A stretch of DNA of 64,000 nucleotides, from assembly GCA_959347315.1 (NCBI GenBank), contig OY365814.1:3461661-3525660 (forward strand), written 5' to 3'. The DNA is from Bimastos eiseni (taxonomy: Eukaryota; Annelida; Clitellata; Crassiclitellata; Lumbricidae). The position numbers and the translations under genes are program-made. This document shows positions 1-64,000 of the stretch, piece by piece. Within the stretch, counting starts at the first letter, position 1, and every line of letters starts with the position of its first letter. The notes beneath the pieces are model-generated. The model saw only the letters and a program-made list of their open reading frames with translations, was not told the DNA's origin and ran no database searches.

Positions 1-440
1 TCTCCATGAGACCATTGATAGATACCTGGTCACCCTTTTTGTGCTGTTTTACGAAAGCAACACTGTCGATCATGAAATCCTCTTGCAGCGCTTATCGATC
101 TCCTTCGGTATGTCTGGCAATGCTCTTGACTGGTTTACTTCCTTTTTTCAAGACCGCTTTTTCATGGTGGCCCATGGATCCCCTAGGTTCCTGTAGGTCA
201 CTGCTCCAATTGGATTGTCCCGGGACACCGTCCTTGGTCCTCTTCTCTATATAATCTACACCGCTGACATGAGTTCTCTGCTCTCAGCTGAGGCTGTCAT
301 CAGCCGGTCTTACGACGATGAACGACGATCTCCAGGCGTATGTCCATTGTCTGGCGACTCAGGCTGATGCAGCGACGGGAAGAATGAGCATGGCCATGGG
401 GACCATGCAGACTTGGATGTCAGCAAATCGTTTTAACCCA
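1..440 (+). pseudogene. CR1-type reverse transcriptase fragment (decayed)
   Basis: Broken reading frames on the plus strand give reverse-transcriptase-like pieces: NTVDHEILLQRLSISFG (the F-DTVDH region) near 60-115 and VLGPLLYIIYTADMSSLL (the GSVLGPLLF region) near 232-290, followed by a damaged catalytic stretch where YADD should be. Frameshifts join the pieces, so it is a dead copy. It probably continues left of the window. The order of motifs fits the CR1/L2 group of non-LTR retrotransposons; the exact clade cannot be set from this fragment. Confidence 0.6.
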
Positions 441-590
441 GAATTTATGCACATGCAACATTTTTGACTGACGATAGGCCTATTATTATCGAGCGACATT
501 GTTAACGTGCAACATTTTTAATTTCGATATTTTAATTGCGACATTTTTATTCGCGACATTTCCTTGCGACATTATCATCGGATACCAATT
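441..590. repeat. Degenerate GCGACATTTTT short repeats
   Basis: About five imperfect copies of a 10-15 bp AT-rich word (GCGACATTTTTATT-like) separate the two CR1 pieces. No coding potential seen. Confidence 0.4.
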
Positions 591-1045
591 CTCACAGCCT
601 AAAATATCTTCGAGAACTCATCACCATCTGGCCAATTAACGTGCTCTACCCGATCATCCGGAGGCCTATAAATAGGCTTCATGCATAGTTCAGTCTTACT
701 CGAACCACGGTAACCACTCGTTTAAAATTCTCCAATAACGCCATATCCATCACCACCCCATGTCTCTGGAATGATCTCCCTTCTGAATCCCGCACCTATT
801 CTGCCCCTCCACTATCATTGCCCATCACCCACCAGATGCTCTTGCTCCTCTATCCATCATCACTCGGGCCTTTTATTCGAAGCTCAAGTCTCACCATTTC
901 AAGGACTCGTGTCTAAAAGCACTTGATTATCAAATCCTACTCGGCCTACTCTATTGAGGATCCACTTGATTTGAAAAACGCTTGTTAATAAGCTGATGCC
1001 TTGCGCTTGGCTTTCGAGAGGCGCCATATAAGCTTGGTGATACTG
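591..1045 (+). pseudogene. CR1-type retrotransposon C-terminal relic
   Basis: Plus-strand frames give TPCLWNDLPSESRTYS and, in another frame, AFYSKLKSHHFKDSC, which is the usual C-terminal end of CR1-like reverse transcriptases (PSLWNSLP followed by FKSKLKTHLF). It ends in a GCGCCATATAAG tail of the sort seen at CR1 3' ends elsewhere in this window. Frameshifted and dead. It may belong to the fragment at 1-440. Confidence 0.5.
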
Positions 1046-1105
1046 TTACGATTATGACCGCCATCATCACCAATTGCCATCGTAGCACCATGCTGTCTCC
1101 AGCTG

Positions 1106-1512
1106 TTTGGCATGGTGGCTAATTGGTTAGGGCTGATGGCCGTAACGCGAAGAGTGCGGGTTCGACCATCGTCCGAGGAGTTACTAATTTACCGTGTAGA
1201 GACCTTGAACATGTCCTTAGCGCACAGTTGCTGTAGGTTGCGCAGTCGAGTCGTACATGTATGTGCACTTCTGACTGTAAGAATGGCGATGGAAAATTAC
1301 ATTTGTAGGCCTATTGTATTTTATTGTAAGCTTGGCCTACCCAGATTTTGACCTGACTCCAGAACGAAAAGAAGGAAACTGACTGTTGCTCACTTTATTT
1401 GAGATAGGGGCATATGTATCGGGCCTAACAATTGTTTTGTGACTCGCGTCCCTTGACTAAGACTCGGTTTGTTTAAGGCGCGCTATAAATGAGCGTTGTA
1501 TATTGTATTGTA
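1106..1512 (+). mobile_element. tRNA-derived SINE-like element
   Basis: The left end looks like a tRNA with RNA polymerase III promoter boxes: an A-box-like TGGCTAATTGGTTAGG and a B-box-like GGGTTCGACCAT about 40 bases later. A body of about 330 bases follows, ending in GGCGCGCTATAAATG and a short ATTGTATTGTA tail, which resembles the CR1 3' tails here. This head-body-tail order is typical of SINEs mobilised by CR1/L2 machinery. The tRNA head does not fold as a complete cloverleaf by eye, so it is not called as a working tRNA. Confidence 0.45.
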
Positions 1513-3024
1513 ACAACCGGAGTAAGCTGGTAGCCACAGGCTTCAAACGTGGCTTTAGTGGGGTCCGTCGCCTGACGCCAAGGGGTCCGCAAGCAGGTCC
1601 AAAAACCATGTTTTCATTATCATCATAAATTATAAAAACAACTGAGCTATTTATGCTTTCTATGGTTATTACTTACTGCTGTCTATAGTTACTCTAGTAA
1701 CAATAATTTTTTCCGGTGCTGTTTTTAGCGCACATTATTGTAATTGTGACGTACCAACAGAGATTCCTCCATTGCTGCTAAAGGTATTTTTAAAATATAA
1801 AATTAATATTTTTCAACGTTCTTCTTTACAATGGAAACAATTTTAAAGAGAAAAGGTGATCGGAAATCAGAAGATTCTGACGACAAAGATAAATGTCAGA
1901 AAAAGAAGAAATTATGCAAGTATAATCCAGAGTATATTTTATATGGTTTCCTTGCAGTCTAAACAAATGCTGATCAGTGTACAACTTCTTTGTGTTATGT
2001 ATGTGCAAACCATATCCAATGAGTCAATGAAACCCGCGAAATTAAACCACCATTTAACGACAATGCATGTAGATGTTGCCGATAATCCACAGGAATATTT
2101 CGAGCGACAAAGGGAGATGTAGGCCTACTTAAAGCAGAAATCAAAATAACAGCTTTCGCCACAGTAAATTATGAGAAAGCGCTACGTACATCTTATTTGG
2201 TAGCATTGCGAATAGCACGAACGAGAAAGCGTCACACAATTGCGGAAGAGTTCATTATAGTATGTTTGTCGCGCATATCACCAAATCGGGACAAACTTTG
2301 CAGCGCAAAACAGGCACACCCTTCACACTGAAGCAAAGACCATTATTTGTTTTATTTTGTTTATGTTAATAAATGTCTTCAGTGACATAATAATACATTT
2401 TGATTATCTTTTGCTTATCTGCTCATTCTGCTGCACGGTTGAAATGTACTGAATGACAGTAGTCAGTATAGTGGATTACATAAATAATAATGTCGACTGG
2501 CCAAATTTATTGAATAGGGGTTCGCCATCTAACCACGACATGTTCTACGCCTACGGGGTCCACAGCTTAAAAAGTTTGAAAGCCCCTGCATTAATTAGAA
2601 GAAGGCATAGCCCACTGGAAATCAAGAAACTTCATTTTATCACCGTAATTTACAATTAAAATATGAATTCCACTGTTACCCGATGAACATTTCTTTCCAT
2701 TGTGCCACAAAAAATATATAACGATATACATTTTCCCACAGCTTTGTTGATATAGCACGTTCAAAAGTGTTCACAAGATGACAGGATATACTTTCAGAAA
2801 CCCAGCGTTGCAGTGAAACACTTTTACTGTCCGCCATTTTATGTGTGCATGGTAGCTTAAAGAAGATCAATGTGAAATTGGTTCTAATGCCAAAACTGGT
2901 TAGATTCCATGCATCTCGTTTTCATCGTGTTTTGTAACTCATTTAGCCAATTAAGCATTAGAAGTAAGTAAGCATTCGTGAATGAGTTGCGTGAATTCTG
3001 ATACTGGTGAAAACTGTAGGCCAA
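1513..3024. other. Intergenic, no gene seen
   Basis: AT-rich sequence with only short unsupported open frames (the longest, under 90 codons, match nothing I recognise). No splice-supported exon or clear repeat boundary was found. Confidence 0.5.
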
Positions 3025-3033
3025 GTGTAGGTT

Positions 3034-3621
3034 GGGTGTGGGTAAAATGCGAAACGGAGAATTGCGAACCGGTAATATGCGAACCGTTTGCGAACTTGTT
3101 TTCGATTGGCTGCCAAAAGTCACGTAACCGTTACGCGCATATGGTTGGCTTTTATATTTTTATTCATGTGGCCAAAGGTTTTCGGCAATTATCTATTAAC
3201 AATACTAGACATGACCCTGATCCTATCTGTCAACTACACTAATCCGGGTGCGTAGCTAGTCGCCGAAATCCGAAACTGATTTCCGCCGTAACCCCGAAAA
3301 CGAAGCTGGATTGATGAAAAGGTTTCTGCTTAAATAGAAGCTGGATCGATGAAAATAGTTAATGCAGAAGCTGGATTGATGAATGAATTTCGCTGTTTTG
3401 AGACAGTTTAGCGTTTTTTAATAGTACATTGGTGTTTTCGGGGAATCGGGATTTTGGTCTTTTCAGCGTTTTCGGGAATTCGGGTTACGATGATTCAGGT
3501 TGATCCCACTAATCCTAACCCTAACCGACCCTCACGATGCCCTAACCTGATCCGTTCGCATCTATGGTTCGCATTTTGGTTCGCGTTTTACCGGTTCGCG
3601 GTTTACATTTTATCAACACCC
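3034..3621. mobile_element. Mutator-like MITE with 9-bp target duplication
   Basis: The ends are inverted relatives rich in GCGAACCGGTAAAATGCG-like words (left about 3034-3092, right about 3556-3621). The flanks carry an exact 9-bp direct repeat, GTGTAGGTT, at 3025-3033 and 3622-3630. A 9-bp duplication with long inverted ends fits a Mutator-like non-autonomous element. It holds a second repeat (about 3245-3510) nested inside. No transposase is present. Confidence 0.6.
3245..3510. repeat. Nested 265-bp repeat with inverted ends
   Basis: A unit beginning GTGCGTAGCTAGTCGCCGAA and ending in the inverted counterpart GGGTTACGATGATTCAGG. A close copy lies at 41265-41527, and the start of another at 41538. 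The middle contains three copies of the AAGCTGGATTGATGAA unit that forms the foldback arrays in this window. Confidence 0.55.
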
Positions 3622-3775
3622 GTGTAGGTTCGTACATTTCTTACATGGCCGGTGTACAGTGGAGATTATGAGGCTATCCTGTCAACGTCGGTCCCAAATT
3701 TCCAAGTACTAATTCTAACAATATCGTGTAGGTCTACTGTGTTTTATATTTTTTGCTGACAAATAACTCTTAGCT
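3622..3775. other. Short spacer, nothing seen
   Basis: Unique-looking AT-rich spacer between two repeats; no coding or RNA signal. Confidence 0.4.
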
Positions 3776-4450
3776 TAAGGAGAAGCAGGATTGATGAAAA
3801 GAATCATGATTAGGTTAGGTAGAAGCGCGATGTGATGAAAAGAATCATACATAAATAAAAGCTGGATGTGATGATGACTTCTGCTTAAGTTGAAGCTGGA
3901 TGTTATGAAAAGATTATTATGTTTAAATGCATGTGAGCTGGATTGATGAAAAGAATTATGTTGTAAGTGGAAGCTGTTTGTGATTAAAAATATCGTGTTT
4001 AAATGGAATCTGAATTGATGAAAAGAGTCATATCCAAGTGCCAGCAGGGTGGGTGAAAAGAACCATGTTAAAGAAGAAGTACAAAATGGATGTACAAAAT
4101 TATTACATAGCGTGTCATGCCTTAAAATGCCATGTAGATTAGATTCTGGTGAATTTAGAATTTGGGACAGCCATTGACAGGATAGCCGATTATGGGCATG
4201 TGTTAAATTCTGATTGGTTGTTTACTGATCGATGGTGGGAAAAATGCTGATCTGCAAATTCTGATTGATCTGTAATAAATTGATCTGTAATAATTTCATA
4301 CATCCACTTGAATGTGCAGCATTATTTTTCATCAATCCAGCTTCCATTTGAGTGCAGTTCTTTTTATCAGTACAGTTTTCAGTAATCCTGATTCTTTTCA
4401 GCAGTCCAGCTTCCACTTAAACATGATTCTTTTCATCAATCAAGTTTCCA
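3776..4450. repeat. Foldback-type repeat cluster (33-bp units)
   Basis: The left half (3776-4075) is a run of about nine degenerate units of the type AAGCTGGATTGATGAAAAG followed by a spacer ATCATGCTTAAAT. The right half (about 4320-4450) carries the same unit in the opposite orientation (CATCAATCCAGCTTCCA). Between them is unrelated sequence. The arms can pair, as expected for a foldback element whose inverted arms are minisatellite arrays. Confidence 0.6.
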
Positions 4451-5004
4451 ATGCATTGGTGAATAAGCTGGTCTCCCTGACGTAGCTTTTGCGGGTGCTG
4501 TGACATTTTTGAAGATTTACACTACATTACATAGGCTATAATTGACATCACATGTCGATACTATTCTACAGGGTCAATACTTATTTGATTTTGGATTCGG
4601 GAGTTCGACCCTTTTTATAAAAACATTTTCGGGAATTGGATCTTTTGGCCTATTCAGTGTTTTGAGGGATTTGGGTTTTGAGGATCTGCATTGATCCCTG
4701 TTTACCACTCTCAATCCAATGAATTATTTATCTTTTAAGTTATGTGTTCTTTAAAAGAGGCTTTGCTGTTGAACAGGATTAACAGAAACCCCAATATATA
4801 TGCAGTATGGCTTCCCTCGAAAGTATGCACACATGTCTTAATGAAAAGCACTCAGTAAGTTAGTCTTATATCAAAATGTTTTATTTTGATCGATCTTTTT
4901 AGCCAATATAATTATTTCTTGCTACAGAATAATTGTTTACAAATTATTAGTTGTTGCATTTATGAAGAGAATGCATGATAAAATAGAGACTCGAGTCTCA
5001 ATTA
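4451..5004. other. Repeat-derived spacer, no gene
   Basis: 4555-4705 resembles the right half of the 265-bp repeat (GGATTCGGGAGTTCG, then GGGTTTTGAGGATC). The stretch 4860-5170 is related to 13200-13500, so the two loci share a longer duplicated segment. No coding signal. Confidence 0.4.
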
Positions 5005-5135
5005 ATTGCCTAAGTAGAAGCTGGATTGATAAAAGTTGTTTTAGGCACACTGGCACAGTTATTTTCACCAATCCGACTTCTGTCACTATAAACTAGTTTG
5101 ATCAGTTCAACTTCCATTTAAGTAAGAATTTTTAC
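5005..5135. repeat. Short foldback repeat
   Basis: One forward unit (AGAAGCTGGATTGATAAAAG) followed about 40 bases later by two reverse units (ACCAATCCGACTTC and ATCAGTTCAACTTCC). The same arrangement and flanks recur at 13350-13475. Confidence 0.5.
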
Positions 5136-5327
5136 ATCAGTTTTCTGAATAAGGTGTTATTAAACTTATGTCTTGATGTTATATCATTTTGATGAACGAA
5201 TTAGGTGTAGGATGTGGTCGAATGAAGCTTACTTAGCACACCAACCAGATATTAAGGACAAGATCTGCTGAACCGTGAAAATTTGAATTATGATTGTATA
5301 TGGTATACCAACATGAAGAGGGAGCCA

Positions 5328-7579
5328 ATTATTATTATTATTATTATTAATAAATTTGTAACGTGCACAAGGTCACACCTAAATGTGAACCTGAGGTGCG
5401 AATAGTCAGTCGCCAGGAGAAGATGCAATCAGATTTCCAAATCCTTGAAAGCCAAAGAGAAATAGTGAGTTTTGAGTCGCTTTTTGAAGGAAGGAAGTGA
5501 ATTTGAGCTACGAAGAGAAAGTGGGAGTCGATTCCATTCCCTAGGAGCAGAGACTTGAAATGCACGAGAGCCCATAACTGTTCTGCATCGTGGTTAAACT
5601 AAAAAACCTGTACTTGATGATCGTAAGCAACGAGGAGGAATGTAAGGAGTTAGTAGAGCATGAATATAGGTAGGTGTACTGGTGATGATGGCTTTGTAGG
5701 TCAAACAAGCTAACTTAAATTTGATTCTGAATTCAAGAGGAAGCCAATGCAGCTGGTGGAGTAGTGCAGAGGAGCATGTTCGTAGTGGGACATGTAGCAC
5801 TACTCGAGCTAACATATTTTGGATAAGTTGAAGCCTTTTGAGTTCAAGGTCTGAGAGACCGACAAAATGTGAATTAGCATAATCGAGACAAGAGGAGACA
5901 AGTGAGCAGGCTATAGTTTCAGAGATATTTTGGGTTAGAGCCGACCTTATGTGACGTATTGCCCTGATGTGGTAGAAACAAGATTTACAAAGACTCGTTA
6001 TGTGAGGTCGAAATGTGAGCTTGCTGTCGAGGGTAACCCCAAGTATTTTGACAGAGTCTGAAGGCGGCACAGCAGTGCCCGCCAGTTCAATGCTAGAGAG
6101 CATAGGGAAATAACGCAGGCGTTGACATGAGCCAAATACAATTGCTTCAGACTTGTTTGGGTTTATGGCCAAACCATTGAAACAGAACCATGTATATATG
6201 GATGAGAGGCATTCTTCCAGTTTTAGTTTACCAGACTGATCAGTGTGACAGAGCAATATGGAACTGAGTATCATCTGCATACTGTTGTAATTGAATTCCA
6301 AAGTGCTTAGCTATACGACTGATTGGGGAAGTAAAGACTGTAAATAACAAAGAGCTGAGGACAGATTCTTGTGGCACTCCAGCAGTGCAAAGTGTGGGCT
6401 CCGACCGAGCAGATCCAATGCCCACCTGCTTATTGCGGTCAACCAGGTATGAAGCTAACCAGTGTAAGGCAGTCCCAGAGACACCAAAGCTTTTTGCAAG
6501 TCTTGCAAGGAGTAACTGGTGGTCTACAGTGTCAAAGGCCATGGAGTAGCCTTCGCGATATGCTGACTGGTAGGGACTGAAGTTGGGAGAGGAAGTAATG
6601 TGTCTCTTGATATGCATAAGAAAAAGACGTTCAAGGATCTTGGAAATGTTATTAAGGTTGGAGATAGGTCTGAAGTTAGACAAATTGCTAGTGTCAAGGT
6701 CAGGCTTTTTAAGTAAAGGCATGACTAAAGCAGATTTGAAGCATGAAGGAAAGCACCCTTCAGCAAAAGATAGGTTGGCCAAGTGTGCAATGAGGTGAGA
6801 GAATACTTCAGAACAAGAGACGATGAATGATGTAAGTATGAAGTCCAATGCTGATGATTTAGGAACCATGCTATTGAGAAGATTAAAGACTTCAAAGAAT
6901 GTGGCAGGCGGTATGTCATCGAAGGCAGGGCCGGAGAATTCGGAGTCGAGTACTCCACACTAAATTAGCAGCACATCTAGCAATTTTACATTTAAGATCA
7001 ATAAATTTGTTTTTTAAAAAAATGCAGAAACATTTGCACACAGAGTCTGATTTTCTGTGTCTGAGCATTGGCCGTTGGTTCTATCCTTTGAGCGTAGAAG
7101 ACGCTGAGCGATGCGCCATCGGTCCCGAGGATTATCAGCACTTTCAAGTTGACTGCAGAAATACGAGCTTCGTGAATCGTTTATGAATTTATTTGTTACA
7201 CGGCAGTGTCGACAATAACACTGCCTAACCTCATCAAGTCCAGAATGTTTCCACTTTCTTTCAAGTCGACGACGCTTCTTTTTCGCACGGATGCTTCAGA
7301 TGAGAGCCATCTAGTAATAGGTTTAGATGGTCGCCTGTAGCAAGTCTGAATCGGAGCGAGTTTGTTCAATATCAGTGACACTGTTGTTTTCATGTGTTCG
7401 GCAAAATCGTTTGCACTGCTTGCAGGAGCTGTGAATAGGTCTGAGGCAATTAACAAGTCACTGAGTATTAAGGGGTCTATTGCTTTGATGTTTCGGAATA
7501 CATGACGCACTGGTTGGTGATGAATGGAAGTCATTATTTTACAAAGTACTAATTTGTGATCCAATATAAGACCAGTCAA
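5328..7579 (-). pseudogene. CR1-type non-LTR retrotransposon (decayed)
   Basis: Read on the minus strand. 7579-7196 encodes the end of the endonuclease and linker (LILDHKLVLCKIM, resembling the SDH region). 6869-6240 is reverse transcriptase with FDTVDHQLLLARL, AGVPQESVLSSLLF and the catalytic QYADDTQF. 6301-5594 continues the palm and thumb (LAINPNKSEAIVFG, VKILGVTLDSKLTF, LLHQLHWLPLEFRIKF). A frameshift then leads to the C-terminal APREWNRLPLSLRSS-like end near 5560-5400. The 3' end abuts an (ATT)n tract at 5329-5350, as CR1 3' ends often do. The overlap of the two large frames at 6240-6301 marks a frameshift, and the N-terminal endonuclease core is missing, so the copy is dead. This is the best-preserved reverse transcriptase in the window. 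Confidence 0.85.
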
Positions 7580-8142
7580 TGAAGTTCATCAGACATTAAA
7601 GTGGAGATGCGAAGTTATGTGGAAGCCGGGCTATCAGTCTGGCAGCTGTGTTGAATACTGACTTAAGATGGAAAAGACGAGAAAAAAGACGAGAAATGAC
7701 GAAATGTCAAGAAAGTGGAAGTGCAGTAGTCAATTTGAGAACATGTTATATATATCATGAACTAAAGTAATGAAAGCGGAGAAGAGAGAGAAGAACGAAT
7801 GACCAGTGACATCTTTAATCAAAGTGGGAGCATAACTGGTAAAGGATGGCAAGTAAGATAGTGTCTGCTGAGTTTTTTCATAATTTTAGTTAGATGTTCA
7901 TGAAAGGTGTTAATCTAGATTTTTGAGGCAGAGTTGTAACATGAAGACTTTAAGTGCCGCAAATTCTTTGCAGGAAGTAAGTTAAATAATTATTTAATTG
8001 AACTCTACTTTGAAATAATTACTAACTAGTCTCTCAACTACAAACAGAGAACAGCCATTCGACCATGATATGTGGCAATGATATTACTGTCTGCATTTTT
8101 ATTATGTCAAAAATATTTATTACGTTTTACTGTTCTTTTCAG
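7580..8142. other. Upstream region of ZNF-A, no coding seen
   Basis: No recognisable coding sequence. It should contain the intron preceding the last ZNF-A exon: the polypyrimidine tract and AG acceptor (TACTGTTCTTTTCAG) end at 8142. No promoter was identifiable. Confidence 0.4.
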
Positions 8143-8749
8143 CAAGTGTTTGAAGCAGACGAACAACAGTCATCAGGAACATTGCAATGGAATTTTGACT
8201 ACAACTCTTGCTATAGTCAACTATTTCATCTTCGATTAAAGTCATAGGCCTACTTTGCAATATCGTTCAGATGTGGTAATATACAAGTGTCGGATTAAGA
8301 CCATATATTTCATCATAAAATCTTTTATGTGGGATTAAATTCTCATCGTGCTGCTACAGACTGATGGATCATGAGCCATTATTGTAATCATCTGAAATGC
8401 AAACTCAGTTGAAGTCAAACTCATTGGAAGTCGTTGATAAAGTGGACACTGCTGATATTGGAAAGGTGTTTACAGCATCAAATGCAGCATCAATTACTTT
8501 TCACAGACAATTACTTTGATGTGCATTCCAGACACATGCTTATCAAAAACCATGAAAACCCCATCATTATGCCATTATTGAGAAGCATCTATGAATCACT
8601 TAAAACATATTAAGATATCAAATATTTCAGAAACTGTTTTGGTGAAGCTGTTCATCAGACAGTTAACAAAAGAATCAATGCTGGAGAAATACCATGGAAT
8701 TACCAATTAAGTGAATATTAGAACCGTAAGGAAGAACAGCAAAATAGAT
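8143..8749 (+). other. ZNF-A 5' UTR exon part
   Basis: Begins after the acceptor at 8141-8142. The exon starts CAAGTGTTTGAAG, resembling the start CAAGCTTGTGAAA of the matching ZNF-C exon at 49612. The shared intron-exon boundary supports common descent and the reading of this part as untranslated. Confidence 0.5.
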
Positions 8750-10819
8750 ATGTCAGAATACATCAACTCTACTAATGATCGTATACTGAGAACCAACTCT
8801 GAAGAAAAATTATGCCAGAAATCATTTAATAAAGGTATTTATCTGAAAAAGCACATGTACACTAATGCTAGAGAAAAACCATACCATTGCCAATTATGTC
8901 AGAAATCATTTTCTTTTCATTGGAATATGAAGACGCACATGCGAACTCACACTGGGGAAAAACCATACAGGTGCCAGTTATGTCAAAGATCATTTATTGA
9001 TTTCACTTCTCTGAAAATGCACATACGAACTCACACTGGAGAAAAACCATACAGGTGCCAGTTTTGTCAGAAAGCATATGGTGATTGCACTGCTCTGAAA
9101 AGGCACATAAGAACTCATACTGCAGAAAAATCATACAGGTGCGAATTATGTAAGAAATCATTTACTAAAAGTGGCAGACTGAAACAGCACATGAACACCC
9201 ATACTGGAGAAAAGTCATACAGTTGCCTGCTATGTCAGAAATCATTTAATTTAGGCAGTAGTCTGAAGAGGCACATGACAACCCACACTGGCGAAAAGCC
9301 ATACAGATGCAAATTATGTGATAAATCATTTACTCAAAGTTGTACTCTGAAACAGCACATGAACACTCATACTGGAGAAAACCCACACAGTTGCCAGTTA
9401 TGTGAGAAATCATTTACTTGTCAAGGTCATCTGAAGAGGCACCATAGAATTCACACTGGCGAAAAACCATACAGGTGCCAGCTATGTCAGAAATCATTTT
9501 CATGTCATTACAATATGAATACGCACATGCGAACTCACACTGGAGAAAAACCATACAAGTGCCAGTTATGTGAGAAATCATATGCTGATTGCACTGCTCT
9601 GAAAAGGCACACAAGAACACACAGTGGTGAAAACCCATATAGGTGCGAATTATGTGATAAATCAGTTACACGAATTGGTAGTCTGAAGAGGCACATGAGA
9701 ACCCACACTGGTGAAAAACCATATAGGTGCGAAATATGTGGGAAATCATTTATTGATGAAAGTACTCTGAAAAGGCACGTAAGAACTCACACTGGAGAAA
9801 AACCATACAGTTGCCACTTATGTCAGAAATCATATAAGCATAGCAGTAATCTGAAAACGCACATGAGAACGCACAGTGGTGAAAACCCATACAGATGCGC
9901 ATTATGTGATAAATCAGTTACACAAATTGGTAGTCTGAAGAGGCACATGAGAACCCACACTGGTGAAAAACCATATAGGTGCGAAATATGTGAGAAATCA
10001 TTTGTTGATGGCAGTGATTTGAAAAAGCATATGAGAACTCACACTGGAGAAAAACCATACAGTTGCCAATTATGTCAGAAATCATTTAATATTAGCAGTA
10101 ATCTGAAGATGCACATTAGAACCCACAGTGGTGAAAAACCATACAGATGCGAATTACGTGAAAAATCATTTGCTGTAATTGGTACTCTGAAAAAGCACAC
10201 AATATCCCACACTGTAGAAAATACGTACAAGTGCCAGTTATGTGAGAAATCGTTTACAGCCAACAATAATCTTATGATACATATGAGAATGCATTCAGAA
10301 GGAAAGCCATACATATGCAAGGTTTGCAATAAAGGATTCACACAAATTGCGTCATTAAAGAAACACAGAAGAACTCATGAAACCGAGAATCAGCACACAG
10401 GCAATATACCGCATACCAGGAGCAGTTCTTCAGCGAAGTTGTCTAATCTCCATGGGAGTACGCAGTCACAGGATCCTAAAGATGGAAGTGGAGCAATTGC
10501 TAACCTATCTGATCACAGCCCATTTGTTTTTGATAAAAGAAAAGAACAAGTCTCAAAGAGCATATATTCGGATTCTAGTGGAATGGCCGGGCCTTTTCCG
10601 AAAATTAGAGATGGAGAAAGTGTGTCAAATAGCAAATCCAAATGGCTTGTTGATGAAGAAGTGTATTTGTTAACAAAATTTGGATGTGGCATTTGTAGCA
10701 ATTTTTTTCAAATAGAGCAGGAATTTATTGCTCATTGCTCTACACATCGATTATCTCCACCTGACGACTTAGTTGCTGATCTGTGCAGAATTATGGCTGC
10801 ACATAATTACCTTTGTTGA
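8750..10819 (+). CDS. C2H2 zinc-finger protein, 18-finger array plus detached C-terminal finger (ZNF-A)
   Basis: Predicted nuclear sequence-specific DNA-binding protein of 689 residues. The start chosen is the first ATG in frame (8750), after an in-frame stop at 8708; it lies in one exon whose acceptor is at 8141-8142, leaving about 600 bases of 5' UTR. A degenerate finger lacking its first Cys comes first, then an almost unbroken array of C-x2-C-x12-H-x3-H fingers joined by TGEKP or TGENP linkers. One late finger reads CELREKS, with its second Cys replaced by Arg. After about 90 Ser/Lys-rich residues comes a lone finger, CGIC ... HCSTH, followed by [13 protein letters not shown]. The same detached terminal finger ends the other two zinc-finger loci here, so all three are paralogues. 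No KRAB, SCAN, BTB or ZAD domain is visible. Targets are unknown. Polyadenylation signals AATAAA lie at 10897 and 10901. Confidence 0.9.
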
Positions 10820-10896
10820 CATAATTAAACGATGGTATAGAGGTGCTGGGGTACATGTATTATAACAAAAGTTGCTTTGTATTACTTTCATTTCAG

Positions 10897-10906
10897 AATA
10901 AATAAA
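10897..10906 (+). terminator. Polyadenylation signals of ZNF-A
   Basis: Two overlapping AATAAA hexamers about 80 bases after the ZNF-A stop codon. Confidence 0.55.
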
Positions 10907-10919
10907 AAAATTTAATGCA

Positions 10920-11975
10920 GAGAATACAGAGATTACTCCTGATTGGTAGCATAAAATTATATCTTAGGGTTTGCTTTTTTAATAATTTTTTACTTCATGG
11001 CTTAAATTGCAGCAGGTCGTAAAAATAAAAAAAAGAATACAATGGTTGATAATTGTTAGACTATTGATGCTTAGCCTATTGTCATTACTTTTGTGCTATG
11101 CGTTATATATTATAATTATTTGCAGCTTATTCTACCTTTATGTTCATGAACTATTGATGTAATACGATTGTCATGTATGCTGAGTATTTGGCGTTGTGTT
11201 GTCTATCATACAAACAAATTCAAATCTCTTGTAGATTCAAGAATGTCTTTGTAAAAATCTGCTGGATACAGTAGGCCCCTTATAAATAACGAATTGCTTG
11301 AAATGAAGATGTAATTGATAGTGCATTGTTCTAGTCATAGATTTTCTCCACCTGTCTAGTGCTTGCTAAATATAAGTTCGAGTATTGAAATGAATTCTTA
11401 CTTATATATACGTTGGATTCCATTCTTCCTTAAATAAAAGTTGGACCGGCATATATTTTTAACATTAATCTAACAGCTATGTTACCGAATGCAATGGGTG
11501 AATAATAACCTTTTGTTCGTTAACAATTTATAGTCCACTTTTTGTCGGTTAACCATATTTCGTCAGCTTTTTTGTCAGTGAATCATTAAATTTTGTCGTG
11601 AACCGGTCCGTGAGCCGCGTCGGTCTGGCATCCATCGATAGTCAGATGACTTTAGAAATAGGCTACACGACAGCCGATCAAGTTCAACGTTTCTTTTACA
11701 CAAAATCAATATCACTGAACATAATTATAGATGTTGGATTCGTATTTGGCATTAGTGGCGGCACGGAATGGACGTAAAATATGCAATTGCGTCCTAAACA
11801 GGATAAAAATCACCAAAAAAATATTTTAAAACTTGTATTAAACCAGATAAAAGAAATTAACATATTTACCTAAGTAATTTGTAAATAGAATGAAATTTTC
11901 AGCTTCTTCAGAACAAACTTACTTAGTAGGCCTACTTACGGTCTATTGATATTTTCCAGACTCAGAATAGTTTAC

Positions 11976-12031
<56 letters not shown>

Positions 12032-12300
12032 GACCTATTAACGGCTTTCCGTAGTCGACGATAATAGCACATTTCCTGTTTAGACACGTTCTATGGCAAA
12101 TTCTGTTTTCAATTCTATTTCCAATTTTGTGAAACCGTTAGATGTAGTTGTGCTGATATTTTAAGTTCACGTTGCTCAAGTTTAGTAGGGCCTACATTTG
12201 AAATATTCTACAATTAAAAATTTCATTTTGTTGCATCTTAAATATTTAAAAAAAAATGAACATCGTGTGCGGAACATGCGCTTTGCTGTTATAATTGCGT
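10920..12300. other. Intergenic, with TA/CA microsatellite
   Basis: No gene seen. The first several hundred bases resemble the region downstream of the ZNF-A paralogue (16343 onward), showing that the duplication included 3' flank. 11973-12031 is a compound (TA)n(CA)n(TA)n microsatellite. 11460-11600 resembles the right end of the element at 52415-52775 (CCACTTTTTGTCGGTTAACC). Confidence 0.5.
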
Positions 12301-12311
12301 GCCAAATGTTG

Positions 12312-12540
12312 GTGGCCTCTCGATAGTCCGAAGGTTCGATAGTCCGAAAAATCTATACTTAGTCATTAATTTAACCAGAATCTGGATTGGTTGATGAAAA
12401 AAATGTGTAAAACTGGGAGCTGGATTTATATGAAAAGAATTATGCCTAAATGGAAGTTGGAAGAGTGAAAAGAATTACGCATTCCAGCTTCTATCAAACA
12501 TAATTCTTCCCATCAGTCCAGCTACCATTAACCCTCTAAG
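12312..12540. repeat. Foldback repeat, left-end copy
   Basis: Opens with CGATAGTCCGAAGGTTCGAT, the terminal motif of the complete element at 16916-17174, and continues with forward GCTGGAT-type units (12370-12470), then reverse units (12480-12535). The right terminal motif is missing, so the copy is truncated. Confidence 0.5.
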
Positions 12541-13349
12541 GGACAAGATTTTTTTTGTCTGAAAAATGTTCAAAACTGACACAAGTGCATCGTGTAGGCT
12601 TCTCTTGTCGACATAGTGTAGTTTATTTTATTCTTAGCTGAATACATTTGCATTACGGCAACTTTTATTCCATGGGACAGATATGCCCCATTATCCGTTA
12701 GGCAGAAAAAGTACATTATTGTAATAGTCTTGACAATTGTTGAACTATGTAGTTTAAATGTCAGAATATGGTCATTTACCATGTAGCAACAAATTTACTT
12801 ACACAATTATGATAATTAGTTAGCGTTGAACTCAGTGAAATGGTTATCCTTGTTAATTAGCATGAAACTCAGTGAAACAGTCATCATAGATATTAAGCGC
12901 GGAACTCAATGAAATATCATTGCTATCATTGTTAGTTATTGTGTAACTCAATGAAACAGTTGTTATATGCTTTTATAAATGCCATCTGTAGTATGATTTG
13001 GTGGCCAATGCTGAATTATTGGATTAAATCAGATGTTTCATATTTGCACAACTGAGAATATTTCTGACTCTATGTGTTGTGTCATATTTAGACTGGTTCC
13101 CTTCAAGTAAATGTTAATTATATAACTTTATTGCTCATTAATATAAGAAGTCAAAGGAGCTGTTCATGATTATGGTGAAAATAATTATTTGCTACAGAGT
13201 ATACAGTGATCCAGACGGCTTTTATCAAAATATTTTAGGGTAATCTATCATTTTACCAAATTTAATTGTTTTTTGCTACAGAACATTGTTTATAAATGTT
13301 TAATAGGCCTACTGTTATTGGATTTATGAAAAGACTCAGAGATCTCGAT
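12541..13349. other. Intergenic, no gene seen
   Basis: AT-rich. 12830-12960 holds about four loose repeats of GTGAAACTCAGTGAAACAGT type. From about 13200 it is related to 4860-5170. Confidence 0.4.
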
Positions 13350-13475
13350 TTATTGCCTATGTAGACGCTGGATTGATACAAATTGTTATAGCACTTTTTT
13401 TTTCACCAATTCGGATTCTACATTCATTATAAAATAGTTTCATCAGTCTAATTTCCATTTAAGTAATAATTCTTT
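13350..13475. repeat. Short foldback repeat, copy of 5005-5135
   Basis: Same order of one forward unit (ACGCTGGATTGATACAAA) and reverse units (ACCAATTCGGATTC, ATCAGTCTAATTTCC) with matching flanks, so this is a duplicate of the 5-kb locus. Confidence 0.5.
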
Positions 13476-13559
13476 ACAACAATTTTCTAAAATATATTTT
13501 ATTGAATTTCGTCTTGAAAACTTATATTGTGTGCATGCGATATGGGATGTGTGCGGTTA

Positions 13560-14067
13560 CTATGAGAGCTCCTTTTGGGCATGTTCAAGGGTGGCCATAT
13601 TGTTGACATGATGGGGCTTCTTCTAGTCTTCTGGATTACGGGAGTAGCAGATATCATCTTTGATCTGAGTCTCATCCAAAACTGTCAATTGAGCATGATC
13701 ATCATGTGCATGGTTGTCATGTGAGATAGTATCATCCTGTTCTGTGCAGGAATATAGGTAATCACATTCTCATCCAAAGATTGTAGGCTGCTTTCTTCTT
13801 GATGTTTTATCGACCCATTTCATATCAATCAGAGTTTCTTTCCAATCCTTGAATTTCTTGAGTACTTATTTATTATTCAACTGACTGATTGATTTGTTTT
13901 ATTATCTTCTAAGGCAAATTGATGTTATTTCTAAGTGACCAGTTGGTTGATAGATGGATGAAGAGTCCATGAAGTAAGAGCAGATTGGCTTGCTCCATTT
14001 GGCAAGCTTCGCGAGCAGTCGATCTTATTATGCCTCTTCAAAGCTGAGCTATGGAACTAGACTCTCA
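13560..14067 (-). other. Possible decayed coding tract, minus strand
   Basis: On the minus strand one frame stays mostly open from about 13870 to 13590 (for example LKKFKDWKETLIDMKWVDK, then LTVLDETQIKDDICYS), with stops in between. It may be the continuation of the tract at 14068-14388. I do not recognise it. Confidence 0.2.
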
Positions 14068-14388
14068 CTGTAATAGGTTGCATTTCTTTGTGTTGATACC
14101 CCATGATTTTGCAGCCAACACATTTTCTTGGCCAGTGCCAATGATGACATTGGTTGCCGTATCAAACTCATAAGCTACATGTACCTGCTTCATATGTTAG
14201 AAAAAGAAGCCGTGAGTTTCAGACTCAGCGCCTTTGACTAGGTTTCTTGAAGGGGTGCTATACACATTTTCGAAATGAATGAATGAAAGGACTTCCTTTC
14301 CAGGTTGAAATAAACCAATGAGATGACTAGAATTTTTGGCAACATTCCTGACGCGGAAAAGAAGGATGGACACTGAATGACTTCCAGA
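14068..14388 (-). pseudogene. Unrecognised minus-strand coding relic
   Basis: A 107-codon minus-strand frame with a single internal stop (TAA at 14198-14196) and otherwise protein-like composition. It includes HSVSILLFRVRNVAKNSSHL, then IGLFQPGKEVLSFIHFENVY, and after the stop HVAYEFDTATNVIIGTGQEN. The alternating hydrophobic pattern suggests beta strands. It lies directly upstream of, and antisense to, the ZNF-A paralogue. I know no family for it; it could be a transposon protein or an exon of a dead host gene. Confidence 0.3.
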
Positions 14389-14540
14389 TTAGGATCCTTT
14401 GCGATTCAATGAATGATGACAGAATTCATTGCAGATTTATGTAGGTTGGATGAGGTGTCCATCTCATGATAGTCAAGCATGATTTCACTTTGTTTTCCTG
14501 ATATTCCTCACCTGTTCAATGCTTCTGGGAGTAGCTAGCG

Positions 14541-16342
14541 ATGGAAGTGTTACCATCGATAGGCATGATTCCATTTCTGAAGCATTTTCGGATGATTCAA
14601 TTGACCTTTGTATTGTCAGAAAACATCAACTCTACTGATGATAGTATACTGAGAACCAACTCTGAAGAAAAACCACTAAGGTGCAAATTATGCCAGAAAT
14701 CATTTAATAAAGATAGTTATCTGAAAAGGCACTTGTACACTAATGCTGGAGAAAACCCATGCCATTGCCAATTATGTCAGAAATCATTTTCTTATCATTG
14801 GAATATGAAGACGCACATGCGAAATCACACAGGGGAAAAGCCATACAGCTGTAAGTTATGTCAGAAATTATTTATTAAAGGCAGTTATCTTAAGAGGCAC
14901 ATGAAAACCCACACTGGGGAAAACCATACAGTTGCCACTTATGTCAGAAATCATTTAATAATAGTAGTAATCTGAAACCGCATATGAGAACCCACACTGG
15001 TGAAAAATCATTCAGGTGCGAATTATGTCAGAAATCATTTGCCCAATTTGAGCATCTGAAAAAGCACATGACCACTCATACTGGAGAAAATCCATTCAAT
15101 TGCCAGTTATGTCAGAAGTCATTTGCTTATCGTGTTCATGCGAGTATGCACATGCGAAATCACATTGGGGAAAAGCCATACAGGTGCCAATTATGTCAGA
15201 AATCATTTTCTTATCATTACAGAATGAAGAGGCACATGCGAACTCACACTGGGGAAAGCTACACAGATGTGAATTGCGTCAGAGATCATTTGTTTATTTT
15301 AGCACTCTGAAAAGGCACATAAGAACTCGCACTGGGGAAAAGCCATACAGGTGCAATCTATGTGAGAAATCATTTACTCAAAGGGGTAGTCTGAAACAGT
15401 ATATGGACACTCATACTAGAGAAAAGCCATTCAGTTGCCTAATATGTCTGAATTCATTTAAAAAAGACAGTAATCTGAAAACGCACATGAGAATCCACAC
15501 TGGTGAAAAGCCATACAGATGTGACTTATGTGACAAATCATTTGCTGAAATTGGTACTCTGAAAAACCACATAAGAACTCACACTGGAGAAAAACCGTAC
15601 AGTTGCCAGTTGTGTCAGATATCATTAATCTGAAGACGCACTTGAGAAATCACACTGGAGAAAAACTGCATAGGTGCCAGTTGTGTCATAAATTATTTGT
15701 TGATTGCAGTGCTTTGAACAAGCACATGAACACCCACACTGGAAAAAAAACGTACTAGTGTCATTAACTCGTTTGCAGCTGACAATAATTTAAAGACACA
15801 TATGAGAACGCATACAGAATTAAAGCCATGCATTTGCGAGATTTGTAATAAAGGATTCACACAAGTTGCATCACTAGAGAAACACAGAGGGACTCATGAA
15901 ACCGAGAAGCAGCACACAGGCAATATACCGCATACCAGGAGCAGTTCTTCAGCGAAGCAGGTCAATCTCCATGGGGAACACAACCAAATGAGCCTGCGGA
16001 TGGAAGGGAAGCTATTGCTGACTTGTCTAATCACAGCACATTTGTTTTTGATAAAAGAAAAGAACAATTCTCAAAGCGCATATATTCGGATTCTAGTGGA
16101 ATGGCCGGGCCTTCTAAAAAAATTAGAGATAGCTAATGTACGTCAAATAACAAATCCAAATGTTCTGTGAATTCGAAGGCTTATTAATTTTGTCCAAACC
16201 ATTTGGATGTGGCATTTGTGGCGAATGTTTTGATATTGAGCAGGAATTTATAGCCCATTGCTCTACACATCGATTATCTCCATCTGACAAATTAGTTGCT
16301 GATCTGTGCAGAATTATGGTTGCATATAATTACAGCTGTTAG
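14541..16342 (+). pseudogene. Frameshifted paralogue of ZNF-A (ZNF-B)
   Basis: Zinc-finger sequence closely related to ZNF-A from the [14 protein letters not shown] leader through the array to the lone terminal finger CGIC ... HCSTH near 16205-16270. The frame breaks at least three times. One base is lost near 14925, inside a GGGGAAAA run of the linker. Another shift lies near 15253 in a similar run. A finger is cut short near 15615. There is also an in-frame TAG at 15756-15758, and the tail changes frame again before 16160. No continuous product is possible. A few pieces keep 4-5 intact fingers. The leader also fuses to unrelated sequence at its 5' end, and no matching acceptor was found. 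It looks like a recent tandem copy decaying through slippage in A-runs. Confidence 0.8.
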
Positions 16343-16915
16343 CAATTGTAATTTGAGATAATGAAAAGACAGTTGAGGTGCTGGGATAAATGTATGTAAC
16401 AATAGTTACTTTGTAATGCTTTCATTTAAGAATACCTAGTAGACATGTTGATGCAGAAAATCCAGATATTACTCCTGATAGGAACCTTATATCTAATCTT
16501 TTGCTATCTATCTTTTTATCAGGTGATTGAGAGACTTGAAGTCATCAAAATTAAAAACAAATATTGTGGTTAATAATTGTTTTAAAGGTTATAAACTCTT
16601 TGTGAGACTATTGGTGCTTGGACTATTGTCATTGCTTTTGTGTCGTAATTTTTGTTTGTTAGAATTAATTTCCGCTTATTTTACCTAGGTCTTTGTGAAA
16701 TATTGAGAAATGATGATTGTTGTGTATCCAGATTATTTGGTGTCTTATTGTCTATCGTATTAACAAATTAAAAACTCCTGATGATTCATTTCGGCGACAG
16801 ACAATTCGACGTTCGGACAATTCGACGACGGATAACTGATATATTATTAGCAAACAAAATCTGTTGGATTCGGTAAGCCCCATAATCCCGCTATATGTAA
16901 CGAATTGCTTGCAAT
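16343..16915. other. 3' flank of ZNF-B
   Basis: Related to the 3' flank of ZNF-A; no gene. Contains GACAATTCGACG-like short repeats at 16795-16830 that recur at 17185-17215. Confidence 0.4.
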
Positions 16916-17174
16916 GAAGGTTCGATAGTCCGAAGATTGCATGGTGTCCGGTGATAAAATTATGCTTTTAGTGGTAGCTGCATTGATGAAAAGAATTACG
17001 TTTGGCTAGAAGCTGGTTTGCACCATGCATTCTTTTCATTCATCCAGCTCCCAGTTAGGCATGATTCTTTTCATATTAATCCAGCTCCAAGTTTTGTACA
17101 TTTTTTTCATCGATTAATCCAGCTTCTAGTTAAACTAATATAGGAGTATAGAATCTTCGGACTATCGAACCTTC
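16916..17174. mobile_element. Complete foldback MITE, 23-bp perfect terminal inverted repeats
   Basis: The ends are a perfect 23-bp inverted pair: left 16916-16938, starting GAAGGTTCGATAGTCCGAAG, and right 17152-17174. Inside, forward GCTGCATTGATGAAAAG-type units (16965-17010) switch to reverse units (17025-17130). This is the clearest full unit of the foldback family in the window. Partial copies with the same end motif lie at 12312 and near 54108-54150. No coding capacity. Confidence 0.75.
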
Positions 17175-19177
17175 GGCGCCGGACAGCTCGGCGCAGACAA
17201 TTCGGCGACGGATGAGGTTACTGATTGTTATTAGCAAACGCAAAGGAGATGACACGGTCTCTATGTTCACTATGTTATTAGCAAGATATTAAAACAGACC
17301 CAATTCGGCATAATGTGCTGACTAAACGAGTAACTCGCCAGCTAAAACTGTAGTTTAGTGTATTTAACTATTTCCTTTTCTGTGTTTCGTGTATTTATTT
17401 AGCGTTATACATTTCCCAATGTATTTTGCACGCTTAAATGGAAGCTGGATGTGATGAAAAGAATCGTACCTAAGTGGAAGTTGGATGTGATGAAAAATGT
17501 GTTTGAATGAAAGCTGGATTGATGAAAGGCTTCGCAGCGCCGAATTCTCCGGTCACCCTTCTGAACCACTTGAACGGTTGCTGCGTTACATTATGGTATG
17601 CTTTGCCATGTTTAGTTCTAAGATGGGCTGAAGCTTTAGATTGCAAGATGAATTAAATGGCAGATGCTGAGTATAACTGATGTTATAACTGATGCCTGGG
17701 TTAAACTAGTCTTAAAAGCACTTAATACTGGTACCATAGAGCTTATAGTAATTATAGGCCCAATTATCTTCGAGGCGTTGTGATAGTACTATTTGCTGCA
17801 TAGAGGCCTATAATTATTAGCAATGACCTAATTGGCAGTTAGGCCCTTAACGCCTGCATTTATGCGTTTTTGATCGTACGTCGTGTTGCGCAGGGATTAA
17901 TGCACTCGTCTGACCTGAATAGGATGCACAATAACCGTTATCGTACAATATAATTATGTCATCCGCTAAACGGATGCTTGTGGCCAACGAATGTATGTGT
18001 ATGGCACCGATAACAGACTTTGATGTCTCGATGTCTATCTCTGTTCACAGAGATCGTCTCTCGTGTAGGACCTACATTGTTATTACTTCGACATACAGAT
18101 AAGTTAGATTATCCCACAGATAATCTGATTGAAACAACACACCTGGGACCTACATATGCAGCGCCAGATTTGTGACGGTGGCCGTCTGTACGCATTGGTA
18201 CAATCCACCATCTGAAACAAGGCACATGTTCTACGCTGTTTCATTTCACCATCTGCCGACCTATTCACCATCTCCGCCGCCGCAAGCACGAATTTGAACT
18301 ACTGCCCAAAGATGTGAGTAATTTACATGTGTTGTACATCTACAGTTACATACGAACGAACGAAACGTACAAGCGTACGTGTATTTTCAAGCCAAACCTA
18401 TTACAACTGTCGTTACGTACATAGCCTGTTATAATATTAGCTTCAGTGGTATATAAACTGTTAATCGGCGTGTCATTCTGTGATGGTATATTATAATGAA
18501 CGAAAAATATAAATCTTTCATTTTGAAAAATGAATCAAACCATCACACTTTCGTGAAATGTTTAGATTGATCTCGTAATTGGTGATGTAATTACACAAGG
18601 GTGTCTATTAGGCATTTTAGGCAGAATCCAAGTGGCTAATAAAACTGACGATCTTCACCTCTGACTTGTTTAACAGAATACAATTTTAAACCATTCTGCG
18701 ATCATTTAAGTAGATTAAGTTGTATAATTCGAATCAAATAAGATTTTAATTTATTCAGTTCACTTAATTGATGATTATGGCGAAGAAAGCTGGATTCAGT
18801 GTTAGGTGGCCACTGCGTTTTTCTCCGAATAAAATTGGCTACTATATATGCATTTTTGTATTAGATAAGGCCATGCGGTTCAAATTATGCATGGGTTAAT
18901 TCGCAGACATTTAATGGTGAAGGGCAAACATTGGAAATATTACAGGGTAAATAAAAAGAGAGAGACCCGCTTAGAGATCTACAGAGTGAAAGAGAGCAGA
19001 CAAGGAGACAACTTGACAGCTGAGGCGATGTTCGTCTGGGTCGCCCTTTATGTTAAAGTGTCTTATCAGTAAGTTAAGTTTCTGAACGCGTCGATCATTC
19101 ATTCTCTGTTAAGTTTCTATCGTATAGATATCCATTAGGGCCTACGTAATTGCCTATTTTATACATTTACTTTTCAG
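17175..19177. other. Region upstream of the CARD-TIR gene
   Basis: Contains a small forward cluster of foldback units at 17430-17530. Possible untranslated leader exons exist: a GTGAGT donor at 18313 and a GTAAGT donor at 19069 fit 5' UTR exons of the downstream gene, but neither carries a frame that could join it. No promoter was identified. Confidence 0.35.
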
Positions 19178-19212
19178 AAAGGAAGATGACTTCTTCAGTT
19201 GCAATAAGAACA
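19178..19212 (+). CDS. CARD-TIR adaptor, exon with proposed start codon
   Basis: A small exon between an acceptor (TTACTTTTCAG, ending 19177) and a donor (GTAAGA at 19213). ATG at 19186 in good context (AGGAAGATGA) opens nine codons, MTSSVAIRT, ending in phase 0. That matches the phase-0 start of the CARD exon at 19789. This is the best start found; upstream sequence gives no phase-compatible alternative that I trust. If it is wrong, translation would begin in another unseen exon, because the first CARD helix (FTDFLEEH) precedes the only internal ATG. Confidence 0.45.
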
Positions 19213-19788
19213 GTAAGACTGAAACATTCCGTTTAATAAACTTATTTGTATTAATACTGAAATTGTCCAGAAATCTCTCTGATGTTTGGCTTATTGTTTC
19301 TAAGTTTGTCCCTCATTTCTGCTGCGAAGTCTGTCAATAGTCAGTATTTTTCTCGCATATCGTCTTCGCCTATACGTGACTCTCTGAGAAGAGCAGCTGG
19401 GCTCGGTTGAGTATGGGATGTAGGCCTACGGACAGCATTGGCCTACAGTCAGGTCACTGAATCTCAACGGAGACGATATGCGGCGCGAGATTGTGTGAAT
19501 TCGCAACTGATGAATAAACATTGTTTTAATTACATATAAAATGTTTGTTAATAAAGTTATTTGATAGCACAATAGATAGGCTCATTTTATTATTGCAATT
19601 GTCATAATGAAACCTTGTGTTTGGAAGGCTACAAAGACATAAAATTATTAACACCACCCACATTAACCATAAAATTTTAAGTGTTTGTATTACTCGCCCA
19701 TTAATCAGCACATGAATGCACTAATCCAGTAAATATTAAAAATACTGCCACATGTTACTGTCGTACTGATTCGTTTTATTCTGAGCAG

Positions 19789-20026
19789 TTCACGGATTTT
19801 TTGGAGGAACATATGGATCCAGATTATGGACTTCTGGATAAAATACGTGCCGGAGGAACCATTTCCAAGAGAGAAATAGATGATGTTACGAGCGAGAATA
19901 CGTCATGGAAAAGAAACTCAAAACTCTTGAATTATATTTTGGCCAAAGAACAGAGTGATGCTTTGATTGTGGCTTTACGAGATTCGGATCAGATGCACAT
20001 CGTAAACTATTTGACAGCGAATGGAG
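19789..20026 (+). CDS. CARD-TIR adaptor, exon encoding CARD 1
   Basis: Residues 10-89 of the proposed 765-residue adaptor. The fold signature is a caspase recruitment domain: FTDFLEEHMDPDYGLLDKI, then AGGTISKREIDDV, then KLLNYILAKEQSDALIVAL and a last helix ending NYLTANGG. This corresponds to the L-D-LLD-L-x-G-IS-x-E core of CARDs. CARDs make homotypic contacts that assemble signalling filaments. The acceptor ends at 19788 (CTGAGCAG; using the inner AG at 19785 would only add one Gln), and the donor GTAAGA follows 20026 in phase 1. The intron downstream holds two hAT-type MITEs. Confidence 0.75.
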
Positions 20027-20614
20027 GTAAGAATGTATTCAATGCAAAGAGTGTAATATGTGTTTATGTGTATTATTTCTTTGTACTTTATAGATTGTTT
20101 GACCAGTTGTAGTCACCGATGGATTGAGAACAGTTAGCAAAACAACGCATAGTAAGCTGTAGGAGTCGCCAATGGCTGGTCCACGCACAAGGGTGGAAAC
20201 AAACCAACGGATTCCCGTCAAAAACCGCTGACTGATGACATGCATGTTCAGAGTCTCTGGAACAAGATGCGCCGAAAGGTTTAGCGAAGACTGCCGAGAT
20301 AGATTCGTAATCACGGATATGAAATCGACGAGTAATCCCTCGCTGGTGTAAGATGACGCACGTCCGGATATTCGTCGAGGTTAAAGGTGGATGTAGAAGA
20401 GTAATTCGTCGCGCGTTGGTCGGTAGATTTACTAGATTGTATAGTCACCCGTGACTATCGGTCGAGGTCACTCCAATGGCAGCGATACGTGCTGATCCTG
20501 AGCCGTTCAGTCACACGGCTTAGACAACTTGCGAGGGAATGGCTGTCAAACGTACACAATTCTTTCCAACGCCAGCGATTTAATTCGGGAAGCAAAAGCC
20601 AGCACTAGAGACAT
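20027..20614. other. Intron part, CARD1 to MITE A
   Basis: Intronic; no independent gene seen. Confidence 0.45.
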
Positions 20615-20622
20615 GCTAGAAG

Positions 20623-21388
20623 TAGTGTTGTATGCTAGACCTTAAACTTCAAGACCAAGACGAGACCGAGACAGTGAGGTACCGAGACCGAAACCAAGAC
20701 AGTGAGGTACCGAGACCGAGACACTAGGTTCAAGACAGTTCGAGACAGTAAAAGACAAGTGATCCTATCTAAACGGCTGTAAAATACTAATGTATCAGTT
20801 TTCGGGAATAAGGTTCATATATTTCTTCTTCGGCCTATCTACTGAATAGTGTAAAGAAAGCACGTCTGAAATGTTCTAGACGATTTTAAACAAACAAATT
20901 CGATACCAAATACCAAACGAAATTATAAATTTGTACATATCCTTACTCACCCTGAGAAACTCGAAGTTGTTCCGATCGTTTCGGTTATGGTGGTTTTACA
21001 TAAATGACAAACTAATAGCCAGTAGCTGTTGTTTGTAAATAGGCCTAACTTCAAAGTACGTAAACGCAAACTTCACAATTTCAGGTTCTTTCTCAGACAT
21101 TTGTCCACTTTAAGACAATTGAATTTATTTAAGTATTATGTGACTCGCGCGTTAACCAAAATTACTGTTTCTCGTAAATTCCGGTTTCAGTTTCTAGCGT
21201 AAAATTTTAAGACAGTTAACGCGAAACTTATCGAGACCACTTGTTCGAGACAGAACAAGACTTTCACTTCAAGACAGTTTCTAAAAGTTCGAGACACTAC
21301 CTCGAGACCGAGACAGCAGGCTTCCGAGACCGAGACACTAAAAAACTGTCTCGAGACCGAGACACTGTCTCGAGACCATACAACTCTG
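20623..21388. mobile_element. hAT-type MITE A in the CARD1-CARD2 intron
   Basis: A 766-bp element with ends TAGTGTTGTATG and CATACAACTCTG (inverted), flanked by the exact 8-bp duplication GCTAGAAG (20615-20622 and 21389-21396). The 8-bp duplication and CAGNG-like ends indicate a hAT-family insertion. The sub-terminal regions are packed with GAGACCGAGACAGT-type repeats. No transposase frame. Confidence 0.8.
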
Positions 21389-21522
21389 GCTAGAAGTTAT
21401 TAAGCAAATTCTGCATTTAAATTAAAACATTAGTCGAAATGATGCAAGAGTCAATAAATCGACGAAGATGGCCAATCTCGTACGCAGAATCCATACTGGT
21501 AATGTTCCATGGAAGGTATTTC

Positions 21523-21982
21523 CAGTGTTGTATGGAGGACTTGAAACTTCAAGACCAAGACGAGGCCAAGACAGTGAGGTGCCGAGCCCGAGACCGAGAG
21601 CGAGACAGTGAGGGACCGAGACCGATACACTAGGTTCAAGACAGTACGAGACAGCACGAGACAGTAAAAGACAAGTGATCCTATATATAATGCTGTAACA
21701 TGCTAATGTATCAGTTTTCTGGAATAATGTTTATTTGTAATTTCAATTTGAAACTTACAATGCATATAGTACAAACTCCTGAGCACAGTTTTTATATTTC
21801 CGCGCAAGATTTTAAGACAGTTCACGCGAAACTTATCGAGACCGCTTGTTCGAGACAGAGCAAGACACTCACTTCAAGACAGTTTCTAAAAATTCGAGAC
21901 ACTACCTCGAGACCGACACCGAGACCGCAGGCTTCCGAGACCGATACACTAAAAAACGCTGTCTCGAGACCATACAACTCTG
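21523..21982. mobile_element. hAT-type MITE B, same family
   Basis: A 460-bp relative of element A, 134 bases downstream, with ends CAGTGTTGTATGG and CCATACAACTCTG and the exact 8-bp duplication GGTATTTC (21515-21522 and 21983-21990). It is shorter through an internal deletion. Confidence 0.85.
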
Positions 21983-21990
21983 GGTATTTC

Positions 21991-22407
21991 ACGTTGAGGG
22001 CAGCTACGCATTGCATGAAACGCCACCAGAAGTCTCATCCCATTCGAATATGGGAATGTAATTGTAACTTATAATACCATTCCTCATTCAATGAAAATTT
22101 TAAAAATTGGCGATGCGAGTCGGTTTTAAGGATTGACCTTCCGTCAATCAACCAGGCCAGCGTATAATTACATGTATATTTAGGCAATAGGCTCATCTAA
22201 ACTCGCCCAATCACAGCTGAAAGGTAGCGCACCGACTGGCAGCCGATATGCATTCTGGGGATAGTATTAAAAAGAATGAAATGCCAGTCACACCACTATT
22301 TGTTGCGGACAGTAACTAACTCTCTAAACCTGCCGTCTTTCACTTACAACTTTACTGCATTTTAACACCTATGCAATCTTTGTCCTTGGTGATGAATTTT
22401 GTTTTAG
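21991..22407. other. Intron part before CARD2 exon
   Basis: Intronic; ends with the acceptor GTTTTAG. Nothing else recognised. Confidence 0.45.
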
Positions 22408-22713
22408 AAAATTCAGTTGGATTTGGTGGAGAATGGCCCTTAACCAAAAAAGAAATGTCAATACTAGACATAAATCATGAATGTTTGGTTGATCTTCTGG
22501 AACTGTCAGAACTACTTGGTCTTCTGTATTCATCGAGGGTCATTAACAGAAGGCAGAGGGATACAATTTCTTCAAAGCCAACTTCGCACCAGAGGAACGA
22601 AACACTTTTGGATATCTTGCGAAGACGCAGTTTGCGTGACTTCCAAAATACAATCACCTGCCTTCACAAGTCACAGCAAAGCCACATTGCCAATACACTC
22701 GACAGTGGCGGAG
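22408..22713 (+). CDS. CARD-TIR adaptor, exon encoding CARD 2
   Basis: Residues 89-191. The acceptor GTTTTAG ends at 22407 and the donor GTAGGA follows 22713. The exon is symmetric phase 1-1 (306 bases), so it can be added or lost without breaking the frame. It reads ENSVGFGGEWPLTKKEMSIL, a second CARD or death-fold domain with VDLLELSELLGLLYSSRVIN and ETLLDILRRRSLRDFQNTI, ending in a Gly-rich tail like that of CARD 1 (SGG against NGG). The similar ends and exon phases suggest that the two CARDs arose by exon duplication, though their sequences have diverged strongly. Confidence 0.75.
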
Positions 22714-23535
22714 GTAGGACTGTTTTAATCATCGTTGAATAAATTTCTATCTTCTTCTACTTCAACAGCACTGATAATAGTTGACTTCTGTCAAGTGATA
22801 TCTGTTTATCAGAGAAACTATAGTCTCTCTCTTAAAGTAGCCTATTCCTTGATCCACCTTGGTAAGTCTTCACCTCAGCAAAGCCTTTCCAAACTGGCTG
22901 CTTAAGTAGACGAACTATATAAATATCACTCAAAGACTCTCACATCTAATAGTTTATTAATATGCTGTTTCCTAAATCTGAAATAGACCTTTCTAATTTA
23001 AGTCAGGAACTTTCATGGTGCCATTATCGCAATACATAGTTCTCGGGTCTACAATGGTTTTTTACTTTCTTACCAGAAAGACGATAAAATAAACTCTAGG
23101 TATCTGAGTCGAGCAGATAATAATCCGTTATGCCTCGGAGATTTGCGGCTTAGATTAGAATACTGTAGACGATATTTTATTAGATATTTGAATTTTTTAA
23201 AGGATTTAATTATTACAACCCAGGCATTTGTAATGCAGAGTTTATTACCCTGCAGGACATGCAAGCAGGAGAGGTAGGATGACTGGGCACTTCATTTAGG
23301 CCTACGGTAAACTGGATATAAATATACACGGAGTGAAAAATACATTAGGCTTACATTCAATTAAATTAAAATGACAAAATGTTTGAATGCAGCAATTTCA
23401 AAGAACACATTCTCAGCCATTGTGCTCTGTATTGTCTTCATTTTTCCTCATCAGTATTCACCTTAATATTGCACTCGTTTTATTATGTAGGCCTATCGCC
23501 TTCTAAGAGAATAACCTGTTTCTGTTTATTCCTAG
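22714..23535. other. Intron between CARD2 and module exons
   Basis: Intronic; ends in a clear polypyrimidine tract (TGTTTCTGTTTATTCCTAG). No other feature seen. Confidence 0.5.
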
Positions 23536-23892
23536 TTCTTGTGAGAGCTCATGCAAGTCTGGACGGAGAGAACGTCACGGAGAGCGAAAACGAAATTGCG
23601 GCAATGATAGCAAATATTGTCATTAACAGCTCAATCGATCAACCAAGTAGAATACTTGACCTTGCACATGGAAAAATAATTGCTGCTAAGACAGGCCAGA
23701 GCATCGTTCTCTACATATACTGTAACACAATCGGAGATCTACAACAACTCCAGGAGTCACTGACCTCAGTACAACTCAAGGATTCAGTTGATTTGTGGTT
23801 TAATTCCTTATTGAATCGATCAGAGAAAATAACAGTGAGAGCTATAACAATCTCCACTGAAGAGTTTAAGAAGATGCAAATATATTTCAAAG
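23536..23892 (+). CDS. CARD-TIR adaptor, exon encoding an uncharacterised module
   Basis: Residues 191-310. The acceptor TTCCTAG ends at 23535 and the donor GTGAGA follows 23892. The exon is again symmetric 1-1 (357 bases) and is one whole domain. It begins with a charged helical stretch (ENEIAAMIANIVINSS), then SIVLYIYCNTIGDLQQL near residues 246-262, a helical LKDSVDLWFNSLL, and a final strand-like EKITVRAITISTEEFKKM. The mix of a Cys-containing hydrophobic strand, a Leu-rich helix and a second beta strand resembles small alpha/beta modules I associate with invertebrate CARD and death-domain proteins, but I cannot name the family. Its position between CARD and TIR suggests a linker or self-association role. 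Confidence 0.65.
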
Positions 23893-25833
23893 GTGAGAAC
23901 TTGCATTGCATTCAATTAATAATTTTGCATTCGACTTCAATTGTAGGTTAAGATTATAAGCACTGTGAAACACCAATATCTTTATGATCTGCTAATTTAA
24001 TCACTCCGTCATTCAAACACAACAGCATGACAGAAAGGAACGTGAATAACTTAGCACTGAGTGTGAACTAAACATTTGAAGGATATGGAAGACAGGGGCC
24101 TTCTGAATTTCGAGGCAAGGGAATGGACGTCAGAAAACATATTTGTAACAGTAAACATGCTTATTTCTGGCGTCGCTGTGTTTATCAATAAATCTTTTTT
24201 TTCTCACAATATACACTGTATATGTGTTTTATTAAAATAACCTATTATCAGATATATTTGTGAAGGGCCCAAAACACGTCGCTTGTCGTTTCCCAGTTAT
24301 TACGCAAATTGATGCAATAGGCGTGATGAGTAAAACACAGACACATTATTATTGTGTAAATTTACAAATAAATGTGTCGACTTTCAATATCTGAAATTAT
24401 AAATATTGAATTCAAATATTTAGTTGGATAATCTCCTGCAGCCGAAAGTTCAACCGCTATAGGCCTACTAGCAAAAATTTTACATCTACTGCGGAACGCG
24501 TAAAAAATTATCGAGTGAAGACTTCTGCGCATGCGCAACCTTCGGCGTATGCGCATTGTTAAACACCCATAATGATTTAATATGCGTCGTAAGGGTCGGT
24601 TAAGGTCAGGTTAAGCATCCTGAGGGTAGATTAAGATCAGGTGAGGCGTCGTGAGGGTAGTTTACGGTCATGGTTAACTTTAGCTTCGTTTTTAGACAAT
24701 ATGCGATGAACATTCGGCCGCATAAGTAATCTTTTCGTGCGTTGAGAGGCCGAAGTTTCGGCCGCAGTAGCTCCACGTGTCAAGATTTGCTTTGCAGCAA
24801 TTGCTAAGATATGCATGCTCTCAAGGCTAAATCCGCGATGAATGACCGCCATAAATTGCAAAGTAGTAGCCATATATAGATGTCATGTGCTTAATTTCAT
24901 GCAGAATATTGCCCTTTATTGCCAGCAGAATTGCAGCGCATTCAAATAATGGTTACTAAGAACTTGATGCCGCGAATTTTCTGAAACCTTGACTTTGATT
25001 TTCTCAGTTGTTATGATTATAAGCCTACTAATGAAAGAGCTAAACGAGTACAACCTAGGTTAGAAAAGGTTTGATTCTGTGAAAGTATTTGGACGCAGTT
25101 GCATTGTAGAATATGATTTAATAAAAAGAAAGTAAAACACCGACAAGTGAAGGTTTTGACCTCCTTCGTCACATTTGTTTCCATGATGAGATATAATTAT
25201 TAACGGCACGGATGCATAGGGCCTACACGTACCTCTGTCTTGTAGGATTCTTATAATACCTTTTGAACAGATTCACCTGGGAATTTGGCTTGCACAATGA
25301 TTCTTGCACAATGATTCTGCTTAGTGGCAGCCATCGATTGATGCCTTGAGTATTGTTACATGTTGGTGCTATAAAAGTGCCTAGCTTAAATTCGGCAAGA
25401 TAAGTGTATTTTAGTGCATTTAAGGCATGACTGTAGGGATAACTTTTGTGCTCTTAGTATAAGTATTTAATTACTACCGTAGAAGAAGGTGTAGGCTAAT
25501 GTTAATTAGATATATGCTATAAAACATGAGCATTTCATGTTGCACAATAGTTTGCACTTAAGTATGTGTGCGTTAACCTTCTTTATGTTTGCCAGTTTTT
25601 GCCGATTTTAAATCATTGTTGGTGTATTGAGTGAAAGATCGGAAAGTCGACATTGATAATTTGATGAGTATGTAATAAAACTAATCACGTCTTCAGTTCA
25701 AACGTGTTTGGGTCTTTACTTTTTTCTTCAGCTGATGTGGATGTGTGGCTTCTATCTGTGTGTGACTTTAAGGTTCTAAAGTACAGTATACACTGAGATA
25801 GCATATTATGATGATGTCATTTTTTCTTGACAG
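23893..25833. other. Intron between module and TIR exons
   Basis: The longest intron besides the one with MITEs (1.9 kb). It holds the NRF1-like palindrome and, at about 24590-24655, two copies of a roughly 33-bp unit (GGTTAAGGTCAGGTTAAGCA, then a diverged copy with GGGTAGATTAAGATCAGGTG). No further exon found. Confidence 0.45.
24526..24537. promoter_or_regulatory. NRF1-like palindrome
   Basis: TGCGCATGCGCA, the canonical palindromic NRF1 binding word, with a half site (GTATGCGCATTG) just after it. It sits in the intron before the TIR exon in a locally CpG-rich stretch. It could mark an internal promoter or be chance. Confidence 0.3.
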
Positions 25834-27128
25834 CTGGAAGGGTCAGTGGAGTGGGATCAAAAGACACTACAGAGTTGTCGAGTATGGAGATGTCTGAACC
25901 AGGCCATCATCTGGTCAGCAGTTCCAATGATTATGGTAGCTCAACCACTTTGTCTTATGAAGAACTCTATGCTACTATAGAGCAAGATCCTCTGCCGCTA
26001 GAGACAGAAATCCAATTCGTGTTAGATCATCATCAGTCAACTATGAGCAGTTCTTTGCAAAACACAGAATCTCAGTGTTTGATGTTAGGAGAGCAGTCTG
26101 TGCCTCTTGCTGCTGATGTGACTTCATGTGAAGAACAACTAGAGCAGATTGTTATTCCCCCATACGAGCATAAGGAAGAATTCAATGAGGGTCAGTTTGA
26201 TATTGTCTTGATCTACAGTGAATCCGATCGTGATAAGGCTTTAGCTTTCATGGAAATTTTGACTAAGTTTGTAACTTTACAGGATGGCAAACCTCCATCA
26301 ATCTGTGTGCTAGATCAAAATGAACATCTGAGTTATATTAACTCTAGGTTTGAACATATGGAAGAGGCTCTTCGGCGCAGTACGTACATGTTCATTTTTC
26401 TTACCAAAGATTTCTTTGGCGACAGTTGGGCTCGACTGCAGAGTAATGAATGTCTGATGGAGTCCATCCATAATGAGGAGAAGAAATGGTGTGTTGTCCC
26501 CATTCTTACAAAGTCCCGAAAAGAGGCTGATTATCAGTTGCCATTTGGCTTAAGAGCTTTGAAAGGAGTTGACATTTCTCATATGCTCCGTGGAAAAACA
26601 TTGAATTCTATAGATGTGAATGCCTTGGAATCAAACGATGTGGATCCTTTGTTTCTGAAAAATATGACAAAAATGTTAAATGATAGAATATACTTGAGGA
26701 TTGAGCGAGAGAAGCGACAATTGGTTAGTTTTCAAAATTGGTTAAAAGACAAAAAGCACAGGTGTCGAAAATCGAAGGTGTTGCAAAAGATAAAGCTTGA
26801 CGATGAACTTCGAGATAGAATGCATGTCACAGAAAGGCAGAATTTGCTGAAGGAACTTGAAATGCAAGAAATAAAGGCAATCATAGTAGAAGAAAAGTTA
26901 CTAAGGTCAACTGAAAATAACAGATTTTCTGAGCGATTGCAACTTCCGATTCATGAGGCAGATCCCGTTGGTCAGACAGTGGCAACCAAAAAGGTAGCAA
27001 CTGTTGAGTATCATCATCATTATTATGGCACATTACATCAGAATCCAGCTGAACAGACAGTCTACCAAATCTATGGTCCAGTATCAAACTCGCAGATTGG
27101 TCGTGAGAATGTCCAGCACAGGGAAAAG
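25834..27128 (+). CDS. CARD-TIR adaptor, exon encoding a TICAM/TRIF-like TIR domain and RHIM-like motif
   Basis: Residues 310-741, one long exon (acceptor TTCTTGACAG ending 25833, donor GTATTT after 27128, phase 0). An acidic Ser/Thr-rich linker (about 311-425) precedes a TIR domain at about 430-567: box 1 FDIVLIYSESDRDKA (431-445), BB-loop region VLDQNEHLSY (468-477), FLTKDFFGDSWARLQ (498-512), VVPI (530-533) and PFGLRALKGVD (546-556). The spacing and the DSW/VVPI/PF-L pattern follow vertebrate TRIF/TRAM (TICAM) TIRs better than MyD88. The BB loop lacks the usual Pro. A charged helical region (about 597-672) follows. The C-terminus then has VYQIYGPVSNSQIGRENVQ (about 720-738), matching the RHIM layout of IY, five or six residues, then a Q-I-G core and a following Asn, as in RIPK1, RIPK3 and TRIF. 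TRIF likewise carries its RHIM after the TIR. The expected role is an innate immune adaptor in the cytosol. The frame also continues past the donor to a TAG at 27135, giving an alternative end two residues later. Confidence 0.85.
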
Positions 27129-27316
27129 GTATTTTAGTAGTTATTTGCCTTGTTTGCTTTTAACGGTTTAGTTGATTATTTTAGTGTAGTTTATATACGA
27201 ATAATAGGCGACAACGGAGTGGGCAAAAACAAGACAGAAAAACTAGTTGAACCCAGCGCCCTTCACGGTGGAAATCGGTTTATTTTGATAGTTTTGATGA
27301 TGAATTTTTGCTACAG

Positions 27317-27391
27317 GAAGACGATGTACCGGAGTCCACTGAATACATTGTGGTAACTGAGGAGACATCTACTTCTCTGCAACGAGGTTAA
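27317..27391 (+). CDS. CARD-TIR adaptor, terminal exon
   Basis: The acceptor TTTTTGCTACAG ends at 27316. Phase 0 joins the preceding exon. It encodes EDDVPESTEYIVVTEETSTS followed by LQRG and stop TAA at 27389-27391, an acidic Ser/Thr-rich tail. A possible donor (GTTAAC at 27387) overlaps the stop, so a further exon cannot be excluded. With this end the joined coding length is 2298 bases, an exact multiple of three (765 residues plus stop). Confidence 0.6.
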   Translation, partial: EDDVPESTEYIVVTEETSTSLQRG

Positions 27392-27439
27392 CTTTGACTG
27401 ACTTCCATCTGTCTGCATATAGGCCCTATATTCATTACA

Positions 27440-28420
27440 GAGATTTATATAGCGCCCCTTCAAGGCTACTACTCAGGAGCGCTCCCGACTCCAGCACGTT
27501 TAAGCAGAACAGTTTTAAGGCAAGTATAAAATGAGTCTGAGTGGACCCCTGGCGACAACCGCAACGCCAACGGGAGCGTATACTCAAGTAGAGTAACAGA
27601 GATCGCGAAGATAGGCAGGGGCGAGACCTAGCAAGGACCGCCAAACCAAAGAGATGATACGGTACGAGATTCGCTGTTGGAGGGGAAGCCAGTGGAGCAC
27701 ATCCAGCATATAGCCGGATACATGGCCAAATTTAGGAATGCGTCCAACAAGACATGCAGCAGGACGCAGAACCCGCTCCAGGCACCGCAAACGTCCAGCT
27801 GGAAGGCCTGCTTTGAGTGAGCAACAGTAATCCAGTCGGGCAGTAATGAAGGCGTGAACAAGGGTAGCTGTGGCGTCTGGAGTTAGCGAGCGGGAAACAG
27901 TTCGAAGCAACTGGTAATATGAATCAAGGCAAAGGCGGTGAATATGAGAGGCAAAGGTGAGCTCTTGGTCCAACATGACTCCAAAGTCCCGGACAACAGA
28001 GGAAAATGCAACGAGGGGGAAATCAGCAGTAATGGCAGTTAAATCATGCTTCATAAGCTGCTGGACAGTCCAGCCATATAAATTGGTTTTTTGGGGATTG
28101 AGTCGCAAGCGGTTTGACGCCATCCAAGTCTCGAGGGCATCCAGTGTTTGGCTCATTGCCCGAACAGCAGTAGAGGCATTAGAAGCCGTGCAATGTAAGT
28201 AGGCTTGGACGTCATCCGCGTACAGGTGACCCAGCACAGCAGTGGCATTAAGAACAGAAGCAATCTCAGCAGTGTAGATGACATACAGAAGGGGACCTAG
28301 CACAGAGCCCTGTGGAGGGCCATAATGGGCAGGGACTTACGTGGACCTGGAAGACCTATGAACCACACAAATGGTGCGCTCTCTGACAAATGAGGCCAAC
28401 CAGCTATATCTTTGTTTGAT
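27440..28420 (-). pseudogene. 5'-truncated CR1 retrotransposon
   Basis: Minus-strand reverse transcriptase from GSVLGPLLYVIYTAEIASVL through LGHLYADDVQAYLH (the catalytic YADD), LRLNPQKTNLYGW, VRDFGVMLDQELTFASHI and MLDVLHWLPLQQRISYRI. Upstream (to about 28420) only a frameshifted piece remains (ISWLASFVRERTICVV). The plus-strand sequence at the 3' end, CAAGGCTACTACTCAGGAGC, recurs at 38140, so the same subfamily inserted there. It lies 50 bases after the CARD-TIR stop codon, in reverse orientation, and could supply antisense sequence to that 3' UTR. Confidence 0.85.
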
Positions 28421-28865
28421 GATGCTTGGCATCCTAATACTCTGGAGATGATTATTTGTTGCTTTGTCTGAATGGTGATGACAAAATTCTTCGAAGGTTG
28501 ACTTGTATAAAGATCTTCATTTGGCGTTGTGACACAGATTCATTGCGTGCTTAATCTGGAAAGAGTAAATCCTTTAAAAACAACATACTAAAATGAAAAA
28601 CACGTTGAGTCTTTGAGCAAAGGAGAAGTTGCGTTGTTCGTAGTTGTTGTAAATATCACACATTACCAAAAAGCTTTGATTTTGAAAGGATGCTGCTTTA
28701 CATGAGTTTTATGCAACTGTATCATAAGTAAGAGTGTACTCATGTAATAATCTGAACTATGTATGAATTGGAAAGTTTTGTTTTTGGTCCCAAGAAAGGT
28801 TCACAAATTGAACGATATGACAACGATATGACAATACGAAAATATTTACAAAACGCTCTTACAAA
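28421..28865. other. Intergenic, no gene seen
   Basis: AT-rich spacer between a CR1 copy and a MITE; no coding or RNA signal. Confidence 0.45.
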
Positions 28866-29288
28866 ACGTCCATAAATGACTTCACGCGCCTAGGCGGAGG
28901 GGGTCGCCCATTTGTGACGATGTTTGACGAGAGGGAGGTCATCCACGAAATAATTATTGCATTCTCCCTGTGGGATAATGTTTTGGCGAGATAATTGGTT
29001 CCTGCTTGTGTGTTAGAGAATGGCTTACGCACTTCCAAAACCCCAAAATTGACAGTGAGCGTAAAAGTAAACAGTAAGAAATTAAGAATATAATAATAAT
29101 AATTAGTGTTGTTAAATTGTGATAACAATTACTGCTAATTAAGCGTAACTTGTTTAATCGAGTGAAAGTCTGTAATAAAATTTCGCACTTGGATGTTTGA
29201 TGTGATGATGAAACGTCACATTTTTTCGATCTCCCTCTCGTTACAAATCATCACCCTAGGCGGGTGACGTCATTTATGGACGGCTCCT
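28866..29288 (-). mobile_element. MITE related to the Harbinger-like element at 34541
   Basis: Ends are inverted copies containing CGTCCATAAATGAC, CGCCTAGG and GAGAGGGAG (left 28866-28945, right about 29225-29288). A minus-strand frame inside reads FTLTVNFGVLEVRKPFSNTQ, matching the plus-strand FTLTLGVNSGVLEMRQPFCN of the larger element. A deletion derivative with a damaged left terminus; no clear target duplication. Confidence 0.6.
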
Positions 29289-32039
29289 ATGGTGCTTGTT
29301 GATTGCACTGGTTAGGCACGGAATTTGGACGTGTTGTTTGATTCAAATTTGTTATTTTTAATCCTATTTGGATCGCACACAAATCAGCTCAGTTTCACAT
29401 GTGAGGTGTTCATCGAGTCAGGTCTCTGTTCATTATACCGTTTTAATGTTTTTTACTGCCTCTAGCAGACTTGACTTGAGTAATTTGCTTCTCATTGCTA
29501 TTACTGATGGAAATCTGCATGAGCTCATTCACTATTATTGCTGCTAGACAGATATCTAACAATGACAGACTACAAGCATTGTTTTTCATGATATTTTTCT
29601 GAGTTGATTCTTTACACCTCCCACTCAGCAAACTCATGTCCACATCCCCTGTTGATATCATCACTTCTATGCTGATGTCACACAACTCAACATATTCTTC
29701 CAACTGACTCATATGCACCATATTTCTATAGGATCATAACCAATGTATCACCTGAGTGTCCACCAACTTACTATGCCTAAACTCTTAAGCACAGTATTTC
29801 TCATAATTGGCCTTTGTGAATGACTAAGTAAACCTTGCTATCCTCCAGACATAATTTTCTACAATAGATCTAGCTTTTTTCTAGTTCAAAATCATGGAGT
29901 CGTCGTAAAAAAATGCCTCAACTTTGCTGACAACATCACTGAATTACCAAGTCGATACCTGCTATATATACATGTATACATCCACTGTCAACTTAATGAC
30001 CTCATAATTGACTGTCTGCACAACAATTATAGTCCAGATGGCTTGTTTTCCGGTCACAGGCTGGTTGTGGTCATAGACCCTGAGACAGCTGGGTCATAGA
30101 TCTGAACGATTTTTCAGATGCTGGCCTTGAGACTACGTCCGTCGATAGACCTGTTTCTACTGAATGTGATGACACCTTGAAGGCAATGGTTGAACAGAAA
30201 TCAATGGCTGTTTTGTAAGTATTTGGAATGCCTATTATGTGATCAATTATTTCACCAAAGCCAGGCACAACTTACTTTTTTACAATTTGAGCAACATATA
30301 CCATTTTAGATGGTAGAAAGCTTCATTTAAAAATGACACAAGTTTAATTTTTCCATGATTATCCTGTCCAAAGTTATCAGTAAAAATATGGCTCAGTGGA
30401 AAAATATGCATTTAAAGTTTGGTGTAATTTTGAAATAATAAATTCTCAACCAACCTTTTCAGAATAAAGTGAAATTTGAAACAGACAGACTAGCTTATGT
30501 TTGCTGTCTAATACTTACTTCAGCAGCATATGTGGCTATTGAGTAAAACAATAAACAAAATGTGTTTGTAAAAATCATTTTTAATGGCTTTTAGATGTCT
30601 TTGTGGCAGCCAGTGTTTCTATAGTTTAGCAAATTCTTATAATTTGCCATTTTCTCGCCATTGAGGCTAGGATAGCACATTTGATATGAGTAGACTCAGT
30701 AGCCTTTCGTCTAGCCTATGCCGTATGTATAAAGTTAATAATCCTTTTCTTAATAGTGAGTCAGCTTAGGCTTGCCACAGTTGGCTGTACTCGTTGTTTT
30801 CAGCAACCTCAGCCTGCTTAATGCATTTCGTGAGACGATTAGGGTCTCCCTGTAGTTGATTCTAGGTCATCCACCTTTTTCAACTCCTCATCGGCGGCTG
30901 GCCAAGTCAGCAGTGGTATGCCAAACAGCGTCTCCTGTCCAAATGGTGTGCGTTAGAAACTGTTTACAACAAAAGATTGACGACTTTAGTTTTGTAATTC
31001 TGGTTGTGTATCTAGCATTTGCTTGGTTCAGTTGAAGCACAAGCGTAGGTGACTTGTGTGATCAACTAACGTTGTGTGGGTTGCCACATCCACCTTGCCT
31101 CCCAATGTCAGATCGCCTAGAAATGGGACTCTGACTTCAGCTTTATTCAAATTGGCTGTTCTGTTATTCTGAATTCTAGGAGCCCATCGGATCAGCCTAC
31201 TGGATGAACATCTACCATCCTGTGCCATGTCATACATACCACGGCCAATGCTTGATGAAGGTCGACCTACATGTAGCGCCGTGCACCAGGCCAACCTATA
31301 ATATATTTCATTGTTTAGCCGGTGACATGGACATTAATGAACTAGCATTATTATCACAGATTATCTGGCTAAGTAAATGTCAGATCACTTTTCCCTATTT
31401 TTGAAGATTGTAGAGAAGTGTTCATGTTCTGTTTATAATGTGCTTCTCTTGTCAATCCTGAATCCTTCTAATGTTGTGAGACGGTATTTCCTTACTCGTC
31501 ATGAAGTATAAGTCGATTGAAGGCACGTGATTCTCTTGCAGCTCTTGCAGTCACATAATTAGACAAGTCTGTCTCAGTGACTGATTGTTATAGGTAGACT
31601 ATAGTTCGATTGTAGATAGTCCAAACAGTTTAATCCATTTGTGAAAATCACTGCTAGGGTAATCCACTAAGCAGCAGTTCGCTGTTATTAGTCAGACTAA
31701 CTGACATTACTCATTTACGCGTACTGTCATCGTCAATCTTACTTGCTTTTTATGGCCAATATTCACAGCCTTCTTTAACTCAAAGTTCAAGTTCAAGTAC
31801 ATTTGACGCTTAAATCTAGCAATTTTAATAGAAACAACCCATATTTCTTACATAAAGATGACTCAACAACTTTCCAGCGTTTTTAACCAGAATATTAGCG
31901 AAACGTTAAATTAAGATGTAGGCCTAAGCTATTCTAATTTCAAAGATAACTTATTGACTAAGAACCAAGCATTCACGTGTGTGACTTCTTGGTTCATGAG
32001 ATTGCATAATGCATCTTAAGATGTACATGTATGTGACGG
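29289..32039. other. Long stretch without a recognised gene
   Basis: Short frames only. A minus-strand frame at 29443-29721 and a plus-strand piece near 29995-30060 (SPDGLFSGHRLVVVI) look faintly like the end of a retrotransposon endonuclease, but not enough to call. No repeat with clear ends was found. Confidence 0.35.
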
Positions 32040-32185
32040 AAAGATGTTAGTGTCGTCAGCAAAAAGAAGAAAATAGGCCCTATAGTAATGGGGCTGCACG
32101 AGGTAGGTCATTTATAAAAGTAAAAAGAGTAGTGGGTCTAGAATAGATAGATCCCTGGGTAACCCCAAAGCGGATAAATATAGTA
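32040..32185 (-). pseudogene. Small reverse transcriptase relic
   Basis: Minus-strand sequence gives GVTQGSIYSRPTTLFTFIND followed by LPRAAPLL and a damaged LFADDTN, which is the GVPQGSILGPLLF to FADD block of a jockey/CR1-like reverse transcriptase. Frameshifted. Confidence 0.5.
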
Positions 32186-32759
32186 TTTTATTTAGCAAAT
32201 GTACCCTTATAAACTTACAACTCTTAGTTAGTGCGACATCTGCTACTGCTAATTTGTTAGAAGATGTGATAGGGATTGTACTTGGCTGTGATGTTGCTTC
32301 TGAGAGACGAAGCGCTGCATTATCAACATCCATTTGGTCTTTCTATTTGGCTTTTATTACCGACATGGTTGGAAAACTCTTTTCACTCTAATATGAAGTC
32401 AAAAAAATCAGCATGTGTCCTGGTTTCTTCTAAACTTGACGCACTCATAGGCCCTACTTAGCATAGGCCTACTGTCGTTACGACATTAAAAATTACAGAC
32501 CAATGACTAATTTTTTGCTAATGAATAATATTATTGTCTTTGCCTCGACTGAAGAAGATTAAAAGGTTTCGCTGCTTGTCTTTTTTTAAATCCATTTTTG
32601 GGAAATGTGAATTTTAGCGAATTTTATTAGTTGACATGAAAAGATGTCCAACTGTAGCTTAAATGGAGAGTTGAGTCCGTGATCCTCTGATCTCCCGACC
32701 GACCTGCCACGACAATGACTTTCAGCTTTTCATTTATCTTTTCTGTTGCAAGATGTGGT
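32186..32759. other. Intergenic, no gene seen
   Basis: A minus-strand frame to 32333 gives no recognisable protein. Nothing else supported. Confidence 0.35.
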
Positions 32760-32761
32760 TT

Positions 32762-32945
32762 TACCGGGGGGTAACTTGAACTCATTTTCAAGTTACCGGG
32801 AGTTAGCCTGAAGCTTATTTCATGTTACCTTGGGGTAACCTGAAATCGTAGGGGATAACTTGAAATCGCCTTCAAGTTATCCCCGAGGGTAAGGTGAATG
32901 AGGGGTAATTTGAAATCGCTATACCGTTACCTGAGTTGAGTTCGG
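32762..32945. repeat. Hairpin-rich GGGGTAACTTGAA repeats
   Basis: Six or more alternating copies of GGGGTAACTTGAA and its reverse complement. 32851-32864 and 32871-32884 are perfect 14-bp inverted arms around a 6-base loop; a weaker hairpin lies at about 32768-32800. Probably the compact body of a foldback element. Confidence 0.6.
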
Positions 32946-33387
32946 CGTACCGCATGGCTCAGCAATTGGACCCATTTTCTACCAACTTCATACAGCGGAC
33001 ATACTTTCCTAATTAAATTTCAGTAAGCACCTGGCTACTGTCACCGCCATGCTGACGACGTCCATACCTTTATATACGGTCCTGCTGCTTAGCAGTTCTT
33101 TCTGGGTCTAAAACGCACTGTCACATGATCTCAAACTCATGGATATCGACCAGCCAACTTAGCTTTTACTCCTCTTGAGTCTAAGAAAGTGGTTTCTTCT
33201 TACTTGTCACCACAATTTTCCCTGACGTGGCGTATTCATGCAGCGTCCGTGACATAGAGATCACACTTAAGATCACCCTGCGTTTCTCTGAGCACCTTTA
33301 GCTCTTGGTGCTCTCATCTTACTACCACCTGAGACACCTGAGAGCCATCAGAAAGCGTGTCATCTCCAGTTTGGGAGCCACAAATCA
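32946..33387. other. Intergenic, no gene seen
   Basis: 33050-33350 contains weak resemblance to decayed CR1 C-terminal sequence (LRSH-like pieces) but no reliable frame. Confidence 0.3.
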
Positions 33388-33395
33388 TGCTATCT

Positions 33396-34213
33396 AGTGT
33401 TGTTTTCGTTAACGAAAGCGAAAACGAAAATGGCAATTAATGAAATTGAAACGTTTTCGTTAACGAAAAATAAGACTAACACTAAATTAAGGAGACAACG
33501 AAAACTAAAACGAAACGAAAATAGATGCAACTAAAACTAGAACGATATCTAGCCAGGAATAAAACAAATATTTCTGCTTGAAAATGTTCCTAACTTAGGC
33601 GCATATTCGTTGTTTGAATGATTTGTATATAATTCTGCAAATGATATGACGTATCTTATGGTACTTGTTCTAAGAAACACGAGGATAATGAAACGTGTCT
33701 ACTTCCGGTTAACATTTACCTCGAATTCGAATCCTATTTTTTATGTAGCAAAATTGTATGGAACTTACTGCGAAAAGTTCACTTAAGTAATTCAGAAATG
33801 TTGAAATTTTCATTATCTCGTCGTTGGCCTCACGTGTGACGAATGTCAGTGGTAGACCATAATAACCATTGACGTTCAATTAGAATTAAATTAGATTTAA
33901 AGAATTATTGCTGTAGCTTAAATTGATTTTAAATTACTAAAGCTGTAACTAGCATACTTGAGCTAAATTATAATTAGCTTACTTAAACTAAAATCAGCGA
34001 CCTAAAAATAAAACTTTATTTGACAAAACTATAAGTGACTAAAATTATAATTGACAAAACTATAACTAGCTAAAACTATATTTGAGACATAGAAACTACA
34101 GCTAAAACTCAAACTATAAGTGAGGAACAATCGTAACTAAAACTAAAACTAAAAATGAAGACTAACAATCATAACTAAAACTAAAATTAAATCATTATTA
34201 AAACAAAACTAAT
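33396..34213. mobile_element. hAT-type non-autonomous element, AACTAAAACTAAA-rich
   Basis: Begins AGTGTTGTTTTCGTTAACG and ends AAAACAAAACTAA, with the 8-bp duplication TGCTATCT on both sides (33388-33395 and 34214-34221). The interior ends in long AACTAAAACTAAAA-type runs. The start resembles widespread animal hAT-like repeats. No coding sequence. Confidence 0.7.
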
Positions 34214-34221
34214 GCTATCTA

Positions 34222-34540
34222 TCATTTGCTGTCACATTGACTGCTGCTTCCATTTACCATCATCCACCAGTGAAAGACTACAGTCTTGTCGATACTGTAC
34301 TCTAATCTGTGAATGAACGTTGACAGTTTTCGCTCTACCCATCGACGCAACTTCGCCCAAAGACTCTGAACATCCATGTAATCTGTCGATGGGAATCCGT
34401 TTATCGGTTTCACGCTTGTGCGTGGGCCCATCACAGGCGGCTCTTTTCAGCTAACTGTGCAGAAGTTTGCCATCTGACGTATTTTATTGGATCATAATGA
34501 CATTTAACATCATAGAGGCCAGCGCAGAGAGCGTATCTGA
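34222..34540. other. Intergenic, no gene seen
   Basis: Contains one short minus-strand frame without recognisable content. Confidence 0.4.
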
Positions 34541-35367
34541 GGGGTCGGATATAAATGACATCTCGCTCCTAGGGGTGAGGGGTCATACATTTTGCACGAC
34601 TTGGGGCGAGGGATTAAGAAGTGTGACGTCACACCAACACATCAAACATTAAAATGTGTAGTTTTATTTTAACTTTCACTCAATTGAACAGTTCCACTTA
34701 ATTAACAGCATTACCACGATTTAATAATACTACACTACATAATGATTAATGAACCCTTAATCTTCAGATTATTTACTCTTACGCTCGGTGTCAATTCCGG
34801 GGTTTTGGAAATGAGGCAGCCATTCTGTAACACACAAGCAGGTATCATTAAACAGCCCAAACGCATCAGGCCACAGGGAGTTTATACACGTCGGCAACGT
34901 GAAATTATGGATGTGATCGTAATTGATGAAAATGGAGAGAGTGTGGATTTGATGGACGAAGAAGAGCTGGATCTGTATGGAACAGGATGATGAGATCCAG
35001 GCTCTCCCTATTTATTTCATGAAGGAGCATTGTGCTTCTCCATGAAGCTTGGATTGTTTTAAGTTATTGTCATTAAATATTTTTATCATAAATGTAATGA
35101 TTCTACCATGGCGTTTCATCATGTGGAATACACAATGAATGTAATAATTATACTATATCCATTTTTATTCTTTTTACCATAATTATAATTTAAAGTATTA
35201 TTAATGTCATAATTAATGTTTGAATATTATAGGAACATTTGTATATAACATTCTGACTATCTGGTCTTTTCGGGGGTGATACATTAGTGACATAATATTT
35301 TAGAGGGTTATAACATTTGTGACGAGGAAGAGTCAAATATTGTGTGGCGTCATTTATGGATGGCCCC
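34541..35367 (+). mobile_element. Harbinger-like element with 3-bp target duplication and short ORF
   Basis: Ends GGGGTCGGATATAAATGACA and (inverted) TGTGGCGTCATTTATGGATG followed by GCCCC, flanked by a 3-bp duplication TGA (34538-34540 and 35368-35370). A 3-bp duplication with G-rich ends suggests PIF/Harbinger or a related family. It carries an open frame ending at 34990 with an acidic tail (GESVDLMDEEELDLYGTG) preceded by a Lys/Arg-rich stretch (QPKRIRPQGVYTRRQ). An acceptor-like AG just before CCCAAACGCATCAGG suggests that the frame is the last exon of a once-spliced gene. Confidence 0.55.
34839..34990 (+). pseudogene. Short C-terminal ORF inside the Harbinger-like element
   Basis: From a possible acceptor near 34856 to the TGA at 34988-34990. 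Basic segment (QPKRIRPQGVYTRRQREIMD) then an acidic tail (VIVIDENGESVDLMDEEELD). It could be the C-terminus of an element-encoded protein or a captured host exon. Not recognised. A broken relative lies in the MITE at 28866. Confidence 0.35.
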
Positions 35368-35370
35368 TGA

Positions 35371-35737
35371 GTAGATAACTTGATGGGGTGCTATATAAAT
35401 GCTGAATTACATACCATTGCATTCTAATTTTTTTACATTTAGGTTGAAGATGAATTTATTTGACCAAGTAAACTCGGCCAATAGTAAGCAAACAGACGAC
35501 AATGCGTCTAATAATTTGAGTTAGGGCAGGCCCTATAGGCCTATACTATTATAGATCAACAAAGAAGTTAGAATAATAAATTAACAAAGAGGTAGATAAC
35601 TAAACAATAATTTTTGCGTTTGGAATAGCAATCAATTGTTATAAAACATATTTATATTGTTCACATATTTATATATTCATTTATTATATCGAGCGACATC
35701 TTGTATCAACACTAATTTGTGACACTAATTTTGTTCT
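35371..35737. other. Intergenic or intron, no gene seen
   Basis: Ends in an acceptor-like tract (ACTAATTTTGTTCTAG at 35725-35740) that could begin the NHL relic. Confidence 0.4.
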
Positions 35738-35740
35738 AGT

Positions 35741-36935
35741 CGTGCGCGAGATTTCCGTCAGCTTGACGGAGGCAATTGACTTTGAGAAAGATGAATTTTT
35801 TGGGGAGTTACTGAACTGCGAAATATGATCTGCGCCCTCTCTAGACAATCTACTTTTTATCCGCCGTCACGTGCAATTTACGTCTTTGATGGTCAAACTC
35901 CATTTTGTCTTCAGAGAAAAATAGAGATAAACGAGATTTTAAATCCCTTAGGCATCGGATCCAGTGAGAATAAAAATTGTCTCTTCGTCTTTGCCTTTAA
36001 TAAAACATGCGTGTGGAAGGTTACAATGGAAACAGATGATCAACACAAAATCATCAAAAATGGGTGACGCATGATTATATATGCTTGCTCCTTTATCAGC
36101 AGCAAGTGATGGTAAGATTTTTGTGAGCAATTATTCATCCAGTCTTTTGATCTATGGATCAGACTCAGACCTCATTCAATCCATTCAGTTGCCAAAAGAC
36201 ATCCTGAATCCTAGGCATGTAGTGGAAACATCCATCGGAAATGTTGTCATCCTTTACGGCCTAAAAGGGGAAAAGTCGATCCAAAAAGGGGTGCAAGAAA
36301 AAGAAGAAGACGACGAAGAGGAGGAGGACTGGTACGTGGACGACGAGAAGACGAAGGAAAAAGAAGAGGATGTTGGGTCAAGTGTGAGAAAGTCGACGGA
36401 ACGTGAGAAGGGAGAGGAGAAGAAAGATATAAGGGAGAAGGAAGGGAGTACGTCAAGAGGAAATCCGTCTACCGGAGAGGAGGAAGAAAAGAAAGATAAG
36501 ACATTTGAAAAGTGTGGGTCAGGTTGGATAAAGAAAGGAAACAGATGGCGTATACATGTAAGTGAGATAAACACGGATGGACAGATTGTCGGTCGTTTTA
36601 TTCTTAAAAATAAAAGGCAACAATTGGAAGGTCCTTTCTATCTGTCACTCGATTCAGACGATCAAGTGTTTGTGACTGACATAGATAAATATAAAGTGAT
36701 TCTCTTTGATTCGGATCTCAAATGGAATCGAATTCTTTGTCAAACAGCAGAAGAAACGGAAAAGAAAAGAACAGGAAGGGAACAGGAAGGGAACAGGAAA
36801 AGAACAGGAAGAACAGGAAAAAGAAAAGAACTTCATTGTTCCACAGAGATTATGTTACGACTAAGAAAAAAAACAACTGATCGTTCTGCACCACGCAGGA
36901 GTTCTCATTTACACTTTAAGTCTAATTTAGACTAA
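35741..36935 (+). pseudogene. NHL-repeat beta-propeller protein, C-terminal part, frameshifted
   Basis: After an acceptor-like TTGTTCTAG comes a charged stretch (TEAIDFEKDEFFGELLNCE), then propeller-blade motifs in changing frames: SRAIYVFDGQTPFCLQRKI, KNCLFVFAFNKTCVWKVTM, SAASDGKIFVSNYSSSLLIY, EINTDGQIVGRFIL and YLSLDSDDQVFVTDIDKYKV. The D-G-x-I-x-V and D-x-V-F-V-x-D pattern is that of NHL blades, as in TRIM-NHL proteins. Frame breaks lie near 35822, near 36060 (two extra A), and near 36080 (two extra bases before ATGCTTGCT). The end near 36830-36935 continues in another frame as KKQLIVLHHAGVLIYTLSLI with a stop inside. Blades are interrupted at 36290-36520 by an insertion rich in Glu and Lys. 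It is dead as a whole, though the 284-codon frame at 36081-36935 stays open. Confidence 0.6.
36290..36525 (+). repeat. Lys/Glu-rich low-complexity insertion
   Basis: A purine-rich AAGAAGAAGACGACG- and GAGAAGGAA-type tract inside the NHL relic, encoding runs such as KEEDDEEEEDWYVDDEK. A second purine tract, GAACAGGAAGGGAACAGG, at 36765-36830 repeats a 10-11 bp unit. Both look like slippage expansions. Confidence 0.65.
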
Positions 36936-37014
36936 CTTTTTATGTATAGATTTTATAAATAGAAATTTCTTTTAATCTCTCCGATTTCAAACATCTATTT
37001 CTAGAAGCTCACTT

Positions 37015-37610
37015 AATTAAGAGATGTATGCTTAAATAGAATAACGTGAAATGGAAAGATTGAAGAAAAATTATGGTCAAGTAGAAGCAGTATTGATGGT
37101 GTAATCATTTGTGCAAGTATAGGCTCGATCGATGAAAAGATTTTTGACTAGGCAAAGCGAAAGTTTGATCGACACGTAAAATCATGCATAAACTGAAACT
37201 TGATGGAGGAGAGAAATCTACTAAAATTCAACCGGAATCGATAAACAGAATTCAAGCTTAATTTGATCTGGATTGATGCAAATATTTCTGCATGAATGAA
37301 AGTTTTAATGATGAAGATAATTCCTTCCAAATGGATCTAAGAAAACAATTCAGCTTTATTCCATTTAAAGGAAAATCTTTTCATCCATCAAACTACTAGT
37401 TGGGAATTTGGGAACAAATCTTCTCATCGTTCCAGCTTCCAATTTAGCAGGATTCCATTCATCAGTCATTTTTTCCGCGTACGCAAAAATTATATTTATG
37501 GATCCATCTTTGATATAAACGGAATTCCTTTCATCACCTCAACTTGAGGTGATGAAAGGAATTGGAATTGAAAGTAAAATGAAGAGGGTGTCCTCAACCC
37601 TCTTCATTTG
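37015..37610. repeat. Foldback cluster with two adjacent perfect hairpins
   Basis: Forward diverged GCTGGATTGATG-type units (37020-37330) turn to reverse units (37370-37460). At the centre-right are two perfect inverted repeats side by side: 20-bp arms with a single-base centre (37523-37542 and 37544-37563, AATTCCTTTCATCACCTCAA) and 13-bp arms (37577-37589 and 37597-37609, AAATGAAGAGGGT). Confidence 0.65.
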
Positions 37611-38110
37611 ATGTTCAAATGATTGCGTTCAAAAAAAGAATCGAACGAAAGCACATGGAAAACGTATTGTTGTTGTTGAATATACAGCTCATCTGTCTCT
37701 CTCCTTCGACCCAAAAGTATCGAATTTTTATAGCTTCCTATGTAGATGGAGGAAGATCCACTTTGGCTCTTTATCAATTTGCGTGTAGATTTCTCGGGCG
37801 TGGCCTTCTTCATGCCGCCTTGTAATAAACATTTCACACAAGCAGCTTTGACATTCGTCATTTATCTAGCATCCGATCTTCGACCATTCCGAATGAGACT
37901 GAGAATGTTTATCGCCACGGCAATCACAAACAAGGGCCGTAAACTAAACAGGTTGCGTTCAAAATTTATTAGTAGGCCTAGACTGTAATGTTTTGTCCAA
38001 TTGAAAGGATCACCTTATTTTATATTTAGCCGACTTTTATCATTCGTGACCTGTTTTGCAATTCAGTAAGCGTACCACCATTTATTCAGTAGAGTTAGCA
38101 GTAATTCATT
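37611..38110. other. Unrecognised, weakly coding-like
   Basis: Plus-strand frames at 37619-37825 and 37746-37988 overlap. The second has protein-like composition (LWLFINLRVDFSGVAFFMPP) but no family I know and no supported splice sites. No call made. Confidence 0.25.
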
Positions 38111-38119
38111 CATGACAAC

Positions 38120-38190
38120 GATTTATAAATTTCCTCTTCAAGGCTACTACTCAGGAGCGATCCCTACCCAGTCGCATGGCATTGACCGAC
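38120..38190 (-). pseudogene. CR1 3'-end fragment
   Basis: The plus-strand CAAGGCTACTACTCAGGAGC matches the 3' terminus of the CR1 copy at 27440-28420, so this is the 3' tip of another minus-strand copy. Confidence 0.5.
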
Positions 38191-38339
38191 ACAGAATAAA
38201 AGTTGGAGGGCATATTGAAAAAGCTTTTGCCTACCAGCTCACTATTTATTTAGAGACTACTAAGCTGCTTCAGGAATGCCAATCTCGCTCTCGGGAATGT
38301 CATTCCACTCAGACGCCATTACTCCACCTCTCTGAGTCC

Positions 38340-39215
38340 TTTCCGACAGTTATGTGGCTATAGATAATTCGCAATTCGCTCTTCTGTTTGACTTCAGTGT
38401 CGGTTTCAACACTGTCTACCATGATACGTTGCTTAGGCGGAGCCCCAGAAATTTCATTTGGTCTGCCTTGTATTTTAGCAAGTTAGACTCATTCGTTAGG
38501 TTATTAAAGTTCAATATATGTTGTCCATGGGTCTTTAGTCTCTCTGTGACCTTCCCCAGGACTTGGTTTTGCGCGTCATTTAAATTTATGAGACCGATTA
38601 CACCGATTACTTCTATCCTTAATACCACTGCTGTGCTGTGCAGTGGGCACGCAGCAGCAACTGATGAATCTGGATGAAGCTGGACCTATATATTCGCTTT
38701 TACCACTTTTCCTTTGCTGTCACGTTGGACCAATCATCGCTTCTCAATCATCGACTCTGCCTTTAACATGCTACCAGTTGCGTCAACTTCGCTCTGTTTC
38801 TGTAACTCCAGACGCCACAGCTACCCTTTGTTACGCTTTCATAACAGCCCGACTAGGTTACTGTTGCTCACTCTATGTAGGCCCTCCAGCCGGGCAGTTG
38901 CGGTGCCTGGACCGGGTCCTGCATTCTGCCGCGCGTCTTGTCTGGTGCATTCCTAAATTTCGATAAGTCTCCGTCTATATGTTGGATCTCTGATCTCTGC
39001 TTAACTTCGCCACCTCTGCTGTTTGTGTGCACCGTGTGGCCGCTCTCCTCGCTCAGCGCACTCTTTTGTCCGTATAACGACATGTAGATGCCATCGCAGT
39101 GGCTGGTCCTCGCTCTGGAACAGGCTCCCACTGGCGTTGCGATTGACTCCAAGATCAACTCCGACTCATTCTATATTCGTCTTAAAACTGTCCTTTTAGC
39201 CGTTCGGAGCGCTTT
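38340..39215 (+). pseudogene. CR1 reverse transcriptase relic, plus strand
   Basis: Pieces in changing frames: LLFDFSVGFNTVYHDTLL (the LLDFS-AFDTVDH motif) near 38370, SVSVTPDATATLCYAFITAR and LDRVLHSAARLVWCIPKF near 38795-38960, and the C-terminal LTPRSTPTHSIFVLKLSF near 39140-39200. The 39216 boundary is a CATCATCATCAT tract, a microsatellite 3' tail. Closest in wording to the copy at 27440. Confidence 0.7.
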
Positions 39216-39581
39216 CATCATCATCATCATCATAGTCATGCATGTGGTCGTCGTCGTCCCCGTCGCCTCCGCCGCCGTCGTCGTCGTTGTCGTTATCATC
39301 ATCATCGTCATCATCTCACAAAGCACGCCATAGGCGATAACAGCACACGCGAAAACTAGACTACTGGCAGACATGCTACCGATATAATAATAATTATAAT
39401 GATTATAATAATTTATATCTAAACAAATTTTAACATTTATAATATTAATAATAATAATATAGAGCATAACAATAAAATAATTATAATATGATTGTCAAAA
39501 ATAATAATAGTAAAAATACTCAAATAATACTAAGAATCAATTAGCTTAAAAGTTCGTAGTATAATAATAATAATAATAAAT

Positions 39582-39619
<38 letters not shown>

Positions 39620-39677
39620 TTTATTAATAATAAGAGCAATGGTAATAGTAATAATAAAAATAATAATATTATCATTC

Positions 39678-39723
<46 letters not shown>

Positions 39724-40070
39724 TAATAATAATATTAATATTAAAAATGATAATAGTAATAGTACTCAAATAATAATAACAAAACCCAATTAACTGATTA
39801 GTTTGCAGTGGGCCTATAATGATGATGGAGATGACGATGCCAATGACGCCAGCGACAACGACAACGGCGCCGATGATGGTGATGATGATGATATAGCAAT
39901 ACCAATAATTTATTATTTTTATTACATCGTCATCGTCGTCATCATCATCATCATAAACATCATCATCATCATCGACATCGACGATGATGATAATGACGAT
40001 GATGTTGGTAAAAAAGTACTAATAATGATACTAATAATATTAGTAATATTGTGTGTTAGCCGTATTACGA
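39216..40070. repeat. Trinucleotide microsatellite field (CAT, GTC, ATT, GAT)
   Basis: Successive runs of CAT, GTCGTCGTC, (ATA)n or (AAT)n at about 39555-39760, then GATGATGATG and CATCATCAT at 39820-40010. All open frames here are low complexity (poly-Ile/Asn, poly-Asp, poly-Met/Thr) and are not genes. Confidence 0.9.
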
Positions 40071-40499
40071 CTTTGTAGTTTACTATGACATTAGCGGCCG
40101 ATGTTAACATGAGATGTCGTTAAATTGAGTTTAAACAAAGCATACGGCCGTTTCTTTGTTTGAAATCCCGCCATCATTCTGTAGTCACCAAGCTAAGAGG
40201 CTGTAAGACCACGCACCCCACCCACCATTTGATCTGTATAAGCGATAAATCAACTTGGTATTCTCTTTGGCCGCAACCCATCTTCCCGACTAGCGCGGCC
40301 GTGTCAAATGGTTTCTGCAGCTGGTAAATGTCTACGTATGTATATACAGTCCATACCCCAAGGAATGCCCCACATCGAATCTCTGGTGCTAACCGTCTGA
40401 TCTGTAGTGGATCGTCGTCGGCCCAACAGTTTCTATGTTGGACAGCTGTAGGCTAGACGAAGGAGGACGGAATCGCGCACGCATATCTTCATGTGAGGG
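40071..40499. other. Spacer without a gene
   Basis: Nothing recognised. Confidence 0.4.
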
Positions 40500-40900
40500 A
40501 TAGTTGAAGGGACCCCACGAGAATCCAACGCCAACACTATTTCTTCACTTAACCTCATCTGCCTCTCAGATTTTGCACGACTTTAGCTGTCTGGGTAGGT
40601 CTTCCGATTTTTTGTCCCTTGCCATACCTTCTGTTAGGACAAGTCTTGGTTTGCGGGCTTTCTGTTTTGCCAGTCCAAAGTTCTGGAATTCATTACTTCA
40701 CGCCGTTCAGCCCGCTTCATGAGTCTTTAGCTTCTTTTCGATCTTCGCTTAAAACCATTTTATTTACACTTGCCTATCCTCCTTAGACTGTCTTTCTGTC
40801 TCTTCGGACTGACCTTTTGGATCTGACCTGATTTCGGATTTGTTTTGGTGCGCCGTCCGTTGATGACCTGTGCATTATTATGGCGGCGTTATACGCCTAG
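40500..40900 (+). pseudogene. CR1 C-terminal relic
   Basis: SVRTSLGLRAFCFASPKFWN followed by SLL is the terminal motif of CR1-like reverse transcriptases (R-R-F-F--P--WNSLP). After it comes a short frameshifted end (NHFIYTCLS) and a GGCGTTATACGCC tail. Confidence 0.55.
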
Positions 40901-41260
40901 AAGTTTTTAAGTCGTAGTCATAGGCATAGTCAGCTTTGACGTTAAAATTAATCGTACAATCTATTCGCTAGATGACAGGATATGCTGGAAATAAATCTGG
41001 TATAAAGAACGTCACTGATACGACAGTTTCTGTCAGTGAAGCTATTTATGCAAGCGCCATTTTGTTGAAGACCACATTAGCCAGATTATGTGACAATTCA
41101 GCTTTAATGCCAAACCTGGTTGGATTCAATTATTCTTCGCATATTATTCCTGAATTAAAACATTTAGGGTATATGTGTATTTTAGCGCTTATTGATAGAA
41201 CTTTATTTTAGCGTCGTAAATTACCCATGTTAACATAATGGCGTCGTACGTTAGGGGGGT
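40901..41260. other. Spacer without a gene
   Basis: A short plus-strand frame at 40972-41211 has no recognisable family. 41082-41130 resembles the wording near 2890-2910 (ATGCCAAACCTGGTTGGATTC), a hint of an older shared repeat. Confidence 0.35.
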
Positions 41261-41264
41261 GCGT

Positions 41265-41620
41265 AGCGAATTGCCGAAACCCGAATACCCGAAACTGATT
41301 TCCGCCGTATCCCAGAAAACGAAGCCGGATTGATGAAAAGGATTCTGCTTAAATGGAAGCTGGATGGATGAAAAGAATTCTCGCAGAAGCTGGATTGATG
41401 AATGAATTGCGCTTTTTTTGAGACAGTTCAGCGGTTTTCAATAGTACATTGCTGTTTTCGGGGAATCGGGCTTTTTGGTCTTTTAAGCGTTTTCGGGGAT
41501 TCGGGTTTCGATGATTCGGGTTGGTCCCCATTACATTAGGGTGCGTAGCGAATCGTCGAAACCCGAATACCCGAAGCGAATTTCCGCCGTAACCAAGAAA
41601 TCGATTTTTCAAAGCGATCC
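41265..41620. repeat. 265-bp repeat, second copy plus partial third
   Basis: Copy of 3245-3510: starts GTGCGTAGCGAATTGCCGAA, has three AAGCTGGAT units, ends GATTCGGGTTGGTCCC at about 41527. A new start (GTGCGTAGCGAATCGTCGAA) follows at 41538. Confidence 0.65.
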
Positions 41621-41749
41621 GACTTCCCGAAAATATTTTGCTAATTGTATTAAGAAATTGGGCGATTTATCGTTTTAACGTCCCAAATTCATTGCACCTT
41701 ACGAAGCCATAGTAATCGGCCCAGACGCTCTTCCCGAAATTGATGAAAA

Positions 41750-42300
41750 ATACACATAAATAGAAGCTGGGGTAAAAGTGTATTTTAGCGTATTTTATTA
41801 TTCCCTTCATTATAATCATGTGTTTTGTAAGTAGAAACTTGGTTGATGATAATAATTATAACTAAATGGAAGCTGAATCAATGAAAATAATTTTAAAAGT
41901 GTGTCTTAGAGTGTTTAATTAAACAAAATGTTGTTAAGAAATTCCACTGGATTCCGTCACGATGCCATTTTGTCATCAAACATCTAATATGAATGATATT
42001 TTCATCGATACAGATTTCATTCATAGATCTTTCTCTTCGTCGATCCAGCTTCCATTTAGGTATATTTCATTTTATCAATCCAGCTTCCGTTTTTAGGTTT
42101 ATTTCTTTTAATCAATCAAGTTTTTTGCGTGCGTACACTGCCTTGTTTACATCAATTCCACGTCCACCGCAATGACATTCGCGCATCTATTAATTACGAT
42201 GTTTTCATAGATCCAGCTTCCATTTAAGCATAATTTCTTTCATCAGTCCACTTTCTGCTGCACATTCTTTTTTTTCATCGATCCCGTCTCCATTTAAGCT
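41750..42300. repeat. Foldback repeat cluster
   Basis: Forward units (41760-41890), a 110-base middle, then five or six reverse units (42010-42300, GATCCAGCTTCCATTTAGG type). Confidence 0.6.
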
Positions 42301-42480
42301 ACAGTTTGGACATCTATTCACGGCAAATAATAAAATATGTTAAAATGCACTGTTACTGAAACTGTTTATGATGAAATGAAATATTTGTAATGAATTATAA
42401 TGGACAAGCTGATCGCAGGATGCTCCATCTTTCACGGCAGATGACTATCTATCTCATTAACCACCAAGGTATTCAACATC
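42301..42480. other. Spacer
   Basis: Nothing recognised. Confidence 0.4.
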
Positions 42481-43400
42481 CGTAAAGCCACCGCCAGCTC
42501 GTCTCCACTGGCTTTCCTCCTGCACCTTCAATCTGTCCACTGTGTCTCCAGTCACTCTGGCTGTTCAATGCCAAATCATTCACAACTCCACTCCTAAATT
42601 CTGTAAACTGTACCCCTCTTTGCATCCCTTTTGCAGGAGTTCATCAACGTCCTGTTTCCACTCATCACCGTCATCTGCAACTGTTCCATCCATGAAGGAA
42701 TCTTGCTGTTGTGTCATAAAAGATCCATTTCTTGTTGCAAATCTCAAGTGTGATGGGCTCTCTCAATGCAACCCTCTCAGCCGAGTGGCCTGGATATCCT
42801 GCACTCTGCAGCCCAACCGACTGGTCTCATACCAAAATTTGACCACTCTCCAGTTATATGCGGGACATCCTCCACTGGCTCCCCCTCAGACAGCGAGTTG
42901 AGTATAGAACAGCTGGCTTAGTCTGGCCATGCCTGCTAGGCCTTGGTCCTATACCTACTTGGTCGAACTCTGCATCCCCATCCTGAGTGCTCGGGGCTTG
43001 CGCTCCCTGCGTTCGGCTGAACAAGGTCTCCTCTTTGTTCCACATGCACTCAGCGCCACCAGGCAGAGCCGTGCCTTCTCAGTGGTAGGCCCTTCTATTT
43101 GGCATGACCTCCCTTAGACGCTTTGCTCTCTTCCTAGAACCCCTTTTCACGCATTCCTCTCTCGTCTTAAGGTTATTTTATTTTGCTGCACTGGGGTTGA
43201 GAGCGCTTCTGAGTAGTCACCTTGAAGAGCCCTCTCTGCCCAGTTTCCCCTCATCACTTTCTGCGCCTCTGTTCGGTATTTAGGGGTCACTCTTGACCAA
43301 GAACTCAACTTGGCTCAACATGTCAATAATGTCTCTCTTAGTTGTTTTGACCAGCTTCGCCAATTACGAGTAATACCTCAGCGCCACAGCTTCTCTGGTT
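42481..43400 (+). pseudogene. CR1 relics, two pieces
   Basis: The first piece (42481-43230) shows, in shifting frames, LHSAAQPTGLIPKFDHS, DILHWLPLRQRVEYRTAGLV and CLLGLGPIPTWSNSA. The second piece (43255-43380) shows VRYLGVTLDQELNLAQHVNN, which belongs upstream in the element, so the pieces are out of order: either two insertions or a rearranged one. Confidence 0.6.
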
Positions 43401-43939
43401 CAAAGTAAGCTTTCCTTGGAGGGGCACTGAGAGAGGTTTTTTGACCCTGGAGAGCAGGAAGAGGACGGCCGCGAGTTTCAGTAACCCCTTGGCTGCGCGT
43501 TCCAGGTGTTCCTGAGTGAAGAGTGAATGTTTGAAGTGAATAGCTGCATAGCTGTATAGACGGCACAGAATTTTTGCTTTATATATAGAGATAATAAAAT
43601 ACACTATCTGTTATTGATCAAAATTTTGATAGATAAAATATGCTAAATTACACATTTACCACATCTAGTCAATGATTTATAATTTATAAGTCAGTGAGTT
43701 TATTTGCTTAACAATATTGACATTAGTTAGACTTGACATAAACGATGACATCAAATCTCTTGAACTTGGACTTACAGACGATTTAACAAATGACTAAGGA
43801 CAACAATTTGATATAATTTACTTGTGGTCAAATGCCTTGAATGAGGAACTGACAACATTTGATGATTTTTTAAGTATTAATTAATTTTCTAACATGAGCT
43901 CGGTCACCCCAGAATGTAAGGTGCAGGGGGCACATGCCT
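43401..43939. other. Spacer without a gene
   Basis: 43420-43600 may contain a minus-strand CR1 tip; the remainder is AT-rich with no call. Confidence 0.3.
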
Positions 43940-44110
43940 GCAGAAGATGCTGAACATTTAGATATACAAGTGCTCGAATGCCAAGGTGTAATCGTTTGTT
44001 TTGAAGGGATTGAATTTAGGCGCAGCAGAAAGAGTGGGAATCAATTCCATTGTTGGGAGCTGAAGATGGAATGCACAACAGCTCATGAATGTTCTGATTG
44101 TAACTCAGAT
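43940..44110 (-). pseudogene. CR1 C-terminal fragment
   Basis: The minus strand gives CAFHLQLPTMELIPTLS, corresponding to the AFQ-SAPREWN-LPLSL end of the 5-kb CR1 with a frameshift. It abuts a foldback cluster. Confidence 0.4.
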
Positions 44111-44365
44111 AAAATATTTTTCATCAATCCAGCTTCCATCAACAATCCAGCTAGCTTCCAATTAAATATAATTCTTTTCATCGATCCAGCTTCCATTGAG
44201 GCATAATTCTTTTCATCAATCCAGCATCCATTTAAGCATGATTTTTTTCGTCAATCCAGCGTCTATTTCAGCTTGGTTATTTTCATCAATCCAGCACCAG
44301 TTTAACTGTATCCTTTCCATTTATCCAACTTCTAGTTACAAATGATTCTTTTCACCGATCCCTCT
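44111..44365 (-). repeat. Foldback half-array, reverse units only
   Basis: About seven reverse units (ATCAATCCAGCTTCCAT, spacer TTAAGCATAATTCTTTT) with no forward arm. A half element. Confidence 0.65.
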
Positions 44366-44479
44366 TCTACTGCCGGCGCTCTATAGGCTTAACCTGCTTT
44401 CCCTTGGGAAATAATTGACAACACTAAAGTGGTAGATTGCCATATAATATATTTATCAAATCAAATAAAAAATCTTTTT

Positions 44480-46330
44480 ATTTGCTTCCAGTATGTGCAG
44501 TAGTTTACAGACTTTGTTAGATAGGAGTGAAAAATAAAGGAGGCCCAGAAGGGTCAAACGACCCACTTAATCGGATGGCCTCCATTACATAATAGTTTAA
44601 AGGCTGCAGTGAGACATATCATACGGAGGCAAATTTTATTCTAGACACAGAACAAATCATTAAGAATACTTAGCTAAGAACTTAAAAACTAAAGAAGTCG
44701 ACAGTGGCTGGCTGATTTAGGAGCAGAAAAATGAAATTAATAACTTGTATCCTACAGGTAATTTTGCAATGATTTTTAAAATAATTTCAGTCTTGGTAAT
44801 TGTCTAATTGCAGCTGGTATCTCATTCCACTCGTAGATGGCCCAATTAACCTTAGAGCAAAGAGTCTAGTGTTTGTCCTTGCACATGTTGGTCGGTATGA
44901 CTCAGCTTGACTAGTTGTATATGATAGTATATCAGAAGTAGTGATAAAGTAGTTATCAAATGATACATGGTAGCAGTTTATTTACAGCTTTATACACGAA
45001 TAGACACACTTGTAGTGTATTCAACTGGTGAATTTTAAGTATGTCATGTTTTTCAAAAGAGGGATGACTGTGATAGTTGTGTGGTAATTTTGCTATTATT
45101 CTGACAGGTTTTTTTTGTAAAGTACTAGCTTTAATATTCGATGCAGATAATTAGAGGCCGTTACAATATTACATTACCTCAGATACGGATGAATCAGTGC
45201 ATAGTATGAGCTTATTAATACGGTACTTTATTCGGCACATATTTAGCAAGTCGATTTACAACTCCTGCATTTCTTGCAATTTTTCTAGAGATAGCAGTAA
45301 TGTGTTCTGACCAATCAAGATGTTCATCGATACAAACACCTAGAAATTTAGTGGATGTCACTTGTGGGATTTCTGAACTGTCAATAATTAGTTTAACATT
45401 AAGTGAATTTGTTGGTTTCCTATGTGATCAGAACAAAATAAAATTAGTTTTCTTTACATTTAGTGACAATTTATTTGTTCTAAACCAATCTACTACATTT
45501 TTTAGTTCAGCATTGATTATGTTGTATAATGCTTCTCAGGATTTATGTGAATGAATTACATTTGTGTCATCTGCAGAGATGATGAAGTTTAGTATCGTGG
45601 AGGCATTTGGAAGATCATTAATATATATTAGAAATAGTAATGGACCCAGATTTGAGCCCTGCGGCACACCATATATCACAAGTTTGGGTCTCGAGAACTT
45701 TCCGTTACACATAGCTTGTAGATATCTATCCTCAAGATAACTATAGAGCCATTGATTCGTGATTGCTTGTATGCCATAGTATTGTAATTTTTTAATGCGA
45801 ATAGTATGATCCACCGTATTGAAGGCTTTTGCTAGGTCTACGAATATACCTACAGAGAACTCATTATTATCTAGTGCTGAAGAGATATGTTCTTGTAAAT
45901 TTATTAGGGACATATGAATCGAGTGGCCGGATCTGAAACCATGCTGTTTAGTGTACAGAAGGTTATTTTTAGCCAGGTGGTTGTTTAGTCTATCAAACAT
46001 GGTCTTTTCAATTGTTTTTGTAAATACCTGCAGGATTGAAATCGGTCTATAGGTAGGGAGATCTTCCTTATTTCCCTGTTTATGTATAGGCACACATTTT
46101 TGCAATTTTTAGTTCTTTTGGGACCACACCTGTAGTAAAGGAGCAATTTATGATGTTAGATAGAGGTTCAGCAATGAGTTCGAAAACGGTTAGAGCAATT
46201 GTCGGATCAATACCATCAAGGCCTGTGCTGTGAGTTGGTTTAACCCCATGAGCAATATTTATTTTTCCCCTGGATCAGTTAGAAAGAGGGCTAAGGAATT
46301 ATCACAGGACATTTTCATATATTTATCATA
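44480..46330 (-). pseudogene. Jockey/CR1-like non-LTR retrotransposon, 5'-truncated
   Basis: Minus-strand reverse transcriptase: YRPISILQVFTKTIEKTMFD, HGFRSGHSIHMSLINLQEHI, VGIFVDLAKAFNTVDHTI, YGVPQGSNLGPLLFLIYIND and ISADDTNVIHSHKS (catalytic FADD changed to SADD). Frameshifted continuation to about 44700 gives FLGVCIDEHLDWSEHI and a C-terminal end. The 3' UTR at 44530-44590 is a plausible tail. Wording differs from the CR1 copies, so it is a separate subfamily. The Phe to Ser change in the catalytic box plus shifts mean that it is inactive. Confidence 0.8.
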
Positions 46331-46394
46331 GGTGTTTGAGGAACTGGGGATTTATGTATGGTAATATATAATATACAATATTATTATATGAGGG

Positions 46395-46735
46395 ATCTGC
46401 GCCAAAACGCCACATATCGGTTAGGTAGGTAGGTGGACTTGAAGATTTGAGTTGAGAATGATGAGACGTTACAACAAACATCATTGAGAAGAAAGCTTTG
46501 GTTTTTCGGTCATGTTATGCGATGAAATGGAATGGAAAAGGAAATTATGCTGGCTTGTGGAGGAGGAAGGAAGAAAAGAGGGCGTCCAAGAAAAAAATGG
46601 ATAGATGTGATACATTAAAAAGCTGAATTGAGCCTGGAGGAATTAGGGATGCAACTTTGGAAAGAAAACAAATGGAGAGGGTTGGTCATGGTGGTCGCTA
46701 GATTTCCAAGAAATGACAGCACAAGATGACAAGGT
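46395..46735 (+). pseudogene. Non-LTR retrotransposon C-terminal fragment
   Basis: The plus strand reads LRRKLWFFGHVMRWNGMEKE, then KKRGRPRKKWIDVI and KENKWRGLVMVVARF. GHVMR ... RGRP--KW-D ... W is the classic C-terminal signature of a different non-LTR group from the CR1 copies here. One stop lies inside. Confidence 0.65.
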
Positions 46736-47078
46736 GAGGTTCACTTATAACTAGGACTAATTTCTCTGATAACTTCCAATCTCTTTACATTGTTCAAATC
46801 TTCAATCTCCTAAACTCAGAGATGGTATTATTTCGGACAGGTTAATCTTAAGATTGCCGATAACGTCCTAGACTTTTGTCATTCACATCGTGCCTGGGAT
46901 TGATAGGGGAATATTTTCACGTTTTATTACTCCTGGTATTTTCCCAAATGTCTGTTTTATGGCTCTTTATAGTGGATGAATGGTACATAAATCGCCTATT
47001 TAAACTTATTATGTTAAAAGGTCCACACGTATCCTACGCAAGTAAAGTGTATGTTGGATATCCAAGTTGTGCAAGTAA
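46736..47078. other. Spacer without a gene
   Basis: Nothing recognised. Confidence 0.4.
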
Positions 47079-47081
47079 TTA

Positions 47082-47528
47082 GGGGTCGTCCATAAAGTAC
47101 GTCCGCAAAATATCCAAATTTTTTGATCCCATTTGTCCGCATTCCACTGACCCCGCTTCCCCTTTGCGGAAGTCCGAATCACACATGTATCCCGCACCTT
47201 TGCAACTGCTGGTAATTATTTTACTGCATCGCTTTTTAATAGACATTTATTGACAGAGAATGAGATTGAATAAAAACTATGTAAAAAACTTTAATTTAAT
47301 AAATACTTATATGCATGTAAGCTTGGTGTATCATTCTCTCAAATGTGACGTAGAACCTAAAGCTACTAATAAACAACTACCATTAGACGTGATTTTGGCA
47401 ATAGTTTAGCATGGTCACATGCGGACGTCCGCACAGTCCATGACCCCTCTGCCCCCATGTCCGCATTTGTCCGCTTTTCCCATGACCCCTCCACCGCCTC
47501 GTTGCGGACGTTCGTTGTGAATGACCCC
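47082..47528. mobile_element. Harbinger-like MITE with TTA duplication
   Basis: Ends GGGGTCGTCCATAAAGTACG and (inverted) GCGGACGTTCGTTGTGAATG followed by ACCCC. Flanking TTA at 47079-47081 and 47529-47531. Sub-terminal GTCCGCA repeats. No coding sequence. Shares its end type with 34541-35367. Confidence 0.65.
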
Positions 47529-47531
47529 TTA

Positions 47532-47955
47532 GTTCAAATGGGTCAAAGTGGATGATGCAACTAAATATACGTTATTGCATTTTATTAAATGGCAACATAC
47601 ACCGAACATTTGCGCTACGTGACGCTTTCGCAGCCATTTTGGCGCATTACGTTTTGCTGCAGATCTCTGATCAAATTATATTTTATATTATGTGTCGCGG
47701 GCTCCTCTCTCACCACTCCTTGATGACGAGAGTACTCGCTGGTTCTTTCCTCTATCACCAAGCTCAGCAACACGACACACATGATGGTTTTAATATGTAT
47801 ATTCAATTATATATATATATATATATATCACTCATTCTATCTACACTTACTGGAGTTATTAGTGTCCTTTTTAGAAATGTTTCCCTGGTTTACGTTGGAG
47901 ACGGGGTCCCCGTTCCCTTGCTTGCTGCGCTAAATGAATCCTTCTAGAGGCGATT
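47532..47955. other. Spacer with a short TA repeat
   Basis: A (TA)n tract at 47807-47829. No gene seen. Confidence 0.4.
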
Positions 47956-47963
47956 TCCTACGC

Positions 47964-48280
47964 CAGCGTTTCCCAGTCTTTTTTGGCCGCGGAACCCTTT
48001 TGATCTTTAAAATGGTTCGCGGCACCCCGTTCAAAACCATCATATTCTGTGGTAGGTACAAATGCTTGGGAATGAAGACAATTATAGGTTTAGGCCTAAA
48101 TTTGATTAATAATAGCACAAATATTCATGACAAGGACATAATGAATTCTCTTTCATATAAAGTTACACACAGATGTTAAGTAAAATCCTCCATTTGTTCA
48201 CACTGAAGGTTTTTCGCGGAACCCTTGTCTTCATCTCACGGAACCCTAGGGTTCCGCGGAACCCAGTTTGGGAAACGCTG
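47964..48280. mobile_element. hAT-type MITE, CAGCGTTTCCC ends
   Basis: A 317-bp element starting CAGCGTTTCCCAGTC and ending GTTTGGGAAACGCTG, with a perfect 8-bp duplication TCCTACGC at 47956-47963 and 48281-48288. The inner arms carry GGTTCCGCGGAACCC-like words. Typical short hAT derivative; the intact duplication suggests a fairly recent insertion. Confidence 0.85.
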
Positions 48281-48288
48281 TCCTACGC

Positions 48289-48950
48289 CATCCCAAACGC
48301 AAAACTCGTATCTCTATTGGACGACAGGTCACCTGCAGAAACCATTACTAAACCCTGGTTGGTCGGGTCTTGGCGTCCCTAGCGTTATGTCAGATTCCTA
48401 GGGGCGTCCAGTTACTGTTTGACTAGCGGCTGCTATGACTGGGCCTTGCCAGTGTCATAGACGAGCAACAGGTCCTAGGGATCGAATTTCATTACTATCA
48501 TTATACCGCCTAGTGGGTTGCGCCATTCGTATCGGAATTGTCCCTATTCATGATCCGTGTCAACCAGCCGGTCCAGATCAAATCTTCAACTGATTCATGA
48601 ATTTCTTGTCTGTGGGTCGTAGAGATGGAAGGAGCAGTCGTTTCTGACATCTGCCTCGCGGTGTCGGGTTTCGTTCTTTGACACCCCATTGATCTTTGCA
48701 TAATTCTTCGCCGTCTGTATTGAGGCCATTGATGTCTCCCATCTCATGTGTCAGGTAGACATTCTTATCCATAGTCCTCCCACGCCTGTACTGCCGTTCG
48801 ATGACTTTTGTATAGCGCCATCGTCCAGAGTGTCGTGCGTGACATTATGTATTATATAAATTTATTTAATGGCAATCTGTCACTTTAATGTCGTAAATTA
48901 CTCCCAATGGCAAATCAGGTTAGGCCTTCAGTAGCGTCAGTAGTAGAAAA
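48289..48950. other. Spacer without a gene
   Basis: Overlapping short minus-strand frames at 48510-48772 are unsupported (no known family); possibly an old retrotransposon tail. Confidence 0.3.
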
Positions 48951-48954
48951 GGGA

Positions 48955-49335
48955 TCAGTGAAAACAATCATGCTTAAATGGAAGCAGGATTGATGAAAAT
49001 GATCATGCTTAAATGCAAGCTGGATTGATGAAAAATAATCATGCTTAGATTCTGGATCGATGAAAAGATTATGCTTAAGTAGAAGCTGGGATGATGGAAA
49101 ATATTCATGCTTAAATAGAGGCTGAATTGATGCAAATAATCGTACTTAATTGAAAGCTAGATTGATGAAAAATAATATCGTTTAATTGGAAGCGAGATTC
49201 ATAACAAGATTGTTACTAAAATGGTTCCACAAAGAGTAGAATTCTCATATCCATCCAACTGCTATCTAAGCATGATTCCTTTTATCATTTCAGTTCCCGG
49301 TTTAGCATAATTATTTTCATCGCTCATGCTTCTAA
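48955..49335. repeat. Foldback repeat cluster upstream of ZNF-C
   Basis: Seven forward units (AAGCTGGATTGATGAAAAAT, spacer AATCATGCTTA; 48960-49200) then two or three reverse units (49250-49330). One of the most regular clusters: unit length about 33 bases. Confidence 0.7.
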
Positions 49336-49611
49336 TTACATTGTATATTGCATCAGATATCTGTGCCAAAAAGGCTGTGCTAAAACAAACTGCTCTTGAA
49401 GATTTGACCCTTTGATATCTGAAGTGTTTTGTGGAAACCTAAGATGTCGCTTTTAAATAGTATATAAGTAAACTTTAGCGTGTTTGAAAATTAGATTACA
49501 AATTCCTGAAACTTTGAATGGAATGCAGCCATTATGTGGTGATGAGCAGCAATGAATATTTTTTTTATATTCTGAAAAATGTCAAATATATATGTTTTTC
49601 TTTTCTTTTAG

Positions 49612-50068
49612 CAAGCTTGTGAAAAGGAAGAGTGCCATTCACCAGAATAGTACAGTAGATCTGCTTGACTGCCACTTTAAATACTTAGTCATCTTCTGTT
49701 GATGACAAACTAAACATGGTTAATGTACAAAGGTTGGACAACTTCAATATATATCGTCACAAATTTCGTTCTTTACTAGAAAAATAACTACTACTGATAG
49801 ATGGAATATATGAACGCTTCTTGGAAGTATCTGAAATGCAGACTTATATATGAAGTCAGAGGACATAACTGCTGTTGGAAAGGCTATAACAACAACAATT
49901 ACAGAAAGTGCATACCAAAACTTATGCTTATGAAGCATCATGCAGCTAATGCATAATCCTAAAATAAACTTCAATAACCATCAGCTCAAGATGATAATTT
50001 GACGGTTCTCGTTGAAGAATTCATACCTTATTAAAACAGAGAAATTTTTAAGATCAGTAAATAGCCTG
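49612..50068 (+). other. ZNF-C 5' UTR exon part
   Basis: After the acceptor TTCTTTTCTTTTAG (ending 49611). The exon start CAAGCTTGTGAAA matches the ZNF-A exon start at 8143. Confidence 0.5.
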
Positions 50069-52258
50069 ATGGTGACTATGACAACCAACATGAAAGAAAA
50101 ACAGCACATTTGTCAGATATGTCTGAAGTCATTTAATGAGTTCGGTTTGCTTAAGGCGCACTTAAGAACCCATACAAGCGAAAAGCCGTACAGTTGCCAA
50201 TTGTGTTCAATATCATTTACGAGACTAGATTTTCTTGATAGTCATATGCGAACTCATTCAGGAGAAAAACCTTTTATATGCGATGTATGTAACCAAGGAT
50301 TCAAACGTAATGAACACCTTAAGATACACAGAAGGACTCATACAGGAGAAAAACCATACATGTGTCATGTTTGTAATAAACGTTTCACATGTACTGGACA
50401 TCTCAAGAGTCACAGAATTACTCATACAGGAGAAAAACCATACATGTGTGAGATTTGTAATAAACGTTTCACACATACTGGACATCTCAAGAGTCACAGA
50501 AGAACTCATACAGGAGAAAAACCATACACGTGTCCTGTTTGCAATAAAGGATTCGCAGTACTCGGAAATCTAAAGATACACAGAAGAACTCATACAGGAG
50601 AAAAATCGTACACATGTACTGTTTGTAAGAAAGGATTCAATGAACTTGGAAGTCTAAAGCGTCACAGACGGACTCACACAGGAGAAAAGCCTTACATTGG
50701 TTCTGTTTGTAATAAACGATTCGCAGTTCTAGGAAGTCTAATGTGTCACAGACGGACTCACAAAGGAGATAAACCATACATTTGTTCTGTTTGTAATAAA
50801 GGATTCGCACAGCTTGAAAATCTAAAGGTACACGGAAGAACTCATACAGGAGCAAGAACATACATATGTGAGATTTGTAATAAAGGATTCACAAAACTTG
50901 GAAGTCTAAAGGTACACAGATTAACTCATACAGGAGAAAAACCATACATATGCCCTGTTTGTAATAAAGGTTTCAATGAACTTGGAAATCTAAAGCATCA
51001 CAGACGGACTCACACAGGAGAAAAGCCTTACATTTGTTCTATTTGTAATAAAGGATTCACAATGCTAGGAGGTCTAAGGAGTCACCAAAGGACTCATACA
51101 GGAGAAAACCCATACATATGTCCTGTTTGTAATAAAGGATTCGCAGTACTCGGAAATCTAAAGATACACAGAAGAACTCATACTGGAGAAAAACCATACA
51201 TATGTCATGTTTGTAATAAACGATTTTCACATGTTGGAAATCTTAAGACACATATAAGAACGCATACAGGAGAAAAACCATACATATGTCCTGTTTGCAA
51301 TAAAGGATTCACAGAACTTGGACATCTAAAGATTCACAGAAGAACTCATACAGGAGAAAAACCATACATATGCCCTGTTTGTAATAAAAGTTTCAATGAA
51401 CTTGGAAGTCTAAAGCATCACAGACGGACTCACACAGGAGAAAAGCCTTACATTTGTTCTATTTGTAATAAAGGATTCACAATGCTAGGAAGTCTAAAGA
51501 GTCACAAAAGGAGTCATACAGGAGAAAACCCATACATATGTCCTGTTTGTAATAAAGGAATCACAACACTTGAGGGTCTAAAGATACACAGAAGAACTCA
51601 TACAGGAGAAAAACCATACATATGTCATGTTTGTAATAAACGATTTTCACATGTTGGAAATCTTAAGACACACATAAGTACGCATACAGGAGAAAAGCGA
51701 TACATATGTCCTGTTTGCAATAAAGGATTTACAGTACTTGGATATCTAAAAAAACATATAAGGACTCATACAGGAGAAAAACCACACACTTGTCCTGTGT
51801 GTAAGAAAGGGTTCACGCAACTTGGAAGCGTAAAGATACACATAAGGACTCATACAGGAGAAAAACCACACACTTGTCCTGTTTGTAAGAAAGGATTCAC
51901 ACAACTTGGAGGCCTGAAGATACACAGCAGAACTCATGCAACTGAGAGACATCACACAAACAATATACTTTCTATCAAGAACAGTGATCCAAATCATTTT
52001 AAGCTCAATGCAGGAACAAAGCCAGGCGATCGTATAATGAGAAGTGAGGTAATTGCTAGATCATCTGATAATTTCGTAGCAGTTTGTTGTACAGGCATTA
52101 TTGAGGATACGGAAGCATCTTGGTCAAAATATTTTGGATGTGGCATATGTGATGAATTGTTTGAAATAGATGAAGATTTTCTGGACCATTGTTCTAGCCA
52201 TCGATTTTCTCAACCTGACGAATTATTAGCTGACTTTGCAAATTGTGATTCCACATAA
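50069..52258 (+). CDS. C2H2 zinc-finger protein, 22-finger array plus detached C-terminal finger (ZNF-C)
   Basis: A predicted nuclear DNA-binding protein of 729 residues from the ATG at 50069 (MVTMTTNMKEKQ); another in-frame ATG at 50078 is possible. Twenty-two fingers with TGEKP-type linkers, then about 60 residues of linker and the lone finger CGIC ... HCSSH near the end. Finger 8 (YIGSVCNK) has lost its first Cys. Most fingers share an x-LG-x-LK helix core with hydrophobic or small residues at the -1 position (V, M, E, H, Q), which is unusual for sequence-specific contacts. Fingers 11-15 and 16-20 are two copies of one 420-base block (50945-51364 and 51365-51784). The finger wording (ICPVCNKGF) differs from ZNF-A (RCQLCQKSF), so the array expanded separately, while the C-terminal finger is shared. 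Confidence 0.92.
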   Translation: MVTMTTNMKEKQHICQICLKSFNEFGLLKAHLRTHTSEKPYSCQLCSISFTRLDFLDSHMRTHSGEKPFICDVCNQGFKRNEHLKIHRRTHTGEKPYMCHVCNKRFTCTGHLKSHRITHTGEKPYMCEICNKRFTHTGHLKSHRRTHTGEKPYTCPVCNKGFAVLGNLKIHRRTHTGEKSYTCTVCKKGFNELGSLKRHRRTHTGEKPYIGSVCNKRFAVLGSLMCHRRTHKGDKPYICSVCNKGFAQLENLKVHGRTHTGARTYICEICNKGFTKLGSLKVHRLTHTGEKPYICPVCNKGFNELGNLKHHRRTHTGEKPYICSICNKGFTMLGGLRSHQRTHTGENPYICPVCNKGFAVLGNLKIHRRTHTGEKPYICHVCNKRFSHVGNLKTHIRTHTGEKPYICPVCNKGFTELGHLKIHRRTHTGEKPYICPVCNKSFNELGSLKHHRRTHTGEKPYICSICNKGFTMLGSLKSHKRSHTGENPYICPVCNKGITTLEGLKIHRRTHTGEKPYICHVCNKRFSHVGNLKTHISTHTGEKRYICPVCNKGFTVLGYLKKHIRTHTGEKPHTCPVCKKGFTQLGSVKIHIRTHTGEKPHTCPVCKKGFTQLGGLKIHSRTHATERHHTNNILSIKNSDPNHFKLNAGTKPGDRIMRSEVIARSSDNFVAVCCTGIIEDTEASWSKYFGCGICDELFEIDEDFLDHCSSHRFSQPDELLADFANCDST
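50945..51784 (+). repeat. Five-finger internal tandem duplication in ZNF-C
   Basis: Two 420-base blocks, each five fingers in the order NELG-, TMLG-, AVLG or TTLE-, SHVG- and TELG or TVLG-type. They stay in register over the whole length and keep long stretches identical, so the duplication is recent relative to the rest of the array. Confidence 0.8.
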
Positions 52259-52414
52259 CAGTTGAGATAAGGAATCTATTATGTTGAACTGCTATTTAGA
52301 TAAATGGTTATTTTGTATAACTTTCTTTGCTTGAATCTTAGACAGTAGGTATTCTGATGTAGACAATCCAGAGGTTTTCCATAAATGTGGCATAGTAAAA
52401 TATACATAAAAGTT

Positions 52415-52775
52415 CAAATGGTTCACCGACAAAAAGTTGGATGATGAATGGTTCATGGAAAAAAGGGATTTGTTACGACAATGTTTCATTAAATAGAATT
52501 TGGATTAATAAAATAAATTCTTCCTAAACGGATGATAGCTGAATGAAAATAATATTTGCTAGGATAGCTATTGGAGTATTGACAAGTATTCTTACTTGAA
52601 TATAAGTTGGATTGAATAAAACAATTTTTGCTTACACGGATGTTGGAATAGCAAGCACTATCATCATCGATACAACTTCTGTTTCACCGAATACAGTGGG
52701 CGAATAATAACTTTTCGTCGTGGATCTTTTTCTATGAACCATTCATCATCCAACTTTTTGTCGGTGAACCATTTG
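52415..52775. mobile_element. Foldback MITE with long near-perfect inverted ends
   Basis: About 49 bases at each end are inverted copies with one mismatch (left starts CAAATGGTTCACCGACAAAA); similarity may extend a further 13 of 15 bases outward. The interior is diverged GGATTGAATAAAA-type units of the same family. It lies 157 bases after the ZNF-C stop, so it may form part of that 3' UTR. Confidence 0.75.
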
Positions 52776-53444
52776 CACTTTAACAATTGATCGTATGATT
52801 CTCCTTAAAAGCAGAGCTTATCTAAGATGCAGTGGCGAGTCTAGCTATAGACAGATCCGCCCCGTGCCCCTGTTGGACCAAACATGGAAACTGAACTTAA
52901 AACTGCCCTTGCTGTTAGTGTTACACTGATTCGCTGCTTATATTATGACTTTATTTTGGCGTCTAAACTTGAAAGGATTCCTAACAATTTGTTCTAAACT
53001 CAATAATAGAATGATGTATGCTGTGCCGTGATGTTAACTTATCTTATGAAATCAGACGGAACTTATTTGACACGACAATGTATCTTCCTAAGAGATTACC
53101 CGAAAGACAGGACAGCTGGGATATATAATATATATTTACAGAAGATGGGAGGAAGGGAAGGGAGACAGAGATAGGCATAGAGTCAATTCAAAGAGTTGAA
53201 ACTATGTAGACATTGTTACATGTTCAGTTAGGATAAAACCTACTTACTGCGTGAACACTAAGACTATATGCAGCTGAACTATGTAATCATGGGCGCCAAC
53301 AGGATTTTTAAGGGGGTCAGTCACAGCAGGGAGAATTTGTTGTGTTGCAGCCAAAACAACGTCAGATTTATATGCACATATACATTATAAATAAAATTAT
53401 ATATTTATGCAAATTCTATACGTAAATTATGTCTATAATAGGGT
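52776..53444. other. Spacer without a gene
   Basis: Nothing recognised. Confidence 0.4.
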
Positions 53445-53580
53445 TTGGAACGGCCTTTCTCTGGAGTTGCATCTGTTCTCTAAATCGTGTAGTAGTCCTC
53501 TTTGTCCGGGCTTGATTTGGGAGCGCTTTTGCGTAGTTAGGCCTACCTTGCCTTGAAAGATCGCTATATAAATATTTAAA
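53445..53580 (+). pseudogene. CR1 3'-end fragment
   Basis: VWNGLSLELHLFSKSCSS resembles the WNSLP---R C-terminal motif; it ends in a CGCTATATAAAT tail. Confidence 0.4.
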
Positions 53581-53965
53581 TGAATAACCATAACCAATCG
53601 TTTTATTAGTTAACTAGGAATCGACAAAGGTTATAATAGTATAACAGGTTAAAGGGGATTGACAACAACGAATAGGGAAGAATAGACCCTAAGGGACCGA
53701 AATCCCGCTAACCCTTACACCAAATTAACCGAAAAATAAGTGGCGTTTGAAAGTATGGTAGTAGATTGAATAACTTAATTAATTAACTGGTTAACTAACA
53801 AATAGTAATCTATGTAATATACAGACAGTTTACACAGAATCCAGCAAATGTTCACGTAGCCTAGTTTATTTTTAAACAAAGTAATGCGTGTCAAGACACG
53901 TATTTAATTTGACACATTGTTCCAAGCTACATGACCACTACATCTAACTGAGAATTTGCGAATGA
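53581..53965. other. Spacer without a gene
   Basis: Nothing recognised. Confidence 0.4.
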
Positions 53966-53970
53966 TAATA

Positions 53971-53971
53971 A

Positions 53972-54005
<34 letters not shown>
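53971..54005. repeat. (TA)n microsatellite
   Basis: About 17 TA units directly abutting the foldback half element. Confidence 0.8.
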
Positions 54006-54008
<3 letters not shown>

Positions 54009-54150
54009 TCCAGCTTCCATTTAGGCATGATACTTTTCATATTCCAGTTTTACACATTCTTTAAATCAGTTAATCCAGTTTCTAGTTAAATTAATGTCGG
54101 AGGATGAAAAAAATCTTCGTACTATCAAAACTTCGGACTGTCGAACCTTC
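54006..54150 (-). repeat. Foldback half element, right end
   Basis: Reverse units (ATCCAGCTTCCATTTAGGC) followed by the terminal motif CTTCGGACTGTCGAACCTTC, the right end of the 16916-17174 element. The left half is missing where the TA tract begins. Confidence 0.55.
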
Positions 54151-54636
54151 GAATTTGCAATCGGACACCACAGTATGAAATAGATGTTTGAAGAAATGCT
54201 TTTAACGCATTATGTTCCTCTGTTTAGTCGTTGCATTACACTGTTTCCCGACAAAAAGTGAACCCCAACAAAAAGTGTCATTACTCGATTAAAACTTGTA
54301 GCATTTTACTGAAATTTTAGAACAAGCATATCACACGAAACGCTAATTCTGTTTGTAAATGTTGGTGATTTTGTCAACTTTATGATCGTCTGAGATGAAG
54401 TACCGAGAATGGGTAGTTTCCAATCCAGAGGCCCAACAGGAGCCGTAAGAATGTGAAGTTTAGTCACATCTGGTGTTCTAAATATCCTCATTGTTCACAT
54501 AGGCATGACTGCAGACGTGGTCGCCAGTGTTTGATGACCTGGTCGATGGTCATATGGTCAAACAGCTGCCACTCCTCAATCATACGCGCCTCAGATGATC
54601 CATGTTACGAATGATTGAACTATAAGTATCCGGACG
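54151..54636. other. Spacer without a gene
   Basis: Nothing recognised. Confidence 0.4.
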
Positions 54637-54639
54637 TTT

Positions 54640-54890
54640 TAGCGCGGTCCTATACATCGCAGTTACATTCATCGCAGTACCAAATAACGGCTAAGATGTT
54701 TCATCGCGGTCTTATTCATCGCAGTTACATTCATCGCAGTACCAACTAACGGCTAGGATGTTTCATCGCGGTCTTATTCATCGCAGTTACATTCATCGCA
54801 GTTACATTCATAGCAGTACCAAATAACGGCTAGGATGTTTCAACGCTGTCCTATTCATCGCAGTTATGTTCATCGCAGTACCAAGGCCTT
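54640..54890. repeat. 62-bp minisatellite, about four copies
   Basis: Unit begins CATCGCAGTTACATTCATCG and contains AGTACCAAATAACGGCTA and a TTTCATCGCGGTC segment. Two units in a row are 62 bases; the third carries an internal 15-base duplication (CATCGCAGTTACATT); the fourth is partial. Confidence 0.8.
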
Positions 54891-55690
54891 TCTTACAGAA
54901 ATCAGTATTGCAGTAATACAGAAGGCAATGTAAATGTCCAATTTAAAAAGCAATTAACTGGTAACTAAATCAATTGAGTAACGAGCGCGAAATATGAGCC
55001 ATAGATCGTAGATATGTCATAATTTCAGCACGTCCATATGCTCCAACAGTTCTTTTCATACGTTCAGTCAGAAGCCTGTCAGTTTTCTTTGACGGATGAT
55101 CTATTGCGGTCACTCCCCGGAGAAACACCGAGGTCTGCTTCAGAATGTCCTTGTTCACACCATTCATGAAGGTCTATATACTACAGGGCTGCAAACATGT
55201 TGGTGTTTAGGGTATTTGTAAAATATATTTTTTTTAAATTTATTATTGCTACTAATTTATTACTAATTGTGGGTTATTAAGTCGGAAATGAAGCTACATT
55301 AATTATATAAACAAGTTGAAGCTCTTTTTCATGCTGTGTTTGATGCTTATTTTAATAAAACTGTTATGACAAGATCCAAAGGAAAACTAAAAACCAAAAA
55401 CCACAAAACCAAAGAAACAACTCTTGATTTTTTTAAATCTTAGTTTTTTTGCACCTCTGATAGACTAGCATGATTGAATTGAAAGAACAATTGAAGGCCA
55501 TAGTGCCACCCTTCAACAGAGTTGCTAGTCCTGGCGATGCCATCGATGGTTCCGTCGTCCTGGTTACACACATCAATATTGGAAAAAACACAGGCCCATA
55601 AACGTCTTCTCAGAGGCCGGACTCGTATATACGTTAGTTGATGAAGAAACAATACAGGACAGTTGACAGCAGTTGACAGTAATTGACAAC
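54891..55690. other. Spacer without a gene
   Basis: Short minus-strand frames (54970-55167, 55440-55652) lack recognisable content. Confidence 0.35.
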
Positions 55691-55697
55691 GTGAGCT

Positions 55698-55827
55698 TTA
55701 TACTAATCATACTAATCATACTAACCATAATAATCATACTAATCATACTAACCATACTAACTATACTAATCATACTAACTATACTAATCATACTAATCAT
55801 ACTAATCATACTAATCATACTAATCGT
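55698..55827. repeat. ACTAATCAT minisatellite
   Basis: About 14 tandem copies of a 9-base unit (ACTAATCAT with ACTAACCAT and ACTAACTAT variants). The minus-strand open frame here (repeated Met-Ile-Ser) is a product of the repeat. Confidence 0.85.
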
Positions 55828-57574
55828 GTCGCCATGAAAGGGACTGCGATGAATCGGTTCGCGTTGAATGGGGGGGGCTGCTGTGAATTAGTACAGCGTT
55901 GAACAGGGCGCGATTAAACCCCTTAGAACCGATTCTGCACTTAATGAGAGCTGCCAAAGTCTGAGATTCATAATTATTGTGAGGACTTTCAAATATAATT
56001 TACATAGGTGGTGAGGCCCGGTGTACGGAGGCCCTCGAGAACAAAGTTGAAATTACGTGCAGCAAGATTCTGGACAGTAAGTAAGTAAGTAAGGCACACA
56101 TTATTTCATCATTTTGCTGTACTACACTAAATGATATTAAAATATTACACGAACGTGAAATGCAACTGTTGCAAAATATATATGTTTATTTTACGATAAG
56201 CAGTTAAGGCAACTATGTGGCACACAACTAAAATGCTTCATGTTTCAGAGTGACTCTATAATGTGCGTTTGCAGCATAAATTTATGGCCGACCTGCCTCT
56301 TGAGACGAGGGCGACATCAACAGCAATTGTTGAAGTCTCTTTGAAGCACGTATTTGGAAAATAGTCAATCGCACATTGTTATGATTCGTTTGACCGTGAA
56401 CTCCGAACAACATCCCTTGATGTCAAAAGTCTTCACAGAGGTAGCTAGGTGAACATTAGTACAAGCCTTTCAGTTGTGACAGATTCCTTCTCTGGCCCAA
56501 CCTTCCAAGCATTAATGACCGCGCTTTAGTCGTGTGTGGACGTGACTGTGCAAAAGAGTTTTACACGCCAAGTGACACCACATTCTATATGTGCATGTAT
56601 TAGGTCAGCGATTGAAAACTATTCCATTTCATCAAACGGTTGAGCATCCATTTTTAGAGGTGCTAAATAGTTCAGCAAATGTAAATACGATTTGATATAC
56701 AGGCTATAGCTGCGGTCGATGCCCTATTCAGCAGAACAGGTCGTCCATTTCAACGGCCTCGAGCGCAGGTCGTCCGCATCAACACTCAAAAGAGGAAGGT
56801 CATCCGTGTCAAAGCAAACATTTACTAACTCGATGCCTTTCTCTGGCATTCTCTTTTCTTATGTTGCCAATCAACGTTGCGTATTATTACGACTCTTCTG
56901 TCAACACGCATAAGTTGTTATTTTTAGATGTGGGCCACCATATCTTTTAAATCATTCACATCGCAAGTATGGTTATTGTATATAGTTGCAGTAGACATCA
57001 AAGCGTTCAGGTCATGGCTGGTGATGGGAAGGACTACTAACATTGCTCGCCAGGAGACACGTTTGAGGATGAAAGCCAGAGATGAATGCACCTGACAAAC
57101 AGAGCGGACTGGAGTAGCTTACATTACAACCTCACGAACTCGATGAGATGATTGGCAATATTTGTGTGAAGTCTACAAGTGGCCTTTCAGAGCTATCAAT
57201 TAATTTGAGCTGAAGGTCGAAAAGCCCCTCAATCAGATACATTTTTTGCGCGAAGTCATCATCCTTTATAATCGTCTACCTTGACCGTATACTTTATGCA
57301 ACGTCTACATTGATGTATATTAACTGTGATAGTGCGTGGCTGTCAATTCATAGATAACGTTTCAAGAATTCGTCCTTCAGCAAGACACATAAGAAAACCT
57401 ATAATATGCGAGAAGCGCTACACAACCTTCCTGTTGAGGAACTGATTCTGATTGTCAGAAACTACGCTCTTCAACCATCGGAGATTTATACATCCTCATT
57501 TCAATACGATTTAATTGGACTTGCTGCTGCATAGCGAATCGTGGCAGAATTTTTTTCTCGCACATGTCTAGAGC
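55828..57574. other. Long stretch without a recognised gene
   Basis: The plus-strand frame at 56719-56913 and others are short and unsupported. No repeats with clear ends. Confidence 0.4.
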
Positions 57575-58733
57575 GGTCATAATTGGATGGTGTTATGCAA
57601 AAGTGGACCAACCCCAAAATTCAGCATTGTTCCAGAAAACAATTTTTTTCAAAGTACTCTTTAAATAATAATGGGAAAAATCTGATTTTAATCGTCTAAG
57701 TAAACAAATATCTTTTAAATATTTGGGTAATGCTGTATTTGGCAATTTTGAAAAGACTTGTCATTTGGAGAAACAAATGTTGTTTGGTCCATTTGAATCC
57801 TGAGAATTTGCGGTTGGTCCATCTAAATTATGAAATGGTATTGATGGTTGGTCCATTTCAATCCTTGAAAATTGTTAGCAACTGGCCCATGTGCCATTGT
57901 GCAATGGATCCCACGATTAACCTACTATTTTCTTAGTAAATCAGAAGCGATATAAATGAAGGACAGACAAGCTATACAGTCTGAAATTATTTTATAATGT
58001 TTTATCAAATCCATACCCCGCTCTCTCCAACTCTTTCGTTGTAGGACTAGATCCAGCAGAGGCGTCAGTCCCCCTCTGCGTGATGAAGGCAAACCCCCGG
58101 TCCCAAGTGTTAGGAAGGCAAGAATGGCCGCAAGATATTCCCCCTAAGGCTGAAAACATATTACCCCTACCTGAAATTGGAGGCATTTGCCTCCGCCCCC
58201 TATCTGGACGCCCCTGAAGCAGCGTACAAAAATTTTTTAGCGAGAGTCTGCGTGGTTCATTATTAGTTAAGGATCAAGCGCGATTAAAGTTAAAAACCTT
58301 TTTGATTCTTTGCATTTCTTCGGTCTTAAACTACGCTATTTCTGGTTAATTCGGCTTCTCATTAATACGCTTCTTTCTAAGTAATCACGGACTGTAGTTC
58401 AGCAGAGATCCTCGGCTGGTTTTGATCTGATGCCTTTGACCTTTGTAGCATAGGCTGTGCATTGCATTTCGTCCAAGTATCCTTCTTAGGCTGCTGTGAG
58501 CGTGTATTGAAATGCTTATAGGAAGTTGCTTGGTCCAGTTGTGCATAACAGAGTCGCAGGTTGGTCCAAACATTTTTAGTCACTAAATTTTATTAAACAT
58601 TCTGTTGGGATAGAAAGTTGATAATAACGTGTATATGTTCAAAAATTTATTCTGAATTTTATTACAAAAATTAAAAAATAAGTTCAATTTTGAGGGTTGG
58701 TCCAGTTTTGCATAACACCATCCAATTATGACC
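57575..58733. mobile_element. 1.16-kb element with long inverted ends
   Basis: About 45 bases at each end are inverted copies (left starts GGTCATAATTGGATGGTGTT, continuing ATGCAAAAGTGGACCAACC). Inside the left arm, GGTTGGTCCATTT-type words recur. No target duplication was clear and no transposase was seen. A separate G/C-rich fragment (57990-58215) sits in the middle and may be a nested insertion. Confidence 0.65.
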
Positions 58734-59266
58734 AAGCATGCAGGATTCCAACAGTGCAATAGTGGCGCTACATGAATGTATTAATCATCAAATAATATTA
58801 ATCTTATGGACGACTGCATCACTATGTATAAATGTCGAGTAGAAGATATTGCGTGGAAGGCTAGTCAAAGAAGAGCCATGACAAAATTGTTGGGGAATCA
58901 GAAGGAACGACGGCATTGACACATGTGTGTGTTGTTTACAATAATTCGTGTTTGCCTTACGTATCCAAATACAAAGTGAGGCATTTAGGCCAACATTGTA
59001 GACATAATATATGAAGGACGTGACAGGTTTTATGCAGTCCACATGCTGTTATCAGGCATGACTGGAAAAACAAGTTTAAGAATTTATTGAGTTTGACTTG
59101 CCTACTTTTTTGCTAATGACACGTGTAGGCCTATATCTCATTGTTTGCAAAATGTATAAATTTCTCAGACGCTCACAACTCGCAAGCCGCTGTGCGCCAA
59201 AAGTACTAAATCGTGTAAGTGTTTCATCTCCTGATTGAAAGAAAACTTCAGAGTATGCGACCAAAT
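58734..59266. other. Upstream region of the BRICHOS gene
   Basis: Probable promoter and 5' UTR of the gene starting at 59267. No TATA box stands out. Confidence 0.35.
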
Positions 59267-59329
59267 ATGGCAGACAACACGAAGACAGCAGATTTGCCGA
59301 CGTTCATCATTGCCTCCACGGAAACCAAG
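59267..59329 (+). CDS. BRICHOS type II membrane protein, exon 1
   Basis: ATG at 59267 (context CAAATATGG) opens 21 codons, MADNTKTADLPTFIIASTET followed by K, ending at a GTATAA donor in phase 0, which matches the next exon. A short hydrophilic cytoplasmic N-terminus as in type II proteins. The exon was chosen because frame, donor and phase all fit; it is not proven. Confidence 0.55.
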
Positions 59330-61218
59330 GTATAAACTGGTCGTTAAAAGATACAGTAAATATTTAAACAATTGCATTGAAAATTTAGAAAATGTTATTG
59401 ACTATCGTTTGCTAAAATTATGAGTCAAATGCATGCACCTTATTTACATAATCATAAGCAAATTTGCTGGACAGGCAGCGTATTTGGTATGTGAGACATA
59501 AAGTTTTGACTTAGTGCGCAGAACAATTTATAGTACTTGCTGGTAATTGTTCAAAAACTCAGGTAGGCTTTAAGGCTTATTGCTATACATATTATAAGAG
59601 GTAATAGTCTGCAGCATATCATGGTTAAAGTATTAAATAATGGAAATTATTTCTTTTACTGCCCTCCACCCATTTTCGGAGTGAGTTTAGCTCTTGTTGT
59701 GTAGTGTTCAACTGCTAGAATGGGTTCAGGTATCAACCAACTCATTCGTGATATTTATACTAATATCCCTAATAATTTATAAATGTGCAGGCTTGCACCT
59801 GAAACGTCTTGTAATCTACTGCGTTTATGATGACACAAATCACGTACCACCTATAGGCCTAATAACTCTTTTTATGTAACGAAGGCTGTATTATTGTTAG
59901 CATTAAATATTGAATAATTTATTTTGTTTCGTTCCACCGAACTTAACATTGACTCCTTCATAGATTATATCTACCAAAATTGTCTTTGCGCTATTACTTG
60001 CCAGAGCTCAATTGGAAAGCGGTATCACCAATCGTCATTTAGATAATTGAGCGCATTTATACGACTGATATGTATTTCGTCTTATCGATAAGTAAGAGTT
60101 TGCGAATGCAGCAATCATGGAGAGATAATGACTATTAACCGGCTTGAACAGAGATCATTCAGAATTTATATACGTCGCCATAGATGTAGAGACCCTTCAA
60201 TTTTGGTTTCAACAAGTTGCGTGACCGGTGACTCGGGAATGGTGTTGAAATGGCGGGACATGTGCTTGATGTGGCCATCGTCTCGGAAATCACAGCTGAA
60301 GAGCCTCCGAGTATCTTACCTGGGCGAATACGAGGTGGCCTGAAAAAATATCTGCCAAAAAATATAAAAATCTGGTTACACACAGCTTAATTGCGCAAAA
60401 ATTGCATTAAACATTGTTAGCTTAGTCTATTCGGTTCATTAAGGGCAAAATCTTGGTAATTATGGGTTTTTTCCAAATAAATATGCGTTTATTTCTAAAA
60501 CTTGACTGGCAACGCTGCGGCTGACAAGGGTCTAATATGTGGGTAGGCTAGTGCAAAGACCAATTTATCCAGATAGACATGGTTTGATTTCATCTGAAAT
60601 GTTGGTCCTAGTACAAATCCGCCAAAGCTACGACTAAGTAACTATACAGTCATAATCGTTTATATTTCTGTATAGACTAGAACCCATTTGCTATTTCTAT
60701 TAAATAGTATATCACTTACCCTGCTCAATGAAACTTTCACAGTAATCATTTAGGTCAAGCAGAAAATGTTCATGAGCGATCTAAAGAATATTTTGTATAA
60801 ATTCACAAAACTTATTTTTTTAATTCTTGCTTAATCTCTCTGCAGCATTTATCTTGAATTTCTCGTAACCTTTGGAGCTTGTCCTATTTCTTCCGAATTT
60901 CCCTCGCTTACCTTATGACTGTCACGTGGTGGAAAGTGGTACAGTACTATAGATTACAGGCCATCGTGTAACATTAAAATAATTTGTCTTTTGTGTGGAT
61001 TGTGAAGACGAGGGTCATCAGTTATCTTATTTGAGAACAATATTATTATTTAGATTGCCATTATTTGTTTTTTCATAATTTTTATCACTATTTAGACAGC
61101 GCCACACTGTATCACAATGAAGGCAAATTAAATTATGTATTTCGAAAAGTAACCATTCGAATTTGCAAATCTGTATAAATTCATGATTAATAATATTTTC
61201 TCTGTTTTTAATCTGAAG
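59330..61218. other. Intron 1 of the BRICHOS gene
   Basis: 1.9 kb; no independent gene found. Ends in TTCTCTGTTTTTAATCTGAAG. Confidence 0.5.
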
Positions 61219-61368
61219 GGAAGATCTGGAGTTGAGGCTGCAAGATCGCGTCCGTACAAAAAGTATATCATAATTGCAGTTAGTGGTCTCTTTGCTGCGG
61301 CCATCATTCTAACTGCAATACTAGTTGGGATGCATCTCTTTACCGAAGCGCAGAAGGACATTGTGCAA
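61219..61368 (+). CDS. BRICHOS protein, exon with transmembrane segment
   Basis: Residues 22-71. Acceptor ends 61218; donor GTAAGT follows 61368; phase 0-0. A basic cluster (ARSRPYKK, residues 29-36) is followed by one membrane segment, YIIIAVSGLFAAAIILTAIL (residues 37-56, continuing to about 62). Positive charges on the N-terminal side and no signal peptide indicate a type II orientation, with the C-terminus in the lumen or outside the cell, as in chondromodulin, tenomodulin and ITM2 proteins. Confidence 0.8.
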
Positions 61369-61659
61369 GTAAGTGATATTTGTTCAATTCAAGCACAACC
61401 ACTTGCACCATATCTGATTATCGAATTATATTATTATGTGGCCTACTGTTGATTCCCTAATTATGAAAATGAAATTTTTTGACAGAAGTAATGACACGGA
61501 ATCTATATCTTAAGTATAGTATTGCCGTTGTAATAATTTTTATCAACTATGACTCAGTCAGTTTGCAATAATGACTATTGATAAATAATCATTCAATGTC
61601 GAGTATAATCATGCTTAGTGAATATCTACTAATTGACTTATTGCAATACGTGAATTTAG

Positions 61660-61782
61660 TTTTCGTACAATCGGGACGAAAACACAAAGGAGGAAGTGAC
61701 GAGTGATCCGAATATAAACATTGTCCAATACCACGTCAGCAATGAGGAATACGAGGCGTGGGTTATCAATGACTTCAACCGA
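61660..61782 (+). CDS. BRICHOS protein, exon leading into the BRICHOS domain
   Basis: Residues 72-112, phase 0-0 (41 codons, acceptor GAATTTAG, donor GTGAGT). The linker FSYNRDENTKEEVTSDPNIN is followed by EEYEAWVINDFNR, corresponding to the opening strand of the BRICHOS domain (a VNDF-N-G type motif). Confidence 0.8.
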
Positions 61783-61937
61783 GTGAGTTCCATCATGAAG
61801 TTATGAATTCGGAACTAGATAATGAATCTAATCGCAATTGTATTGAAATCACTTTGCTTTAATATAACCACTGATTTATATGTTACTGTTCATTCCACCA
61901 ACGCCACCTCACGAGTGAATACTGAATCAACCGTAGG

Positions 61938-62676
61938 CAGAGTTGTATGGCCTCGAGACAATGTCTTGGTCTCGATACGTCTCGAGATAGTTTTTTTGTG
62001 TCTACATGTAGGTCTCAGTCTCGAACCTTATGTCTTGGTCTCGGTCTTGGTCTCGAGGTAGTGTCTTGAATTTTTAGAAATTATCTTGAAGTGAAATTTT
62101 TTTCTTTCTCGAATAAGCGGTCTCGAGAAGTTTTGCGTTAACTGTCTTAGAATCCTGCAATTTAAACTGAAACCGGAAGCTTTGAAAAACTGCCATTCTG
62201 GCTAACGGGTGAGCCACATGACACTGAAATCATTTCGATTATCTGAAAGAGCAAAAATGTCTGAGAGAGAACCTGAAAATGTGAAGCTAGCTTTTACGCA
62301 ATTTGAAGCTATTGACCCAACAATAGCAATGGCGTGCCGTTTGTTGTTGGTGCAAAAAACCACTTTAACCGAAACGATCGGAGCAACCTCGAGTTTATCA
62401 GGCTGAGTAAACCTAAGGATATGTCGCAAATATATTATTTTGTTCGGTATTTGGTATGGAATTCGCTTCCTTGAAATCGTCTAGAAGATTTCAGAAAACT
62501 GATGCATGAGTATTTTACAGCTTTTTAAAATTGCTTGTCTTTTGCTATACTGTACTGTCTTGGACCTAGTGTCTCGGTCTCGATGTCGGACTTGGCAGCT
62601 CACTGTCTAAGTCTTGGAACCTCATTCTTTCGGTCTCGTCTTGGTCTTGATGTCCCATATCTTGCATACAAGTTTG
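61938..62676. mobile_element. hAT-type MITE C in the BRICHOS intron
   Basis: A 739-bp relative of MITE A and B in opposite orientation: starts CAGAGTTGTATGG, ends GCATACAAGTTTG, with the exact 8-bp duplication ACCGTAGG (61930-61937 and 62677-62684). Full of GTCTTGGTCTCG repeats. No transposase. Confidence 0.85.
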
Positions 62677-62839
62677 ACCGTAGGTAGAGTAATGGGAATC
62701 CAACCCCGGATCGTGCTGATCTTTTGCTCTTCGCTCCAGGGCGTCATAATTACGACTCCTTCCCGTGTTTGGTTGCGCGAAGATTTTTGCATTAGAATAT
62801 GCATTATGTATTATTATTATAAAATTAATTATGCTATAG

Positions 62840-62959
62840 GACATTCAAGTGATGAAGGTTCGCTGGGAATTGGGAACCAATTGCTATTTGACGCCTCTTA
62901 ATCGAACCACGGCCGACGATCCCTCCATGATCAAGCCGCCTTCAGGAAACAATCCGACC
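62840..62959 (+). CDS. BRICHOS protein, exon with the first conserved Cys
   Basis: Residues 113-152 (40 codons, acceptor TATAG, donor GTAAGT). It begins DIQVMKVRWELGTNCYLTPL; the Cys near residue 127 with the following Tyr matches the conserved CYI/CYV position of BRICHOS. The phase-0 end does not match the 2-base start of the next exon found (63624). Either a small exon in between is missing, or the donor four bases downstream (GTAA/GTGC) is used, which would restore phase. Confidence 0.75.
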
Positions 62960-63623
62960 GTAAGTGCAATGAAATTCAAAAAAATTCTGGTCAGCATTCT
63001 ACTTCGACGTGTCACGCTAAATTCAATTCGACTACTGTGCTAAAATAATAGCGCAATATACTGTAGAGACATATTCAATATATCAAGATTGGTTTAATGC
63101 TCAAAGAACAATACCAGGCCTACAAAACTGAGTTTGCACAGACAACAAAGATACAGTACAAACCAGGAATACAACCAAATCTGCAATTAATGCTAATTTG
63201 TCTGATGCCTTAATAGAAATGCTGATCTTTGATGGTAAGATATTCCCTGATGGTCAAATGTTCGCTGTTTAGCATGATAATTACTGCTCTATCATTGTGC
63301 ATAACTTCTCCATCCAAGATTCCATAAAGGTTCCTCTACTGACTGCCATAACCCACCATCCTTGAATTCCTTTCTTGCCTACCCAACGTCACCTTAGGAA
63401 TTACTAGAGCTCAAATGCACTCACAACATAGGAAGCGATTTGTCTGAACCTAGCGTATTAATAGTATTAAACTATAACTGAAACTGATCCCCTTCCGGCA
63501 TGATAAGTGCCCCTAGCTACCGGAAAGTTCGGCATAGTAGGCTACCTAAAATATGAAAATTCAAGCAAGAGAGAAGAATGAATTTAGAAATTACAAGCCT
63601 ATTATTCTTTTCTAAATTTCCAG
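62960..63623. other. Intron, possible missed exon
   Basis: A stretch at about 63143-63233 stays open in the frame that would lead into the next exon (TTKSAINANLSDALIEMLIF) and ends at a GTAAGA donor with the right phase, but no acceptor of the right incoming phase was found. Confidence 0.3.
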
Positions 63624-63845
63624 ACCTAACTTCAGATAAGCTGTTGTTTCGCTTATATCAAAATGATAGGAACGAAACCGTTCATTTAACATTGCTGTGT
63701 TTTGGGCAGAATGCCTCTTATATCCTGCATTATCTATCAGCCAATGCTCCTATACCGGACTCGACATTCCTGGGGCAGACAGCCAGAAGTGCTTGCAACA
63801 GAATTTCCACTTATTGGCTCTTTCCAGTTTGTGAAGGTCCCGAAG
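63624..63845 (+). CDS. BRICHOS protein, exon with the second conserved Cys
   Basis: 74 codons from acceptor AAATTTCCAG to donor GTAAGA, ending in phase 1; the gene runs on past the window. After LTSDKLLFRLYQNDRN and a Cys-containing VHLTLLCFGQN, it shows APIPDSTFLGQTARSACNRI then STYWLFPVCEG. This follows the terminal BRICHOS pattern of a D-x-S-F-L turn, a Cys, then a YWL-P strand, as in chondromodulin. BRICHOS domains act as intramolecular chaperones in secretory-pathway proteins. The C-terminal region that would define the subfamily lies beyond the edge. Confidence 0.8.
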
Positions 63846-64000
63846 GTAAGATTTTCAAATTAACAACACATAGGCGTATGACTATATAAAAGTAACGACA
63901 GCTTTCGTAAGCCACTTCAACTAATCCCACTTATTCGTTTCAAAAGTACTAGTAAGCATCATATTTTTATATGTTAGTTTTTTTAATCTAGCATTTTCAT
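63846..64000. other. Intron of the BRICHOS gene at the window edge
   Basis: No further exon before the end of the window. Confidence 0.5.

Follow-up and report, generated by a model that had tools for sequence, protein, structure and literature searches.

Neighbouring CARD-CARD and TICAM-like TIR exons, read tentatively as two genes

Main finding and gene structure

In the window (the whole 64,000-nucleotide stretch of DNA analysed here), which lies on contig C9 of a 660-Mb assembly, six plus-strand exons between 19178 and 27391 have AG/GT borders and join in phase into 765 codons plus a stop, as a preliminary description of this DNA had reported. Our main reading, to which we give a probability of roughly 0.55, is that these exons belong to two neighbouring genes, i.e., a copy of a local CARD family and a TICAM-like adaptor; the single adaptor with CARDs, a TIR, and a RHIM-like motif that had been proposed is not established, and the balance of evidence slightly favours two genes. 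In the two-gene reading, exons 1-4 (CARD, CARD, alpha/beta) would represent the 5′ part of one family copy whose own 3′ part has been lost or has decayed, and exons 5-7 would form a TICAM-like adaptor located between exon 4 and a relic of an NHL propeller. The features are as follows.

19178-19212, plus strand: exon 1, a short 5′ part and the start codon (ATG at 19186), 9 codons
19789-20026, plus strand: exon 2, first CARD (Pfam CARD); 57-88% identity in paralogues A, B, C, and E
22408-22713, plus strand: exon 3, second CARD (Pfam CARD); 66-82% identity in six paralogue loci
23536-23892, plus strand: exon 4, alpha/beta module, tentatively TRADD-N-like; conserved in paralogues A, B, C, E, and F and in P0007
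25834-27128, plus strand: exon 5, linker, TIR, coiled coil, and RHIM-like motif; six relatives (P0001-P0006) with 39-73% identity
about 26196-26585, plus strand: TIR of exon 5, TRAM/TICAM-2 by phmmer
about 26646-26939, plus strand: coiled coil of exon 5, predicted helix 271-368 in the structure model
27069-27116, plus strand: RHIM-like motif of exon 5, conserved across the window and the six relatives
27317-27386, plus strand: exon 6, ending at the donor GTTAAC; P0001 residues 581-610 match 27317-27385
27584-28336, minus strand: reverse-transcriptase ORF within the intron between exons 6 and 7
30118-30214, plus strand: exon 7; P0001 residues 611-645 match 30117-30215 (tblastn E 8e-6)
35734-36921, plus strand: decayed relic of an NHL-propeller terminal exon, 67.8% DNA identity to 21955-22926 of paralogue E over 1024 columns

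The CARD exons and their paralogues

Both proposed CARD exons, starting at 19789 and 22408, were recovered in profile searches. Pfam CARD finds two stretches in the whole model (E 2.8e-11, 43.7 bits); taken alone, exon 3 scored 39.1 bits against PF00619, above the cut-off of 23.9, and exon 2 scored 21.8 bits, just below it. Exon 1, with both splice sites, was found at the DNA level in paralogues D (twice) and F. A genome census, in which the best 150 of 586 candidates were scored, placed at least 16 CARD places on contig C9, including the window's own; six of the other 15, at 3.72-4.62 Mb, are closely related to exons 2-3 and are referred to here as paralogues A-F. Among the same best 150 candidates, and as a lower bound, CARD places were strongly clustered on contigs C5, C7, C9, C13, and C14.

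The second CARD exon was present in all six paralogue loci and the first in four, missing from D and F, where the upstream sequence read was limited; exon 4 was present in five, with a whole frame in A and F and a broken one in B, C, and E. No TIR exon was found in any of the six loci in the 160 kb read in all (29 kb after exon 4 in A, 5.5 kb in B, 3.5 kb in C, 24 kb in E, and 19 kb in F; in D, without exon 4, 16 kb after the second CARD). Ka/Ks between the window and its paralogues ranged over 0.28-0.48 for exon 2 (4 pairs) and 0.32-0.61 for exon 3 (6 pairs) and was 0.37 for exon 4 (1 pair).

Downstream of exon 4, paralogues A, E, and F share a CARD-like exon unrecognised by Pfam, and E and F also carry a second alpha/beta ORF. 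Paralogue E includes a long NHL-repeat exon (NHL E 2.4e-9) with a stop and, close behind, AATAAA; the propeller exon of F is in pieces, and none was found in the stretches read of A, B, C, or D. These loci suggest a full family order of CARD-CARD-module-CARD-like-module-propeller, in which the order seen in exons 1-4 of the window would lead, in a sister copy, to the CARD-like exon, the second alpha/beta exon, and the NHL-propeller exon. No match to the family's CARD-like exon or second alpha/beta module was found in the window. Downstream of paralogue A (L025 and L031-L032), there are mobile-element ORFs, one set Polinton-like and another gypsy-like by eye.

The end of family homology and the propeller relic

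Alignment of the window with its paralogues runs through introns to exon 4 and ends at 23894 or 23895 (B, E, and F) or at 23948 (A); homology to four paralogues stops at the end of exon 4 or within 56 bases of it. Intron 3 of the window aligned with scores of 469 (E), 329 (F), 144 (B), and 41 (A); for intron 4, none of the comparisons with A, B, E, and F exceeded 60 shuffles (A equalled the shuffle maximum), and intron 4 of E aligned with that of F with a score of 599. Since the NHL exon ends paralogue E, and the propeller relic of the window comes after the TIR exons, these TIR exons are flanked by the two ends of a CARD-family copy; together, the homology break and the relic indicate that exons 5-7 lie in sequence foreign to the CARD family. 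The matched segments of the relic contain two frame changes and one in-frame stop, i.e., three lesions in about 1.1 kb, compared with none in the 928 nt of exons 1-4 (Poisson P 0.084).

The exon 4 module

Exon 4, previously called a novel module, looks like an alpha/beta plait and is perhaps TRADD-N-like. Its structure model, of low confidence, has the order beta-alpha-beta-beta-alpha-beta. The available text of Kaur et al. 2021 (PMC8195603) describes the TRADD-N signature as a tiny residue plus Ser in the beta2-beta3 turn; the Ser is conserved in this turn of exon 4 in the window, A, P0007, and E, but is preceded by Q or K. Exon 4 had no TRADD-N match in Pfam, and a search of the PDB with its profile found no TRADD; across the genome, PF20694 matched one place, located elsewhere than exon 4, and hhalign of exon 4 with that place gave a probability of 0.5%.

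The TIR and the RHIM-like motif

The TIR had been described as TRIF-like, and this agrees with our finding that its nearest solved relatives are TRAM/TICAM-2 (best E 1.2e-5). The phmmer search against PDB sequences matched four chains at E ≤ 1, three of TICAM-2/TRAM (E 1.2e-5 to 5e-5) and one cullin, and a profile of seven sequences again matched TICAM-2 TIRs alone among TIRs at E ≤ 1; the TICAM assignment is a sequence comparison with the TIRs among PDB sequences. Pfam TIR_2 (PF13676) scored 23.0 bits for the whole model and 24.7 bits for exon 5 alone, both below the cut-off of 28. The AlphaFold model of exon 5 (mean pLDDT 54.1) is too poor to add to the TIR assignment; a Foldseek search with this low-confidence model found nothing at E ≤ 0.001, and the best 50 matches included no TIR. 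In the 765-residue model, we found no Pfam family for the TRIF N-terminal domain among matches at E ≤ 5 and no pLxIS motif for IRF3 (pattern as in PMC9440496).

Across the window and six relatives, no other 16-mer in residues 300-431 of the translated exon 5 is as well conserved as that at 27069-27116, which is therefore likely to matter. The motif matches four of the six fixed positions of the RHIM consensus [IV]Q[ILV]GxxNx[MLI] (PMC9440496) in the window and in each of the six relatives; the RHIM core G-(I,V)-Q-(I,V)-G (PMC7885112) is absent from the 765-residue model, and Pfam RHIM had no match in the five tails scanned. The preliminary description is therefore supported as to a conserved motif after the TIR, but not as to a RHIM proper, and "RHIM-like" is as far as the name can go. 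At residues 57-61 of P0001, where its unmatched 5′ part joins exon 5, the sequence is GVQIG, which fits the RHIM core pattern completely; this may be chance or a second motif. In echinoderms, according to the available text of PMC12119088, no RIPK1 homologue has been reported.

As far as the available text of each source goes, amphioxus bbtTICAM belongs with the TICAM adaptors (PMC9440496, PMC11788365), TICAM is traced no deeper than amphioxus, with no RHIM found there (PMC9440496), and TRIF-like TIRs are placed in jawed vertebrates only (PMC7075850). If the host is not a vertebrate, the presence of a TRAM-like TIR together with a conserved RHIM-like motif beside an expanded CARD family would bear on the origin of the TRIF branch.

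The 3′ end of the TIR gene

The stop at 27391, taken previously as the end of the gene, is probably not the gene end, because P0001 (965 aa) covers exons 5, 6, and 7, continuing past this stop into an exon 7 that is found in the window. In exon 6, a GT donor precedes this stop by four bases (CGAG/GTTAAC, the slash marking the border), and the reading frame is still open beyond exon 7. A repeat in intron 6 (27430-27956) recurs ahead of the propeller exon in paralogues E and F (81-94% identity) and partly overlaps the minus-strand reverse-transcriptase ORF of that intron.

Several further features of the window were noted. Long plus-strand ORFs (8711-10816, 14535-16167, and 50003-52255) resemble C2H2 zinc-finger arrays, and minus-strand ORFs at 5597-6959 and 45539-46108 resemble, by eye, retroelement reverse-transcriptase fragments. 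A GAGACC-rich repeat has several copies in intron 2 (20624-21971) and one inverted copy near the window end (61934-62671).

One gene or two

Several lines of evidence favour two genes. In the paralogue loci read, the second CARD is present in six of six, exon 4 in five of six, and a TIR exon in none of six; similarity to the paralogues breaks off at exon 4, and the decayed propeller of the CARD family is found on the far side of the TIR exons. In addition, two relatives, which we take as spliced because they lack introns, part from the six-exon model at the same join. P0007, a single ORF of 381 aa, reads CARD-CARD-exon 4 and then continues with about 48 residues that do not resemble exon 5. 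In P0001, exon 5 is preceded by 60 residues without a match upstream in the window and thus has another 5′ neighbour. This 5′ part of P0001 is apparently not simple intron retention, because the join codon begins with A rather than G. Counting against two genes, P0001 and P0007 may be partial, unspliced, or chimeric, the gap between exons 4 and 5 is only 1.9 kb, their phases match, and no promoter, first exon, or poly-A site was demonstrated between them. The phase match says little, because the inner exons of the family share one phase class; exons 3 and 4, which are neighbouring CARD-family exons, are phase 1 at both ends.

A less probable but serious alternative is one chimeric gene, in which a rearrangement in intron 4 would have put the TICAM-like TIR-coiled coil-RHIM-like exons behind the CARD-CARD-alpha/beta exons. 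Such a chimera would be young: a TIR cassette would have replaced the sensor end of an NHL-propeller family member, with phase-1 splicing yielding a single adaptor. Both sets of exons lie on the same strand, close together, with compatible phases and an open frame, and the homology break just past exon 4 is where this alternative would have it. Exons 1-4 are intact and constrained relative to the paralogues despite the decay of the native 3′ end, a contrast to be expected if these exons remain in use, e.g., in a chimera. Against this, no sequence spanning the join of exons 4 and 5 was found in the protein searches, two of which covered the best ~8,000 candidates listed, P0001 shows a different 5′ neighbour for exon 5, and compatible phases are weak evidence given the shared phase class. 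In vertebrates, the CARD branch and the TRIF branch are separate proteins; if the chimera were true, CARD and TIR signals would converge on one filament-forming protein, which would combine polymerisation through CARDs with TIR assembly and an amyloid-type motif. If the exons are spliced together, the locus would capture exon shuffling in the act of assembling an adaptor, and the relic would be what remains of the end that was shed. It is improbable that the CARD copy is a dying pseudogene beside a TIR gene that alone works, a reading to which the broken exon 4 of paralogues B, C, and E, the decayed propeller of the window, and the mobile-element remains of the locus lend some weight, as exons 1-4 of the window all retain open frames and AG/GT sites and Ka/Ks is below 0.62 in 11 of 11 window-paralogue pairs.

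Returning to two genes, we infer the transcription units, and each functional step that follows, from the observed exons, domains, paralogues, missing homology, and relic. The TIR would dock on receptor TIR domains, as in TRIF/TRAM (judged from what is known of the family), the coiled coil may aid clustering of the TIR adaptor, and the RHIM-like motif could seed amyloid-type assembly, with a signal leading to NF-κB or cell death; the CARD protein by itself might recruit caspases or other CARD proteins.

Comparison with known systems

RIG-I carries tandem CARDs, and the window resembles the MAVS/RIG-I branch in this respect; it differs in that no helicase or membrane anchor was seen here and in that a sister copy of the CARD family has an NHL propeller. 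Among the TICAM adaptors (TRIF/TICAM-1 and TRAM/TICAM-2), the TIR is nearest to TRAM by sequence among solved structures, and, as in TRIF, a conserved short motif lies C-terminal to the TIR; in contrast to these adaptors, a long predicted helix follows the TIR, and neither a TRIF N-terminal domain match, nor pLxIS, nor a full RHIM consensus is seen. In the invertebrate TRADD-N superfamily, as set out in the available text of PMC8195603, a death-fold domain is joined to a small alpha/beta module, with lineage-specific expansion and domain shuffling near retrotransposons. The CARD family studied here shares the joining of a death fold to an apparent alpha/beta module, the expansion, and shuffling near retrotransposons, but has CARD instead of the usual DED, and its exon 4 has no sequence match to TRADD-like_N, with weak evidence for the fold. 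Finally, the available text of PMC2575513 gives 20 of 28 TIR domain combinations of amphioxus as amphioxus-specific; the amphioxus TIR proteins resemble the arrangement considered here in having the TIR shuffled with other signalling domains.
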